Source: Streptomyces rubrogriseus
Lineage (GTDB): Bacteria > Actinomycetota > Actinomycetes > Streptomycetales > Streptomycetaceae
NCBI RefSeq assembly: GCF_027947575.1
Contig: NZ_CP116256.1
Span: forward strand, 5,828,001-5,892,000
DNA: 64,000 nt
Direction of reading: 5' to 3'
Below are positions 1-64,000 of the stretch, piece by piece. Positions within the stretch are counted from its first letter, which is position 1, and each line of letters starts with the position of its first letter. The position numbers were made by a program, and so were the translations under genes. The notes under the pieces are model-generated. The model worked only from the letters and a program-made list of their open reading frames with translations. It ran no database searches and had not been told where the DNA came from.

Positions 1-1
1 G

Positions 2-754
2 TTCCGCGTGCACGCGCCGGTCGAGCCGCGCCAGGTCTTCCAGTCGGGGGCCAACTACCGGCAGCACGTCATCGACCTGCACGTCGCGCACCGGGCCCCG
101 GACGACGACCGGCCGGAGGAGGAGCGGCGCGCGGAGGCCGCCGGGATCATGGACCGGCGGGCCGCCGAGGGCCTGCCGTACGTGTTCATCGGCCTGCCGA
201 GCGCGGTCACCGGCCCCTACGACGACGTCGTACTCCCGGCCTGGGCCGAGAAGCCCGACTGGGAGCTGGAGCTGGCGGCGGTGATTGGCCGCCCGGCCCA
301 CCGGGTGTCCGTCGGCGAAGCCCTGGACCACGTCGCGGGTTACACGATCGCCAACGACCTGACCGACCGGGCCACGGTCTTCCGCCGGGACATGCCGCAG
401 ATCGGCACCGACTGGCTGCGCAGCAAGAACGCCCCCGGGTTCACCCCGCTCGGACCCTGGATCGTGCCCGCCGCCTCGATCGCGGACCCGGGCGACCTGC
501 GCCTCACCCTGAGGCTCAACGGCGAGACCATGCAGGACGAGTCCACCAAGGACATGATCTTCGACATCGCCCGGATGGTCTCCTACGTCTCGCAGACCGC
601 CCGGCTGCTCCCCGGCGACCTGGTGCTCACCGGCTCCCCCGCCGGCAACGGCATGCACTGGGGCCGGCTGCTGCGTGACGGCGACGTCATGGACGCCTCG
701 ATCACCGGGCTCGGTGCCCAGCGCACCCGCTGTGTGGCGGAGGTGACTCGATGA
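2..754 (+). CDS. Fumarylacetoacetate hydrolase (FAH) family protein, 5' partial
   Basis: The reading frame is open at the window edge, so the true start lies upstream; a GTG at 8 is in frame, but the protein already begins in the pre-core stretch (APVEPRQVFQSGANY), so the N-terminus is missing. About 250 residues remain. FAH-fold signatures are the acidic metal-binding segment DWELELAAVIG, then GYTIANDLTDR, and the late LTGSPAGNG loop. Family members hydrolyse or decarboxylate C-C bonds in ring-cleavage products, or isomerise them, using Mg2+ or Mn2+. The stop overlaps the next ATG by 4 bases, so it is translationally coupled to the cyclase-family gene. With the dioxygenase and hydroxylase downstream it probably acts late in an aromatic pathway. 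The exact substrate cannot be read from the sequence. Confidence 0.88.
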   Translation, partial: FRVHAPVEPRQVFQSGANYRQHVIDLHVAHRAPDDDRPEEERRAEAAGIMDRRAAEGLPYVFIGLPSAVTGPYDDVVLPAWAEKPDWELELAAVIGRPAHRVSVGEALDHVAGYTIANDLTDRATVFRRDMPQIGTDWLRSKNAPGFTPLGPWIVPAASIADPGDLRLTLRLNGETMQDESTKDMIFDIARMVSYVSQTARLLPGDLVLTGSPAGNGMHWGRLLRDGDVMDASITGLGAQRTRCVAEVTR

Positions 755-1713
755 CGCCGGACCGCACCGACCCCGAGGGGGCCATAGCGCGCGCCGCGAA
801 GGCGTACTCCAACTGGGGCCGCTGGGGCGAGGACGACGTGCTCGGCACGCTGAACTTCCTCGACGGGGCCAAGCGACGCGAGGGCGCCGCACTGGTCCGG
901 CGGGGTGTCAGCTTCTCCCTCTCCCAGCGCTTCGACATGAACGGCCCGCAGAAGGGCTGGCGCCGCCGCACCAACCCGGTGCACACCATGCTGGACACCG
1001 GCACCGACGCCGCCCTCGGCAACCAGGGCTTCCCGCACGGCATCGGCGGCGCCGACGACGTGATCGCCATGCCGTTGCAGTGCTCCACGCAGTGGGACGG
1101 GCTCGGCCACATCTTCGACCACGGCAAGGCGTGGAACGGACGCCCCGCCGAACAGGTCGTCACCTCCGAGGGCGATCTCGTCACCGGCATCGAGCACATG
1201 GCCCCGCACGTCGCCGGACGCGGGGTGCTCCTGGACGTCGGCCGGGTCGCCGGCGAGGACGGTGAGCTGCCGGACGGCTTCGCGATCACCGAGGAGCACC
1301 TGGCCGCGACCGCCGGGGCGCACGGCGTCCGGGTGGGCCGCGGCGACATCGTCCTCGTCCGCACCGGCCGGCTCGCCCGGGCGCGCCGCGAGGGCTGGGG
1401 CGACTACGCGGGCGGGCCCGCACCCGGCCTGTCGTTCACCACGGCCGGCTGGCTGCACCGCACCGAGGTCGCCGCGATCGCCACCGACACCTGGGGCTTC
1501 GAGGTCCGCCCGAACGAGTTCGAGCACGCCTTCCAGCCGCTGCACCAGGTCGCCATCCCGCACATCGGCCTGCTGATCGGCGAGATGTGGGACCTGGACG
1601 CCCTCGCCGAGGACTGCGCGGAAGACGGCGAGTACGGCTTCTGGCTCACCGCCGCGCCCCTGCCCATCACCGGCGCGGTCGGCTCACCCGTCAACCCGAT
1701 CGCGGTCAAGTAG
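751..1713 (+). CDS. Cyclase-family (PF04199-type) metal-dependent hydrolase
   Basis: A 320-residue protein of the cyclase/kynurenine-formamidase-like family. The metal-binding region appears around residue 115 as TQWDGLGHIFDHG, a variant of the canonical His/Asp-rich motif. A second conserved stretch, EVAAIATDTWGFEVRP, precedes the C-terminal HIGLLIGEMWDLD. Known relatives hydrolyse amides, or lactone- and isatin-type rings. The ATG overlaps the upstream FAH stop (ATGA). It sits in an operon with an aromatic hydroxylase, a decarboxylase-like amidohydrolase and an extradiol dioxygenase, so it probably opens or hydrolyses a cyclic intermediate. Family assignment is secure; the substrate is unknown. 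Confidence 0.85.
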   Translation: MTPDRTDPEGAIARAAKAYSNWGRWGEDDVLGTLNFLDGAKRREGAALVRRGVSFSLSQRFDMNGPQKGWRRRTNPVHTMLDTGTDAALGNQGFPHGIGGADDVIAMPLQCSTQWDGLGHIFDHGKAWNGRPAEQVVTSEGDLVTGIEHMAPHVAGRGVLLDVGRVAGEDGELPDGFAITEEHLAATAGAHGVRVGRGDIVLVRTGRLARARREGWGDYAGGPAPGLSFTTAGWLHRTEVAAIATDTWGFEVRPNEFEHAFQPLHQVAIPHIGLLIGEMWDLDALAEDCAEDGEYGFWLTAAPLPITGAVGSPVNPIAVK

Positions 1714-1736
1714 ACCGACGAAAAAGGGAGTTCTTC

Positions 1737-2867
1737 ATGACCCAGCCCCGCACGGTCCTCGTCGTCGGTGGCGGCGCGGCCGGCAACGCCGTGACGATCC
1801 TGCTGCGCCGCGCCGGTCTCACCGTGGACCTGGTCGAGGCCAAGGACGACTGGAACGCCACCGCCGGCTCCGGCATCACACTCCAGGGCAACGCCCTGCG
1901 CGTGCTGCGCGAACTCGGCGTCTGGGAGCAGGTGGAGGCGTCCGGATTCGGTTTCGGCTCGGTCGGCATCACCGCCCCCGACGGCACCGTCCTGCACGTC
2001 CAGGACGACCTGCGCACCGGCGGCGACGACCTGCCCGCCACCGTCGGCATGCAGCGGCCGCGGCTCCAGCAGATCCTCATCGACGCCGTGCGCGCCAGTG
2101 GCGCCACCGTCCGCCTCGGCACCACCGCCGAGATCCTGGACCAGGACACCGACGGTGTCACCGTACGCCTCAGCGACGGCACCGAGCGCCGCTACGACCT
2201 GGTGATCGCCGCCGACGGCCTCGGCTCCGCCACCCGGGCCGCGATCGGCATCACCGACAAGCCCGAGCCGACCGGCATGGCCATCTGGCGCATCGCCGCC
2301 CCGCGCCCCGCCGGCCTGACCCGCACCGACCTCGCCTACGGCGGCCCCGCCCACATCGCCGGGTACTGCCCCACCAGCGGGACGACGCTCTACGCGTACG
2401 TCGTCGAGGCCAACCGGGACCGCGCCTCCATACCGCCCGGGTCGTACGCCGAGGAGATGCGCCGCCTCACCCGCCACTACGGCGGACACTGGCCGGAGAT
2501 CACCGAGCACATCACCGACCCGGCAAAGGTCAACTACACCTGGTTCGACCGGATGCTCGTCGAAGGCTCCTGGCACCGCGGCCGCGTCGTGCTGATCGGC
2601 GACGCCGCGCACTGCTGCCCGCCCACTCTCGCGCAGGGCGCCGCGATGTCCCTGGAGGACGCCTGGGTGCTGGCACAGCTCCTGACCGGCGGCGACGCCT
2701 GGGACGACGCGCTGTTCCAGGTCTACTACGAGCGGCGGATCGCCCGCGTCCGGCCAGTGGTCGAGGCATCGGTGCAGATCGGGCAGTGGCAGCTGGACGG
2801 TGTACGGGACGCCGACGTACCCGGCCTGATGGGCCGCACCATGAAGATGCTCCGGGAGCTGCCGTGA
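1737..2867 (+). CDS. FAD-dependent aromatic-ring monooxygenase (PHBH-like)
   Basis: A 376-residue class A flavin monooxygenase. The start at 1737 follows a clear AAGGGAG ribosome site. The N-terminal dinucleotide-binding motif is VLVVGGGAAGNA (residues 7-18). The second FAD motif is VVLIGDAAHCCPP near residue 288, followed by LAQGAAMSLEDAWVLA, as in p-hydroxybenzoate hydroxylase relatives. These enzymes use NAD(P)H and O2 to hydroxylate phenolic or carboxylated rings, often generating the diol needed by a ring-cleavage dioxygenase. One lies two genes downstream, so the step order hydroxylation then ring cleavage is a reasonable inference. The stop overlaps the next GTG start. Confidence 0.9.
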   Translation: MTQPRTVLVVGGGAAGNAVTILLRRAGLTVDLVEAKDDWNATAGSGITLQGNALRVLRELGVWEQVEASGFGFGSVGITAPDGTVLHVQDDLRTGGDDLPATVGMQRPRLQQILIDAVRASGATVRLGTTAEILDQDTDGVTVRLSDGTERRYDLVIAADGLGSATRAAIGITDKPEPTGMAIWRIAAPRPAGLTRTDLAYGGPAHIAGYCPTSGTTLYAYVVEANRDRASIPPGSYAEEMRRLTRHYGGHWPEITEHITDPAKVNYTWFDRMLVEGSWHRGRVVLIGDAAHCCPPTLAQGAAMSLEDAWVLAQLLTGGDAWDDALFQVYYERRIARVRPVVEASVQIGQWQLDGVRDADVPGLMGRTMKMLRELP

Positions 2868-3862
2868 CCGCTCCCACCGTCGACGTCCACGCCCATGTCC
2901 TGCTGCCCGAGGTCGACGCACTCGTCGACGGCCTGCCCGGCCACGTCGAGGCACGCGCCCTGGACGCCCGCCGCAACGGCCCCGAGGCCCTCGCCGTGAG
3001 CGGACCGATGGTCCGCGACCGGATCCCACTGCTCACCGACGTCACCGCCCGGCTGGCGGCGATGGACGCCCGGGGTGTGGATCTGCAACTGGTCAGCCCC
3101 TCACCGTCGCACTACCACTACTGGACGGACGAGCAGACCGCGGAGAAGGTGTACCGGCTCGCCAACGAGGCGACCGCGGTGCACTGTTCGGCCGCCCCGG
3201 ACCGGCTGCGCGGATTGGGCCTCGTGCCGCTCCAGCACCCCGAGCTGGCGGTGCGGGCCCTCGACCACGCCCTGGAGCAGGGGCTGCTGGGCGTGGAGAT
3301 CTCCAGCCATGCCCCCGGCCGGGAGCTGTCCGACCCGGACTACGCCCCCCTGTGGGCGCGGGCCGAGGAGACCGGGGCCGTCCTGTTCCTGCACCCCTTC
3401 GGGTGCACGCTCGACGAGCGCCTGGACCGCTGGTACCTGTCCAACACGGTCGGACAGCCCACCGAGAACGCCGTCGCGCTGTCCCACCTGATCTTCTCCG
3501 GTGTCCTGGACCGGTACCCCGGGCTGAAGATCGTCGCGGCGCACGGCGGCGGCTACCTGCCCACCCACATCGGCCGCTCCGACCACGCCTGGTCGGCCCG
3601 CTCCGACGCGGGCGCCGGCTGCGCGCACCCGCCCAGCGGCTACCTGAAGCGGCTGTACTTCGACTCCCTGGTCCACGACCCGCACGTGCTGCGGGAGTTG
3701 ATCCGGGCGGTCGGCGCGGACCGGGTGCTGCTCGGCTCCGACTTCCCCTTCGACATGGGCACCGAGGACCCGGTCGGCGCCCTGCGCGCCGCCCGCCTCA
3801 CCGACTCCGACTTCCACGCCGTACGAGGCGGCAACGCCGCCGCCCTCCTCCGGAAGGACTGA
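2864..3862 (+). CDS. Amidohydrolase-2 family, ACMSD/gamma-resorcylate decarboxylase-like
   Basis: Starts at GTG 2864, overlapping the upstream stop (GTGA), and encodes 332 residues. Metal ligands of the ACMSD-type amidohydrolase fold are visible: HAH at residues 9-11, FLHPFG near 176, AAHGGGYLP near 226 and the catalytic aspartate in LLGSDFPFDMG near 291. Characterised relatives non-oxidatively decarboxylate aminocarboxymuconate semialdehyde, gamma-resorcylate or carboxyvanillate. Between a hydroxylase and a dioxygenase, decarboxylation of an aromatic acid or of a ring-cleavage product is the most likely role, but a hydrolase function is not excluded. Confidence 0.87.
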   Translation: MTAPTVDVHAHVLLPEVDALVDGLPGHVEARALDARRNGPEALAVSGPMVRDRIPLLTDVTARLAAMDARGVDLQLVSPSPSHYHYWTDEQTAEKVYRLANEATAVHCSAAPDRLRGLGLVPLQHPELAVRALDHALEQGLLGVEISSHAPGRELSDPDYAPLWARAEETGAVLFLHPFGCTLDERLDRWYLSNTVGQPTENAVALSHLIFSGVLDRYPGLKIVAAHGGGYLPTHIGRSDHAWSARSDAGAGCAHPPSGYLKRLYFDSLVHDPHVLRELIRAVGADRVLLGSDFPFDMGTEDPVGALRAARLTDSDFHAVRGGNAAALLRKD

Positions 3863-3867
3863 CCGCC

Positions 3868-4800
3868 ATGCGTCTGCTCACCCACCTGCGGCACGTCGAC
3901 CTCGCCGTGCCGGACTACGACAAGCAGCTCGACTTCTACTCCGGAGTCTGGGGCCTGACCAAGGTCGCCGAGGACTCCGGCATCTCCTTCCTGGCCGCCG
4001 AGGGCTCCCCCGAGCAGTACGTCGTACGGCTGCGCAAGGCCGAGGAGAAGCGCCTCGACCTCGTCTCCTACGGCGCCGCGAGCGCGGCGGACGTCGACAC
4101 CCTCGCCGAGCGGCTGCTCGCGGGCGGCGTCCAGTTGATCTCCCGGCCGGGCACGGTGGACACGCCCGGCGGCGGCTACGGCTTCCGCTTCTTCGACGTC
4201 GACGGCCGCACCATCGAGGTCTCCGCCGACGTCGAGGTCAGGCGGCACCGCAAGATCGAGGAGAAGGAGTCCATTCCGGTCAAGCTCTCCCACGTCGTCC
4301 TCAACTCCCCCGACCTGAACCGCACCCGCGAGTGGTACGAGCGCCACCTCGGCTTCGCCCTCTCCGACACGCTCAGCTCGCCGCACATGGGCGAGGTCAT
4401 GCACTTCTTGCGGATCAGCAACCAGCACCACTCGATGGCCCTCGCGAAGGGTCCGCACACCGCCCTGCACCACGTCTCCTTCGAGATGCGCGGCCTCGAC
4501 GAGTACATGCGCGGCTCGGGCCGGGTCATGCGGGCGGGCTTCCGGAAGATCTGGGGCCCCGGGCGGCACATGGCCGGGGACAACACGTTCACGTACTTCC
4601 TCGACCCGCACGGCAACACCGTCGAGTACACCACCGAGCTGGAGAACCTGGACGAGGACACCTGGCACCCGCACGTCTACGACTTCTCCAAGCCCGAGGT
4701 CACCGACCAGTGGGGCACCGCCAACCCCATGAACGAACTGGTCGCCAAGGAGTCGTTCAACGACCCCGACCGCGGTGTGTTCGTCGCCCCGCCGGTCTGA
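3868..4800 (+). CDS. VOC-superfamily extradiol ring-cleavage dioxygenase
   Basis: Start ATG 3868, 5 bases after the upstream stop; 310 residues in two vicinal-oxygen-chelate modules. The C-terminal module carries the iron triad expected of type I extradiol (catechol 2,3-) dioxygenases: His in KLSHVVLNSP near 142, His in LHHVSFEM near 202 and Glu in NTVEYTTELE near 253. The N-terminal module (HLRHVDLAVP) is the usual degenerate copy. The enzyme should cleave a catechol-type ring next to the diol using Fe(II) and O2. It is the central enzyme of this operon and makes an aromatic substrate for the cluster very likely. A glyoxalase function is the less likely alternative. Confidence 0.9.
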   Translation: MRLLTHLRHVDLAVPDYDKQLDFYSGVWGLTKVAEDSGISFLAAEGSPEQYVVRLRKAEEKRLDLVSYGAASAADVDTLAERLLAGGVQLISRPGTVDTPGGGYGFRFFDVDGRTIEVSADVEVRRHRKIEEKESIPVKLSHVVLNSPDLNRTREWYERHLGFALSDTLSSPHMGEVMHFLRISNQHHSMALAKGPHTALHHVSFEMRGLDEYMRGSGRVMRAGFRKIWGPGRHMAGDNTFTYFLDPHGNTVEYTTELENLDEDTWHPHVYDFSKPEVTDQWGTANPMNELVAKESFNDPDRGVFVAPPV

Positions 4801-4847
4801 GCCGCGTCCACCTCGACCGACCACCACCGCACAACAGGAGTCGGACC

Positions 4848-5819
4848 ATGCGTTTCGCCGCCTACGAACACCGCCAGCGTCACCGCGTGGCCGTCGTGGA
4901 GGACGACGGCTCCCTCCGCCCGCTGCCCGGCGTCGCCTCACTCACCGACCTGCTCGCGCGGGCCGACGGACTGCCCGGCCTGCTCGCCGCCGGCCGGGCC
5001 GCCCTCCACGCCCCGCCCGGTCCGCACGTGTCCCAGGTGCGGCTGCTGCCCCCGCTGCGGCCCGCGTCGGTACGGGACTTCGTCACGTTCGAGGAGCACG
5101 TCGAGGGCGTACGCCGCTCGGTCGACGGCGTAGCCGGTGTCCCCGAGCAGTGGTACGCGGCGCCGACCTTCTACTTCACCAACCCGCACGCGACCTACGG
5201 CCACCGGGACGACATCCCGGTGCCGCCCGGTTCGGCCGTGCTGGACTTCGAGTTGGAGGTCGGCGCGGTGATCGGCCGGGAGGGCCGCGACCTCACCCCC
5301 GAGCAGGCCCGCGACCACATCGTCGGCTACACCGTGTTCAACGACTGGTCCGCACGCGACCTCCAGGGCGCGGAGATGAAGGTGGGCCTCGGTCCCTGCA
5401 AGGGCAAGGACACCGCCACCGCCCTCGGCCCGTACCTCGTCACCGCCGACGAGCTGGAGCCGTACCGGGACGCCGACGGGTTCCTGCGCCTGGCCCTGAC
5501 CGCCGAGGTGAACGGTGAAAGGGTCGGCGAGGACCTGCTGTCCAACATGAGCTGGACCTTCGAGGAGATGACCGCCTACGCCTCCCGCGGCACCCGCGTC
5601 GTCCCGGGCGACGTCCTCGGCTCGGGCACCTGCGGCAACGGCGGCTGCCTGGCCGAACTGTGGGGCCGACGCGGCGAACAGACACCGCCGCCGCTGAAGC
5701 CCGGCGACACCGTCTCCCTCACGGTGGAGGGCATCGGCACCCTCACGAACACCGTCGTCCCCGGGCTGGACCCCGTCCCCCTGCCGACCGGCCGGCGCCG
5801 GTCCCGGGAGCGGCCGTGA
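4848..5819 (+). CDS. FAH-family hydrolase/isomerase, second copy
   Basis: Start ATG 4848 behind AGGAG, 47 bases after the dioxygenase stop; 323 residues. This is a full-length FAH-family protein with an N-terminal cap (about 1-70) and the catalytic fold. Signatures are LDFELEVGAVIGREGRDL, GYTVFNDWSARDLQ and GSGTCGNGGCLAELWG. It differs clearly from the FAH protein at the window start, so the operon encodes two, as in homoprotocatechuate-type meta pathways where hydrolysis or decarboxylation and isomerisation use related FAH folds. It is the last gene of the operon and faces the convergent MarR gene. Confidence 0.9.
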   Translation: MRFAAYEHRQRHRVAVVEDDGSLRPLPGVASLTDLLARADGLPGLLAAGRAALHAPPGPHVSQVRLLPPLRPASVRDFVTFEEHVEGVRRSVDGVAGVPEQWYAAPTFYFTNPHATYGHRDDIPVPPGSAVLDFELEVGAVIGREGRDLTPEQARDHIVGYTVFNDWSARDLQGAEMKVGLGPCKGKDTATALGPYLVTADELEPYRDADGFLRLALTAEVNGERVGEDLLSNMSWTFEEMTAYASRGTRVVPGDVLGSGTCGNGGCLAELWGRRGEQTPPPLKPGDTVSLTVEGIGTLTNTVVPGLDPVPLPTGRRRSRERP

Positions 5820-5926
5820 GCGCCTGACCGCGCCCGGCGGGGAGGGCGCCGGACGTGCTCCGCACGATGATCTCGTAGTAGCCGCCCGGATCCACAGTTC
5901 CGGCTCGGGACTCAACCGTGACCGAC

Positions 5927-6460
5927 TCATCCGTCGCGGGTCGCCGGGTGGTCCACCGCCCACCCCAGCGGATGGGTCTCGGCGACACCCGCAGTGGGGG
6001 CCAGGGGTTCGGCTCCGGCCCGGTTGAAGGCGGCGAGTGCCTCGACGAGCGCCAACCGCTGCGCGGGGGTGAGCATCTCGACGATGCCGGCGATCTCGGA
6101 ACGCCGGCGGGCCGTGACGTGCTCGACCGTCCGGCGCCCCTCCTCCGTGAGCTCCAGCAGCGTCTCGCGGCGGCTGTGGGGGTTGGGCTGCCGGGCGGCG
6201 AGGCCCGCCGCGATCAGCCGATCGACCATCCGCATCGCCGTGGACGGTGCGACCTGAAGCTGCTCGGCGAGCGTGACCAGCTTGGTCGCCCCTCTCGTGA
6301 GCACCACCAGCATGCGGAACTGCGGCAGCGTCACCCGCTCCTCGACCGCCGCGAGGGAACGTGCGGACACCGCGACCAGCAACCGCGAGGCGGTCAGCAC
6401 CTCCCGGGTGACGGCGTCCACGTCGTCCGTGGCCCCCACGGGGCTGTCGTGCTCGGTCAT
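5927..6460 (-). CDS. MarR-family transcriptional regulator
   Basis: A 177-residue MarR protein. The winged-helix core spans roughly residues 35-130: LPQFRMLVVLTRG, then VTLAEQLQVAPSTAMRMVDRLIAAGLAAR (recognition helix) and the wing PHSRRETLLELTEEG. MarR dimers usually repress an adjacent divergent gene and release it on binding a small phenolic or oxidative ligand. Here the divergent neighbour is the DUF385 protein, with only 107 bases between starts; it also converges on the aromatic operon. Either could be its target. I saw no clear palindrome in the divergent gap. Confidence 0.92.
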   Translation of the reverse strand: MTEHDSPVGATDDVDAVTREVLTASRLLVAVSARSLAAVEERVTLPQFRMLVVLTRGATKLVTLAEQLQVAPSTAMRMVDRLIAAGLAARQPNPHSRRETLLELTEEGRRTVEHVTARRRSEIAGIVEMLTPAQRLALVEALAAFNRAGAEPLAPTAGVAETHPLGWAVDHPATRDG

Positions 6461-6567
6461 GGCTCTTTTCTACCGTGTCCGCCGTCCGGCCGTACCCACA
6501 CCATTGGCCACATCTTTAGACTGTGCAAAACTTCAGGCACTCAAGAGATGTCTACCCGGAGGTGACC

Positions 6568-7074
6568 GTGCCGGACGAGAACACGGGTTCCCTTCGGCCT
6601 TCCCCGCCCACGCGATGGCGGCGCAGAATCGCCAGGGCGCCCCTCCTCCTGTTCCGGGCCGGTCTCGGCCCCCTCATGGGCGGGCGCCTGCTGCTGCTCC
6701 ACCACACCGGACGGGTCTCCGGGCAGGACCGCCGCGTCGTCCTCGAAGTGGTGGCCTACGATCCTGACTCCCGCGCCTGGACCGTCGCGTCCGGATTCGG
6801 CGCGGGCGCCGACTGGTACCGCAACCTCGGCGCCCACCCGAAGACGGTCCTCCAGTTCGGCAACCGGCACCACGCCGTCACCGCCCGCTTCCTCTCCGCG
6901 GAGGACGGCGCGGAGATCATGGCGGATTACGGCGCGCGCCGCCCCCGCACGGCACGCCGGCTGTGCGCGTTCATGGGCCTGCCCTCCGACGGCAGCGCCT
7001 CGGCCTTGCGCCGGGCCGGGCGGGCGATCCCCTTCGTACGCCTGGAGTCGGATCCGCCCCGGCCGTTTGTCTAG
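6568..7074 (+). CDS. DUF385 / deazaflavin (F420)-dependent nitroreductase-family protein
   Basis: GTG 6568 was chosen because GGAGG lies 5 bases ahead; in-frame GTGs at 6562 and 6523 are worse placed. This gives about 168 residues. The split-barrel core reads LLLLHHTGRVSGQDRRVVLEVVAY, ASGFGAGADWYRNLGAHPKTVLQFG and HAVTARFLSAEDG, the typical DUF385/Ddn pattern in actinobacteria. Members bind F420H2 and reduce quinones, nitro compounds or enones. Its divergence from a MarR gene suggests induction by a redox-active or aromatic compound. The stop codon lies inside one copy of a direct repeat containing GTCTAGAC. Confidence 0.85.
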   Translation: MPDENTGSLRPSPPTRWRRRIARAPLLLFRAGLGPLMGGRLLLLHHTGRVSGQDRRVVLEVVAYDPDSRAWTVASGFGAGADWYRNLGAHPKTVLQFGNRHHAVTARFLSAEDGAEIMADYGARRPRTARRLCAFMGLPSDGSASALRRAGRAIPFVRLESDPPRPFV

Positions 7075-7093
7075 ACCTATTTTGTCTAGACCT
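7066..7093. repeat. Two 13-bp direct repeats containing GTCTAGAC, 15 bp apart
   Basis: TTTGTCTAGACCT occurs at 7066-7078 and again at 7081-7093. Each copy holds the 8-bp palindrome GTCTAGAC. The first copy includes the stop codon of the DUF385 gene, and both lie about 100 bases upstream of the glycoside hydrolase start. CTAG is strongly under-represented in Streptomyces DNA, so two in-register copies are unlikely to be chance. A tandem operator is possible; no function is proven. Confidence 0.6.
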
Positions 7094-7194
7094 CTTGTCC
7101 TGCCCAGATCGGCGGGCTACGTTTCCCGCTGTTCGGAGTTCTCCACGTTTCCTTCAATTCCCCTGATGGGCAAGGCTGGAAGGAGCATGTCCGC

Positions 7195-9060
7195 ATGCAG
7201 GACCGGAGACTGTCCAGACGAACCGTCATCGCCTCCGCCACCGTCGTCGCCGCGAGCGCGACGGGCGTCGTAGGTGCCGCGGCCACCCCCGCGGCCGCGC
7301 ACGGGCGCGACACGCGCGACCGGCGCGACCGGCGCGACCGGCGCCTCAAGAAGATCATCTCCCGGATGAGCATCGAGGCGAAGATCGGCCAGCTGTTCGT
7401 CCCGTACTTCTACGGAACGTCCGCGACTTCCCCCAGCCAGTTCGACCAGGACCGCAACCTCGGGGAACTCGGCGTCCGCACCGTGGCCGAGCTCATCGCC
7501 AAGTACCACATCGGCGGGGTCATCTACTTCTCCGGCTGGGCGAACAACATCCAGGACCCCCACCAGATCGCGGACCTGTCGAACGGTGTGCAGCGGGCCT
7601 CGCTCGCCCTGCCCACGCCCATTCCGTCCCTGATCTCCATCGACCAGGAGCACGGGGCCAACGTCCGCATCGGCAGCGGCGCCACCCAGTTGCCGGGGGC
7701 GATGGCGCTCGGCGCGGGCCGCTCGCTCTCCGACGCGCGCACCGCCGGGCGGATCTCGGGCACCGAACTCGCCGCCCTGGGCATCCATCAGAACTTCGCC
7801 CCGGTCGCCGACGTCAACGTCAATCCGGCCAACCCCATCATCAACGTCCGCTCCTTCGGCGCCGACGCCCGCGAGGTCGGCCGCATGGTGGCGGCCCAGG
7901 TGACGGGGTACCAGCAGGTCGGCGTCGTGGCCTGCGCCAAGCACTTCCCGGGCCACGGGGACACCGGCCAGGACAGCCACACCGGTCTGCCGGTGATCAC
8001 CCACACCCGCGAGGAGTGGGAGCGCGTCGACGCCCCGCCCTTCAGGGCCGCGATCGCCGCCGGTGTCGACTCGATCATGACCGCGCACCTCCAGGTCCCC
8101 GCGCTCGACCCCAGCAACGACCCGGCCACCCTGTCGCCCGCGATCCTCCAGGGCGTGCTGCGCGACGAACTCGGCTTCGACGGCGTGATCGTCACCGACG
8201 CCCTCAACATGCAAGGCGTCCGCACCAAGTACGGCGACGACCGCGTACCCGTCCTCGCTCTCAGGGCCGGTGCGGACCAACTGCTGTTCCCACCGGACAT
8301 CGACGTCGCCTACCACGGGGTCCTGGCCGCCGTCCGCGCCGGTGAGATCACCGAGGAGCGACTCGACGAGTCGGTCCTGCGCATCCTGCGCGTCAAGGAC
8401 AAGGCCGGACTGTTCGACAAGAGCCCCTACGCCTCCCGGCAGGAGGTCGACCGGGTCGTCGGCGCCCGCGGGCACCGGCTCGCCGCCGCGCGGATCGCCG
8501 AACGCACCACCACCCTGCTGGTCAACGAGGACGAGGCGCTCCCGCTGAGCCGTCGGCAGCGGAGGCTGCTCGTGGTCGGCGCCAGCCCGGCCTTCCCGAC
8601 CGACGACACCCGCACCACGGTGCCCGAGCTGGCCGCGGCCTTCGACGAACTGGGCTACCGCACCTCCCACCTCGCCACCGGCCGGACGCCCGACGCGGCG
8701 AAGATCGACGAGGCGGTGGCCGCGGCACGGGGACGGGACGCGGTGGTGGTCACCACCGACAACGTCAACGCCACCAGCGCCCAGCGCACCCTGGTGTCCC
8801 GGCTGCTCGCGACGGGAGTGCCGGTCGTCCACCTCGCGGTCCGCAACCCCTACGACATCGCCCACCTCGGCGACGTCCGGGCCTCGCTGGCCTCCTACTG
8901 CTGGACCGAGGTCGAACTGCGCGCCGCGGCCCGGGTGATCGCCGGCCGGGTCGAGCCGCGCGGCAAGCTGCCCGTGCCCGTCCAGCGGGCCGACGACCCG
9001 GCCGAGGTTCTCTTCCACGCCGGGCACGGCCTGTCGTACGACGACCACCGAGGGCGCTGA
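7195..9060 (+). CDS. Tat-exported family 3 glycoside hydrolase (beta-N-acetylhexosaminidase-like)
   Basis: 621 residues, start ATG 7195 with AAGGAG 10 bases ahead. The N-terminus is a twin-arginine signal (RRLSRRTVIASATVVAASATG, ending near AAAHG), so the enzyme is probably exported folded. GH3 hallmarks are SIDQEHGANVRIGSG, the NagZ-type loop KHFPGHGDTGQDSH (His/Asp acid-base pair) and the nucleophile D335 in VTDALNM. The His-Asp loop points to N-acetylhexosaminide release from peptidoglycan or chitin fragments rather than beta-glucosidase activity. A C-terminal GH3 alpha/beta domain (about 440-615) is present. A charged RD-repeat (RDTRDRRDRRDRR) follows the signal peptide. Confidence 0.92.
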   Translation: MQDRRLSRRTVIASATVVAASATGVVGAAATPAAAHGRDTRDRRDRRDRRLKKIISRMSIEAKIGQLFVPYFYGTSATSPSQFDQDRNLGELGVRTVAELIAKYHIGGVIYFSGWANNIQDPHQIADLSNGVQRASLALPTPIPSLISIDQEHGANVRIGSGATQLPGAMALGAGRSLSDARTAGRISGTELAALGIHQNFAPVADVNVNPANPIINVRSFGADAREVGRMVAAQVTGYQQVGVVACAKHFPGHGDTGQDSHTGLPVITHTREEWERVDAPPFRAAIAAGVDSIMTAHLQVPALDPSNDPATLSPAILQGVLRDELGFDGVIVTDALNMQGVRTKYGDDRVPVLALRAGADQLLFPPDIDVAYHGVLAAVRAGEITEERLDESVLRILRVKDKAGLFDKSPYASRQEVDRVVGARGHRLAAARIAERTTTLLVNEDEALPLSRRQRRLLVVGASPAFPTDDTRTTVPELAAAFDELGYRTSHLATGRTPDAAKIDEAVAAARGRDAVVVTTDNVNATSAQRTLVSRLLATGVPVVHLAVRNPYDIAHLGDVRASLASYCWTEVELRAAARVIAGRVEPRGKLPVPVQRADDPAEVLFHAGHGLSYDDHRGR

Positions 9061-9078
9061 CGGCCACCGCCCGCACCT

Positions 9079-9098
9079 CTGACTGACATGACAGTCAG
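9079..9098. promoter_or_regulatory. Perfect 7-bp inverted repeat upstream of the XRE-TetR gene
   Basis: CTGACTGACATGACAGTCAG has 7-base arms (CTGACTG / CAGTCAG) around 6 bases. It lies 19 bp after the glycoside hydrolase stop and about 80 bp before the XRE-TetR start. It is AT-richer than its surroundings and has the size of a TetR-type operator, so autoregulation is a fair guess. A weak terminator for the preceding gene is the alternative. Confidence 0.5.
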
Positions 9099-9179
9099 GA
9101 TCTCAACGGGCCACTGTTCCAGCAGTTTCTCCCTCGGGCATATTGAGTTTTCCGCAACACGTGTCTAAGGTCGTGGCCC

Positions 9180-10037
9180 GTGGAAACCGACGACGTCCCC
9201 GGCGGCGCACCGAACGCCGACACCGCCGCCCGCGTCCGCGAGGTCATCGCGGCCGCGGGCGTCAGTCAGCGCGAGTTCGCGCGCCGCGTCGTCATGGATC
9301 CGTCCAAGCTGTCGCGTTCGCTCAGCGGCACCCGCCGCTTCACGGTCGCGGAGCTGGCACGGATCGCCGACGAGGGGCGGATCGACGCGGGCCGGCTGCT
9401 CGGCACCCGGTCCCGCGAGAAGCCCACGCCACCGGCGACCCATGTCGAGGGCGGGCGGCCGCTGCAGATCGTCCGCGAGACGGTCCGGCTGATCGCGGAG
9501 CACGGATTCCACGCGGTGCGGGTCGCCGACATCGCCCGCGCCTGCGCCACCAGCAGTGCCGCGATCCACTACCACTTCCCGGGGCGCGCCGAGCTCCTGG
9601 AGGCGGCCGTGCGCTGGTGCATGGACGAGGACACCGCGCGCCGTGCCGCCCGTCTCGCCGAGGCGGACGACGCGGCGGCGGAGCTGTCCCAGCTCATCGC
9701 GTTGCAGACGCCGCGTACCGCGCAGCAGCGCCGCCAGTGGGCGGTGTGGCTCGACCTGTGGGCCGAGGCCGCTCGCTCCACGACGGTGGGCCGTCTGCAC
9801 TCCGAGTACTACCGGCAGTGGCGCGAGACCGTCGCCGACGTCGTACGCCGAGGTGTCGGACAGGGCGTCTTCCGCGCCGGGCTCGATGCGCAGGCGGCGG
9901 CACTGACGCTGACCGCTCTGATCGACGGCCTGGCGACGCACGTCCTGTCGGTGGACGGGCCGGCCTCCGCCGGTGCCGCGGACGCGATGCACACGGCGCT
10001 GACCACCCACGTCAACGACACGATCCTGGCTCCGTAG
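9180..10037 (+). CDS. Two-headed regulator: XRE-type HTH fused to a TetR-type regulator
   Basis: Starts at GTG 9180; 285 residues. Residues about 15-70 are a Cro/CI-type helix-turn-helix (VSQREFARRVVMDPSKLSRSLSG, then FTVAELARIADEG). Residues about 90-140 are a complete TetR HTH (IVRETVRLIAEHGFHAVRVADIARACATSSAAIHYHF), followed by a TetR ligand domain (about 145-285). Both DNA-binding units look intact. It lies just upstream, on the same strand, of the BKACE/dehydrogenase/thioesterase set and probably controls it by sensing a pathway metabolite. Most TetR regulators have a single HTH. Why two are kept here is unknown. Confidence 0.88.
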   Translation: METDDVPGGAPNADTAARVREVIAAAGVSQREFARRVVMDPSKLSRSLSGTRRFTVAELARIADEGRIDAGRLLGTRSREKPTPPATHVEGGRPLQIVRETVRLIAEHGFHAVRVADIARACATSSAAIHYHFPGRAELLEAAVRWCMDEDTARRAARLAEADDAAAELSQLIALQTPRTAQQRRQWAVWLDLWAEAARSTTVGRLHSEYYRQWRETVADVVRRGVGQGVFRAGLDAQAAALTLTALIDGLATHVLSVDGPASAGAADAMHTALTTHVNDTILAP

Positions 10038-10054
10038 CGCCCAAGCCGCGGAAG

Positions 10055-10084
10055 CCCCTGCCCCTGCCCCTGCCCCTGCCCCTG
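10055..10084. repeat. Short tandem repeat, five CCCCTG units
   Basis: Five consecutive CCCCTG hexamers lie between the regulator stop and the BKACE start. They are non-coding. Slippage could vary the copy number and hence the spacing of the leader. No function is implied. Confidence 0.7.
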
Positions 10085-10100
10085 CCCCGCCCGCACCCTG

Positions 10101-10117
10101 CTCCGGCACCGCCGGAG
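10101..10117 (+). terminator. Hairpin in the BKACE leader
   Basis: CTCCGGC-ACC-GCCGGAG forms a perfect 7-bp stem with a 3-base loop, 26 bases before the BKACE ATG. There is no T-tract. It could end transcription from the regulator, act as an operator for it, or attenuate the downstream genes. Confidence 0.4.
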
Positions 10118-10142
10118 TGGGAAGACCTCGGGAGGCCCCCGC

Positions 10143-11069
10143 ATGCCCATGACCGAGAACGTCATCATCACCTGCGCGCTCACGGGCGCCGGCGACACCG
10201 TCCGCAAGAGCCCCCACGTTCCCGTCACCCCGGAACAGATAGCCAGGAACGCCGTCGAGGCGGCCGCCGCCGGAGCGGCCGTCGTGCACATCCATGTACG
10301 CGACCCGGAGACCGGCGATCCGTCCCGCGACCCGAAGCTGTACCGGGAGGTCGTCGAGCGCGTCAAGGAGACCGGCACCGACGTCGTCATCAACCTCACC
10401 GCCGGCATGGGCGGCGATCTGGTCATCGACCCGGACGCCCCGCTCACCCACCTGCCCGGCACCGACCTCGTCGGCGGTCTGGAGCGCCTTCCGCACGTCG
10501 AGGACCTGCTTCCGGACATCTGCACGCTGGACTGCGGCTCGCTCAACTTCGGCGACGGCTCGAACCTCTACGTCTCCACTCCCGACATGCTGCGCGCGGG
10601 CGCGCGGCGCATCCAGGAGCTGGGCGTGCGGCCCGAGTTGGAGATATTCGACACGGGCCAGCTCTGGTTCGCCAAGCAGTTGCTCGCCGAGGGCCTGCTC
10701 GACGACCCGACCGTCTTCCAGCTGTGCATGGGCATCCCGTGGGGCGCGCCCGCGGACCCCGGGGTGCTCCAGTCCATGGTCAACATGCTGCCGGACGGTG
10801 CGCGCTGGGCGAGCTTCGCGCTCGGCCGGATGCAGATGCCGTGGGTCGCCCAGTCGATCCTGCTCGGCGGCCACGTCCGCGTGGGCCTGGAGGACAACCT
10901 GTACCTCGGCCGGGGCAACAAGGCGACCAACGCGCAGCTCGTCGAACGGGCCGTGACCCTCACCGAGTCGATGGGCGCCCGCGTCGCGACACCGGACGAG
11001 GCCCGCGCCACCCTCGGTCTCCGGCCCCGCGACCGGTCCGCCGCGACGACGAAGGAGCGCATCCGATGA
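10143..11069 (+). CDS. Beta-keto acid cleavage enzyme (BKACE, DUF849), probably for 3-dehydrocarnitine
   Basis: 308 residues, start ATG 10143 with GGGAGG upstream. The BKACE zinc site is visible as [17 protein letters not shown] near residue 47, with the conserved [18 protein letters not shown] and [16 protein letters not shown] segments. These enzymes transfer an acyl group from a beta-keto acid to CoA, using acetyl-CoA and releasing acetoacetate. Next to a carnitine-type dehydrogenase and a hotdog thioesterase, 3-dehydrocarnitine is the likely substrate and betainyl-CoA the product. The stop overlaps the next ATG. Another beta-keto acid is possible, but the three-gene context is characteristic. 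Confidence 0.88.
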
Positions 11070-12022
11070 CCTCCCCCGAGAACGTACGCCGCGTCGCCTG
11101 TGTCGGCGCCGGAGTCATCGGCGGCGGCTGGGTGGCCCATTTCCTGGCGCGCGGCTACGAGGTGACCGCCTGGGACCCGGCTCCCGACGCCGAACCGAGG
11201 CTGCGCCGCCTGGTCGAGGCGGCGTGGCCGACGCTCACCCGGCTCGGCCTCGCCGAGGGCGCGTCGACCGACCGGCTCACCGTCACCGGCACCCTGGAAC
11301 AAGCCGTCTCCGACGCCGAGTTCGTCCAGGAGAGCGCGCCCGAGAAGCTCGACCTCAAGCGCGATCTGCTGGCCCGCCTGGACGCGGCGACACCGCCCGG
11401 CGTCGTCATCGCCTCGTCCACCTCCGGCTATCCGATGACCGACATGCAGACGACGGCCGCGGACCCCTCGCGCCTGGTCGTCGGCCACCCGTTCAACCCG
11501 CCCTACCTCATCCCGCTCGTCGAGGTCGTCGGCGGCGAGCGCACCGACGCGGCGGCGGTGGCCTGGGCCTCCCGCTTCTACGAGGTCGCGGGCAAGTCCG
11601 TCATCACGATGGACAACGAGGTCCCGGGCTTCATCGCGAACCGCCTCCAGGAGGCGCTGTGGCGCGAGGCGCTGCACATGGTCGCGAGCGGTGAGGCGAC
11701 GGTCCGGGACATCGACCGGTCGATCACCGAGGGACCCGGGCTGCGCTGGGCGGTGATGGGACCGATGCTGACGTTCGCGCTCGCGGGCGGCGAGGGCGGC
11801 ATGGCGCACATGCTGGACCACTTCGGCCCGTCCCTGAAGTCGCCGTGGACGCGGCTGGCGGCGCCGGAGCTGGACAAGGAGTTGTACGACGCGGTGGTGG
11901 CCGGCTGCGACGAGGCGGCGGACGGCCGCTCCATCGCCGACCTGGTGGCCGAACGCGACCGGGGCGTCGTCGAGGTACTGCGCGCCACCGGCCGCCTGGG
12001 CCCCGAGGAGGACGCCCGATGA
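11066..12022 (+). CDS. L-carnitine 3-dehydrogenase (3-hydroxyacyl-CoA dehydrogenase fold)
   Basis: Start ATG 11066 overlaps the BKACE stop; 318 residues. The N-terminal Rossmann domain shows [13 protein letters not shown] (about residues 9-21) with the NAD-binding acidic residue in [10 protein letters not shown]. The 3HCDH domain carries [30 protein letters not shown] (catalytic His) and [23 protein letters not shown]. Length and motifs match stand-alone L-carnitine dehydrogenases, which oxidise carnitine to 3-dehydrocarnitine with NAD+. The product would feed the BKACE enzyme encoded just upstream. The stop again overlaps the next ATG, so all three enzymes are translationally coupled. Confidence 0.87.
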
Positions 12023-12498
12023 CCGGGCTCCCGCTGCTCCACCGCACGGTCCGGCCGGAGTGGATCGACTACAACGGCCACCTGAGCGAGGCCTTCTACG
12101 TCCTCGTCTTCGGTCACGCCACGGACGCGCTGATGGCCCGGGCGGGCCTGGACTCCGGCTACCGCGAGTCCACCCGCTGTTCCCTCTACACGGTCGAGTC
12201 CCACATCCGCTTCCTCCGCGACGTGCCCGAGGGGGCACATCTGGCCGTCCGCACCCGTGTGCTGGGCGCGGCGGCCCGCAAGGCGCGTTTCACGCACGAG
12301 ATGTACGTGGTGCCCGGACCGGACGCGGAGCCGGCGCCCGACGCGGCCGCGGTCGCGACGTCCGAGCTGCTCGCGGTCCACGTCGACCAGTTGGCGGGGC
12401 GGGCCACCGAGTTCCCCGAGTCGGTCCGGCGCCGCTTCACGGAGCTGACCGAGCCGCCTCCTCACTGGGCGGGCCGCTCGATTCCCGCGGTGGCCTGA
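12019..12498 (+). CDS. Hotdog-fold thioesterase, probably betainyl-CoA thioesterase
   Basis: 159 residues, start ATG 12019 within the upstream stop (ATGA). The 4HBT-type pattern RPEWIDYNGHLSEAFYVLVFGHATD begins near residue 13; the Asp/Asn pair in DYNGHL matches the catalytic region of this family. In carnitine catabolism a thioesterase of this type hydrolyses betainyl-CoA to glycine betaine, completing a three-enzyme carnitine-to-betaine route with the two genes upstream. Its last 62 bases overlap the 3' end of the convergent ABC transporter gene. Confidence 0.85.
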   Translation: MTGLPLLHRTVRPEWIDYNGHLSEAFYVLVFGHATDALMARAGLDSGYRESTRCSLYTVESHIRFLRDVPEGAHLAVRTRVLGAAARKARFTHEMYVVPGPDAEPAPDAAAVATSELLAVHVDQLAGRATEFPESVRRRFTELTEPPPHWAGRSIPAVA

Positions 12499-14353
12499 CG
12501 TGCGGGGGACCGCCGTCGCGGCGGTCCCCGTCGTCGCGGCGGTCCCCGTCGCCCGACGGGCCGGTGCTCTCGCCGAGGAAGCCGCCCGACTGGTGCCGCC
12601 ACAGCCTGGCGTAGGCGCCGTCCGCCGCGAGCAGCTTCTCGTGGGGGCCCTGCTCGACGACGCGTCCGCGGTCGAGGACGACGAGGCGGTCCATGCCGGC
12701 GACGGTGCTCAGTCGGTGGGCGACCACGAGGGCCGTACGTCCGTCCATCAGCCGCCACAGGGCGTCCTGGACGAGGAGTTCACTCTCCGAGTCCAGCGCG
12801 CTGGTCGCCTCGTCGAGCAGCAGGACCGGGGCGTCGCGCAGGATGGCCCGGGCGAGGGCGACGCGTTGGCGCTGGCCGCCGGACAGCTTCACCCCCCGCT
12901 CCCCCACCAGCGTGTCGAAGCCGTCCGGGAGCAGGTCGGCGAACTCGGTGACGTGCGCGGCCGCGGCGGCCGCGCGGATCTCCTCGTCGGTGGCGCCGGG
13001 CCGGGCGAAGGCGATGTTGTCCCGCAGGCTGCGGTGGAACATGGCGGGTTCCTGCGGGACGTAGGCGATCAGTGAGCGCAGATCGCTCTGGCGCAGCAGG
13101 CTGATGTCCTGGCCGCCGATCAGGATGCGTCCGGCGTCGATGTCCGACATCCGCAGCAGGAGCCTGGTGAGCGTGGTCTTGCCGCCGCCGGACCTGCCGA
13201 CCAGACCGATCCGGGCGCCCGCGGGCACGTCCAGGTCGAGCCCCCGGAAGATCGGCTTCGCACCCGCGTGCGCGAAGGTCACCGCCTCGAAGCGGATGCC
13301 GGAGTCCCGCGGCGCGAGGGGTGCGGGCGCGTCGGCGTCGACCACGGTGGGCGGATCCAGCAGCAGCTCGGTGAACTGGGCGGCCTCGGTCGTCGAGCTC
13401 TCCAGCCGCCGGTAGATCTGGTTGAACTCGAACATGATCTGGGTGGCGTTGGAGTAGTAGGTGAAGGCGACGACGACCTCCTCCACCCCCTGGCCCGGGC
13501 CGCCGAAGGCGATGGCGACCAACAGGCCCAGGACGTTGGTCAGTACGGACATGGGCGCGATCAGGGTGTCGACGCGCAGGTTGCCGTAGTCCCACGATCT
13601 CAGGGTCAGGCGCCGGGAGTCCGCGACCCTGCCGCGGTGTTCGGCCGCCTCCCGGCGCTCGGCCGCGAACGCCCGGACGGTCTCCATGTTCATGAGGCTG
13701 TCGGCGACATGGCCGGAGACCCGGGCGATCGCGGCCTCCCGGTCGTTGACGAGCCGTTGCCTGCGCCGGATCAGCGGTGTCGCGGCCACCACCGTCAGCG
13801 CGATCATCAGGAACAGGCCGACGACGAGCATCGGTTCGTAGCTCCACAGGACCACGGCCCCGAACACCAGGGGGACGAGACTGCCCACGATCCGGTACGT
13901 CACCGTGTCGACGAAGTCCTCGAAGCGCTTGCCGAAGCTGAGCACCCTTTTGGTCAGGGAGCCGGCGAAGTTGTCGTGGAAGAACGCGGCGTCCTTGGCG
14001 AGGAGTTCGTCCATGCCGCTCACGTACAGGTGCTCCATGCCGAGGGCGTCCACACGGTTCAGGCAGTGCTGCCCGACCCGCCAGACGGCCTCGGCGAGCA
14101 GCAGCGTCAGACCGAAGCCCAGCACGTACGGCAGCGCCCGGCCGAGGGTGAGACCGCCGTCGTCGGCGGCCTGCCCCGCCAGTTTGGCGATCAGCAGGGG
14201 CGCGACGTAGCGGATGCCGATGTTGCCCACGGCCGGCAGCAGCAGGGCGGGCAGGGCCAGCCGCCGCAGGCGCAGCAGTTCCCGGCCGTAGTGGCGCAGG
14301 GCCAGGACGACCGCGCTCCTGCCCGGCGCCGGTCCTCGCGTGTCTGTCGTCAC
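12437..14353 (-). CDS. ABC exporter, fused permease and ATPase
   Basis: The start was set at the GTG at 14353, 7 bases after GGGAG, giving 638 residues; longer versions lack a ribosome site. An N-terminal six-helix transmembrane domain (about 15-310) includes LLLPAVGNIGIRYVAPLL and LVVGLFLMIALTVVAA. The ATPase domain has Walker A GLVGRSGGGKTTL, signature LSGGQRQRVALARAIL, Walker B VLLLDEATSALD and the H-loop in VVAHRLST. It is a half-transporter and presumably works as a homodimer exporting a lipophilic compound or peptide. The C-terminal tail is a low-complexity D/R/G/P stretch running into the neighbouring thioesterase gene. It diverges from the GntR gene. Substrate unknown. Confidence 0.9.
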   Translation of the reverse strand: MTTDTRGPAPGRSAVVLALRHYGRELLRLRRLALPALLLPAVGNIGIRYVAPLLIAKLAGQAADDGGLTLGRALPYVLGFGLTLLLAEAVWRVGQHCLNRVDALGMEHLYVSGMDELLAKDAAFFHDNFAGSLTKRVLSFGKRFEDFVDTVTYRIVGSLVPLVFGAVVLWSYEPMLVVGLFLMIALTVVAATPLIRRRQRLVNDREAAIARVSGHVADSLMNMETVRAFAAERREAAEHRGRVADSRRLTLRSWDYGNLRVDTLIAPMSVLTNVLGLLVAIAFGGPGQGVEEVVVAFTYYSNATQIMFEFNQIYRRLESSTTEAAQFTELLLDPPTVVDADAPAPLAPRDSGIRFEAVTFAHAGAKPIFRGLDLDVPAGARIGLVGRSGGGKTTLTRLLLRMSDIDAGRILIGGQDISLLRQSDLRSLIAYVPQEPAMFHRSLRDNIAFARPGATDEEIRAAAAAAHVTEFADLLPDGFDTLVGERGVKLSGGQRQRVALARAILRDAPVLLLDEATSALDSESELLVQDALWRLMDGRTALVVAHRLSTVAGMDRLVVLDRGRVVEQGPHEKLLAADGAYARLWRHQSGGFLGESTGPSGDGDRRDDGDRRDGGPPHVRPPRESSGPPSEEAARSAP

Positions 14354-14539
14354 CGTCACACTCCCGGAGGTTCGGAAGCCGGAAGTCTCCCGTCGGACGG
14401 GGTTCACAGTCCAGGCATTTAACGCGGACCGTCGACAACCGGACACCGCACGGGCCCTCCGCGTCTCTCCCCGACCACCGAGTCCGGGTGGTGTCGCTGC
14501 GGCCGCCCGACAGCGCGGGCCCGCACCGGCCGTCGAGAC

Positions 14540-14555
14540 AACGTGACATTGTATA
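14540..14555 (-). promoter_or_regulatory. Candidate GntR operator, site A (GntR gene promoter)
   Basis: Read on the minus strand the sequence is TATACAATGTCACGTT. It shares CAATGTCAC exactly with site C upstream of the hydroxyproline operon and resembles site B upstream of the collagenase. It lies 45 bases before the GntR start, where an autoregulatory operator would be expected. Confidence 0.55.
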
Positions 14556-14599
14556 GTGGGAGGTCATTGGCTGGTCGGGCGCAGGACGCAGGAGCACGG

Positions 14600-15277
14600 A
14601 TGCCGCATCTCAAGTCCCAGGCGATCTCCGTCCAGACCCATCTGCGCGACCAGGTCGGTGACGCGCTCCGCGCCGCCCTCATCGCCGGTGACCTGCGTCC
14701 GGGGGTCGTCTACTCCGCCCCCACCCTCGCCGCGGAGTTGGGCGTCTCCGCGACTCCGGTGCGCGAGGCCATGCTGGACCTGGCCAGGGAGGGCCTGGTC
14801 GAAGCCGTGCGCAACAAGGGCTTCCGGGTCACCGAGATGACCGAGCGGGACCTCGACGAGTTCACCGAAATCCGAGCCCTGATCGAGGTTCCCACCGTGG
14901 GCCGCGTCGCCGCGACGGCGACCGCGGAGCAACTGGAGGCGCTGCGCCCGCTGGCACAGCAGATCGTCACCGCGGCCCGGAAGCACGACGTCCTCAAGTA
15001 CCTCGAAGCCGACCACCGGTTCCACCTGGAGCTGCTGGCCCTGGCGGGCAACCACCATCTCGTGGAGGTGGTGGGCGATCTGCGCAAGCGTTCACGCCTG
15101 TTCGGGCTGGGCAGCCTGAACGAGACGGGGCGGCTGGTCGCTTCCGCCCAGGAACACGTCGACCTCCTGGACCTGATGGCGGCCGGCCGCGGCACCGAGG
15201 CCGAGGAGTGCATGCGCCGCCATCTCGCGCACGTCCGCACACTGTGGGCGGACGGCAGGACGCACGTCGAGGACTGA
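14600..15277 (+). CDS. GntR/FCD-family regulator, probable controller of collagen and hydroxyproline use
   Basis: Start ATG 14600 behind CAGGAG; 225 residues. The N-terminal winged helix (about 10-80) includes LRDQVGDALRAALIAGDLRPG and ELGVSATPVREAMLDLAREGLVEA. A C-terminal FCD domain follows, with Asp/His metal-ligand candidates in EADHRFHLEL, AGNHHL, AQEHVDLL and MRRHLAHV. FCD regulators bind small acids and leave short palindromic operators. The gene sits between an ABC exporter and the collagenase. A 16-bp motif in its own promoter recurs before the collagenase and before the hydroxyproline operon. A role as their common regulator is inferred from that motif and the gene order. Confidence 0.9.
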   Translation: MPHLKSQAISVQTHLRDQVGDALRAALIAGDLRPGVVYSAPTLAAELGVSATPVREAMLDLAREGLVEAVRNKGFRVTEMTERDLDEFTEIRALIEVPTVGRVAATATAEQLEALRPLAQQIVTAARKHDVLKYLEADHRFHLELLALAGNHHLVEVVGDLRKRSRLFGLGSLNETGRLVASAQEHVDLLDLMAAGRGTEAEECMRRHLAHVRTLWADGRTHVED

Positions 15278-15384
15278 CCCGAAGAGCACCCTCGCCCTCA
15301 AGTCCCCTTTCGTGCAGGCCACTTGGTGACGACGGCAATCGCTGGGCCGTTATTCCGTCCGACCACTTCCCATGCCATGTCACC

Positions 15385-15400
15385 TGTGCAATGGTACATG
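15385..15400 (+). promoter_or_regulatory. Candidate GntR operator, site B (collagenase promoter)
   Basis: TGTGCAATGGTACATG, 14 of 16 bases identical to site C (22787-22802). It lies inside a larger imperfect palindrome at 15383-15407 whose outer arms are CCTGTGC and GCACAGG. It is about 150 bases before the collagenase start, in the 270-base gap between the GntR gene and the collagenase. Confidence 0.6.
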
Positions 15401-15547
15401 GCACAGGTCGTGGTCATGCCCATTTCAACGCAGCTCAAGGCATCGGCCGTGCCCCCGTCCGTTCGACGGCGCGGCCCTCCCCGATCCACGACTCCTTGAC
15501 CCTCCATGGGCCCGCGTCGCGTGGTCCCCACCCTCATGGGAGGCAAA

Positions 15548-17851
15548 GTGAGAACGTCATGTGTCCGGCGGCGTCCGGGGGCGGCCCTGCCGCTGGCCCT
15601 GGCCGTCGCCATGGGCGCCGGCCTGCCGCAGCGCAGCTACGGCGCCCTGCCCTCGGCCCCCGCGTCCGCCGCACGGGCCGCGCACACCGGACAGCAGCAC
15701 GCCGGTCCCCCGCCCGTGGCCCAGTCCGTCACCGCCCCGAGCGAGCATGTGGGCAGGGAGCGGCTGACGGCCTCGTCGATTCCCCCGCTGGCGGCGAGCA
15801 AGGACGCGCTCAAGCAGTCCTACGGGCAGCAGAAAGAGCCCGCGGAGCCGCGGACCGCGGACCGGGGGAAGCCCACGGCCGCGGCCGCCGCGTGCGACGT
15901 ATCCGCCTTCACCACCCGCACCGGCGGCGCACTGGTGCGGCAGATCAAGTCGGCCACGACCGACTGCGTCAACACCCTGTTCAACCTGACCGGAAACGAC
16001 GCCCACCAGGCCTTCCGCGAAGCACAGATGACCACCGTCGCCCACGCCCTGCGCGACGGTTCGGCGTCCTACCCCGGCAACGCCGGCACCGGCATGCCGC
16101 AGCTCGTGCTCTACCTCCGCGCCGGCTACTACGTGCACTACTACAACGCCAGTACGGTGGGCGGCTACGGCAGCACCCTGCAGACCGCGATACGCGCGGG
16201 GCTCGACGCCTTCTTCGCCAGTCCGCACTCCCGCGACGTCGGCGACGCCAACGGTGAGACCCTCGCGGAGGCCGTGACCCTCATCGACAGCGCCGAGGAG
16301 AACGCCCGCTACATCCACGTCGTCAAGCGGCTGCTGGCGGACTACGACTCCTCCTGGAACTCCTCCTGGTGGATGCTCAACGCGGTCAACAACGTCTACA
16401 CCGTGACCTTCCGTGGTCACCAGGTGCCCGCGTTCGTGAGCGCCGTCCAGTCGGATCCCGGCCTGATCGACGCCCTGTACGGCTTCGCGTCCGGTCACCT
16501 CGCACTCCTGGGTACGGACCAGTCCTACCTCACGTCCAACGCCGGTCGTGAACTCGGCAGGTTCCTGCAGCACTCCGCTCTGCGGAGCAAGGTCCGCCCG
16601 CTGGCCGCCGGCCTGCTGAACTCGACCTCGATCACCGGCACCACCGCCCCGCTCTGGGTCGGCGTCGCCGAGATGACCGCCTACTACGACCCCGCCAACT
16701 GCTCCTCCTACGGCACCTGCGACCTGCCGGCCCAGCTGGCGAAGGCGGTGCTGCCGGTGACGTACGCGTGCGGTTCCGGCATCACCATCAGGGCCCAGCA
16801 GATGTCGTCGGGCGAGCTGTCCTCCAGCTGTGACAGCCTGCGCGGCCAGGACGCCTACTTCCACTCGGTCGCCCGGGACGGCGGGCCGGTCGCGGGCGAC
16901 CAAAACGACACGATCGAGGTCGTGGTCTTCGACTCGAGCACCGACTACCAGACCTACGCCGGTGCCATGTTCGGAATCGACACCAACAACGGCGGCATGT
17001 ACCTCGAGGGCGACCCGTCGGCGACCGGCAACCAGCCGCGCTTCATCGCCTACGAGGCCGAATGGCTGCGCCCCGACTTCCAGATCTGGAACCTCAACCA
17101 CGAGTACACCCACTACCTCGACGGCCGCTTCGACATGTACGGCGACTTCGACGCCAACATCACCACCCCGACCATCTGGTGGGTCGAAGGTTTCGCCGAG
17201 TACGTCTCCTACTCCTACCGCGGCGTTCCGTACACCGAAGCGATGACCGAGGCCGGCCGCGGCACCTACGCGCTGAGCACCCTCTTCGACACCACGTACA
17301 GCCACGACACCACCCGCGTCTACCGCTGGGGCTACCTCGCCACGCGGTACATGCTTGAGAAGCACCGCGCCGACCTGGACACGGTTCTCGGCCACTACCG
17401 CGCAGGCGACTGGAACGCCGCCCGCGCCCATCTGACCGGCACCATCGGCACCCGCTACGACGACGACTGGTACACCTGGCTGGCGGGCTGCGCCGCCGGT
17501 GACTGCGGCGGCGGCACCGGCACCGAGTGCACCGGCACCGACACCAGGGAGCTGGGGCAGAACTGCCGGCGGAGCGGCCAGGCCGCCACCACCGGGAACT
17601 ACGCGTACCTCTACCTCCACGTCCCGGCCGGCACCGCGCGGCTGACGGTCACCACCTCCGGCGGCACGGGCGACGCGGACCTGTACTACGGCGACAGCGG
17701 CTGGCCGGGCACCACCGGCTACACACGGCGTGCCACGGGCGCCGGCAACAGCCACACCCTGACCGTCGACCGACCGGCGGCCGGCGCCCACTACATCAGT
17801 CTGTACGCGGTGGACGGCTTCGACGGGGTGACCGTCGCCACCGGCTACTGA
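15548..17851 (+). CDS. Secreted M9-type collagenase (zinc metalloprotease)
   Basis: GTG 15548 is preferred because GGGAGG lies 5 bases upstream; 767 residues. A Sec-type signal peptide (MRTSCVRRRPGAALPLALAVAMGAG) is followed by a variable linker and the M9 N-terminal activator region (about 115-400). The catalytic zinc site is H518-E-Y-T-H522 in NLNHEYTHYLDGRF, with the third ligand Glu547 in WWVEGFAEYV. A C-terminal PPC-type domain (about 655-767; ATTGNYAYLYLHVPAGTARL) probably binds substrate. Collagen is rich in 4-hydroxyproline, and the operon converging on this gene degrades exactly that amino acid. A shared promoter motif supports joint control. Confidence 0.93.
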   Translation: MRTSCVRRRPGAALPLALAVAMGAGLPQRSYGALPSAPASAARAAHTGQQHAGPPPVAQSVTAPSEHVGRERLTASSIPPLAASKDALKQSYGQQKEPAEPRTADRGKPTAAAAACDVSAFTTRTGGALVRQIKSATTDCVNTLFNLTGNDAHQAFREAQMTTVAHALRDGSASYPGNAGTGMPQLVLYLRAGYYVHYYNASTVGGYGSTLQTAIRAGLDAFFASPHSRDVGDANGETLAEAVTLIDSAEENARYIHVVKRLLADYDSSWNSSWWMLNAVNNVYTVTFRGHQVPAFVSAVQSDPGLIDALYGFASGHLALLGTDQSYLTSNAGRELGRFLQHSALRSKVRPLAAGLLNSTSITGTTAPLWVGVAEMTAYYDPANCSSYGTCDLPAQLAKAVLPVTYACGSGITIRAQQMSSGELSSSCDSLRGQDAYFHSVARDGGPVAGDQNDTIEVVVFDSSTDYQTYAGAMFGIDTNNGGMYLEGDPSATGNQPRFIAYEAEWLRPDFQIWNLNHEYTHYLDGRFDMYGDFDANITTPTIWWVEGFAEYVSYSYRGVPYTEAMTEAGRGTYALSTLFDTTYSHDTTRVYRWGYLATRYMLEKHRADLDTVLGHYRAGDWNAARAHLTGTIGTRYDDDWYTWLAGCAAGDCGGGTGTECTGTDTRELGQNCRRSGQAATTGNYAYLYLHVPAGTARLTVTTSGGTGDADLYYGDSGWPGTTGYTRRATGAGNSHTLTVDRPAAGAHYISLYAVDGFDGVTVATGY

Positions 17852-17901
17852 CCCGGCGCGGATCCGGCGCGGACCCGGCGCGGGAGCGACCGACGCGCCG
17901 G

Positions 17902-17932
17902 GGCCCGGGGCGGCGCGAAGCCGCCCCGGGCC
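17902..17932. terminator. Bidirectional terminator between collagenase and hydroxyproline operon
   Basis: A perfect 13-bp GC stem (GGCCCGGGGCGGC / GCCGCCCCGGGCC) with loop GCGAA, located between two convergent genes. It has no T-tract, which is usual for Streptomyces hairpin terminators. Confidence 0.8.
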
Positions 17933-17951
17933 GCAGGCGTGGGTCCCGTGC

Positions 17952-18953
17952 TCAGAGGGTGAAACCCGCCGGGTAGGGGTCCGAGGGATCGAGCAGGTAC
18001 TGCGCGGTGCCGGTGATCCAGGCCCGGCCCGTGACGGAGGGCAGGACGGCCGGGCGGTCCCCGACCGTCGTCTCCCCGAGGATCCGCCCGACGAAGCGGG
18101 AGCCGATGAACGACTCGTTGACGAAGTCCCGGCCGGACGGCAGCAGGCCACGGGCGTGCAGTTGCGCCATGCGGGCGCTGGTGCCCGTGCCGCAGGGCGA
18201 CCGGTCGAACCATCCCGGATGGATCGCCATGGCGTGCCGCGAGTGCTCCGCGGTCGATCCGGGCGCTTCGAGGTAGACGTGGTGGCACACGTCGATGTCC
18301 GGATTCTCTGGGTGGGACACCGGGTTCTGCTTGTTGATCGCGTCCATGACGGCCAGTCCGGCGTCCAGCAGCGGCTGCTTGTGCGCCCGCTCGAAGGGGA
18401 TGCCGAGGTCGTCGGTCCGGACGAAGGCGTAGAAGTTGCCGCCGTAGGCGATGTCGTAGCGCACCTCCCCGTGTCCGGGGACGTCGACGACCTGGTCGAG
18501 GGCATGGGAGTACGACGCCACGTTCTCCAGGGTCACCGACTCGGCGTGGCCGTCGCGCACCCTTACCCGGGCCGTGACCAGTCCGGCCGGGGTGTCGAGC
18601 CGGACCGTCGTCTCCGGCTCGGTCACCTCGACCATGCCGGTCTCGACCAGGACCGTGGCGACACCGATGGTCCCGTGCCCGCACATCGGCAGGCAGCCGG
18701 AGACCTCGATGAAGAGCACGCCGTAGTCGGCGTCCGGCCGGGTGGGGGGTTGCAGCACGGCCCCGGACATCGACGCGTGTCCGCGCGGCTCGCACATGAG
18801 CAGGGTGCGCAGGTGGTCGCGTTCCGCGACGAACCGCTGCCGCCGCTCGAACATCGTCGCGCCGGGGAGGACGCCCACCCCGCCCGTGATCACGCGGGTC
18901 GGCATCCCCTCGGTGTGCGAGTCGACGGCGTGGTAGCAGACCGTCGAACGCAT
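17952..18953 (-). CDS. 4-Hydroxyproline 2-epimerase (proline racemase family)
   Basis: 333 residues, last gene of the operon; its start lies 2 bases after the upstream stop. Both catalytic cysteines are present: C91 in PMCGHGTIG and C254 in SPCGTGTSAR. That makes it an epimerase/racemase rather than a 3-hydroxyproline dehydratase, which has Thr in the second position. The family ranges over proline racemase and trans-4-hydroxy-L-proline 2-epimerase. The neighbouring deaminase and FAD dehydrogenase identify it as the hydroxyproline enzyme that makes cis-4-hydroxy-D-proline, the first step of the pathway. Confidence 0.9.
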   Translation of the reverse strand: MRSTVCYHAVDSHTEGMPTRVITGGVGVLPGATMFERRQRFVAERDHLRTLLMCEPRGHASMSGAVLQPPTRPDADYGVLFIEVSGCLPMCGHGTIGVATVLVETGMVEVTEPETTVRLDTPAGLVTARVRVRDGHAESVTLENVASYSHALDQVVDVPGHGEVRYDIAYGGNFYAFVRTDDLGIPFERAHKQPLLDAGLAVMDAINKQNPVSHPENPDIDVCHHVYLEAPGSTAEHSRHAMAIHPGWFDRSPCGTGTSARMAQLHARGLLPSGRDFVNESFIGSRFVGRILGETTVGDRPAVLPSVTGRAWITGTAQYLLDPSDPYPAGFTL

Positions 18954-18955
18954 CG

Positions 18956-19852
18956 TCAGTTCACCCCGGCGTCGATGAGGGCCTGGGTGGCGGCGCGCAC
19001 GACCGCCTCGGTCTCCGGGCCGAGCGGCTGACGCGGCGGGCGGCAGGGACCACCACGGCGGCCGGTCAGCTCCTGGCCGAGCTTGATGGCCTGGACGAAC
19101 TCCGTCTTGCTGTCCCACCGCAGCACCGGGTGCAGTTGCCGGTAGAGCGGCAGCGCCGCCTCCAGGTCGCCTCGGACGGACGCCTCGTACAGCGCCAGAC
19201 AGGCCCGGGGGAAGACCTGCGGGTAACCGGCGACCCAGCCCTTGGCACCGGCGAGGGCGACCTCCAGCACGGTGTCGTCGGTGCCGATCATGAGGTCGAG
19301 GCCGGGGGCCAGCTCGGAGATCTCGTAGCAGCGCCGGACGTCGCCGGAGAACTCCTTGACCCCGACGATGTACCCCTCGGCGTGCAGCTTGGCCAGCAGG
19401 TCGGGGCGCAGGTCCACCTTGGTGTCGATGGGGTTGTTGTACGCGGTGACGGGCAGGCCCACCGAGGCGACCCGTTCGAAGTGCTGGAGCACCGCGCGGT
19501 CGTCGGCGCGGTAGGCGTTGGGCGGCAGGCACATGACGGCCTGACAGCCCGCGTCCTTGGCGAACCGGGCGTGCCGCTCGGCCTCGCGACCGCCGTAGGC
19601 GCCGACGCCCGGCATGACGGTGAAGCCCTCGGGGGCGTTCGCGACGGCGGTCTCCACGACGCGGTCGCGCTCCTCGTACGTGAGGGTCTGGTACTCGCCC
19701 AGCGATCCGTTCGGCGCGACGCCGTGCATCCCCTGCGCGGCGAGGTGGGCGACGCTCTCGCCGTACGCGCCGAAGTCGACCGAGAGATCGTCGTCGAACG
19801 GCAGGCTGGTGGCGACGATGACGCCGTGCCAGGGCTTGCGGGTCTCGCTCAT
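18956..19852 (-). CDS. DHDPS-family 1-pyrroline-4-hydroxy-2-carboxylate deaminase
   Basis: The ATG at 19852 was chosen because AAGGAG lies 5 bases ahead; a GTG two codons upstream is too close to it. 298 residues with a dihydrodipicolinate-synthase TIM barrel. The Schiff-base lysine is K166 (VGVKEFSGD) and the catalytic tyrosine Y138 (TAYNNP). In hydroxyproline operons this member deaminates pyrroline-hydroxycarboxylate to alpha-ketoglutarate semialdehyde. Its start overlaps the upstream flavoprotein stop. The following enzyme, alpha-ketoglutarate semialdehyde dehydrogenase, is not in the window and must be encoded elsewhere. Confidence 0.88.
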   Translation of the reverse strand: MSETRKPWHGVIVATSLPFDDDLSVDFGAYGESVAHLAAQGMHGVAPNGSLGEYQTLTYEERDRVVETAVANAPEGFTVMPGVGAYGGREAERHARFAKDAGCQAVMCLPPNAYRADDRAVLQHFERVASVGLPVTAYNNPIDTKVDLRPDLLAKLHAEGYIVGVKEFSGDVRRCYEISELAPGLDLMIGTDDTVLEVALAGAKGWVAGYPQVFPRACLALYEASVRGDLEAALPLYRQLHPVLRWDSKTEFVQAIKLGQELTGRRGGPCRPPRQPLGPETEAVVRAATQALIDAGVN

Positions 19853-21348
19853 GGACACTCCTTGTCGGTTTCACTGCTGTCCGCCGTTACCGCCGAAGTC
19901 GCCGGTACGGGCGGTGCCGCCGATACCTGCGGGTCTTCGTCGAGGTCGGCGAGGGCCCCGAGGGTGACGGGCGTCGCGACGAGCCGTTCCGCGGGCTCGT
20001 AGGCCCGGCGCCGCGCCGTGAGGCAGTGCACGGCGGGTCCGCACATCCGCCCCTGGCACCAGCCCATGCCGGCCCGGGTCAGTTGCTTGATCTGCCGGTG
20101 GTCGGGTGCGCCGTCGGCGCGGGCGGTCCGGATCGCACCGGCGGTCACCTCCTCGCAGCGGCACACGACGGTCTCGTCGGTCAGCCACGAGGACCAGGCC
20201 GGAGGAACCGGATGGGCCAGCGCCATCGCCCGGGCGAAGGCGCGTTGCCGGTCCACCGCCGAACGCAGCGCCGTCAGGCGCCTGTTCGCCGGTACGGGGG
20301 TGGCGCGGGCGTCTGCGAGGACCGACGCCGCGGCCAGCCGGCCCTCGTTCACGGCGAGTGCCGCCCCGCCCACCCCGCACGTCTCCCCCGCCGCGTAGAG
20401 GCCGGGGACGGTGGTGCGCTGGCCCCTGTCGACCGCGACCACCGCGTTGCCGTCCGCCGAGTCCGTGAGGGAAGCCCCGAGGGGAACGAGCAGGTCGAGC
20501 TGGGGTGCGAAGCCCCAGCCGACGCCGACGGCGTCCACCTGCACGCGTCGTTCCGTGCCCGGGCGCGGGCTGCCGTCCGGGGCCAGCGAGGCGATCCGTA
20601 CCGACGTCACGCGTTCGTCGCCCTCCGCGGCGACGATGGCGGTGCGCGGGCGGACCGGGACGCGGTGGCGCACGAGCGTGGCGGCGTACCCGGCGCCCTC
20701 GGCCCACTTGTCGGGATTGCGCAGTAGCGGGCCGGGGTGCCGCAGCCAGGCCCGGGGGTGGGCCGCCTCGCACACCGCGACCACCTCGACGCCGCGGGCC
20801 GCGAGTCCGGCGGCGACCGGCAGCAGGAACGGGCCCGTGCCGCCCAGCGCGACCCGGCTGCCGGCGGCCACTCCACTGCCCTTGAGCAGGGCCTGCATCC
20901 CGCCGGCGGTCAGCACGCCGGGCAGGTCCCATCCCGGGAAGGGCAGTTGGCGGTCGTAGGCGCCGGTGGCCACCAGGAGTCTCGCCGCCCGCAGGACGAC
21001 GGCGGTCTCCGGCGGAGCCTCGCGGCGGTCGACCGCGTGGACCGCGAATCCGTCGCCCTCGCGGACCGCGGACCACGCGTGGTGCCCCAGGCGCAGGTCG
21101 AGCCGGCCCGCCGTCCGGTGTGCCGCCAGCGCCCCGCACAGGGCGCGGTACCGGTCCAGTCCGTGGTGCAGGTCGTCGGTCGGTACGGCCGCCCGCGCGT
21201 GCTCGGGCGGGTGGCGCCAGTACTGACCGCCGAGGGCGGTTCCGGAGTCCAGCAGGGCGACGCGCAGTCCGCCGGCCAGCGCCGTGGCCGCGGCGGCCAT
21301 GCCTGCCGGGCCCGCGCCGACGACGACGAGGTCCGCGGGCTCACTCAT
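19849..21348 (-). CDS. D-hydroxyproline dehydrogenase, FAD/NAD(P)-binding subunit with BFD-type iron-sulfur tail
   Basis: 499 residues. The N-terminal FAD motif is DLVVVGAGPAGMAAA (about 6-20), and GGQYWRHPPEH is typical of HcnB/opine-oxidase-like alpha subunits. The second nucleotide site is RVALGGTGPFLLP, and GLYAAGETCGVGGAA completes the pyridine-nucleotide oxidoreductase fold. Near residue 405 a BFD-like [2Fe-2S] cluster motif, VVCRCEEVT followed by GMGWCQGRMCGPAV, supplies four cysteines. With the ferredoxin-like gene and the DadA-like gene upstream it should form a heteromeric D-hydroxyproline dehydrogenase passing electrons to an acceptor. It overlaps the ferredoxin-like gene by 8 bases. 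Confidence 0.88.
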   Translation of the reverse strand: MSEPADLVVVGAGPAGMAAAATALAGGLRVALLDSGTALGGQYWRHPPEHARAAVPTDDLHHGLDRYRALCGALAAHRTAGRLDLRLGHHAWSAVREGDGFAVHAVDRREAPPETAVVLRAARLLVATGAYDRQLPFPGWDLPGVLTAGGMQALLKGSGVAAGSRVALGGTGPFLLPVAAGLAARGVEVVAVCEAAHPRAWLRHPGPLLRNPDKWAEGAGYAATLVRHRVPVRPRTAIVAAEGDERVTSVRIASLAPDGSPRPGTERRVQVDAVGVGWGFAPQLDLLVPLGASLTDSADGNAVVAVDRGQRTTVPGLYAAGETCGVGGAALAVNEGRLAAASVLADARATPVPANRRLTALRSAVDRQRAFARAMALAHPVPPAWSSWLTDETVVCRCEEVTAGAIRTARADGAPDHRQIKQLTRAGMGWCQGRMCGPAVHCLTARRRAYEPAERLVATPVTLGALADLDEDPQVSAAPPVPATSAVTADSSETDKECP

Positions 21349-21595
21349 CGTCGTCCTCCAGGGTCGTGACGGTCATGCCCGGCCGGGCCGGCACCAGGCA
21401 GGCGCGCTGCCCGCGGGCTCCGTCGACGGTGACGAGGCAGTCGAAGCAGACGCCGATGCCGCAGAAGACGCCACGCGGGCGGTGTCCGACGCGGGTGGTG
21501 CGCCAGGCGACACGGCCCGCCGCGACGAGGGCCGCGGCGACGGTCTGACCCTCGGCGTACGGCAGGGGCTCGCCGTCGACGACGATCTCGCTCAC
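21341..21595 (-). CDS. Small [2Fe-2S] subunit of D-hydroxyproline dehydrogenase
   Basis: A small 84-residue protein starting at GTG 21595, which overlaps the stop of the preceding DadA-like gene. Plant-type ferredoxin ligands are in FCGIGVCFDCLVTVDGARGQRAC, spaced C-x4-C-x2-C-x11-C. It matches the HcnA-like small subunit of multi-subunit amino acid dehydrogenases. It probably relays electrons between the two flavin subunits encoded on either side. Confidence 0.88.
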   Translation of the reverse strand: MSEIVVDGEPLPYAEGQTVAAALVAAGRVAWRTTRVGHRPRGVFCGIGVCFDCLVTVDGARGQRACLVPARPGMTVTTLEDDDE

Positions 21596-22758
21596 TGGGG
21601 CGCACCTCCGGGGGTGAGGAAGCGGTCGGGGAGAAGGGCGGTGTGGGCGGCCGGATCGGCGCCCCGCCAGGGCCGGCCGAGCAGGTGGGCCGTGACGAGC
21701 GCGCCGGTGGCGGGGGCGAGGCCGATGCCGGCCCCCTCGTGGCCGCACGCGTGGACGACGCCCGGCACCCGCGGGTCGGGGCCCACCACCGGCAGGTGGT
21801 CCGGGCAGTACGGCCGGAAGCCGCGGTAGGCGCGCATCAGATGGACTCCGCGCAGGAAGGGGAAGAGCCGGCACGCCTGGGCCGCGAGCCGGGCGAGAAC
21901 GGCGGTGTTCATCGTGGTGTCGAAACCGACGCGTTCCCGGCTGGCGCCGATGAGGATCGTGCCGCCGCGCGTGCCCTCCACGACGCAGGAGGTCTCCAGT
22001 CCCGCGTCGGAGGAGGCGACGTTGGCCACGTAGTCGGCGGAGTAGACCTTGTGCCGGACCATCGGCGGCAGCGGTTCGGTCACCAGGACGAAGCCGCGGC
22101 GCGGCAGTACCTCGACGGGGGCGCCGAGCCGCCGTCCGACCTCACCGCCCCAGGTTCCGGCGGCGTTGACGACGGCGTCGGCGGGCAGCACGTCACCGGC
22201 GGCCGTCCGGACACCGGTGACGCGGCCGTCCCGGCCGGTCACCGCTCCGGCCACCTCGCCCGGGTGGAAACGCGCGCCGCGCCGTACGGCGGCCCGCAGC
22301 AGCGCGGCCGCCGCCAGCACGGGCTGCACCTGCGCGTCCTGCGGGTAGTGGACGCCGCCGGGGATCCCGGGTGCGAGGTGGGGTTCGAGGTCCCGCACCC
22401 GGTCGACCTGCTCGACGCGGACACCGGCCGCCTCCTGCCGGGCGGCGAACTCCTGGAGCGCCGCGAGGTTCTCGACGCCGTCCGCCACCACCAGGCCGCC
22501 CTTCGCCTCCAGTTCGAGGGAGTCGGGTCCCAGCTCCCGGCCGGCCTCGTCCCACAACGTGCGGCTCAGGTGTGCCAGGGCGAGTTCGGGGCCGGGTTCC
22601 TTGTCGGAGAGGAGGACGTTGCCCTCTCCGCGGCTGGTCGTCCCGGCGCCTACGGGGCCGCGGTCGGTGACCGTGACGTCCATGCCCGCCGAGACGGCGT
22701 GGAAGGCGCAGGCGGCGCCGACGACTCCCGCGCCCACGACGACGACCTTCAGGGTCAA
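21592..22758 (-). CDS. D-hydroxyproline dehydrogenase, DadA-like catalytic FAD subunit
   Basis: Starts at TTG 22758 behind an exceptionally strong GGAGGAGGAG ribosome site; 388 residues. FAD-binding VVVVGAGVVGAACAF (about 5-19) opens a DAO-family fold, with SRGEGNVLLSDK, VVNAAGTWGGEVGRRLG and the C-terminal HACGHEGAGIGLAPATG. It is the first gene of the hydroxyproline operon and carries the substrate-oxidising flavin. The TTG start in a highly expressed position is unusual, but no upstream in-frame ATG or GTG is better placed. Confidence 0.87.
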   Translation of the reverse strand: MTLKVVVVGAGVVGAACAFHAVSAGMDVTVTDRGPVGAGTTSRGEGNVLLSDKEPGPELALAHLSRTLWDEAGRELGPDSLELEAKGGLVVADGVENLAALQEFAARQEAAGVRVEQVDRVRDLEPHLAPGIPGGVHYPQDAQVQPVLAAAALLRAAVRRGARFHPGEVAGAVTGRDGRVTGVRTAAGDVLPADAVVNAAGTWGGEVGRRLGAPVEVLPRRGFVLVTEPLPPMVRHKVYSADYVANVASSDAGLETSCVVEGTRGGTILIGASRERVGFDTTMNTAVLARLAAQACRLFPFLRGVHLMRAYRGFRPYCPDHLPVVGPDPRVPGVVHACGHEGAGIGLAPATGALVTAHLLGRPWRGADPAAHTALLPDRFLTPGGAPQ

Positions 22759-22786
22759 CGGCTCCTCCTCCGTGCACGCACCTCAC

Positions 22787-22802
22787 TGTGCAATGTCACA
22801 TG
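22787..22802 (+). promoter_or_regulatory. Candidate GntR operator, site C (hydroxyproline operon promoter)
   Basis: TGTGCAATGTCACATG lies 29 bases upstream of the operon's TTG start. It is framed by outer arms CTCACT (22782) and AGTGAG (ending 22813). It matches site B in 14 of 16 bases and shares CAATGTCAC with site A. Confidence 0.62.
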
Positions 22803-22887
22803 CGATGAGTGAGGCTATACATCCGGCAGGCGGAAGACAACGCCCACTTCACCGCCGGCGGCCGGCGAGGGTGGGAGATCGACCCCG

Positions 22888-22911
22888 GGTGCCCGGGCCG
22901 GTCGGGGCACC
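22888..22911 (-). terminator. Probable terminator after cpkN
   Basis: GGTGCCC and GGGCACC form a 7-bp stem around a 10-base GC-rich loop, 23 bases past the cpkN stop. It would separate the secondary-metabolite cluster from the co-oriented hydroxyproline operon. A second short palindrome (CGCCGGC-G-GCCGGCG) lies at 22853-22867. Confidence 0.5.
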
Positions 22912-22933
22912 GGCCGGCTCGAGGTCGGGCGCG

Positions 22934-23779
22934 TCACGCCCGGAGCGGGGCGGCGACCCGGTCGCGGTGGCCGTCGTACGGGGCGAGGAGGTCGCCGGGG
23001 CCGAGCAGCGACGGGCCGGTGCCCGGCGGCGGGTCGAGTACCTCGGACTGGAGGCGCTGGATCTCGGGCGAGGGTTCGAGGCCGAGCTCGGTGTCCAGAA
23101 TCCGGTAGAGGCACTGGTACGCCTCCAGCGCCTCCGCACGCCGGCCGGCCCGGTGCAGGGCGCGGATCAGTCGCCCATGGAACCACTCGTTGAGTGGGAA
23201 GTCGTGGACCAGTGAACGCAGTTCGGGGATCGATCCCCGTTCCCGGCCGAGGCGGCGGTCCGCCTCGAGTGCCAGTTCCAGCGCTCGTATGCGGACCTCC
23301 TCCAGATGCACCGCGCGCGCCGTGAGCGCCCGGCCCACCGGGACGTTGGACAGCATGGGGCCACGCCACAGGGCGAGCGCGGCGCGTGCGCTGTCGGCGG
23401 CGGACTGGAGACGGCCCTGGTCCAGTTCCGTCCTCGCCCGGTCCACGAGCCGCTGGAAGACGGTGCTGTCCACCTCCTCGTCGGTGACCCGGATGACATA
23501 GCCGGGGGCGTGGGTGGCCAGCAGCCGGCGTTCGCCGTCGGTGAGCCGCCGGTCGCGGAACATCCGGCGCGCCTGGTGGATGTACGTCTGGACGGTGGCG
23601 TGGGCGCTGCGCGGCGGGTCGTCGCCCCACAGCTCCTGGATGACGGAGTCCGCCGCGACGATCTCGTTCGGCCGGGTCAGCAGCAGGGCGAGTGTCCGGC
23701 AGACCTTGGGCGTGGTGGGCAGATGCACCCTGCCGTCATCGCCGATGATCTCGAACGGGCCCATGAGATTGAACCGCAC
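22934..23779 (-). CDS. cpkN: SARP-family pathway regulator CpkN
   Basis: GTG 23779 was chosen: AGGAG lies 9 bases ahead and the protein then begins MRFNLMGPFEI, the usual SARP opening. 281 residues: an OmpR-type winged helix (about 1-95; TPKVCRTLALLLTRPNEIVAADSVIQELWG) and a bacterial transcriptional activation domain (about 100-245). SARPs bind direct repeats beside the -35 region and recruit RNA polymerase. It holds the position of S. coelicolor cpkN, next to scoT and scbR2, and marks the left edge of the cpk cluster. An ARE-like element lies in its leader. It is much shorter than the second SARP (CpkO) at 31.6-33.3 kb. Confidence 0.9.
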   Translation of the reverse strand: MRFNLMGPFEIIGDDGRVHLPTTPKVCRTLALLLTRPNEIVAADSVIQELWGDDPPRSAHATVQTYIHQARRMFRDRRLTDGERRLLATHAPGYVIRVTDEEVDSTVFQRLVDRARTELDQGRLQSAADSARAALALWRGPMLSNVPVGRALTARAVHLEEVRIRALELALEADRRLGRERGSIPELRSLVHDFPLNEWFHGRLIRALHRAGRRAEALEAYQCLYRILDTELGLEPSPEIQRLQSEVLDPPPGTGPSLLGPGDLLAPYDGHRDRVAAPLRA

Positions 23780-23908
23780 TGCCTCACACTCCTGTCCCGG
23801 CACACGGGTTGCCGTGCCGCGGATGTCGTACGTACACGGAGATCCGGCCGCCGCGGAACGCGGGACTCACCGGCCGCCGGGTGGCGGGACCGCGGAGTCG
23901 GGAGAAGA

Positions 23909-23920
23909 GACCGAGCGGTC
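23909..23920. promoter_or_regulatory. ARE-like palindrome in the cpkN leader
   Basis: GACCGAGCGGTC (arms GACCG / CGGTC) lies in the 145-base gap between scoT and cpkN. On the minus strand it is preceded by GAAACG, giving an AAACGGACCG...CGGTCTCTT pattern like butyrolactone-receptor operators. The match is weaker than for the two cpkO operators, so this is only a candidate. Confidence 0.4.
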
Positions 23921-23924
23921 CGTT

Positions 23925-24731
23925 TCATTGTGGGCCAGGAGTGCCCACTGGGGACTCACCATGAAGCAACGCCCGCTGCCCGGGACCGGGTGCGGCCGTG
24001 GCGCGCAGTGCGGACCGGACGATACCGGCGACCTCGGGGACGCTCTGGTCGAGATAGAAGTGGCCGCCCGGCAGCACCCTCAGGTCGGATCCCGCGGTGG
24101 TGTGCTCGCGCCACGCGGCGGCGGCCGCCACGGGGACGACGGGGTCCCGGTCCCCGACCAGGACCGTGACGGGGACGGCGAGCGGCGGACCCGGCTGCCA
24201 GGTGTAGGCCCCGACCGCCCGGTAGTCGGCGCGCAGCGGCGGCATCACCATCTCCATCACGTCCGGGTCGTCGAAGACCTTCCCCACCGTGCCGCCGAGC
24301 CGGCGGATCATGGCGATGACCTTCTCGTCGGTGTCCAGCCGGTCGCTGTCACTGCCCTGCGGCGTGGGCGCGAACCGGCCGGACAGGAACAGGTGGCACG
24401 GTCCGGGCAGTGCGCGCCGCCGCAGTTCGCGGGCGAGTTCGTAGGCGAGCAGCGCACCCATGCTGTGCCCGAAGAACGCGTGCGGGCGGTCGGCGAACGG
24501 GGCCAGTTCCCCGGCGAGCGCGTCCACCAGCAGCCCGATGTCCGCGAGCGGCGGTTCCCGCCTGCGGTCCTGGCGGCCCGGGTACTGCACCGACAGGACG
24601 TCGAACTCGGGCGTCAGTTCCCGGGACAGCGCGAGGAAGGCTCCCGCGGCGCCGCCCGCGTGCGGGAAGCAGAGCAGCCTGAGGCCGCTGTCGGGTGCGG
24701 GACCGAACCGCCTGAACCAGTCACTTCCCAT
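23925..24731 (-). CDS. scoT: Type II (editing) thioesterase ScoT
   Basis: 268 residues, alpha/beta-hydrolase fold. Markers are LLCFPHAGGAAGAF, the nucleophile elbow GHSMGALLAYELA near residue 99, the acid in LVGDRDPVVP and the catalytic histidine in LPGGHFYLDQS. Type II thioesterases remove stalled or wrongly decarboxylated acyl groups from PKS carrier proteins. Position and neighbours match scoT in the cpk cluster. It diverges from scbR2 across 232 bases and is co-oriented with cpkN. The C-terminal 30 residues are longer and less ordered than in typical members. Confidence 0.92.
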   Translation of the reverse strand: MGSDWFRRFGPAPDSGLRLLCFPHAGGAAGAFLALSRELTPEFDVLSVQYPGRQDRRREPPLADIGLLVDALAGELAPFADRPHAFFGHSMGALLAYELARELRRRALPGPCHLFLSGRFAPTPQGSDSDRLDTDEKVIAMIRRLGGTVGKVFDDPDVMEMVMPPLRADYRAVGAYTWQPGPPLAVPVTVLVGDRDPVVPVAAAAAWREHTTAGSDLRVLPGGHFYLDQSVPEVAGIVRSALRATAAPGPGQRALLHGESPVGTPGPQ

Positions 24732-24963
24732 CGCTTCTTCCCCTTACCGTTCGCCGTGTGCGGCCGGCCCGCGGCGGACCCGACGGAGTGCGGGCCCGGA
24801 GCGGACGGGACCAGGGTGGACCCCGCCGCTGGTGGACGGCATGAGATCGGCCAGAGGGAGCGCACGGTGCTCGCGCGATTACCGCCCGGTGGGGGCGGCA
24901 CGTGACACTGGGGTGCCACTTATCCCGCCTTGGGGCTCGACGATCGCGACCACGGAGCACGAC

Positions 24964-25638
24964 ATGACCAAGCAGGAGCGGGCGGCACGTACGCGTCGAG
25001 CGCTGATTCTCTCCGCCGCCGAGGTGTTCGACCAGGAGGGTTTCGCGCCCGCGTCGCTCACGATGATCAGCTCCCGGGCCGGGGTGAGCAACGGGGCACT
25101 GCACTTCCACTTCGCGAACAAGAGCGCGGTGGCCGAGGCGGTGCAGGGCGAGGCGTTGTCGGTGCTCCGGCAGATCGCCCACTCGCGGCCGGAGGGGGCC
25201 GCGCCCTCGCTCCAGTCCCTCGTCGACACCTCGCACACGCTGGCCCAGCGGCTCCAGGACGATGTCGTGCTGCGGGCCGGCTTCGGGCTGAGCGGGGACG
25301 CGACGTGGAAGGAACGGGCCGATCTGCGGCGCCACTGGGTGGACTGGGTGAGCAGCGGCCTGACCGTGGTCGCCCTGGACGGCGCCCTCGCGGACGACGT
25401 CGCCACGGGCGACGCGCTGGCGGTGATCGCGGCGACGACGCTGGGGTTCGAGGCCATGGGCCGGACGGATCCGCAGTGGTCGACGCGGGAGATGTTCACC
25501 CGGCTGTGGCGGCTGCTGCTGCCGCGGATCTCGGCGGACAACGGCACGGGGACGGTCGCACCGGAAGGCACCGGCGCCCCGGACACCGTCGTGCCGGGTC
25601 CTCGCTGGTGGCCGGCGAGGCAGGACGCGCCGCGCTGA
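24964..25638 (+). CDS. scbR2: ScbR2-type pseudo gamma-butyrolactone receptor (TetR family)
   Basis: 224 residues from ATG 24964. The TetR HTH at about 5-50 reads TRRALILSAAEVFDQEGFAPASLTMISSRAGVSNGALHFHFANKSAVAEAV, the characteristic pattern of ArpA/ScbR receptors. The ligand domain follows, and the last 30 residues are disordered. In S. coelicolor ScbR2 does not bind butyrolactones but responds to end-product antibiotics and represses cpkO. Synteny with scoT and cpkL/cpkK supports the ScbR2 assignment over ScbR; no butyrolactone synthase (scbA) is in the window. Its operators before cpkO are conserved. Confidence 0.88.
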   Translation: MTKQERAARTRRALILSAAEVFDQEGFAPASLTMISSRAGVSNGALHFHFANKSAVAEAVQGEALSVLRQIAHSRPEGAAPSLQSLVDTSHTLAQRLQDDVVLRAGFGLSGDATWKERADLRRHWVDWVSSGLTVVALDGALADDVATGDALAVIAATTLGFEAMGRTDPQWSTREMFTRLWRLLLPRISADNGTGTVAPEGTGAPDTVVPGPRWWPARQDAPR

Positions 25639-25679
25639 CCCGAACCCCACGGCACGGTCCGGCCGGCGCTCCGCACATG

Positions 25680-25720
25680 CCGGTGGCCCGGAACCCCGCT
25701 CCGGGGGTCCGGGCCACCGG
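25680..25720. terminator. Bidirectional terminator between scbR2 and cpkL
   Basis: A long stem with left arm CCGGTGGCCCGGAACCCC and right arm GGGGGTCCGGGCCACCGG, 17 of 18 positions paired, with a 5-base loop. It lies between convergent genes. Confidence 0.82.
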
Positions 25721-25726
25721 ACGTCG

Positions 25727-25990
25727 CTATGCCGCGTTCCGCCAGCTCGGCGAGGCCGCGGACGCCCACGAGGTCGCGGCGCGCCGTCGGGCCGCGGAGG
25801 GGAGCCAGCGGGCGCCTGTGCGGCGTCGTTCGCCGGAGCGTTCGCGCTCGTCCTCGGCGGCGCGGGCCGCTTCCGCGGCCATGGCCGCAGACAGGACGAC
25901 CGCGACCGCGGCGACCTCCTCGGCGCTGGGCGAGCCGCTGGTGATGCGCCACGACTGGGCCGACAGGATCTCGGACGTGTCGTTCGCCAT
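25727..25990 (-). CDS. cpkL: Acyl-CoA carboxylase epsilon-type small subunit (CpkL position)
   Basis: An 87-residue protein starting at ATG 25990, 14 bases after the carboxyltransferase stop. The N-terminal pattern SWRITSGSPSAEEVAAVAVVLSAAMAAEAARAA, then a basic middle and a C-terminal ASAASPSWRNAA, is that of AccE/PccE epsilon subunits. Those peptides stabilise the actinobacterial beta carboxyltransferase and its biotin-carrying alpha partner. Sequence conservation in this family is low, so the assignment rests on the motif pattern and on coupling to cpkK. Confidence 0.8.
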   Translation of the reverse strand: MANDTSEILSAQSWRITSGSPSAEEVAAVAVVLSAAMAAEAARAAEDERERSGERRRTGARWLPSAARRRAATSWASAASPSWRNAA

Positions 25991-26004
25991 GTGTCCTCCT
26001 CGGG

Positions 26005-27597
26005 CTACTGGGGCTGGTTGCCGTGCTTGCGGGTGGGCAGCGGCGCGTGCTTGTCGCGGAGCATCCGCAGCGCGCCGATCAGTACCGACCGGGTCTCCGC
26101 CGGGTCGACGACGTCGTCGACGAGACCGCGCTCCGCCGCGTAGTACGGGTGCATGAGCTGGTCGCGGTACTCGTCGATGCGAGCCCTGCGCACCCCCTCG
26201 GGGTCGTCGGACGCGGCGATCTCCCGGCGGAAGACCACGTTGGCCGCGCCCTCCGCGCCCATGACCGCGATCTCGTTCGTCGGCCAGGCCAGGGCGATGT
26301 CCGCGCCGATCGAGCGGGAGTCCATCACGATGTACGCGCCGCCGTAGGCCTTGCGCAGCACCAGGGAGATCCGCGGGACCGTCGCGTTGCAGTACGCGTA
26401 CAGCAACTTCGCGCCGTGCCGGATGACGCCGTTGTGCTCCTGGTCGACACCGGGCAGGAAGCCGGGAACGTCGACCAGGCTGACCAGTGGGATGTTGAAC
26501 GAGTCGCACGTCTGGACGAAGCGCGCCGCCTTCTCCGAGGACTCGATGTCCAGCACACCGGCCATGGACTGCGGCTGGTTGGCGACGATGCCGACGACCT
26601 GTCCGCCCAGCCGGGTCAACGCGCAGATGATGTTGGGCGCCCAGCGCTCGTGCACCTCGAAGTACTCGCCGTGGTCGGCGATCTCCTCGATGACCCGACG
26701 CATGTCGTACGCGCGGTTGGGGTCGGCGGGCACCAGCGTCAGCAGCGCCTCCGTGCGCCGATCGGCCGGGTCGTCCGGCACTTCGGCGGGCGGCAGCTCG
26801 CGGTTGTTGGCGGGCAGGTAGGACAGCAGGTGCCGGACGTCCTCCAGGCACTGCTCCTCGTCGTCGTAGGCGAAGTGCGCCACGCCGGACGTGCCGGCGT
26901 GCACGTCCGCGCCGCCCAGCCCCTCCTGGGTGATCTGCTCGCCGGTGACCGCCTGGACGACGTCCGGTCCGGTGATGAACATCTGGGAGGTGCCGCGCAC
27001 CATGAAGACGAAGTCGGTCAGGGCGGGCGAGTAGGCCGCGCCGCCGGCGCAGGGGCCCATGATCACGCTGATCTGCGGGATCACGCCGGAGTTGCGGACG
27101 TTGCGCTGGAAGATCCCGCCGTAGCCGGCGAGCGCGATGACGCCCTCCTGGATGCGGGCGCCGGCGCCGTCGCAGAGTCCGACGACCGGTGCCCCGGCGG
27201 TCTCGGCGAGATCCATCAGCTTGTGGATCTTCTGCGCGTGCGCCTCGCCGAGCGCGCCGCCGAAGATGCGGAAGTCGTGGGCGTAGGCGAAGACCGTCCG
27301 GCCGTCGACCTGCCCCCACCCGGTGACCACGCCGTCGCTGTGGGGCTTCCTGTCCTCCAGCCCGAAGCCGGTCGCGCGGTGCCGGCGGAAGGCCTCGGTC
27401 TCGGTGAACGTCCCCTTGTCGAAGAGGAGTTCCAGCCGCTCGCGTACGGTCAGCTTGCCCTTTGCCTTCTGCGCCTCGGTCGCACGTTGGCTGGGACCGG
27501 CCAGGACACGCTCGCGCAGCTCGGCCAGCTCCGCCACCCGCGCCTCCATGGTCACGGGCAGGGAACCGCCCGCCGGTCGTTCCTCGACGGTGCTCAT
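26005..27597 (-). CDS. cpkK: Acyl-CoA carboxylase beta (carboxyltransferase) subunit CpkK
   Basis: 530 residues, start ATG 27597 (MSTVEERPAGG). The two carboxyltransferase halves carry oxyanion-hole glycines in IMGPCAGGAAYSPAL and VLRKAYGGAYIVMDS. Length and motifs match propionyl/acetyl-CoA carboxylase beta chains. With the epsilon subunit encoded just downstream and a biotinylated alpha chain from elsewhere, it should carboxylate acetyl-CoA to malonyl-CoA. All AT domains seen in this synthase look malonyl-specific, so this gene boosts extender supply. Confidence 0.93.
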   Translation of the reverse strand: MSTVEERPAGGSLPVTMEARVAELAELRERVLAGPSQRATEAQKAKGKLTVRERLELLFDKGTFTETEAFRRHRATGFGLEDRKPHSDGVVTGWGQVDGRTVFAYAHDFRIFGGALGEAHAQKIHKLMDLAETAGAPVVGLCDGAGARIQEGVIALAGYGGIFQRNVRNSGVIPQISVIMGPCAGGAAYSPALTDFVFMVRGTSQMFITGPDVVQAVTGEQITQEGLGGADVHAGTSGVAHFAYDDEEQCLEDVRHLLSYLPANNRELPPAEVPDDPADRRTEALLTLVPADPNRAYDMRRVIEEIADHGEYFEVHERWAPNIICALTRLGGQVVGIVANQPQSMAGVLDIESSEKAARFVQTCDSFNIPLVSLVDVPGFLPGVDQEHNGVIRHGAKLLYAYCNATVPRISLVLRKAYGGAYIVMDSRSIGADIALAWPTNEIAVMGAEGAANVVFRREIAASDDPEGVRRARIDEYRDQLMHPYYAAERGLVDDVVDPAETRSVLIGALRMLRDKHAPLPTRKHGNQPQ

Positions 27598-27649
27598 ACG
27601 AGTCCTTTCCAGACGAGTCCAACAGACCGTTGCATCATGGCCATAACCG

Positions 27650-27666
27650 CTCAAGGCGCCCTTGAG
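27650..27666. promoter_or_regulatory. 17-bp palindrome upstream of cpkK
   Basis: CTCAAGGCGCCCTTGAG has perfect 7-base arms around CGC and lies 53 bases before the cpkK start, in the 167-base gap after cpkJ. It could be an operator in a cpkK promoter or a small terminator for cpkJ. No known motif was recognised. Confidence 0.4.
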
Positions 27667-27764
27667 AGTGGCTGGGGAGGGCGCGTGCGGCGGGGGCTGC
27701 CGCCGGTGCCGACCCACCGGTGCGCGACCGGCGTGACGGCACCGGACCAGGCCGGTACCGCTGC

Positions 27765-28610
27765 TCAGTCGCGCCAGGCTCCCTCCGCCACGGCGGTCTC
27801 GGCGTACTCGGCGAAGGTCCGCGGGGCTCGGCCCAGGGCCTGCCGCACGCCGTCGGAGACCTTGCTCTCGAAGCCGCGCTCGACGGGGTACAGCGCGGCG
27901 GCCCACAGCCCGGCCTCCTCGGCCGGGATTCCCTGGGCACCGAGTTCGGCGACGAACTGCTCGGTGGTGAGCGGGGTGTACCGGACCTTGCGGCCGGCCG
28001 CCGACTCGATGACGGACAGGACCTCGGCCAGCGGCAGCGGTGCGGGTCCGGAGAGTTCGTAGGTACGGCCGGCGTGGCCGTCCTCGGTCAGCGCGGCCAC
28101 CGCCACCGCCGCGATGTCCTCGACGTCGATCCAGCTCGCCGCGCCGTCACCGGCGGGCAGCCGCAACTCGCCGGCAAGCACCCCTTCGTTGAAGAACCCC
28201 TCGTTGAAGTTCTGCGCGAACCATCCCGGCCGCAGCACGGTCCAGTCGACGCCGGACTCACGGACGGCCGCCTCCCCCTCCAGGAAGGCATCGCTCGTGG
28301 TGGGGTCCTCGCCGTAGTAGCCGGGGGTGTCGACGCCCCGGGCGGAGAGCAGGACCAGCCGCTCCACCCCGCTCGCCACCGCCCTCCGCACCAGGGCGCG
28401 GGTCCGCGGATCGCCGTCGTTCTGGACGATGTAGACGCCCGAGGCGCCGTCGAGCGCGGGGCCCCAGGTGGACTCGTCCAGCCAGTCGAAGCGCACCTCG
28501 CCCGAACGGGAGGCCGGCCGCACGGGCACGCCCCGCTCCTTCAGCAGGCGCACGACGCGGCGCCCGGTCTTTCCGGTGCCGCCGATAACAAGTACGGGTT
28601 TTGTCGTCAT
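27765..28610 (-). CDS. cpkJ: NmrA-like NAD(P)-binding oxidoreductase CpkJ
   Basis: 281 residues. The Rossmann motif VLVIGGTGKTGRRVVRLL (about 6-23) and the downstream VERLVLLSARGVD, DWTVLRPGWFAQNFNEGFF and DVEDIAAVAVAAL match atypical SDRs of the NmrA group. The usual YxxxK of classical SDRs is not evident, so catalysis is uncertain; some members are redox sensors. It diverges from cpkI across 144 bases and lies upstream of cpkK on the same strand. Its role in coelimycin formation is not established. Confidence 0.87.
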   Translation of the reverse strand: MTTKPVLVIGGTGKTGRRVVRLLKERGVPVRPASRSGEVRFDWLDESTWGPALDGASGVYIVQNDGDPRTRALVRRAVASGVERLVLLSARGVDTPGYYGEDPTTSDAFLEGEAAVRESGVDWTVLRPGWFAQNFNEGFFNEGVLAGELRLPAGDGAASWIDVEDIAAVAVAALTEDGHAGRTYELSGPAPLPLAEVLSVIESAAGRKVRYTPLTTEQFVAELGAQGIPAEEAGLWAAALYPVERGFESKVSDGVRQALGRAPRTFAEYAETAVAEGAWRD

Positions 28611-28630
28611 GCCGCCGAGGGTAATTGCAG

Positions 28631-28655
28631 AATTTCCCGTCCCGACCGGGGAATT
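28631..28655. promoter_or_regulatory. Inverted repeat in the cpkI/cpkJ divergent promoter
   Basis: AATTTCCC and GGGGAATT (7 of 8 paired) flank 9 bases in the 144-base gap between two divergent starts. The arms are unusually AT-rich for this DNA. It is a candidate operator or overlapping promoter; no regulator is assigned. Confidence 0.4.
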
Positions 28656-28754
28656 AGCAGGCGATGGACGGCGAGTGGGAAGGGAGCGGCAGCATCACAT
28701 TTGCGGCCCTGGCTTCTGCGGTCGCGAATGACTGAGAGATTGAGGAGTTCCCGC

Positions 28755-29525
28755 ATGACTGCCCTCACGAACAAGACGGCGCTGGTCACCGGTGGCAGCC
28801 GGGGCATCGGGCGTGCCATCGCCCAGCGACTGGGCAAGGAGGGCGCGCTGGTCGCCCTGACCTACTCCAGCGACGAGGCCGCCGCCAAGGAGACCGTCCA
28901 CTCGATCGAGGCCGCGGGCGGCCGTGCCTTCGCCTTCCGCTCGCAGCTGGGCGTGCCGGGTGACGCCGAGGCGCTGTGGCAGGCCTTCGACGCGCAGATC
29001 GGTCAGTACGCGGACGGTGGCTCCGGCCTGGACATCCTGGTGAACAACGCGGGCATCGCCGGCCCGGGCCTCATCCACGAGGTCGAGGAGGCCGACTACG
29101 ACAAGGTGTTCGCGGTCAACGCCAAGGCCCCCTTCTTCATCATCCAGAAGGGCCTGGAGCGTCTGCGCGACGGCGGCCGTATCGTCAACATCTCCTCCGG
29201 GGTCACCAAGGTCGCCTTCCCGGGCATGACCTCCTACGCCGCCGCCAAGGGCGCGGTCGAGGTCCTGACCCTCACCCTGGCCCAGACCCTGGGCTCGCGC
29301 GGCATCACCGTCAACGCCGTCTCCCCCGGCACCATCGAGACCGACATCCACCCGTGGATGGCCGACCCCGCCGCCAAGGCCCACGCGGCCGGCTTCTCGG
29401 TCTTCAACCGGGTCGGCCAGCCCGACGACGTCGCCGACGTGGTCGCCTTCCTGGCCTCCGACGACGCCCGCTGGGTCACGGGCCAGAACATCGACGCCAG
29501 CGGTGGTTCCGGCCTCGGCCTCTGA
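28755..29525 (+). CDS. cpkI: Short-chain dehydrogenase/reductase CpkI
   Basis: 256 residues, ATG 28755 after GAGGAG. A classical SDR: TGGSRGIG (about 13-20) binds NAD(P), NNAGIAGPG follows, the catalytic Ser is in NISSGVTK, and Tyr/Lys are in SYAAAKGAVEVL. NAVSPGTIETDIHP is the FabG-like substrate-loop region. In coelimycin biosynthesis a dehydrogenase of this type is proposed to act on the released chain. The hydroxyl predicted to remain after module 4, whose DH is inactive, is a natural substrate. Strong hairpins follow the stop. Confidence 0.92.
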   Translation: MTALTNKTALVTGGSRGIGRAIAQRLGKEGALVALTYSSDEAAAKETVHSIEAAGGRAFAFRSQLGVPGDAEALWQAFDAQIGQYADGGSGLDILVNNAGIAGPGLIHEVEEADYDKVFAVNAKAPFFIIQKGLERLRDGGRIVNISSGVTKVAFPGMTSYAAAKGAVEVLTLTLAQTLGSRGITVNAVSPGTIETDIHPWMADPAAKAHAAGFSVFNRVGQPDDVADVVAFLASDDARWVTGQNIDASGGSGLGL

Positions 29526-29562
29526 GCGCCCTCCGGAGGGCTCTCGCCCCCCGACCCGGAAA

Positions 29563-29604
29563 CGCCGCCCTTCTCCCTGCCGCACACAGAGGAGGAGGGC
29601 GGCG
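29563..29604 (+). terminator. Terminator after cpkI
   Basis: Left arm CGCCGCCCTTCTCC and right arm GGAGGAGGGCGGCG pair over 14 bases with one mismatch around a 14-base loop, followed by TTCT. A shorter palindrome, GCCCTCCGGAGGGC, directly follows the stop at 29528-29541. Confidence 0.75.
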
Positions 29605-29667
29605 TTCTCCGTCGTGCCCGGCATCCGCGTCCGCCGGGCACCGTCGGGAAGACGCACCCCGGACACA

Positions 29668-29699
29668 CGAGCGGCCCCCGGGCTTCCGGGGGCCGCTCG
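29668..29699 (-). terminator. Terminator after cpkH
   Basis: A perfect 14-bp stem (CGAGCGGCCCCCGG / CCGGGGGCCGCTCG) with loop GCTT ends 14 bases before the cpkH stop codon. cpkI and cpkH converge here. Confidence 0.8.
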
Positions 29700-29713
29700 G
29701 CGGGGTGCGGGGG

Positions 29714-31351
29714 TCAGGCCCGCTCGATGCCCAGGGTGTGGGTGAACACGTTCCGCGGGTCCCACCGCGTCTTCGCGGCCTGCAGCCGGCAGTAGCCGTC
29801 CTTGAAGTACAGGGTGCTCCAGCCGATCCCCGAGGTGTTCAGCGCGGGGTCGGCGAGGTCCGCGTCGGCGTAGTTGATGAAGGCTCCGTCATTGACGCCG
29901 CTCGGTCGCGGAACTCCCCCGGTCGCCGCGAACACGTCGCGGTAGAACTCGCGGACCCACGCGAGGTTCCGGTGGTCCTCGGCCTCGGTGGCCCAGAGGT
30001 TGACGAAGAGCATCTTGATGACCGAGTCGCGCTGCGCGGTGGCGGTGGCCGAGGAGGCGGGCAGGTTGGCCGCGGCGCCGTAGCCGGCGATCTCGACCAG
30101 AGCCGCCGGGTTGTCGTAGTCGGTGCGGGTGAGGTGCTTGTAGAACGCCTTGATCTGGGCGTCCGGCAGGGTCTTGCGCAGGTAGGCGGACTTCGCCTTG
30201 AAGCGTCCCTTGCCCTCGAAGCCGTCCCCGCCGAGGCCGGGCCAGTTGAGGACGTTGTAGAGCCAGTCGACCCGCTTGCGGGTGACGACCGTGTACGTCA
30301 GGCCCGTGCCGGCGACGATCTCGGCGAGGTAGGCGTCGAGCAGGGTGTCCGCGCCGGGCACGGCCGCGTCGATCTGGGTCGACATCAGGAACTCGCCCGC
30401 GGAGCGGTGGCGCGGCTTGAGGGCGCTGAAGAGCCGGGCGTAGGGGTGGCCGGCGGAGTCGTTGGCCGCGTGCCAGGCCGAGAAGTTCCGCAGGAGCCTG
30501 GAGAAGGCCGCTTCGGTCATGGTGTTGTCCCAGGGGAAGGTGACCTCGGAGATGATCAGTTCCCTGGGCGCCCGGGGCAGCAGCGCGGCCGGGTCGAGGC
30601 CGCCGGCGTCGTTGCGGAACCAGTAGCGGGTCACGATGCCGTAGTTGCCGCCGCCCGCACCGGTGTGGGCCCACCACAGTTCGCGGTTGGGGTCGTCGTG
30701 CTCCCGGGTGGCGACGATCTTGCGGACCGTGCCGGCACGGTCGACGACGACGATCTCGATGGCGTACAGGTAGTCGACCGTGATGCCGTGGGAGCGGGCG
30801 AGCGGGCCGTAGCCGCCGCCGGGTATGTGACCGCCGACGGCCACGGACGGACAGGTGCCGCCGGGCAGGGTGACGCCCCAGCCGTCGTACAGCTTCTGGT
30901 AGACGCTGCCCAGTTGGGCGCCGGGGCCGATGGCGAAGGCGCGGCGGGACGCGTCGAACTCGATCGCCGCCATGGCGGAGATGTCGATGAGGACGCGGAC
31001 TCCGCTGTGGGTGGTGAAGTCCTCGTAGCAGTGCCCGCCGCTCTTGACGGCGAAGCGCAGCCCCTTGGCCAGCGTCTCCCGGACGGCCTGGGCCACCTGG
31101 TCGGCGTCGCTCGCGACCAGGACGTAGTCGGGGGTGCCCTTCCAGCGGCCGTTGGCGCCGGCCACGAGGGTCGCGTAGCGCGGGTCGCCGGGGGTGACCT
31201 TGACGAGTTCGCCCCCGGCGATCGCCGCGGCGGGTGACGGCTGTGCGGCGAAGGCCTCGCCTGCCCAGCCGCCGAGGGCGGGCAGCGCCACCGCGGCGCC
31301 ACCGGCGACGGCACCGTGTCTTATGAAGCGTCGTCGAGAAATGGCGGACAT
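29714..31351 (-). CDS. cpkH: Exported berberine-bridge-type flavoenzyme CpkH
   Basis: 545 residues, ATG 31351 after GGAGG. The N-terminus has a Tat signal (ISRRRFIRHGAVAGGAAVALPAL). The FAD_binding_4 domain carries both covalent flavin anchors of BBE-like enzymes: H107 in SGGHCYEDF and C167 in GGTCPSVAVGGHIPGGGYG. The C-terminal BBE segment is recognisable in NYADADLADP. These enzymes oxidise alcohols or amines, or form rings, with O2. In the cpk pathway a secreted flavoprotein of this kind is thought to complete oxidation outside the cell. It lies between cpkI and cpkO as in S. coelicolor. Confidence 0.92.
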   Translation of the reverse strand: MSAISRRRFIRHGAVAGGAAVALPALGGWAGEAFAAQPSPAAAIAGGELVKVTPGDPRYATLVAGANGRWKGTPDYVLVASDADQVAQAVRETLAKGLRFAVKSGGHCYEDFTTHSGVRVLIDISAMAAIEFDASRRAFAIGPGAQLGSVYQKLYDGWGVTLPGGTCPSVAVGGHIPGGGYGPLARSHGITVDYLYAIEIVVVDRAGTVRKIVATREHDDPNRELWWAHTGAGGGNYGIVTRYWFRNDAGGLDPAALLPRAPRELIISEVTFPWDNTMTEAAFSRLLRNFSAWHAANDSAGHPYARLFSALKPRHRSAGEFLMSTQIDAAVPGADTLLDAYLAEIVAGTGLTYTVVTRKRVDWLYNVLNWPGLGGDGFEGKGRFKAKSAYLRKTLPDAQIKAFYKHLTRTDYDNPAALVEIAGYGAAANLPASSATATAQRDSVIKMLFVNLWATEAEDHRNLAWVREFYRDVFAATGGVPRPSGVNDGAFINYADADLADPALNTSGIGWSTLYFKDGYCRLQAAKTRWDPRNVFTHTLGIERA

Positions 31352-31479
31352 GACTGTGCACCTCCATGAGGAACTGACTGACCAGGAATTGCGGTCGCGC
31401 TGTGGGGGTGGTTTCGAACCGCAGTGGTACGGAACTCGACATCACAGCCCTCCCCGGCCCGGGGAGCGGGGAGGAATTC

Positions 31480-31536
31480 ATGACAGCCAGTCCCAAACAG
31501 CTTGCACACTATTGGCCGAATTCCATCGCCAAGTAA
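31480..31536 (+). CDS. Possible 18-residue micro-ORF between cpkH and cpkO
   Basis: ATG 31480 opens MTASPKQLAHYWPNSIAK and stops at TAA 31536. It is preceded by an excellent GGGGAGG ribosome site 5 bases upstream. That site lies in the right arm of an 8-bp hairpin (CCTCCCCG 31449-31456 / CGGGGAGG 31467-31474), so it could be occluded. The frame is on the opposite strand to both neighbours, in a 263-base gap. It could be a leader peptide or chance. No homologue is known to me. Confidence 0.2.
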   Translation: MTASPKQLAHYWPNSIAK

Positions 31537-31614
31537 TCGCACACCAATTCCGGTTGTGGAGGCGCAGGGGACGGTGGAGATGGTGGGACGCGGACGGCGG
31601 ACGGCCGCCGGGGC

Positions 31615-33252
31615 TCAGATCGCTCCGTCGCCGGCGGGCGAGTCCTCGGCCGGCGGGTTCAGCGCCCGCCAGCCGGACGGGGAGCCGTCGGCCAGCCCGT
31701 AGGCGACGACGGACACGGTGGCGGCCCGGGTCGCGGCGCACACCCGGATCTCGCCGGGCTCGGTTTCGGCCAGCAGGGCCTGGCACAGGTCGAGCAGGGC
31801 GCCGTTGACGGTGGGCGCGGTGCCGTCGCCGGGCTGGGAGCGGACCAGTACGCGGCCGGTGGCCACGGAGGCGTGGAACGTCAGTCCGGGCGAGGCCGGC
31901 CGGCCGTGCGGCAGGACCGGGACGGCGAGGCGGTCGCGGATGGCCGCCGCGGCTCGCACCGCCCGCAGCGCCGCGGTGGGCTCCTCCCCACGGCGTGTCC
32001 CGTCGTCCGCGGCCGCGGAGCACGGGCGGAACAGCCCCAGTGTCACCGCGCCGATGGTGGCCACGGGTTCGCCGCCGAGGCGCTCGATCTGCTGCCGCGT
32101 GACCGCGTTGAGATGCTCGAAGTCCTCGTCCATGGCCTCCGGCCGGAAGCCGTTGTGCCCGGGCGTGAGCCGGTTCTGGACGAGGAGCACGCTGAGGTGC
32201 GGGCGTTCCGCCACCGGTGCGGTGCGGACGGCTGTCCCGCCGCGGACGGGGGCGCCGCGCGGCTGCGCCGGCCACTGGACGACCGCGACCTGCCGTTCGG
32301 CGCTCTGCGTCCGGCGCGCTGAGCGAGGCGACGGCGGCGAGGCCGGCCGGCGGTCCTCGTGACCGCGGAACTGCGCGGGCACCTCCCGGTGGTTGGGCGG
32401 AGCGACGGCGGGCGCCGGCCGGGCGGCAGTCGCGGCCGGGACGGCAGTCGTGGCCGGGACTGCCGTGCCGAGGAGTGCCGACGCCTGGTCGAGGGCCTGG
32501 TCCTGGGCCAGTATGGCCTGCTGCAGGCGGCGCAGTTCGTGGCCGGGCTCGAGTCCGAGGTCCTCGACGAGGGTGGCCCTGATGCGGTTGTACACGGACA
32601 GGGCGTCCACCTGGCGGCCACACCGGTAGAGCGCGAGCATGAGCAGGCCCGAGCTGCGTTCCCGCAGCGGCTCCGCCTCGACCGTGGTCTCCAGCTCGCC
32701 GAGGACCGCGTAGTGCTCGCCGCACCGCAGTTTCGCCTCCAGGTAGTCCTCCAGGACGTCGAGGCGGCTGTTCTGCACGGCGGTGAGTTCCGGCCACATG
32801 GTGCCGGTCTCGACGAGGTCGGCGAGGACGGGTCCGCGCCACAGGTCGAGGGCCTCACCGAGAAGGCGGACCGCCTCGTGATGGACTCCGGCGGAAAGCC
32901 GGGCCCGCCCTTCGGACACCCGACGGCGGAACAGGTGCAGATCCACCCGGTCGGGGTCGACGCGGATCATGTAGCCGGGCGCGCGGGTGACGAGTTCGCC
33001 CGCCGCGCCGGCCGCGGATCCGTGCTCGCTGAGCATCCCGCGCAGTCCCCAGACCGCGTTCTGCAGGATCTTCCGCGCGGTGGCGGGCGCGTTGTCGGTG
33101 CTCCACAGGGCGGACAGCAACTGGCTGGTGGGCACCACCTGGTTGGCCTGCAGCAGCAGGTACCCGAGGGTCGCCCGCTGTTTCACACCCCCCAGCGGCA
33201 AGGACTGCTCGCCGGACAACACCTCGAGTGGACCGAGCATCCGAAAGCGCAT
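31615..33252 (-). CDS. cpkO: SARP activator CpkO (KasO)
   Basis: 545 residues, ATG 33252 directly after GGGGGAGTT. Winged helix about 1-95 (MRFRMLGPLEVLSGEQSLPLGG opening), activation domain about 100-250, then a Pro/Ala-rich linker (250-335). The C-terminal region (about 340-540) resembles a degenerate nucleotide-cyclase fold (LSVLLVQNR, FEHLNAVTRQQIERLGGEPVATIG, FHASVATGRVLV). CpkO is the cluster-specific activator of the cpk PKS genes in S. coelicolor. Its leader is recognisably the kasO promoter, with the proximal and distal ScbR/ScbR2 operators in place, so repression by ScbR2 is expected. Twice the size of CpkN because of the extra C-terminal domain. Confidence 0.95.
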   Translation of the reverse strand: MRFRMLGPLEVLSGEQSLPLGGVKQRATLGYLLLQANQVVPTSQLLSALWSTDNAPATARKILQNAVWGLRGMLSEHGSAAGAAGELVTRAPGYMIRVDPDRVDLHLFRRRVSEGRARLSAGVHHEAVRLLGEALDLWRGPVLADLVETGTMWPELTAVQNSRLDVLEDYLEAKLRCGEHYAVLGELETTVEAEPLRERSSGLLMLALYRCGRQVDALSVYNRIRATLVEDLGLEPGHELRRLQQAILAQDQALDQASALLGTAVPATTAVPAATAARPAPAVAPPNHREVPAQFRGHEDRRPASPPSPRSARRTQSAERQVAVVQWPAQPRGAPVRGGTAVRTAPVAERPHLSVLLVQNRLTPGHNGFRPEAMDEDFEHLNAVTRQQIERLGGEPVATIGAVTLGLFRPCSAAADDGTRRGEEPTAALRAVRAAAAIRDRLAVPVLPHGRPASPGLTFHASVATGRVLVRSQPGDGTAPTVNGALLDLCQALLAETEPGEIRVCAATRAATVSVVAYGLADGSPSGWRALNPPAEDSPAGDGAI

Positions 33253-33294
33253 AACTCCCCCAGTCCTGCACGCTGTCGTATTCTCCTGGCCACG

Positions 33295-33324
33295 ACTTTA
33301 CAAACCAGCACACCGGTTTGTCAA
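33295..33324 (-). promoter_or_regulatory. cpkO (kasO) core promoter
   Basis: On the minus strand -35 TTGACA (33324-33319) and -10 TAAAGT (33300-33295) are separated by 18 bases. The following leader (GTGGCCAGGAGAATACGAC and on to GGGGGAG) matches the S. coelicolor kasO promoter as I recall it. Transcription should start near 33288. Confidence 0.85.
33300..33321. promoter_or_regulatory. Proximal ScbR/ScbR2 operator (OB-type ARE)
   Basis: Perfect arms ACAAACC and GGTTTGT flank 8 bases, covering the whole spacer of the cpkO promoter. Bound repressor would block the -35 and -10 boxes. The position, about -12 to -33 from the inferred start, agrees with the proximal ScbR site reported for kasO. 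Confidence 0.82.
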
Positions 33325-33399
33325 AGTGGCGACCACTCGAAGCGACACACATCCACCACGACCCCACAGGCACTGCCGCTCACCTGGCAAAACAACAGA

Positions 33400-33438
33400 C
33401 CGGAGGGCCCGGGGCGGGGGATTGCCCGGGCCCTCCGG
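33400..33438 (-). terminator. Terminator of the cpkD-G operon
   Basis: A perfect 14-bp stem (CCGGAGGGCCCGGG / CCCGGGCCCTCCGG) with an 11-base loop, between the cpkG stop and the cpkO promoter. Confidence 0.82.
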
Positions 33439-33506
33439 AGCGTCGGCGACCCTGGGTCGGGCCGGACATGAGGGTGGTTCAGAGGCTCAGTGTCTCGATT
33501 TGCGGG

Positions 33507-33536
33507 ACTGAAACAGCGAGTACAGTCTGTTTCGGT
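33507..33536. promoter_or_regulatory. Distal ScbR/ScbR2 operator (OA-type ARE)
   Basis: Arms ACTGAAACAG and CTGTTTCGGT (9 of 10 paired) flank 10 bases. The element lies about 219-248 bases upstream of the inferred cpkO start, matching the distal ScbR site described for kasO. It sits between the cpkG stop and the operon terminator. Confidence 0.75.
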
Positions 33537-33559
33537 TCATCCTACGACGGCCAGGATGT

Positions 33560-35116
33560 TCAGCCGATCGGAGCGAGCCGGGCTCCGTCGGTGTCCCGGA
33601 TGATCGCGCACACGTCGCGCAGCGCGGCCTCCAGTCGGTCGATCTCCTCGTCCGTCACATACACCGAGGGCTCGAACCGCAGCGTGTTCACCGCGCTCGA
33701 CGTCGGGAAGACACGGACGCGGTGCTCCCGCAGGATGTGGCCCGCGACGAAGTAGCCGAAGAACCCGCTGCGGGCCACCTGCCGCAGCGGCTCGGCCGCG
33801 GCGTCCGACTGGTCCCGGAACTCCAGCCCCAGCATCAGGCCGCGCCCGCGCACGTCCCGCACCGTCTCGGGGAAGTCCGCCCGGACCGACCGGAGCATCC
33901 CCAGCAGCCGCTCACCGCGCTCCGCCGCCCGGCGGTAGACCGCACCGCCGTCGGCCTCCATGATCTCGAGCACCTTGAGCCCGATGAGACAGGAGAAGGC
34001 GTCCTTGGCGAAGGTGGAGCTGTGGGCCAGTTCGAACTGCCCGTGGTAGAGCGGCTTGCGGACGAGCAGCACCGCGGACTTGGCGATACCGCCGCCCAGG
34101 CTCTTGGCCAGCGTGTAGTAGTCGCCCTTCAGCCCCAGCCGGGTGGCCGCCAGGAAGCTGCCGGTGCGTCCCATGCCGCTCTGGATCTCGTCGACGACGA
34201 CCGGGATCCGGGCCTCGGCACAGACCTCCTGGACCTCCGCCACGAACTCGGCGGACAGCTCGTGGATGCCGCCCTCGCCCTGGACGGGTTCCAGGACGAA
34301 GGCCGTGAACAGCGGGTGGTCCCGCTCGACGACCTGTACCCGGCCGCCCTCCACGACCAGGTCGAGCAGGTGCGCCCGCTCCTCGTCGACGGTCTTGCGC
34401 AGCGCGCCCGGCTGGTCCCGGGGCACGAACCTGGCCTGCGCGGCGAGGGACTTGAACGGCAGCCGGTAGCCCGGGTTGTGGGTGAGCTGGACGCTGCCGG
34501 CGAGCTTGCCGTGGAAGGCGCCTTCCGGGGTGAGGAACAGCGGGCCGCGGGCCAGCTGTTCCTCGTTCCGGCGCCGGACGTCCGCGATCAGCTCGTCGGC
34601 GGACCCGGCGACCTCGGGCGGGACCGTGGCGGTGCCGTCGGCGACCCGCGCCCGGACCTCGTCCAGATGTGCGTCGATCTCCTCGGTGAGTGCCGACAGC
34701 CGCAGTCCGCGGTCGAGTTCGGCATGCTTCATCGCCGCCTCGACGGCCTCCGCGCCGCTGTTGGCGAAGATGGCGTAGTACGACTCGTCGTCCCCGCGTT
34801 CGCGCTGGACGATCCGGTTCAGCTCCGCCGCCAGTTCGTCGGCGTACGGGTGGCGGGAGAACTGCGCGTGGACGGGCGTCTGCAGGTCCAGCAGCTCTCT
34901 GGCCCGGGCGTTGATCTCCGGGTTGTTGTGCCCGAGCATCAGCGAGCCGTAGCCGCCGACGAAGTCGAGTACGGGAATCTCCTCCCCGTCCTCGCCGTGC
35001 CGGTACAGGGTGTTGCCCTCCGCGCGCACGTAAGCGGCGTCCAGGCCGCCGGAGGCGAGCACCTCCAGCAGGAACGGCTCGGCGAAGCCGTCCCGCGTGG
35101 TCGGCTGGTCGGTCAT
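33560..35116 (-). CDS. cpkG: Class III PLP aminotransferase CpkG
   Basis: 518 residues, ATG 35116. Class III markers: FANSGAEAVEAAMKHAE, PVVVDEIQSGMGRTGSF with the PLP-binding aspartate, and the Schiff-base lysine K338 in TLAKSLGGGIAKSAVLL. It is longer than typical 430-residue members because of an insert around 140-200 (LTEEIDAHLDEVRARVADG). In coelimycin biosynthesis CpkG transaminates the aldehyde released from the last PKS module, introducing the nitrogen that later forms the ring. It lies 10 bases after cpkF, in the cpkD-E-F-G operon. Confidence 0.94.
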   Translation of the reverse strand: MTDQPTTRDGFAEPFLLEVLASGGLDAAYVRAEGNTLYRHGEDGEEIPVLDFVGGYGSLMLGHNNPEINARARELLDLQTPVHAQFSRHPYADELAAELNRIVQRERGDDESYYAIFANSGAEAVEAAMKHAELDRGLRLSALTEEIDAHLDEVRARVADGTATVPPEVAGSADELIADVRRRNEEQLARGPLFLTPEGAFHGKLAGSVQLTHNPGYRLPFKSLAAQARFVPRDQPGALRKTVDEERAHLLDLVVEGGRVQVVERDHPLFTAFVLEPVQGEGGIHELSAEFVAEVQEVCAEARIPVVVDEIQSGMGRTGSFLAATRLGLKGDYYTLAKSLGGGIAKSAVLLVRKPLYHGQFELAHSSTFAKDAFSCLIGLKVLEIMEADGGAVYRRAAERGERLLGMLRSVRADFPETVRDVRGRGLMLGLEFRDQSDAAAEPLRQVARSGFFGYFVAGHILREHRVRVFPTSSAVNTLRFEPSVYVTDEEIDRLEAALRDVCAIIRDTDGARLAPIG

Positions 35117-35126
35117 GTCGGTCCCT

Positions 35127-36782
35127 TCAGGCGCTGGTGACGGGCTCTTCGCGGGCCTCGGCGGACGTGGCGGCCTCGGCGGACGTGGCGGGCTCCGGGC
35201 CGGCCGCGGGCTCGCCGCCCTCGGGAACGGTGTCGGGAGCGGTCGCGGCGCCGATGGCCGGGATGTGGCGGAGCAGTACCAGGGCGACGACGGCGGTCAG
35301 TACGGCCATGCCCGCGCTCATCCAGGCGGTGGCGTGGAAACCCGCCGTGAACGCCTCGCGGGCGGCGGTGAGGAGCTGCTCGCCGACGTTCTGAGGCAGC
35401 GTCTCCGCGGCCTTGGCGGCGCCGCCGACGGTGTCCCGGGCGGCCTCCTCCGCCGCGGCCGGGATACCCGCCGGAGCGGTGTCGGCGATCCCGGAGCGGT
35501 AGACGGCGACGGCGACGCTGCCGGTGACCGCGATGCCGAACGCCAGCCCCAGGTCGTAGGCGGTCTGCCCGGTCGCGGACGCGGCGCCGGCCTTCTCGGG
35601 CGGGGCCGCGCCGGAGGCGAGGGCGGTGCCGAGCACGCTGATCGGGGCCACCCCGAACATGATCACGGCGAGGCCCGCCGCGGCCGGCACGATGCCCGAG
35701 TCGTCCGGCCCGGCCGTGGCGGTGAGCCAGAAACCGACCAGGGTGACGACCAGGCCCGCGGTGATCACGTAGGCCGGGCGGAAACGCTTGGCGAGCACCG
35801 GGGTCAGCTGGGAGCCGATGATCAGCCCGGCGGCTCCGGGCAGCAGCCACAGACCCGCGGCGAGCGGGGTCAGTTCGCCCGCGACCAGCAGGTACTGCGG
35901 GACGAGGTACTCGACGCCGTTCAGGGCCATCATGCCGAACAGCAGCGTCAGCAGGGCGCCGGTGAAGGCGCGGGTCCTGAACAGCCGCATGTCCAGCAGC
36001 GGGGTCTCCAGGCCGTTCTGACGGCGTACGAAGACCACCGTGAAGGCGGCGCCGATGACGATCGCCGCCAGGTTGGCGAGGCTCCAGCCGTGCTCGGCGA
36101 ACTTCTTGATGCCGTAGACGACCGGCAGGATCGCCGCCAGGAACAGCACCACGCTGACCAGGTCGAGCCGCCCCGCGCCCGGGTCCTTGTACTCGGGCAG
36201 CAGCACCGGCGCCAGCAGCACCGGCACCAGCATGACCGGGACGCCCATCAGGAAGACGGAACCCCACCACCAGTGCTCCAGCAGCACACCGCCGATGACC
36301 GGTCCGATGGCGATGCCCACCGACAGGGCGGTGACCCAGGTCGCGATGGCGGTCGCCCGCTGCCGGTCGTCCTTGAACATGTGGATGATCAGCGACAGCG
36401 TCGAGGGCAGCACCGCGGCGCCGGCCACGCCGAGCAGGGCGCGCGCCACGATCAGCATCTCGGGGCTGGTGGAGTACGCCGCCAGCACCGAGGCCGCGAT
36501 CACGCCGAGCGAGCCGAGGATCAGCAGCCTGCGGCGGCCGATGCGGTCCCCGAGCGTGCCCATGACGACCAGGAAGCCGCAGGTCATGAAGCCGTAGAGG
36601 TCGGTGGTCCACAGCAGTTGGGAGCTCGTCGGCTGAAGGTCGGCCGTCAGGTAGGGCGTGGCCAGCCACAGCACACCGAGGTCGGCGGTCATCAGCGTCA
36701 CCGGAAGCAGCAGCGCCAGCAGTCCGAACCACTCGCGCGGCCCGGCCCGCAGCTCCACCGCGGGAGCGGTGTTCGAAGACAT
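35127..36782 (-). CDS. cpkF: MFS drug:H+ antiporter CpkF (DHA2 type)
   Basis: 551 residues with the hydrophobic periodicity of a 14-helix DHA2 transporter, from WFGLLALLLPVTLMTADLGVLWLA through to GMAVLTAVVALVLLRHIPA. Motif A-like MGTLGDRIGRRRLLILGSLG and the ARALLGVAGAAVLPSTLSLI segment are typical. The C-terminal tail is rich in Glu, Ala and Pro. It presumably exports the reactive polyketide alkaloid and gives self-protection. Start ATG 36782 follows AGAGGGA; 42 bases separate it from cpkE. Confidence 0.93.
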   Translation of the reverse strand: MSSNTAPAVELRAGPREWFGLLALLLPVTLMTADLGVLWLATPYLTADLQPTSSQLLWTTDLYGFMTCGFLVVMGTLGDRIGRRRLLILGSLGVIAASVLAAYSTSPEMLIVARALLGVAGAAVLPSTLSLIIHMFKDDRQRATAIATWVTALSVGIAIGPVIGGVLLEHWWWGSVFLMGVPVMLVPVLLAPVLLPEYKDPGAGRLDLVSVVLFLAAILPVVYGIKKFAEHGWSLANLAAIVIGAAFTVVFVRRQNGLETPLLDMRLFRTRAFTGALLTLLFGMMALNGVEYLVPQYLLVAGELTPLAAGLWLLPGAAGLIIGSQLTPVLAKRFRPAYVITAGLVVTLVGFWLTATAGPDDSGIVPAAAGLAVIMFGVAPISVLGTALASGAAPPEKAGAASATGQTAYDLGLAFGIAVTGSVAVAVYRSGIADTAPAGIPAAAEEAARDTVGGAAKAAETLPQNVGEQLLTAAREAFTAGFHATAWMSAGMAVLTAVVALVLLRHIPAIGAATAPDTVPEGGEPAAGPEPATSAEAATSAEAREEPVTSA

Positions 36783-36824
36783 GGGTTCCCTCTTTCGTTC
36801 TCTGTGCCTGTGGGTGTCGGTCGG

Positions 36825-37685
36825 TCAGTGGGTCTGCCGGTACGCGCCGACGCGGGCGAGGATCTCGGCGGCGACGGTGTCCGGATCCTGCTGCGGCTGC
36901 CAGTGCGAGGTCTTCTCGAGCGTCAGGAGCCGGTACGGCCCGGTGACGTACTCCTCGGTCTTCGCCACCGCCAGTTCGCTGACCGCCGTGTCGGTGCGGC
37001 TGTAGACGAAGGTGGTGGGGACGGTGACCGGTCCGAAGTCCAGCGGGTCACCGAGGAGGTTGTTGGCGCGGTACCAGTTCAGGGCGGCGTCGAGCGTGCC
37101 GTCGGCGGTGTGCGTGGCGACGTACCGGGCGATCTGGGCGTCGGTGAGGACGCCCTCGCCGGCCTGGGTGAACCAGGCGTGCAGCTGGGCGGCGCCGTCG
37201 GCCAGGAAGTGGTCGGCGGCGCCGTCCGAGACGAGGAACTCGACGTACTGGGAGCTGTGCTGCTGCTCCTCGTCGACACGGTAGGCGTGCTGGTAGGCGT
37301 CGAGGTGCGGGATGGCCAGCGCGGTCAGGGAGCGCACCCGGCCGGGGTGCCGGGCCGCCAGGTACCAGGCCACCGCGGCGCCCCAGTCGTGGCCGACCAC
37401 GTGGGCCGAGGACGCGCCCAGGGCGTCGAGGACGCCGAGCGCGTCGGCGGCGAGGTGCGGCAGCCGGTAGTCGGCCACGGCGGTGGGGCGGGCGTCCGGC
37501 GAGTAGCCCCGCTGGTCGGGGGCGACGGTGCGCAGGCCCGCGGCGTGCAGCAGCGGCGCCGTCTCGGTCCACGACTCCTTGTTGTGCGGGAACCCGTGCA
37601 GCAGCAGTACGGGTTCGCCGTCCTCGGGACCGGCGACGTCGACGTCGAAGACCAGGTCGTCGAGGGCGATCCGCGTCGCCGTCAC
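36825..37685 (-). CDS. cpkE: Epoxide hydrolase-like alpha/beta-hydrolase CpkE
   Basis: GTG 37685 overlaps the cpkD stop by 4 bases; 286 residues. The oxyanion motif HGFPHNKESW starts at residue 30, the nucleophile is D100 in VVGHDWGAAVAW (Asp rather than Ser, as in epoxide hydrolases and dehalogenases), and the histidine is in LEKTSHWQPQQDP. It resembles soluble epoxide hydrolases. Coelimycin A carries epoxides, and CpkE may open or tailor them or provide detoxification; the precise step is not known to me. Co-transcribed with cpkD. Confidence 0.92.
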   Translation of the reverse strand: MTATRIALDDLVFDVDVAGPEDGEPVLLLHGFPHNKESWTETAPLLHAAGLRTVAPDQRGYSPDARPTAVADYRLPHLAADALGVLDALGASSAHVVGHDWGAAVAWYLAARHPGRVRSLTALAIPHLDAYQHAYRVDEEQQHSSQYVEFLVSDGAADHFLADGAAQLHAWFTQAGEGVLTDAQIARYVATHTADGTLDAALNWYRANNLLGDPLDFGPVTVPTTFVYSRTDTAVSELAVAKTEEYVTGPYRLLTLEKTSHWQPQQDPDTVAAEILARVGAYRQTH

Positions 37686-39004
37686 CGCTGTGCTCCGGCG
37701 ATCGCGGCCTCGATCGGCGCGTCGTGGAGGACCGCCGGGGAGTCCACGAGGCCGATGACCCGGGAGTAGGCGCGGGCCACCGCGGCGTCGCGGGTGGCGG
37801 CCTCCTGGACCTGGGCGATGAAGGCGTGCGCCTGCTGCACCTCGGGGGTGCGCTCGCCCTCGACCTCGGGGAAGCTGAGGTCGGCGCCCACGGCCATCTC
37901 CCAGCAGCCGTCGACGGCGTCCCGGGCGAGGTCCTCGAAGTACCGGAGCGGGTCCGGGCGGTGGGTGTCGGCGAGGTGTCGGCGCAGCACCAGGGAGCCG
38001 AGCGCGGAGACCGTCATGCCCTGCGCGTAGCTGGGGTTGAAGCTGCACACGGCGTCGCCGATGACCAGCAGACCGGCCGGGAAGTCGGTCATCCGCTGGT
38101 AGTGGCGGCGCAGGTTGGTCGGGAACTTGTAGGCGATCGGGTCGTCGATGGGTTCCGAGACCGTGAGCACCTCGTGGATGTCGGGTGCGGCGAGGGACTT
38201 GATGAAGCCGATGAAGCCCTCGGGGTCGGTGGGCGGGTGGTCGCCGAGGATGCCGTAGGCGGTGACGATGGCGCGGTCGCCGTCGATCTTCTGGCAGATC
38301 GCGCCGCGCGGCACGCCGGCCGAGGCGACCGTGTTGATGGAGATGTTGCCTTCGAACGCCTCGTCCGGGACGCGGTAGTAGCGGGTGGTGTAGCCGAGGC
38401 CGATCTTGTGCTTCTCCTCCTGGACGGCCTCGTAGCCGAACTCCTCCAGCCAGACCGAGGTGCGCGAACCGCGTCCGGTGGCGTCCACGACGAGGTCGGC
38501 GTGCAGGGTCTCCTCGGTGCCGTCCGCGCGGCGCACGACGACGCCGTTGACCTCGCGCCGGTCCGGTGTGGTCGTCAGGCTCTGGACGGTGGCCCGCTCC
38601 AGGAACGAGACCTCGGGCAGCGCGAGCACCCGGTCGCGCACGTGGCGCTCGAGGAACGGGCGGCTGGAGGTGAGGGCGATCAGCCCGGAGTCGACCTTGG
38701 CGAGCCGCTTGCCGTTGATGATCCAGCGAACGTCGTCGGCGACGTCACCGGTCTGGGCGCCGGCCGCCCTCATCTGCTCGGTGATGCCCGGGAAGTACTC
38801 CTCGGTGATCTGCTGGCCGCGGGCGAGCAGGCCGTGCAGGTGGTGCCCCTGCGGCAGCCCGCGGCGCAGTTCGTGCGGACCGGTCAGCTCGTCGCGGTCC
38901 ACGACCGTGACGTTCGCGAAGGTCTCGGAGAGAGCACGGGCGGAGAAAAGGCCCGCCATGCTCCCGCCGAGCACTATCGCGCGGCCTTCGCGCTTTTTGC
39001 TCAT
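37682..39004 (-). CDS. cpkD: FAD-dependent monooxygenase/epoxidase CpkD
   Basis: 440 residues, ATG 39004. FAD motif AIVLGGSMAGLFSARAL (about 9-25), then GLPQGHHLHGLLARGQQI, typical of the epoxidase-like flavoproteins seen in polyether and polyene clusters. DLVVDATGRGSRTSVWL and VIGDAVCSFNPSYAQGMTVSALG complete the FAD site. It probably epoxidises the polyene chain. First gene of the cpkD-E-F-G operon, divergent from cpkA across a 325-base promoter region. Confidence 0.92.
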   Translation of the reverse strand: MSKKREGRAIVLGGSMAGLFSARALSETFANVTVVDRDELTGPHELRRGLPQGHHLHGLLARGQQITEEYFPGITEQMRAAGAQTGDVADDVRWIINGKRLAKVDSGLIALTSSRPFLERHVRDRVLALPEVSFLERATVQSLTTTPDRREVNGVVVRRADGTEETLHADLVVDATGRGSRTSVWLEEFGYEAVQEEKHKIGLGYTTRYYRVPDEAFEGNISINTVASAGVPRGAICQKIDGDRAIVTAYGILGDHPPTDPEGFIGFIKSLAAPDIHEVLTVSEPIDDPIAYKFPTNLRRHYQRMTDFPAGLLVIGDAVCSFNPSYAQGMTVSALGSLVLRRHLADTHRPDPLRYFEDLARDAVDGCWEMAVGADLSFPEVEGERTPEVQQAHAFIAQVQEAATRDAAVARAYSRVIGLVDSPAVLHDAPIEAAIAGAQR

Positions 39005-39329
39005 AGCGATTTACTCTCCTTCGGCAAGCGGAGTGGAATCAAAAGCCGCGGCAATCAGAGATCAGTGGGACGACCTGGCCGCGCGGAATCGCGTGAGTCC
39101 GCCCAGACGGTATCCGCAGGCGTTCCACCGCCCGCTCACTGCTCGGCAATGGGCCGGTCATCAGGCATTCCAGCGGCGGCAGTTACCACACCGTGACTGA
39201 TCACCTACCCGGTGTTTCTAGTCTTTCGTCACATTGCTTGCAAGGTCTGGAAGAGGTTTCGGGTCGCGGCCGCGTGGATTTTCCGCGGGCAGATGTCCGA
39301 ACGACACAGCCAGGAAAGGGCAGCCGAGC
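39005..39329. promoter_or_regulatory. Divergent cpkD / cpkA promoter region
   Basis: 325 bases without a convincing gene, relatively AT-rich toward cpkA. It contains two direct copies of AGGC(G/A)TTCCA(C/G)CG at 39118-39130 and 39163-39175, 45 bases apart, and two further GGAATC words at 39035 and 39085. These could be SARP (CpkO) contacts, but the 11-base spacing typical of SARP repeats is not evident. No clear ARE was seen. A GGAAAGG ribosome site at 39313 precedes the cpkA GTG. Confidence 0.45.
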
Positions 39330-42300
39330 GTGGTCACCAGTGAGAACAATTCCGTAGCAGCCGGGGCGCACACCGGGCAGGTGGAGCGGATCGCTGTCGT
39401 GGGACTGTCCTGCCGGCTCCCCGGGGCCGCGGATCCCGCGGCGTTCTGGGAGCTGCTGCACAGCGGTTCCGACGCCGTGACCGAGGTGCCGCCGGGCCGC
39501 TGGGACGTGCCCGCGGACGCGGTGCCCGGCTCGTCCGGGGCCCGGCGCGGGGCGTTCCTGGACGGTGTCGACCGGTTCGACGCCGGGTTCTTCGGCATCT
39601 CGCCGCGCGAGGCCGCCGCGATGGACCCGCAGCAGCGGCTCGTGCTCGAACTGACGTGGGAGGCCCTGGAGGACGCCGCGATCGTCCCGGCGTCGCTGCG
39701 CGGCAGCAGGACCGCCGTGTTCGTGGGCACCCTGCGCGACGACTACACCAACCTGCTCTACCAGTACGGGGACGAGGCGGTCACCCAGCACACGATGGCC
39801 GGGGTGAACCGGGGCGTCATCGCGGGCCGGGTCTCGTACCACCTGGGGCTGCGCGGTCCGAGTCTCACGGTGGACTCGGCGCAGTCGTCGTCGCTGGTCG
39901 CCGTGCACCTGGCGTGCGAGAGCCTGCGCAGCGGCGAGTCGACGACGGCCGTGGTGGCCGGCGTCAACCTCAATCTGCTGGCCGAGAACGCCACGACGGA
40001 GGAACGATTCGGCGCACTGTCCCCGGACGGTGTCTCGTACACCTTCGACGCGCGTGCCAACGGCTTCGTACCCGGCGAGGGCGGCGGCGTGGTGGTGCTC
40101 AAGCCGCTGTCGGCCGCCCTGGCGGACGGCAACCGGATCCATGGCGTGATCCGCGGCACGGCGGTCAACAACGACGGCGCCGCCGACGGACTCACCGTCC
40201 CCAGCGGCACCGCGCAGGAGCAGCTGATCCGCGAGGCGCACCGGCGCTCCGGGCTCGGCCCGAACGAGCGGGTCCAGTACGTCGAACTGCACGGCACCGG
40301 CACCCCGGTCGGCGACCCCGTCGAGGCCGCCGCGCTCGGCGCCGCCCTCGGCGCGGACCGCACCGACGCGGACGGCGCGCTGCGGGTCGGCTCGGTCAAG
40401 ACCAACATCGGGCACCTGGAGGGCGCCGCCGGCATGGCGGGCCTGATCAAGACGCTGCTCGCCATCACCCACCGGGAACTTCCCGCCAGCCTGAACTTCC
40501 GGACCGCCAACCCGGCGATCCCGCTGGCCGAACTGGGTCTGGAGGTCCAGCGCGAGCTGTCCGCCTGGCCGCGTCCGGACCGTCCGCTGGTGGCCGGCGT
40601 CAGTTCGTTCGGCATGGGCGGCACCAACGCGCACGTCGTCGTCTGCGAGCCTCCCCTCCCGGCCGCGGAGCCGGACACCCTCACCGGCTCCGCGGCCCCC
40701 TCCTCGCTCTCCTGGGTGGTCACCGGGCACTCCGAGGAGGCGCTGCGCGGACAGGCCGCGCGGCTCGCCGAGTTCGCCGGCGCCGAGAACGCGCCCGACC
40801 CGCTCGACACCGGGTACTCGCTGGCGGCGGACCGTACGGTCTTCGAGCACCGCGCCGTAGTGGTCGGCGCCGACGGCGCGGCCCTGCTGGACGGTGTGCG
40901 GGCGCTGGCCGAGGGACGGCCGGGCGCCGGGGTGGTCCGGGGCCGCGGCGAGGCCGGTGCCACCGCTCTGCTGTTCACCGGGCAGGGGGCGCAGCGACCG
41001 GGCATGGGCCAGGAACTCTACGCCGAGCACCCCGTGTTCGCGGACGCCTTCGACGCCGTGGCCGAGCGGCTCGACCCGCTGCTGGGGCAGCCCCTGTGGG
41101 AGGTCATCGCCTCCGGAGCGGGCTTGGACGAGACCGGTCGCACCCAGCCGGCGCTGTTCGCGGTCGAAGTGGCGCTCTTCAGGCTGCTGGAGTCCTGGGG
41201 CGTGCGGCCCGGCTTCCTCGCCGGACACTCGATCGGCGAGCTGGCCGCCGCCCACGTCGCCGGCGTGCTGTCCCTCGACGACGCGGCGCGGCTGGTCGCG
41301 GCGCGGGCCCGGCTGATGCAGGCGCTGCCCGCCGGCGGTGCCATGATCGCCGTCGAGGCCACCGAGGAGGAGGTCCTCCCCCACCTGGAGGGACTGGAGG
41401 CGCGCCTGTCCCTCGCGGCGGTCAACGGGCCCGCCTCGGTGGTGATCTCGGGCGAGGCGGACGCGGCCGCGGACGTGGCGGCACGGCTCGCCGAGGCCGG
41501 GCGCCGGACGAAGCGCCTCACCGTCTCGCACGCCTTCCACTCGCCCCTCATGGACGGCATGCTCAAGGAGTTCCACAAGGTCGCCAAGGAACTCACTTAC
41601 CACGCCCCGCGGATACCCGTCGTCTCCACCCTCACCGGCGCTCTCGCCTCCGGCGACGACCTGCGCACCCCCTGCTACTGGACGGAACAGGTCCGGCGCG
41701 CCGTCCGCTTCGCCGACGCCGTACGGACCCTGGACGGGCTCGGCGCGACGGTCCTCCTGGAGGTCGGCCCGGACGCGGTCCTCAGCTCCCTCGCCGACGC
41801 CACCCCCACGCTGCGCGCCGGGCGCCCCGAAACCCGGACGCTGCTCGCCGCGGTCGCCACCGCGTTCGTCCGTGGCGCCGACGTCGACTGGCGCGCGGTC
41901 CACGCGGACGCCGGCGGCCGCTCCGTGCCGCTGCCCACGTACGCGTTCCAGCGCCGCAGCCACTGGTTCGACGCCACGGCCCGCAAGGAGGTGCGGGCGC
42001 TCGCCCCGGTGGCCGACGAGGAGCGGTCACCGGCCGCGGCGTCTGGCGCTGCGCCGGCCGGCCGGGCCGAGCGTCTGCGGTTCGCCGAGCAGCTGGTGAC
42101 GAGTCATGTCACCGCCGTCCTCGAGTACGGGGACGGCGAACGGCTCGATCCGCGCGTCCCGTTCCAGAAGCTCGGGTTCACCTCGTTGATGACGACGGAA
42201 CTGCGTGCCGCCCTCGCCGAGGCCACCGGGCTGGCCCTGCCCGGCAGCCTGCTCTTCGACCACCCCACCCCGCGGGAACTGACCGCGTTCCTCGCCACGC

Positions 42301-45300
42301 GGCTGGCGGACGCGACCGACGAGCCGGACGCCGGGGAGGAGTTCGCCCGGCCCGCCGACGCCGACGAACCGATCGCGATCGTGGGTATGGCCTGCCGCTT
42401 CCCCGGCGGGGTCACGTCCCCGGAGCAGTTGTGGAAGCTCGTGTCGGAGGGCGGCGACGCGATCACCGAGTTCCCCGTGAACCGAGGCTGGCCCGACGAC
42501 CTCTACGACGCCGACCCCGACCGCCCCGGCCGCAGCGCGGTCCGGCACGGCGGATTCCTGCACGACGCGGGCGAGTTCGACGCCGCCTTCTTCGGCATCT
42601 CGCCGCGCGAGGCGCTGGCCATGGACCCGCAGCAGCGGCTGCTCCTGGAGTCGGCGTGGGAGGCCGTGGAGCGGGCCGGGATCGACCCGGAGACGCTGCG
42701 CGGTTCCCGTACGGGCGTCTTCGTCGGCGCCACCGCGCTGGAGTACGGCCCGCGGATGCACGAGGCGCCCGAGTCCGTCCAGGGCAGTGTCCTGACCGGC
42801 AGCACGGCGAGCGTCATGTCCGGCCGGATCGCCTACCAGCTCGGGCTGCTCGGACCCGCGGTCACCACCGACACCGCCTGCTCGTCCTCGCTGGTCGCGC
42901 TGCACCTGGCGATCCGCTCCCTGCGCTCGGGCGAGACCAGCATGGCGCTGGCCGGCGGTGCGACCGTGATGTCGTCGCCCGGCATGTTCGTGGAGTTCTC
43001 GCGGCAGCGGGGTCTGGCGCCGGACGGGCGCTGCAAGTCCTTCGCCGCGGACGCGGACGGCACCGGCTGGAGCGAGGGCGTCGGCCTGCTGCTCGTCGAG
43101 CGCCTCTCCGACGCCCGCCGCAACGGCCACCGGGTACTGGCCGTGCTGCGCGGTTCCGCCGTCAACCAGGACGGCGCCTCCAACGGCCTCACCGCGCCCA
43201 ACGGCCTGTCGCAGCAGCGCGTCGTCCGCCAGGCCCTGGCCGACTCCGGTCTGGCGGCCACCGAGGTCGACGCGGTCGAGGCGCACGGCACCGGCACCCG
43301 GCTCGGCGACCCCATCGAGGCCGAGGCCCTCATGGCCACCTACGGAAGCGGCCGGGACGGGCTCGCGCCGGTGTACCTGGGCTCCTTGAAGTCCAACATC
43401 GGCCACGCCCAGGCGGCCGCCGGTGTCGGCGGTGTCATCAAGATGGTCGAGGCCATCCGGCACGGGGTACTGCCCCGGACGCTGCACGTCGACGAGCCGT
43501 CACCGCGCGTGGACTGGAACGCGGGCGCGCTGGAGCTGCTCACCGAGGAGCGGGCCTGGCCCGACACCGGCCGGCCCCGGCGGGCCGCCGTGTCCTCCTT
43601 CGGCATCAGCGGCACCAACGCGCACGTCGTGCTCGAACAGGCCCCGGACGCGCCGCCGCCGTCCGCCGCGCCGCCCGCCGTCCGGGCTCCCGCCGTGCCC
43701 GCACCCTGGCTGCTGTCGGCCCGGGACCCCGACACGCTCCGGGCCCAGGCCGAGCGCCTGCGGGCGTACGCGGACGGTGACCGGGCGCCGGAACCGGCGG
43801 CGATCGGCCGGGCGCTCGCCACCACCCGTACCGCCTTCGAGCAGCGCGCCGTCGTCCTCGCCGCGGACCGGGACGGCTACCTGGCCGGTCTGGACGCGCT
43901 GGTCCGGGGCGCGGACGCGCCCGGCGTCGTCACCGGCAGCGCCCGGGGCGCGGGCCGCACCGCGTTCCTCTTCACCGGTCAGGGCGCCCAGCGGGCCGGC
44001 ATGGGCCGGGAGCTGTACGCGCGCCATCCGGTGTTCGCCGAGGCCCTGGACGCCGCGCTCGACGCGCTCGACGCCCATCTGGACCTGCCGCTGCGCGAGG
44101 TGCTCTTCGCCGCGGAGGGCAGCCGCGAGGCCGCCCTGCTCGACGAGACGACGTACACGCAGCCCGCGCTGTTCGCCCTCGAAGTGGCACTGTTCCGGCT
44201 CCTGGAACACCACGGTGTCACCCCCGGTCTGCTGGCCGGGCACTCGGTCGGTGAGCTGTCCGCCGCGCACGCGGCCGGGGTGCTGAGCCTGGACGACGCC
44301 GCGAAACTGGTCGCCGCGCGCGGCCGGCTGATGCAGGCCGCCCGCTCGGGCGGTGCCATGATCGCCGTCGAGGCCGCCGAGGAGGAGGTCCTTCCGTACC
44401 TGGAGGGACTGGAGACACGGCTGTCCCTCGCGGCCGTCAACGGACCCGCGTCCGTGGTGATCTCCGGCGACGAGGAGCCGGCCCTCGAGGTCGCGGAACT
44501 GCTGCGGGCGTCGGGCCGCAGGACCAAGCGGCTCACGGTCTCGCACGCCTTCCACTCCCCGCACATGGACGGCATCCTCGACGCGTTCCGCGAGGTCGCG
44601 TCCACGATCGCCTTCTCGGCGCCCACCGTGCCGATCGTCTCCACGGTGACGGGCCGGCTCGCCACCGAGGCCGAACTCACCTCGCCCCACTACTGGGCGA
44701 ACCAGATCCGCGCGGCCGTCCGCTTCCTCGACGCGGCCCGCGAACTCGCCGCCCAGGGCGCCACCGTGTTCGTCGAGGCCGGACCGGACGCCGTGCTGAC
44801 CGCGCTCACCCGGGGCGCGCTGGAGGACACCGGGGCCACGGCCGTGGCGTTGATGCGGGCGGGCCGTCCGGAGGCCGAGACGCTGGCCCAGGGCCTGGCG
44901 GGCGCCCACGCCGCGGGGGCCGCCCTGGACGCGGCGACGTTCTTCCCCGGCGCCGGCACCGCCGACGGCCTGCCGACGTACGCCTTCCGGCGCACCCACT
45001 ACTGGCTGGCGCCCGCGTCGCCCACCGATGCCCGCAGCCTCGGCCTGGACGCCCCGGAGCACCCGCTGCTGTCCACCTCCGTGGAACTGGCCGACCGGGA
45101 GGACACGCTGTTCACGGGGCGGCTGTCGCTGAGCGGCCACCCCTGGCTCGCGGACCACACCATCGGCTCGACCGTGCTGGTACCCGCCACCGCCTTCGTC
45201 GAGCTCGTCATGGCGGCCGGCGACCACCTCGGCGCCGGCCGGGTCGAGGACCTCACGCTGGAGGCACCGCTGCCGCTGACCGGCCGGGACGCCGTGCGGG

Positions 45301-46298
45301 TCCAGATCGCGGTCGGCGCCCCGGACGCCTCGGGGCTGCGGCCGTTCTCCGTCCACGCCCGTCCCGACACCGGCGACGACGGCACCGTCCGCCCCTGGAC
45401 CCGGCACGTGACCGGTGCCCTCGCCACCGAGGCCGCCGTCCCCGAGCCCGACCCCGCCTTCGGCGTCTGGCCACCGCAGGGCGCCGCGGCCGAGCCGCTG
45501 GAGGGCGTGTACGACCGGCTGGCCGCGCTCGGCTACCACTACGGACCGGCCTTCCAGGGGCTGCGGGCCCTGTGGCGGCACGGCGAGGACCTGTACGCGG
45601 AGGTGCGGCTGCCGGACGAACACCGGGAGACCGCCGCAGGCTTCGGCGTGCACCCCGCGCTGTTCGACTCCGTCCTGCACCCCCTGGTGCTGGACGCGGG
45701 AGCCGACGGCGACTCCGGACGGATCCGGCTGCCCTTCGCCTGGTCCGGGATCGGCCTGCACGCCACCGGCGCCACCGGCCTGCGGATCCGGATCTCCCCC
45801 GACGGTCCGGACACCTACCGCGTCTCCATGGCGGACGACACGGGCGCCCCGGTCGCCGGCGTCGAGTCGCTGACGCTGCGCCCGGTCGACGCCCGTCGGC
45901 TCGCGGCCGACGCCGACGCCGCCCCGGCCGCCGCGCTGCACACCGTGGAGTGGACCCCCGTCCCCCTCCCGGCTAGGCGACGGTCCGGACTGGGCGGAGG
46001 CGGTCGACGGCCTCGACGCCGCCGCGGGCTCCGGCATCGTGGTCGTACGGCCGTCCGGCGCGCCCGACACCGCCGAGGGCGCGCACCGGCCCGTACGCCA
46101 CGCGCTGGAGCTGGTCCAGCGGTGGCTGGCCGACGAACGGTTCGCCGACGGACGGCTGGCGTTCGTCACCCGGGGTGCCGTCGCGGCGCTGCCCGGCGAC
46201 GACGTCACCGGCCTCGCCGCGGCACCGGTGTGGGGCCTGATCCGCTCGGTGCAGTCCGAGCACCCGGACCGCGTCGTGCTGGTGGACCTCGACGGTGA
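39330..46298 (+). CDS. cpkA: Type I PKS CpkA, 5' segment: KSQ loading module and KS-AT-DH of module 1
   Basis: GTG 39330 follows GGAAAGG. Loading module: KSQ (about residues 19-440) with Gln185 replacing the active cysteine ([10 protein letters not shown]), so it decarboxylates malonyl-ACP to acetyl; AT (about 545-880) with Ser634 in GHSIGE and malonyl motif HAFHS; ACP with carrier Ser952 in GFTSLM, where Thr replaces the usual Asp. Module 1: KS (42.36-43.64 kb, Cys1184 in DTACSSS), AT (43.96-44.99 kb, GHSVGE and HAFHS, malonyl), DH (45.06-45.90 kb, [10 protein letters not shown] and [11 protein letters not shown] intact). The frame then runs into non-homologous sequence from about 45975 and stops at 46298; genuine coding continues one frame over. 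Confidence 0.93.
45961..46038 (+). other. Apparent frameshift inside cpkA (DH1-KR1 linker)
   Basis: Frame 39330 is PKS-like up to [10 protein letters not shown] near 45974 and nonsense after it. The frame that begins to make sense by 45976 ([20 protein letters not shown]) continues as KR1. Joining them needs removal of one base, or addition of two, near CCGGCTAGGCGAC. The site contains CTAG, which is rare in this DNA. A sequencing error or a real disabling mutation are both possible. Confidence 0.85.
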
Positions 46299-49200
46299 CG
46301 ACGACCGTCTGCTGCCCGCGGCTCTCGCGGCCGGGGAACCCCAACTCGCCGTCCGCGGCGGCAAGCTGTACGCCCCGCGGCTGGCCCGCCGCGACCCCGA
46401 GCCGGTGCGGAACGGGCCGGCCCCGGCTCCGGCTCCGGCACCGGCCCCGGCTCCAGATCCGGACGGCACCGTGCTCGTCACCGGCGGCACCGGCGGGCTC
46501 GGCGCGCTCCTCGCCCGGCACCTCGTCACCGAGCACGGCGTGCGCCATCTGCTGCTCAGCAGCCGCCGCGGCCCCGGCACGCCGGGCGCCGACGAGCTGC
46601 GGTCGGAACTGACCGCGCTGGGCGCCGAGGTGACCGTGGTCGCCGCCGACGCCGCCGACCGGGACGCCCTCGCCGGACTGCTCGCCGCCGTCGACCCCCG
46701 GCATCCGCTGACGGCGGTGGTGCACACCGCGGGCGTCCTCGACGACGCGACCGCCCAGTCGCTCACACCGGAGCAACTGGCCAGGGTGCTGCGCCCCAAG
46801 GTCGACGCGGCCCGGCATCTGCACGAGCTGACGAAGGACCTCGACCTGGCGGCCTTCGTGCTGTTCTCCTCGGTGTCCGGCATCACCGGCACCGCGGGCC
46901 AGGCCAACTACGCGGCGGCCAACACCTATCTGGACGCCCTGGCCGCGCACCGCCGCGCCTCCGGGCTGCCCGCGACCTCGCTCGCCTGGGGCCTGTGGGA
47001 CGCCTCGCACGGCATGGGCGGCACCCTCGGCGATTCCGACCTCGCCCGCTGGGCCCGCGCCGGGATGACCCCGCTCACCCCGGAGCAGGGACTTGCCCTG
47101 TTCGACACGGCGCTGGAGAGCACCGAGCCGCTGCTGGTACCGGTGGCGCTGGACCTGACCCGCTTCCGTACCGGCGCCGAACCGCTGCCCGCGCTCCTGC
47201 GCGGACTCGTGCGCACCCGTGCCCGTCGCGTCGCACAGACCGGTGCGGGCACCGGGGGCGCCGGATCGGACTGGGCGCGCCGGATCGCGGCACTGCCCGA
47301 GGACAAGCGCCGCGACGCCGCCCTGGGCCTGGTCCGGGACACCGTCGCCGCGATCCTCGGCCACGCGGGCGGCACCTCCGTCGACCCCGAACGCGCTTTC
47401 AACGACATCGGCTTCGACTCGATGGCCGGCGTGGACCTGCGCAACCGCCTGGGCGCCGCCACGGGTCTGCGGCTGCCCGCCACGGTGGTCTTCGACCATC
47501 CGACGCCCGGGGCCGTGGCATCCCATCTGCTCTCCCGGGTCTCCGAGTCCTCGCGGCCGGCCGTCGGGCCGACGCCGGCCCGGCGGCGCGGCCCGGCCGA
47601 CGAGCCGATCGCGATCGTCGGTATGGCCTGCCGCTACCCCGGTGGAGTGTCCTCGCCCGAGGAGCTGTGGCGGCTGGTGGCGGACGGCGTGGACGCCGTC
47701 ACCGAGTTCCCGGTCAACCGGGGCTGGGACCTGGAGGGCCTGTACGACCCGGACCCGGAGCAGACCGGTACCTCGTACGTCCGCGAGGGCGGCTTCCTGC
47801 ACGACGCCGACCTGTTCGACCGGGAGTTCTTCGGCATCTCCCCGCGCGAGGCGACGGCCACCGACCCGCAGCAGCGGCTGCTGCTGGAGACCGCCTGGGA
47901 GACCTTCGAGAACGCCGGTCTCGACCCCGCCCTGCTGCGCGGTTCCAACACCGGTGTGTTCACCGGCGCGATGTACGACGACTACGCGTCGCGGCTGGCG
48001 TCCGCTCCGGATGAGTTCGAGGGGTTCCTGCTCGCCGGGAACCTGTCCAGCGTCGTGTCGGGCCGGCTGTCCTACACGTACGGCCTGGAGGGTCCGGCGG
48101 TCACCGTGGACACGGCGTGCTCGTCGTCGCTGGTGGCGCTGCACATGGCGGCCGGTGCGCTGCGTGCCGGGGAGTGCGACCTCGCGCTCGCGGGCGGGGT
48201 GACGGTGATGAACGGTCCCAGCACGTTCGTGGAGTTCTCGCGGCAGCGGGGTCTGTCGCCGGACGGGCGCTGCAAGTCCTTCGCCGCGGGCGCCGACGGC
48301 ACCGGCTGGAGCGAGGGCGTCGGCCTGCTGCTCGTCGAGCGGCTCTCCGACGCCCGCCGCAACGGCCACCAGGTACTCGCGGTCGTCCGCGGCTCGGCCG
48401 TCAACCAGGACGGCGCCTCCAACGGCCTCACCGCACCCAACGGCCCCTCCCAGGAACGAGTCATCCGCCAGGCCCTGGCCAACGCCGGCCTGACCCCCGC
48501 CGACGTCGACGCCGTCGAAGCACACGGCACCGGCACCACCCTGGGCGACCCGATCGAGGCACAGGCACTACTGGCCACCTACGGCCAGGAACGACCCGAC
48601 GGACGCCCCCTCTACCTCGGCTCACTCAAGTCCAACATCGGACACAGCCAGGCCGCCGCCGGAGTCGGCGGGATCATCAAGATGATCCAGGCGATGCGCC
48701 ACGAAGTACTGCCCAAGACCCTGCACGTCGACGCACCGTCCCCGCACGTCGACTGGGAGACGGGCACCCTGGCGCTCCTCACGGAGGAGGCCCCCTGGCC
48801 GGCCGCCGGCCGGCCGCGCCGGGCGGGCGTGTCCTCCTTCGGCATCAGCGGCACCAACGCCCACGTGATCGTGGAGGAGGCACCCGCGGCACCCGTGGAC
48901 CGCCGCCCGGCCGCCGGCCCCGAGTCCCCGGGCGGCGTGGTGCCGTGGATCGTGTCCGGGAAGGACGAGACCGCGCTGCGGGCCCAGGCAGGCAGGCTGC
49001 ACCAGCACGTGCTGGAGCACCCGGACCTGTCTCCCGCCGACGTCGGCCTCTCCCTCGCGACCACCCGCGCGGTCCTGGACGAGGGGGCGGCCGTCGTCGG
49101 CGCCGACCGCGAGTCGCTGCTGCGGGGTCTCGCGGCGATCGAGCGCGGTGAGTCGGCCGGAGTCGTCCGGGCCCGTTCGGCACGGCCGGGGAAGACCGCG

Positions 49201-52200
49201 TTCCTGTTCACCGGGCAGGGCAGCCAGCGGCTCGGCATGGGACGCGAACTCTACGAGAGCAGTCCCGTGTTCGCGAAGGCGCTGGACGAGGTGTGCTCCC
49301 GGTTCCGGGCCGAACTCGCCCGCCCGGTCAAGGACGTGCTGTTCGCCCGGGAGGACTCCGCGACCGCCGCCCTGATCGACCAGACCGCGTTCACGCAGGC
49401 CGCGCTGTTCTGCATCGAGGTCGCGCTGTACCGGCTCTTCGAGCATCACGGATTCACTCCCGACTACCTTCTCGGCCACTCCATCGGCGAGGTCACCGCC
49501 GCGTATCTCGCCGGGGTGCTCGACCTGGACGACGCCTGCTGCCTGGTCGCCGAACGCGGCCGGTTGATGCAGGCCGCCCGCGAGGGGGGCGCGATGGCCG
49601 CCGTGCAGGCCTCCGAGGAGGAGGTGTACGCCTCGATCGCGCCGTACGGCGACGCGGTGGGCATCGCCGGCGTCAACGGTCCCGAGTCGATGGTGATCTC
49701 CGGGGACGAGGACGTCGTGGAGGAGGTCACCGCGGCCTGGCGGGCCAGGGGTGTCCGCACGAAGCGGCTGCCGGTGTCGCACGCCTTCCACTCCGCGCAC
49801 ATGGACGAGATCCTCGACGAGTTCCGCGAGGTGGCCTCCGGGCTGTCCTTCCGGGCGCCGCGCATCCCCGTCGTGTCCAACGTGACCGGCACCCTCGCCA
49901 CCGACGCGCAGCTGACCTCGCCGGACTACTGGGCCACCCACATCCGGGAGGCGGTGCGCTTCCTGGACGGGGTGCGCTTCCTCGAGGCCCAGGGCGTCAC
50001 CGACTTCCTGGAACTCGGCCCGGACGCGGTACTCACCGCGCTCACCCGGGGCAGCCTGGATGAGGGCGCCGGTGCCCTGGTCGCGGCGCTGCGCCGGGGC
50101 CGGCCCGAGGCCGAGACCGTCGCCGCGGCGATCGCCGCACTGCGGCTGCGCGGCGCGGCCCCCGACTGGGACACGGTCTTCCCCGGCGCCCGTCGGGTCG
50201 CCCTGCCGACGTACGCCTTCCAGCACGAGCGGTACTGGCTGGACGGTGCGGAGTCACCCGCCGACGCGGCGGGGCTCGGCCTGTCCGCCGCCGATCATCC
50301 GCTGCTCGGGGCCGCCGTGCGCATGGCGCACCGCGACGAGTACCTGTTCACCGGCCGCCTGTCCCGCCGTTCCCAGCCCTGGCTGACCGAGCACGCGGTG
50401 CACGGCACGGTGCTGGTGCCGGCGACCGGGCTGCTGGAGCTGGCGGTGCGGGCCGGCGGGCAGTTGGGCGCGGAGCGGGTCGAGGAGCTGACGCTGTCGG
50501 CACCGCTGGTCCTGCCCGAGCAGGGCGGTGTCCAGGTGCAGCTCGCGATCGGCGAGGCCGACGGTGCCGGGCGGCGCACGGTCGAGGTCTTCTCTCGGCT
50601 CGACGACGGCGACGTCGCCGCGGACCGCCCGTGGACGTCGCACGCGAGCGGGGCCCTGACCCCGGTCGCCGGCGTCTTTGACGAGCCGCCGCTGCCGTGG
50701 CCGCCCGCCGGTGCCCGCGAGGTGCCGCTCGACGGGGCCTACGACCGGCTGACCGACTCGGGTTATGCCTACGGTCCGGCCTTCCGGGGCCTGCGGCGGG
50801 TCTGGCGCGGCGACGGCGAGATCTACGCCGAGGTCGCCCTGCCCGAGGAGCAGCGCGCCGGCGCCGGACGGTACGTCCTGCACCCGGCCCTGCTCGACGC
50901 CGCACTGCACCCGCTGCTGCCGGGCGTCGCCGACCAGGACCGCGCGGCGCTGCTGCCGTTCGCCTGGTCCGGGGTGACCGTGCACGCGACCGGCGCCTCC
51001 GTGCTACGGGTCCGGCTCGCGCTGTCCGGACAGGACTCGGACACGCTGGAGGCGGCGTTGACGGTGGCGGACGGAACCGGTGCCCCAGTGGCCTCGGTCG
51101 AGTCCCTGCTGCTGCGCCCGCTGTCCAAGGACGCACTGCGCGAGGCCGCCTCCACCGCCCGCGACGGACTCTTCCGCGTCGCCTGGAACACCCTGCCCGC
51201 CACCGACACCACCGCCACCGACACCACCGGCTGGGCCGTCGTCGGCGACGTGACAGTCGACGGAGCGAGCAGGCACGCGAGCCTGGACGCGGTGAGGGCC
51301 GAGGGCTCCGTCCCCCGGACGGTTGTGTTCACCCCGCCCGTCCCGGACGGTGACGTGCCGGAAGCGGCCCACACCGCCCTGCGCGACGCCCTCAACGCCA
51401 CACAGTCATGGCTCGCCGACGAACGCACCAACGACACCACCCTCGCCGTCGTCACCCGCGGCGCCCTCGCCACCCGCGAAGGACAGCCCACCGACCCCGC
51501 ACAGGCCGGCCTGTGGGGCCTGCTCCGCGTCGCCCAGACCGAAAACCCCGGCCGCATCACCCTCATCGACACCGACACCGACACCATCCCCACCACCGCC
51601 CTCACCAGCCACGAACCCCAACTCGCCCTGCGCGACAACACCCTCCTCGTCCCCCGCCTCGCCCGCACCACCAACCAGCACACCGAACAGCCCCGCTGGG
51701 ACCGCGGCACCGTCCTCATCACCGGCGCCACCGGCGCCCTCGGCACCGTCCTCGCCCGCCACCTCGTCACCCGGCACGGCACCCGACACCTCCTCCTCCT
51801 CAGCCGACGCGGCACCAACGCCCCCGGCGCACGAGAACTCCAGCAGGAACTCACCACCCTCGGCGCCACCGTGACCATCGCCGCCTGCGACGCCGCCGAC
51901 CGAAACGCCCTCACCTCCCTCCTCCACACCATCCCCGCCGAACACCCCCTCACCGCCGTCGTCCACACCGCCGGCACCCTCGACGACGGTCTGCTCTCCT
52001 CGCTCACCGAGGAGCGGCTCGCCGGTGTACTGCGTCCGAAGGTCGACGCGGCCTGGAACCTGCACGAACTCACCAAGGATCTCGACCTGGAGGCATTCGT
52101 CCTCTACTCCTCCGTCGCCGGCCTGATCGGCAACGCCGGCCAGGCCAACTACGCCGCCGGGAACACCTTCCTGGACGCCCTCGCCCAGCACCGCAGGGCA

Positions 52201-53022
52201 CTCGGACTGCCCGCCGTCTCCCTCGCCTGGGGCCTGTGGGACCAGGCCAGCACCATCAGCGGACAACTCGACCAGACCGACCTGCGCCGGCTCGCCCGGC
52301 TGGGCCTGCTGCCGCTGTCGTCCGCGGACGCGATGGAGCTGTTCGACGCGGCTCCGGCCACCGGCGAGGCGGTGCTGGCCGTCACCCGGCTGGACACCGG
52401 CGCACTGCGCAAGCAGGGCGAGCGTCTGCTCCCGCTGCTGCGGGACCTCGCGCCGGCCGCGCCGCGCCGTGCGGCGGCGGGCACCGGCGGTGCCGACGGC
52501 GGCCCCTCGCTGGCGGAGCGGCTCGGTGCCCTGCCGGACGAGGAGCGGCGCGTCGAGGCCCTGACGGATCTCGTGCGCACCCAGGTGGCCGCGGTGCTCG
52601 GCCACTCCGACCCCGGTTCCGTCGACCCCGGCCGGGCCTTCCAGGAGCTGGGCTTCGACTCACTGACAGCAGTCGAGCTCCGCAACCAGCTGAGCACCAC
52701 GAGCGGACTGCGCCTGCCCACCACCCTGGTCTTCGACCACCCCACCCCCGCCGCCCTCGCCGCCCATCTGCGGCAGCGGATCACGGTCGAGGAGGGAGCG
52801 GCGGCCACGCCGGTCCTCGCGGATCTGGACAGGCTGAAGTCGGCCATCCGGACCGCTTCGGCGGACCGGGACGCGTTCGACCGGATCACCGACCGGCTGC
52901 GCGAGTTGCTGGACATCGCCGACACGGCGAACGGCACCGCGACCGGGGACGACGACACCGACCGGGACCTGGACACAGCCAGCGACGAGGAGCTGTTCGC
53001 CCTCCTCGACGACCTCGGCTGA
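46039..53022 (+). CDS. cpkA: Type I PKS CpkA, 3' segment: KR-ACP of module 1 and complete module 2
   Basis: Open from the frameshift; GTG 46039 is only the first in-frame start and has no ribosome site, so this is not an independent gene. KR1: [17 protein letters not shown] near 46.47 kb, LDD (B-type) and [13 protein letters not shown]1 carries GFDSMAG (47.4 kb). Module 2: KS (47.60-48.88 kb, DTACSSS), AT (49.19-50.24 kb, GHSIGE and HAFHS, malonyl), DH (50.29-51.11 kb, [10 protein letters not shown] and [11 protein letters not shown] intact), KR ([24 protein letters not shown]) and ACP2 ([10 protein letters not shown] near 52.65 kb). The end ([15 protein letters not shown]... [12 protein letters not shown]) is a C-terminal docking helix for CpkB. 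Confidence 0.92.
48361..48764 (+). repeat. KS2 copy of a 404-bp near-identical KS block
   Basis: Matches 59291-59694 in KS4 at a constant offset of 10930 bases, with only small interruptions (about 48591-48612 and the GGGATC/AGCGTC site). It spans the KS segment from [18 protein letters not shown] to HVDWETG, with many CTC, ACC and CCC codons. Confidence 0.85.
50770..52284 (+). repeat. DH2-KR2 copy of a 1.5-kb inter-module repeat
   Basis: Near-identical to 56483-57985 in module 3, except for a divergent linker around 51010-51060 (12 bases longer here) and one at about 51275-51335. The shared block covers the late DH, the KR structural half and nearly all of the catalytic KR. Confidence 0.85.
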
Positions 53023-53164
53023 CCGGGGCACCGGACAGCGACACGCGGATCCGCCGGCCGGCGGGCAGCACACGGACGCGCACGAGCCGCGCCTGCGCCC
53101 CGCCGGCCGCACCGCCAACCAACCATCATCCACGAGCCACACCACGTCGGGGAGCTGAAATCAC

Positions 53165-56100
53165 GTGGCCAACGAGCAAGAACTCCGCGAGTACCTCAAG
53201 CGGGCGATCGCCGATGCGCGCGACGCGCGCAGGCGCCTGCGCGAAGCCGAGGACAAGGCCCACGAGCCCATCGCGATCATCGGCATGGCGTGCCGCTACC
53301 CCGGAGGGGTCGCCACGCCGGAGGACCTGTGGCGGCTGGTCGACGACGGTGTGGACGCGGTCGGCGGCTTCCCCGCCAACCGCGGGTGGGACCTGGAGCG
53401 GCTGTACGACCCGGACCCGGACGCGGCGGGCACCTCGTACACGACCGAGGGCGGTTTCCTGCACGGGGCCGACGAGTTCGACCCGGAGTTCTTCGGGATG
53501 TCGCCGCGTGAGGCCCTCGCCGTGGACCCGCAGCAGCGGCTGCTGCTGGAGACCACCTGGGAGGCGTTCGAACGGGCCGGCCTCGATCCGGCGTCGTTGC
53601 GCGGCAGCCGCACCGGCGTCTTCACGGGTCTGATGTACAACGACTACGGCTCCCGCCCGAACCTCCCCGCCGAGGGGAACGAGGGCTATCTGTTCAGCGG
53701 CAGCGCGGGCAGCATCGCCTCGGGCCGGCTGGCGTACACCTTCGGGCTGGAGGGCCCGACGGTCACCGTGGACACGGCGTGCTCGTCGTCGCTGGTCGCC
53801 CTGCACATGGCGGCCGGTGCGCTGCGTGCCGGGGAGTGCGACCTCGCGCTCGCGGGCGGCGCGGCCGTGATGTCCACGCCGACCGCCTTCGTCGAGTTCT
53901 CCAGGCTGCGCGGACTGGCTCCGGACGGTCGCTGCAAGTCCTTCTCCGAGCACGCCGACGGCACCGGCTGGGCCGAGGGTGTCGGCCTGCTGCTGGTCGA
54001 GAAGCTGTCCGACGCCCGCCGCAACGGCCACCGGGTGCTGGCGGTCGTCCGCGGCTCGGCCGTCAACCAGGACGGCGCCTCCAACGGCCTCACCGCGCCC
54101 AACGGCCCCTCCCAGGAACGGGTCATCCGCCAGGCGCTGGCCCACTCGGGTCTCACCCCCGCCGACGTGGACGCCGTCGAGGCGCACGGCACCGGTACCT
54201 CGCTCGGCGACCCGATCGAGGCGGAGGCACTGCTGGCGACCTACGGCCAGGAGCGGGCGGAGGGGCGTCCGCTGTACCTGGGCTCGCTGAAGTCCAACAT
54301 CGGGCACAGCCAGGCCGCCGCCGGGGTCGGCGGGATCATCAAGATGGTGCAGGCGATCCGGCACGGTGTGCTGCCCGCGACCCTGCACTCCGCGGAGCGT
54401 TCGAGCCGGGTCGACTGGGAGGCGGGCGCGGTCGAGCTGCTGACCGAGGCGCGGCCCTGGCCGGAGACCGGGGCACCGCGCCGGGCCGGAGTGTCGTCGT
54501 TCGGCTTCGGCGGCACCAACGCGCACGTGGTCATCGAGCAGGCCGTGGAGCCGACGGACGAGGATGCCCGGGACGGGGACGAGCCCACGTCCGAGGCCCC
54601 GGCGCAGGCGAATGTCCCGGCGCCGCCGGTGCTGCCGTGGGTGCTGTCCGGGCGCACCCGGGAGGCCGTGACCGCTCAGGCACGCAGGCTGCTGTCGTAC
54701 GCGACGGAGCACGAGGAGGTCGAGCCCGCCCATGTCGCGCAGTCACTGATCCACGACCGGTCGGTTTTCGACCACCGTGCGGTGGTGGTGGGGGCGGACC
54801 GGGAGGAACTGCTCACCGGACTACAGGCCCTGGCCGACGGCCGGCCCACCCCCACCAACGTCGTCCAGGACACCAAACACACCGGGAAGACCGCCTTCCT
54901 CTTCACCGGCCAGGGCGCCCAGCACACCGGCATGGGCATGGACCTCTACCACACCTACCCCGCCTACGCCCACGCCTTCGACACCATCGCCACCCACCTC
55001 GACCCCCACCTCGACCAACCCCTCCACCACACCATCACCACCGGCCACCACCTCCACCAGACCGGCAACACCCAACCCGCCCTCTTCGCCACCGAAGTCG
55101 CCCTCTACCGACTCCTCGAAACCTGGGGCATCACCCCCGACTACCTCACCGGACACTCCATCGGCGAACTCGCCGCCGCCCACATCTCCGGCATCCTCAC
55201 CCTCCAAGACGCCTGCACCCTCGTCACCGCCCGCGCCCGCCTCATGCAAAACCTCCCCACCACCGGCACCATGATCGCCCTCCAAGCCACCGAAGAAGAA
55301 ATACTCCCCCACCTCACCGGACACGAACACCACCTCACCATCGCCGCCATCAACAGCCCCACCTCCCTCGTCATCTCCGGCAACCAAACCGCCGCCAACC
55401 ACATAGCCGCCAAACTCACCGAACAAGGCAGAAAAACCAAAACCCTCACCGTCTCCCACGCCTTCCACTCCCCCCACATGGACGGCATGCTCCACGACTT
55501 CCACCACACCGCCGCCCAACTCACCTACCACCAACCCACCATCCCCATCGTCTCCACCCTCACCGGAAACCTCGCCACCCACAACGACCTCCGCACCCCC
55601 ACCTACTGGACCGACCAACTCCGCAACACCGTCCGCTACACCCAAGCCCTCCACACCCTCCACACCGCCGGCGTCACCACCTACACCGAAATCGGCCCCG
55701 ACGCCACCCTCACCCCCCTCACCACGAACACCATCGGCGACACCGACGGCACAGCAGCCATCGCCACCCTGCGCGCCGGACGGCCCGAGCCGCGGCAGGT
55801 ACTCGCGGCGGTCGGCGAGTTGTACGCACGTGGCCGGCGCGTCGACTGGGACGCGTTCTTCGGCGGCCGGCCCGGCCGGTCCGTGTCCGTGGACCTGCCG
55901 ACGTACGCCTTCCAGCGCGACCGGTACTGGCTCGACGTCACGGAGGCCGCCGCCGACGCCTCCGGCCTCGGGCTGACCCCGACGGACCACCCGATCCTCG
56001 GTGCCACGCTCGATCTGGCGGACGGCGAGCAGACCGTCTTCACGAGTCGGCTGTCCCTGCGCACACATCCCTGGCTGGCCGACCACACCGTGGCCGGCAC

Positions 56101-59100
56101 CACTCTGCTGCCGGGCACGGGCTTCGTGGAACTTGCCGTGCTGGCCGGTCAGCGCCTGGGCTGCCCGCGGGTCGAGGAGTTGACGCTGTCGGCTCCGCTG
56201 GTCCTGCCGGAGCGGGACGGCGTGCGGGTACAGCTCGTGGTCGGCGAGGCCGACGGCGCGGGCCGCCGGGCGGTCGACGTGTACGCACGTCCCGACGGCG
56301 GCGACGAGACACCCGGCGCCGTTGCCGAGGCCCGCCAGTGGACGGCTCTCGCGAAGGGCGTGCTGGCGCCCGCCGCCGGAACCGGCACGGCGGCGGACGG
56401 TCTGCCGGTCTGGCCGCCGACGGGCGCGAGTGAGGTGCCGCTCGACGGGGCCTACGACCGGCTGGCGGTCCAGGAGTACGAGTACGGTCCGGCCTTCCGG
56501 GGCCTGCGGCGGGTCTGGCGCGGCGACGGCGAGATCTACGCCGAGGTCGCCCTGCCCGAGGAGCAGCGCGCCGGCGCCGGACGGTACGTCCTGCACCCGG
56601 CCCTGCTCGACGCCGCACTGCACCCGCTGCTGCCGGGCGTCGCCGACCAGGACCGCGCGGCGCTGCTGCCGTTCGCCTGGTCCGGGGTGACCGTGCACGC
56701 GACCGGCGCCTCCGTGCTCCGCGTGCGACTGACCCTCACCGGGTCCGACGTGGCGGCGTTGACGGTGGCGGACGGAACCGGTGCCCCGGTGGCCTCGGTC
56801 GAGTCCCTGCTGCTGCGCCCGCTGTCCAAGGACGCACTGCGCGAGGCCGCCTCCACCGCCCGCGACGGACTCTTCCGCGTCGCCTGGAACACCCTGCCCG
56901 CCACCGACACCACCGCCACCGACACCACCGGCTGGGCCGTCGTCGGCGACGTGACAGTCGACGGAGCGAGCAGTTACGCCGACCTCGGCGCCGTGGCGAA
57001 CGCCGATCCCGTCCCGGGCACCGTCCTGTACGCCCCGCCCGTCCCGGACGGTGACGTGCCGGAAGCGGCCCACACCGCCCTGCGCGACGCCCTCGCCACC
57101 ACGCAGTCCTGGCTCGCCGACGAACGCACCAACGACACCACCCTCGCCGTCGTCACCCGCGGCGCCCTCGCCACCCGCGAAGGACAGCACACCGACCCCG
57201 TACAGGCCGGCCTGTGGGGCCTGCTCCGCGTCGCCCAGACCGAAAACCCCGGCCGCATCACCCTCATCGACACCGACACCGACACCATCCCCACCACCGC
57301 CCTCACCAGCCACGAACCCCAACTCGCCCTGCGCGACGACACCCTCCTCGTCCCCCGCCTGGCCCGCACCACCAACCAGCACACCGAACAGCCCCGCTGG
57401 GACCGCGGCACCGTCCTCATCACCGGCGCCACCGGCGCCCTCGGCACCGTCCTCGCCCGCCACCTCGTCACCCGGCACGGCACCCGACACCTCCTCCTCC
57501 TCAGCCGACGCGGCACCAACGCCCCCGGCGCACGAGAACTCCAGCAGGAACTCACCACCCTCGGCGCCACCGTGACCATCGCCGCCTGCGACGCCGCCGA
57601 CCGAAACGCCCTCACCTCCCTCCTCCACACCATCCCCGCCGAACACCCCCTCACCGCCGTCGTCCACACCGCCGGCACCCTCGACGACGGTCTGCTCTCC
57701 TCGCTCACCGAGGAGCGGCTCGCCGGTGTACTGCGTCCGAAGGTCGACGCGGCCTGGAACCTGCACGAACTCACCAAGGATCTCGACCTGGAGGCATTCG
57801 TCCTCTACTCCTCCGTCGCCGGCCTGATCGGCAACGCCGGCCAGGCCAACTACGGCGCCGGGAACACCTTCCTGGACGCCCTCGCCCAGCACCGCAGGGC
57901 ACTCGGACTGCCCGCCGTCTCCCTCGCCTGGGGCCTGTGGGACCAGGCCAGCACCATCAGCGGACAACTCGACCAGACCGACCTGAAGCGCATGGAGCGC
58001 ACCGGGCTGCTGCCGCTGTCGTCCGCGGACGCGATGGAGCTGTTCGACGCGGCCCCGGCCACCGGCGAAGCGGTCCTCGCGGCAACCCGGCTGAACCTGG
58101 GTGCCCTGCGCAAGCAGAGCGACGGCCCGCACCTCCTCTTCCGCGGCCTCGTCCCGGCCGCCCCGCGCCGGGCGGCCGCCGCGCAGGCCGACGGCGGTTC
58201 GTCGCTGGAGCAGCGGCTGGCTCCGCTGTCCGCGGCCGAGCGCGAGCAGGCGCTCACGGATCTCGTGCGCACCCAGGTCGCGGCGGTGCTCGGACACTCG
58301 GACCCCGGCACGATCGAGTCCGGCCGGGCCTTCCAGGAGCTGGGCTTCGACTCACTGACGGCGGTCGAACTCCGTAACCGGCTGAGCACCACGAGCGGAC
58401 TGCGCCTGCCCACCACCCTGGTCTTCGACCACCCCTCCCCCGCCGCCCTCGCCGCCCATCTCTCGGCGGAGCTGTTCGGCGAGCAGGAGTCGAACGTGCC
58501 GGCCGTGGTGGCCGCCGACTCGGCGTCCCTGGAGCCGATCGCGATCGTCGGCATGGCCTGCCGCTACCCGGGCGGGGTGTCCTCGCCCGAGGAGCTGTGG
58601 CGGCTGGTGGCGGACGGCGTGGACGCCGTCACCGAGTTCCCGGTCAACCGGGGCTGGGACCTGGAGAACCTGTACCACCCGGACCCGGACCACGTGGGGA
58701 CGACGTACGCCCGGGGCGGCGGCTTCCTGCACGACGCCGACCTGTTCGACGCGGAGTTCTTCGGGATGTCGCCGCGTGAGGCGCTCGCCGTGGATCCGCA
58801 GCAGCGGCTGCTGCTGGAGACCGCCTGGGAGACGGTCGAGAACGCCGGCATCGTCCCCGCGTCGCTGCGCGGCAGCCGCACCGGTGTGTTCACCGGCGTG
58901 ATGTACCACGACTACGGCTCCCAACTGAACACGGTCCCCGAGGACCTGGAGGGCTATCTCGCCAGCGGCAACGCCGGCAGTGTGGCTTCGGGCCGGGTCT
59001 CGTACAACCTGGGCCTGGAGGGTCCGGCGGTCACCGTGGACACGGCGTGCTCGTCGTCGCTGGTCGCCCTGCACATGGCGGCCGGGGCGCTGCGTGCCGG

Positions 59101-62100
59101 GGAGTGCGACCTCGCGCTCGCGGGCGGGGTCACCGTCATGTCGAGCCCGACTTCCTACGTGGAGTTCTCACGTCAGCGGGGTCTGTCGCCGGACGGCCGC
59201 TGCAAGCCGTTCGCGGCCGCCGCCGACGGCACCGGCTGGAGCGAGGGCGTCGGCCTGCTGCTCGTCGAGCGCCTCTCCGACGCCCGCCGCAACGGCCACC
59301 AGGTACTCGCGGTCGTCCGCGGCTCGGCCGTCAACCAGGACGGCGCCTCCAACGGCCTCACCGCACCCAACGGCCCCTCCCAGGAACGAGTCATCCGCCA
59401 GGCCCTGGCCAACGCCGGCCTGACCCCCGCCGACGTCGACGCCGTCGAAGCACACGGCACCGGCACCACCCTGGGCGACCCGATCGAGGCACAGGCACTA
59501 CTGGCCACCTACGGCCAGGAGCGGGCGGAGGGGCGTCCCCTCTACCTCGGCTCACTCAAGTCCAACATCGGACACAGCCAGGCCGCCGCCGGAGTCGGCA
59601 GCGTCATCAAGATGATCCAGGCGATGCGCCACGAAGTACTGCCCAAGACCCTGCACGTCGACGCACCGTCCCCGCACGTCGACTGGGAGACGGGGGCGGT
59701 CGAACTTCTCACCGAGGCACGGGAGTGGCAGACGTACGGCCGTCCGCGCCGCGCCGCCGTCTCGTCCTTCGGCATCAGCGGCACCAACGCCCATGTGGTG
59801 ATCGAGCAGACGGAGCCGACCGGCCGGCCCGAGCAGCCGGAGTCGGCGTCCGCCACCCCGCTGCCGGCCGTCCCGTGGGTGCTGTCGGGCCGGACCCCGG
59901 AGGCCGTGGCCGGGCAGGCGCGGCGGCTGCTGTCACACGTCGAGGCACGCCCCGAAGCGTCCCTGATGGACATCGGTCTCTCGCTGGCGGTCGGCCGGTC
60001 GCAGTTCGAGCACCGGGCGACGGTCGTCGGCGCGGACCGCGAGGAACTGCTGGCCGGGCTGCGGACGCTGGCTTCCGGTGCCACGACGCAGACAGCGGTA
60101 CGGGACACCAGGCACGCCGGGAAGACCGCGTTCCTCTTCACCGGCCAGGGCGCCCAGCACACCGGCATGGGCATGGACCTTTACGACACCTACCCCGCCT
60201 ACGCCCACGCCTTCGACACCATCGCCACCCACCTCGACCCCCACCTCGACCAACCCCTCCACCACACCATCACCACCGGCCACCACCTCCACCAGACCGG
60301 CAACACCCAACCCGCCCTCTTCGCCACCGAAGTCGCCCTCTACCGACTCCTCGAAACCTGGGGCATCACCCCCGACTACCTCACCGGACACTCCATCGGC
60401 GAACTCGCCGCCGCCCACATCTCCGGCATCCTCACCCTCCAAGACGCCTGCACCCTCGTCACCGCCCGCGCCCGCCTCATGCAAAACCTCCCCACCACCG
60501 GCACCATGATCGCCCTCCAAGCCACCGAAGAAGAAATACTCCCCCACCTCACCGGACACGAACACCACCTCACCATCGCCGCCATCAACAGCCCCACCTC
60601 CCTCGTCATCTCCGGCAACCAAACCGCCGCCAACCACATAGCCGCCAAACTCACCGAACAAGGCAGAAAAACCAAAACCCTCACCGTCTCCCACGCCTTC
60701 CACTCCCCCCACATGGACGGCATGCTCCACGACTTCCACCACACCGCCGCCCAACTCACCTACCACCAACCCACCATCCCCATCGTCTCCACCCTCACCG
60801 GAAACCTCGCCACCCACAACGACCTCCGCACCCCCACCTACTGGACCGACCAACTCCGCAACACCGTCCGCTACACCCAAGCCCTCCACACCCTCCACAC
60901 CGCCGGCGTCACCACCTACACCGAAATCGGCCCCGACGCCACCCTCACCCCCCTCACCCAGCAAACCCTCGACAACACCACCGCCATCCCCCTCCTCCGC
61001 CACAACCACCCCGAAACCCACACCCTCCTCACCGCCATCAGCCGACTCCACAACCGCGGCATCCCCATCAACTGGAACCACCTCTTCACCAACACCCACG
61101 CCACACACACCCCCCTACCCACCTACGCCTTCCAACACGAACGGTTCTGGCTGAAGGGGTCGGCGCAGTCCGGCGACGCGGGCCAGGGGCTCACTCCGAC
61201 GGGTCATCCGCTGCTGGGTGCCGCGGTCACCGTCGCGGGCGCCGATCAGGTGCTGTTCACCAGTCGGCTGTCGCTGCGCAGCCATCCGTGGTTGGCCGAG
61301 CAGGCGGTGTTCGACGCGCCCGTACTGCCCGTCTCCGCCCTGGTGGAGCTGGCCCTCCGTGCGGGCGACGAACTGGGCGTCCCGGGCGGGCTCGCGGAGC
61401 TGGACCTGCGCGCGCCGGTCGTTCTGCCCGAACAGGGTTCTCTGCAGCTCCAGTTGGGCGTGGGTCCGACGGACGAGGCCGGACGGCGGCCGTTCACCCT
61501 GCACAGCAGGCCGGACGACTCGGACGCTCCCTGGAAGGTGCACGCCCATGGCGCCTTCGAGTCCGTGGACGGCGGTGCCACGCCCACCGGTCCGTCGCCG
61601 GACGCGGACGCGACCGATGTGCGGCTGGCCGAGGAGCTGTTGCCGGACGCCGCCCGCTACGAGCTGCATCCGGCCCTGCTGGAGGCGGCGGTCATGGTGG
61701 CTGCGGGGACCGGGGAGGCCGGTACCACGCCGGTACCGGCCCACTGGCGGGGCGTGCGGCTGCACGCGTCGGGTGCCACCGCCGTACGGGTCCGGGTCGG
61801 CGTCCCGGACGAGAACGGTGTCACCGTGCTGCTGTCCGACGCCGCAGGGCAGCCTGTCGTCACGGTCGAGAGGCTGACCTTCCGGGATGTCCCGGACGCC
61901 GAGTTCGCGGTGGCCTCCGAGGCCGGCCGGCCGCTGTTCCGGCTCGACTGGGACCGGACCGCGCTGCCGGAGCCCGCTTCTCCGGTGCGCTGGGGTGTCC
62001 TCGGTGACGGCGTCCGGTTCGACGGACCGGCCGACGACATCGTGGCGTTCGAGGATGTGGCGGCCGTCGGCAAGGCGGCCGAAGCGGGCGAAGCAGCCGG

Positions 62101-63877
62101 TACCGGCGCCCCGGTGGACGCGGTGCTGGCCAGGGTGACGTCCGAGGGGGCCGGCGACGCGCCGACGGCCGCGCACACGGCTGCGCGCCGTGCGCTGGAC
62201 CTCGTACAGGACTGGCTGGCCGACGACCGTCTCGACACCACCCGGCTGGTGGTGGCGACACGAGGAGCGGTGCGCGCCGATGGGGAGGAAGGCGCCCCGG
62301 ACGTCGGCGCGGCCACCGTCTGGGGGCTGCTGCGCTCGGCGCAGGCGGAGGCCCCCGACCGGATCGTGCTCGTCGACCTGGACCACGCCGACGCGGGCAC
62401 GGCACCGTCGGTGTCGCCTGCCTCGCTGTCCGCGCTCGTCGCGTCGGGCGAGCCGCAGGCGGCGCTGCGCGGCGGCGAGACCCTCCTGCCGCGGCTGCGC
62501 CGGCTGCCGTCGGAGGCGTCCGACACCTCCCCGGCCGAACCGGTCTGGGACCCGGAGGGCACCGTGGTCGTCACCGGTGGTACGGGCGCGCTCGGCAGTC
62601 TGTTCGCCCGGCATCTGGTCACCGAGCACGGAGTACGCAACCTGCTGCTGCTCAGCCTGCGGGGCCAGGAGGCGCCGGGGGCCGGCGAGCTGATCGCCGA
62701 CCTCGCCGCGCTCGGCGCCCGGGTCACCGTACGGGCCGTGGACGTCGCCGACCGGGACGCGCTCGCCGCCGTCCTGGCCACGGTGCCGGACGGCCACCCG
62801 CTCACCGGCGTGGTGCACGCTGCGGGCGTCCTGGACAACGGCCTGGTCTCCGCGCAGACGCCGGAGAGCCTGGCCACCGTGCTGCGGCCCAAAGCGGACG
62901 CGGCCTGGCATCTGCACGAGCTGACGAAGGACATGGACCTGTCGGCGTTCGTGCTGTTCTCGTCGAGCGTGGGCGTCGTCGGCGGGCCCGGCCAGTCCAA
63001 CTATGCGGCGGCCAACGCCTTCCTCGACGCGCTCGCCGAGCACCGGGCGCGGCTGGGTCTCCCCGCGACGTCGCTCGCCTGGGGACTGTGGGACCTCGGC
63101 CACGGGATCAACGCGGGCCTGGACGCCAACGACCTCAAGCGGTTCGGCCGGGAGGGGTTCCGCCAGATCTCGCCCGAGGCGGGCACGGCGCTGTTCGACG
63201 CGGCACTGGACGGTTCCGCGGCGACGGTGGTGGCCCTGCCGGCCGACCTGTCCGTGATGCGGGCGCACGGCCGTGTCCCGGCGGTCTTCGGCGCTCTGGT
63301 GAGGGTGCCGAACCGGCGCACCGCCCAGTCGGGGACGGTCGCGGCGGAGTCGTTCGCGCAGCGCCTGGCCGGGCTGTCCGTACCGGAGCGGCGGCAGGCG
63401 GCCCTGGACCTGGTGCGGGCCGAGGTCGCCGCCGCGCTGGGGCACTCGGGACCGGACGCCGTGTCGGCCGAGCGCGCCTTCCAGGAGATGGGCTTCGACT
63501 CGATGACCGCGGTCGAGCTGCGCAACCGGCTCATCGCCGCGAGCGGGGCACGGCTCGCCGCCGCGGTGGTCTTCGACCACCCGACCCCGCAGGCCCTCGC
63601 CGAGCATCTGCTCGGCGAGGTGGCACCCGAGGGCGCCGGCGACCCCGCACAGCCGCTGATGTCCGAGCTGGACCGGCTGGAGGCGTCGCTGGCGGCACTC
63701 GCCGACGACGGCCGCACCCGGTCCGCGGTCTCCGTTCGGCTGCAGACGATCCTGTCCCGGCTCAACGAGGCCGCCGGACCGGACGAGAGTTCCGACGTGG
63801 TGAGCAGTCTCGATACCGCGTCGGCCGACGACCTCTTCGACTTCATCGACAACCAGCTCGGACGATCGGCGAACTGA
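53165..63877 (+). CDS. cpkB: Type I PKS CpkB: modules 3 and 4
   Basis: GTG 53165 after GGGAGCTG; 3570 residues. An N-terminal docking coiled coil ([20 protein letters not shown]) pairs with CpkA. Module 3: KS (53.26-54.55 kb, DTACSSS), AT (54.89-55.93 kb, GHSIGE, HAFHS, malonyl), DH (55.99-56.82 kb, [10 protein letters not shown] and [11 protein letters not shown] intact), KR ([24 protein letters not shown]), ACP ([10 protein letters not shown]). Module 4: KS (58.53-59.81 kb, DTACSSS), AT (60.12-61.15 kb, malonyl), a degenerate DH (61.2-61.9 kb), KR (62.56-63.12 kb, [24 protein letters not shown]) and ACP ([10 protein letters not shown]). The end is a docking domain for CpkC. Prediction: a double bond from module 3 and a retained hydroxyl from module 4. 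Confidence 0.95.
54884..55723 (+). repeat. AT3 copy of an 840-bp near-identical AT block
   Basis: Matches 60119-60958 (AT4) at an offset of exactly 5235 bases, with only a few differences near the 5' end. The block has a distinct composition: the coding strand is C-rich and G-poor, with codons CTC, ACC, CAC, CCC and even CAA, GAA and AAA, unlike the CTG/GCG/GAG style of flanking DNA. Confidence 0.88.
56483..57985 (+). repeat. DH3-KR3 copy of the 1.5-kb inter-module repeat
   Basis: Partner of 50770-52284 in module 2; after the linker the offset settles at 5701 bases. Differences cluster in the DH-KR linker (about 56720-56755 and 56975-57035). The KR core is almost base-for-base identical. Confidence 0.85.
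59291..59694 (+). repeat. KS4 copy of the 404-bp KS block
   Basis: Partner of 48361-48764 in KS2. The block ends at the same codon in both copies (WETG), after which the sequences diverge. Confidence 0.85.
60119..60958 (+). repeat. AT4 copy of the 840-bp AT block
   Basis: Partner of 54884-55723. Beyond the shared block the same unusual C-rich style continues to about 61140 (ending near [12 protein letters not shown]), where the flanking codon style returns abruptly. Confidence 0.88.
61205..61890 (+). other. Degenerate dehydratase domain of module 4
   Basis: The HxxxGxxxxP catalytic motif reads [10 protein letters not shown]: the histidine is Gln2713 and the glycine is Asp. The second catalytic residue in HPALLDxxL is Glu2840. 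The domain is about 50 residues shorter than DH1-DH3 and lacks the YGPAF segment. It should be inactive, leaving the beta-hydroxyl made by KR4. Confidence 0.85.
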
Positions 63878-63933
63878 TGGTCCCCGACCCCGAATTCCGC
63901 CCCCATCCGGCTCTCAGGAGAAGTTGATTACGC

Positions 63934-64000
63934 ATGTCCAACGAACAGAAGATGGTCGAGTACCTCAAGTGGGTGACGACCGACCTGCAGAAGGCACGGC
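63934..64000 (+). CDS. cpkC: Type I PKS CpkC, 5' end only
   Basis: ATG 63934 with CAGGAG 13 bases upstream, 56 bases after the cpkB stop; the window ends after 22 codons. MSNEQKMVEYLKWVTTDLQKAR is an N-terminal docking coiled coil of the same class as that of CpkB. In the S. coelicolor cluster the next protein carries the last extension module and a terminal reductase that releases the chain as an aldehyde. Nothing beyond the docking helix can be seen here. Confidence 0.85.
   Translation, partial: MSNEQKMVEYLKWVTTDLQKAR

Follow-up and report, generated by a model that had tools for sequence, protein, structure and literature searches.

A probable HypR regulon joining a secreted M9 collagenase gene to hydroxyproline catabolism in Streptomyces rubrogriseus

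The 64 000-nucleotide stretch of the Streptomyces rubrogriseus chromosome analysed here (the window) carries a GntR regulator gene, a collagenase gene and a hydroxyproline operon side by side, with related short motifs in front of each, and so raises the question of whether one regulator governs all three. A first-pass annotation had proposed such a regulon and had called it a system not previously described. The window very probably does contain a regulon of this kind, that of HypR, and the shared-operator mechanism fits both experiments in S. coelicolor and conservation across Streptomyces; the claim of novelty fails, as Kotowska et al. (2019; PMC6608401) describe the system with its collagenase. 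In the parts of their report drawn on here, HypR (SCO6294) is a FadR-subfamily GntR repressor whose site TACAATGTCAC in the hypR promoter has been mapped by footprinting. HypR also binds and represses SCO6289–6293 and the M9 collagenase gene SCO5912, both through TGCAATGTCAC, and kgd (SCO5281) through TGCAATGTGAC, with autorepression weaker than repression of the other targets. The regulon is induced by L-Hyp and growth on L-Hyp requires the epimerase gene; HypR binding in vitro was unaffected by L-Hyp, D-Hyp or L-Pro. Added here to the 2019 work are the clustered arrangement, an overlooked collagenase site and genus-wide comparative support; the genes, the sites, their conservation and the linkage are direct observations on this locus. 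In the open-access literature we found neither the clustered hypR–collagenase–operon order nor a genus-wide collagenase operator, and likewise no M9/hypR linkage, co-occurrence or composite operator.

Genes and operator sites of the locus

The genes had been correctly recognized in the first pass as encoding an FCD-GntR protein, an M9 collagenase, members of the proline-racemase and DapA families and three D-amino-acid dehydrogenase-like subunits (Table 1). Trans-3-hydroxyproline dehydratases have one of their two catalytic cysteines replaced; the window epimerase carries both (C91 and C254) and scores 366.3 bits against NCBIfam NF010578, just below the cut-off of 376, and 321 and 305 bits against the dehydratase models (cut-offs of 550 and 540). 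The deaminase contains K166 within the segment GVKEFS (residues 164–169). The start of colA is an inferred GTG (the list of open reading frames has an ATG at 15506), its product contains the zinc motif HEYTH (HEXXH) and it is the sole M9 match in this genome. HypR has the same length as the corrected S. coelicolor protein, and the nine residues compared with those named in PMC6608401 are all identical, comprising the DNA-contact residues S50, T52, R55, R71 and N72 and the pocket residues R92, F141, H186 and L209.

Table 1. Features of the hypR–collagenase–hydroxyproline locus (window coordinates)
Feature	Position	Strand	Sequence or supporting matches
ABC transporter divergent from hypR, SCO6295 counterpart	12437..14353	-	Pfam ABC_tran, ABC_membrane
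Site A, candidate operator of hypR	14540-14555	-	TATACAATGTCACGTT
hypR orthologue, GntR (FadR/FCD) repressor, 225 aa	14600..15277	+	Pfam GntR, FCD
Site B1, collagenase promoter	15373-15383	+	TGCCATGTCAC
Site B2 (site B of the first pass), core of candidate collagenase operator	15385-15400	+	TGTGCAATGGTACATG
colA, secreted M9 collagenase, 767 aa	15548..17851	+	Pfam M9, M9_N, PPC
Hydroxyproline 2-epimerase (proline racemase family), SCO6293 counterpart	17952..18953	-	Domain and NCBIfam matches; C91, C254
Pyrroline-4-hydroxy-2-carboxylate deaminase (DapA family), 298 aa, SCO6292 counterpart	18956..19852	-	Pfam
D-hydroxyproline dehydrogenase alpha subunit, SCO6291 counterpart	19849..21348	-	Pfam Pyr_redox_2, Fer2_BFD; soxA-like
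D-hydroxyproline dehydrogenase gamma subunit, 84 aa, SCO6290 counterpart	21341..21595	-	Pfam Fer2_4
D-hydroxyproline dehydrogenase beta subunit, SCO6289 counterpart, first gene of operon	21592..22758	-	Pfam DAO
Site C, candidate operator of hydroxyproline operon	22787-22802	+	TGTGCAATGTCACATG

The 16-base sequences earlier assigned as sites A, B and C were all found at their positions and on their strands, with B and C identical at 14 of 16 bases as claimed. Site A contains TACAATGTCAC exactly (14543–14553, minus strand), the same as the footprinted S. coelicolor site, and overlaps a putative −10 element of hypR (TATAGT at 14552–14557, called by eye). Similarly, site C contains TGCAATGTCAC exactly (22789–22799), as in the SCO6289 promoter. 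For the collagenase gene the site proposed earlier (B2) was correctly located and matches the published core at all but two bases; B1, a better match that ends one base 5′ of B2, had been overlooked. EMSA has shown that S. coelicolor HypR binds the B1 11-mer where it occurs in other promoters of that species (PMC6608401). The kgd site TGCAATGTGAC occurs at G000:C1:7026065, 105 bp 5′ of a frame with a 2-oxogl_dehyd_N match. Near this site (L101, 1617–3010) the N-terminal and acyltransferase domains of kgd lie in different frames, either through a frame break or through a sequencing error in the Pro/Ala-rich linker.

The locus resembles the S. coelicolor A3(2) regulon (PMC6608401) in its 225-residue FCD-GntR protein with identical named residues, in the operator sequences at hypR, the operon and kgd, in an operon content equal to SCO6289–6293 and in the inclusion of an M9 collagenase. 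The collagenases themselves, compared by domains, differ: SCO5912 has 865 residues and a PKD domain, whereas Pfam gave no PKD match in the 767-residue window protein. SCO5912 also lies far from hypR as judged by locus number, whereas colA sits between hypR and the operon, and the one site listed for it is TGCAATGTCAC, compared with TGCCATGTCAC beside TGTGCAATGGTACA at colA. S. lividans TK24 likewise has counterparts of SCO6289–6293 and grows on trans-4-hydroxyproline (PMC4113996, eLife 2014); in the main text of that report, the part used here, the word collagen is absent. Hydroxyproline catabolism in Sinorhizobium meliloti is, according to PMC6608401, controlled by a further GntR (FadR)-like repressor, likewise named HypR, whereas in Pseudomonas aeruginosa it is controlled by LhpR, an AraC-family activator; the passages of that paper on these two proteins mention no collagenase target.

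Several neighbouring features were also recorded. Membership of the divergent ABC transporter in the regulon is doubtful, and the HypR effect on SCO6295 was judged probably indirect by the S. coelicolor authors (PMC6608401). A HypR paralogue with 51% identity is encoded elsewhere in the same genome (G000:C1:6027261–6027848), and paralogues of about 50% identity are present in other genomes too. Window positions 9180–12498 contain genes for a BKACE enzyme and a 3-hydroxyacyl-CoA dehydrogenase, together with thioesterase-like and regulator reading frames assigned by eye, a set that we take to resemble a carnitine breakdown operon. On the other side, a SARP-type regulator gene (BTAD domain) adjoins the hydroxyproline operon and is followed by thioesterase-like and TetR-like reading frames recognized by eye (22934–25650). 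Since the coelimycin cluster (SCO6269–6288) borders the operon in S. coelicolor (PMC6608401), a coelimycin-like cluster may follow it here.

Co-occurrence and linkage of hypR and M9 genes

The loci compared were the best 80 of 553 candidates encoding a HypR relative, and a further comparison covered 61 genomes of the genus; both sets are mutually related, so that their counts are not independent. An M9 homologue (tblastn, E 1e-10, up to 10 kb either side of hypR) was found in 41 of these best 80 loci, 22 of them near and 19 distant homologues. M9 genes fall into at least two groups, 46–77% and 24–27% identical to that of the window; the one member checked of the 23-gene distant group (L030) is a Peptidase_M9. 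With cut-offs of E 1e-30 for M9 and E 1e-65 for HypR, the latter excluding the paralogue of about 50% identity, M9 matches were present in 30 and HypR matches in 48 of the 61 genomes (both in 29, M9 only in one, HypR only in 19, neither in 12; Fisher p 0.001, without correction for kinship). The lone M9-only genome (G004) has a 310-residue match with an internal stop.

These counts bear on the possibility that the operon and its regulon serve the use of plant cell-wall hydroxyproline in general, with the collagenase link secondary and not needed for operon use. Hydroxyproline does occur in plant and algal cell walls (PMC6608401), and the 19 genomes with hypR and without an M9 match agree with such a role; the presence of hypR in 29 of the 30 M9-bearing genomes, with only the interrupted G004 match as an exception, and the recurrent linkage of the two genes weigh against it. 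We regard this explanation, which is compatible with the regulon itself, as unlikely.

The two genes lie within 20 kb of each other in 14 of the 30 M9-bearing genomes, different contigs being scored as unlinked, and the collagenase order of the window recurs in locus L024. The nearest relatives in the comparison include S. tendae and S. violaceorubidus; the five nearest (L014–L017 and L022) have hypR and the operon, with no collagenase gene there or elsewhere in the genome at E 1e-20. On the tree the label 'M9 within 10 kb' needs five changes; locus L040 goes without the label, its collagenase gene being about 13 kb away. colA may be a recent insertion at this locus. In one genome (G065, L018, contigs C114 and C76) hypR is present twice, at 90% and 88% identity to the window gene; one copy is beside the operon and the second is 240 bp from a collagenase gene, on a different contig from the operon.

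Conservation and placement of the operator sites

The first-pass annotation had considered that the motif might be absent or scrambled in orthologous loci; to the contrary, it is kept. Among the best 80 of 553 loci, TACAATGTCAC is the best site 5′ of hypR in 75, and 49 of the 52 usable operon upstreams contain GTGACATTGCAC (17) or GTGACATATTAC (32), neither being found in the remaining three (L024, L049 and L089). We scanned 66 M9 upstreams, 37 from the best 80 of 553 loci and 29 from other genomes, with a matrix built solely from hypR and operon sites (133, of which 39 are distinct); the M9 genes of L032, L038, L049 and L050, which come without upstream sequence, were left out, and site positions before distant M9 genes are rough, their starts being extrapolated from alignments. 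The score exceeded all 60 shuffles before 60 of the 66 genes and at least 57 of the 60 shuffles before 62; the scan gave no HypR-like site before the M9 genes of L052, L076, L116 and L125, and weaker scores in L053 and L118. In L075 and L081 the best match is the hypR site itself in a shared region, with a collagenase site also present in each. Control upstreams beat all shuffles in one of 69 cases for the epimerase, none of 56 for dehydrogenase alpha and none of 33 for the ABC transporter. The fourth control, the deaminase, did so in 40 of 65, because this gene has its own separate site in another group of loci. In that group (most of those loci among L027–L093 that have the 57–65% type of dehydrogenase beta) the deaminase–epimerase pair has a HypR-like site, mostly TAAAATGTCAC, and the dehydrogenase genes keep their GTGACATATTAC site, which would divide the regulon of these loci into two units.

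At the collagenase promoters the B1–B2 pair is retained, for example as ACATGTCACC TGTGCAATGGTACA TGTCACAGG in L019 and L020. Across 19 promoters, that of the window and those of 18 relatives, the mean modal base frequency falls from 0.94 in the core to 0.74 and 0.78 in the flanks next to it, and to 0.47 and 0.54 farther out; these promoters were picked and aligned on the core, so that only the contrast between flanks is independent of the picking. Of 28 collagenase upstreams with at least 58% identity in which the core was found, 24 have TGTSAY at most 16 bp before it (against 0.25% of random 20-base pieces) and 17 have a right-hand element. From these alignments the collagenase operator looks composite, consisting of B1 and B2. 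The symmetry of the HypR consensus was described as unclear by the S. coelicolor authors (PMC6608401). A best match to TGTGNNATNNCACA that keeps at least eight of its ten fixed bases lies upstream of 54 of 55 operons (5.8% of shuffles), of 59 of 64 collagenase genes (9.8% of shuffles; L075 and L081 left out) and of only 19 of 83 hypR genes (7.6% of shuffles). The hypR site is the least symmetric of the operators, which would fit the weaker repression of hypR in S. coelicolor.

HypR could instead control only itself and the hydroxyproline operon, the collagenase gene being a neighbour whose promoter elements serve a different regulator, or none at all. Such an arrangement would agree with the two bases by which B2 departs from the published core and with the 15 of 29 genomes in which both genes are present but lie more than 20 kb apart or on separate contigs. 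It is made very improbable by B1, an exact copy of a published HypR-bound 11-mer, by the conservation of the collagenase promoter elements and by the repression of SCO5912 in S. coelicolor (PMC6608401).

By number alone the motif is ordinary. With up to three mismatches, the 16-base motif of the first pass has three matches in the window, one of them an overlapping reverse read of site B (shuffle mean 1.12; 10 of 100 shuffles reach three), and the published core with up to one mismatch also has three, all exact (shuffle mean 1.17; 12 of 100 reach three); matches within the window are by themselves not striking. TRCMATGTCAC occurs five times in the 8 411 861-base chromosome, and the pattern read backwards has no match in the same sequence. 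As about 3.7 matches are expected from base composition, the count is unremarkable and it is the placement that matters: three of the five lie in the three window promoters (14543–14553 on the minus strand, and 15373–15383 and 22789–22799 on the plus strand). Background frequency genome-wide, named in the first pass as evidence that would speak against the regulon, therefore describes the number of matches and not their placement. The pattern TGTRNNATNNYACA, chosen post hoc after the sites, including those of relatives, had been seen, occurs at two chromosomal places, exactly sites B and C (about 1.8 expected). TGCAATGNNAC has nine places in the chromosome, six of which are TGCAATGACAC. Chance similarity of the motifs, to which the near-expected numbers of matches in window and genome would be congenial, is rejected as scarcely credible on the placement of three of five matches in these promoters and on their conservation in relatives.

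A larger HypR regulon in this genome was considered and rejected. The two further TRCMATGTCAC places are L013 and L009, both on the other strand. Judged by locus layout, the L013 match extends into the beginning of a gene for a polyketide cyclase; the L009 locus was covered as a list of open reading frames. SCO5315 of S. coelicolor is presumably a cyclase gene. HypR bound a SCO5315 fragment carrying the 11-mer of L013, but the promoter was inactive (PMC6608401).

Proposed regulation and its implications

We are highly confident in a regulon in which HypR, acting at its own, the operon and the collagenase promoters, coordinates collagenase production with hydroxyproline use; binding, repression and induction by L-Hyp at these sites are carried over by analogy from S. 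coelicolor. HypR would bind a FadR-type operator, roughly TGTGNNATNNCACA, at the three promoters: site A, over the −10 element of hypR, would give weak autorepression, site C would repress the hydroxyproline operon, and the composite B1–B2 operator would repress the collagenase gene. Once hydroxyproline enters the cell and is metabolized, repression would lift and collagenase would be secreted, and the epimerase, D-hydroxyproline dehydrogenase and deaminase would convert the released hydroxyproline to alpha-ketoglutarate semialdehyde. kgd would be a distant member of the regulon, as in S. coelicolor.

More tentatively, and as a possibility rather than an expectation, hypR and the M9 collagenase gene may form a co-inherited regulator–effector pair across Streptomyces that can leave the operon, as in G065. 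A composite operator of at least two overlapping HypR sites (about CATGTSACCTGTGCNATNGTACATGNCACAGG) might then repress more tightly than the operon's single site, or do so cooperatively. Hydroxyproline use would in that case be turned on ahead of the collagenase, a secreted and costly enzyme.

The comparison suggests that a circuit demonstrated in one Streptomyces has apparently been kept across much of the genus, and it bears on the symmetry of the HypR binding site, which was left open in the S. coelicolor work (PMC6608401). Natural loci in which the regulator, the secreted collagenase and the catabolic operon occur together would lend themselves to experiments and to the induction of Streptomyces collagenases.
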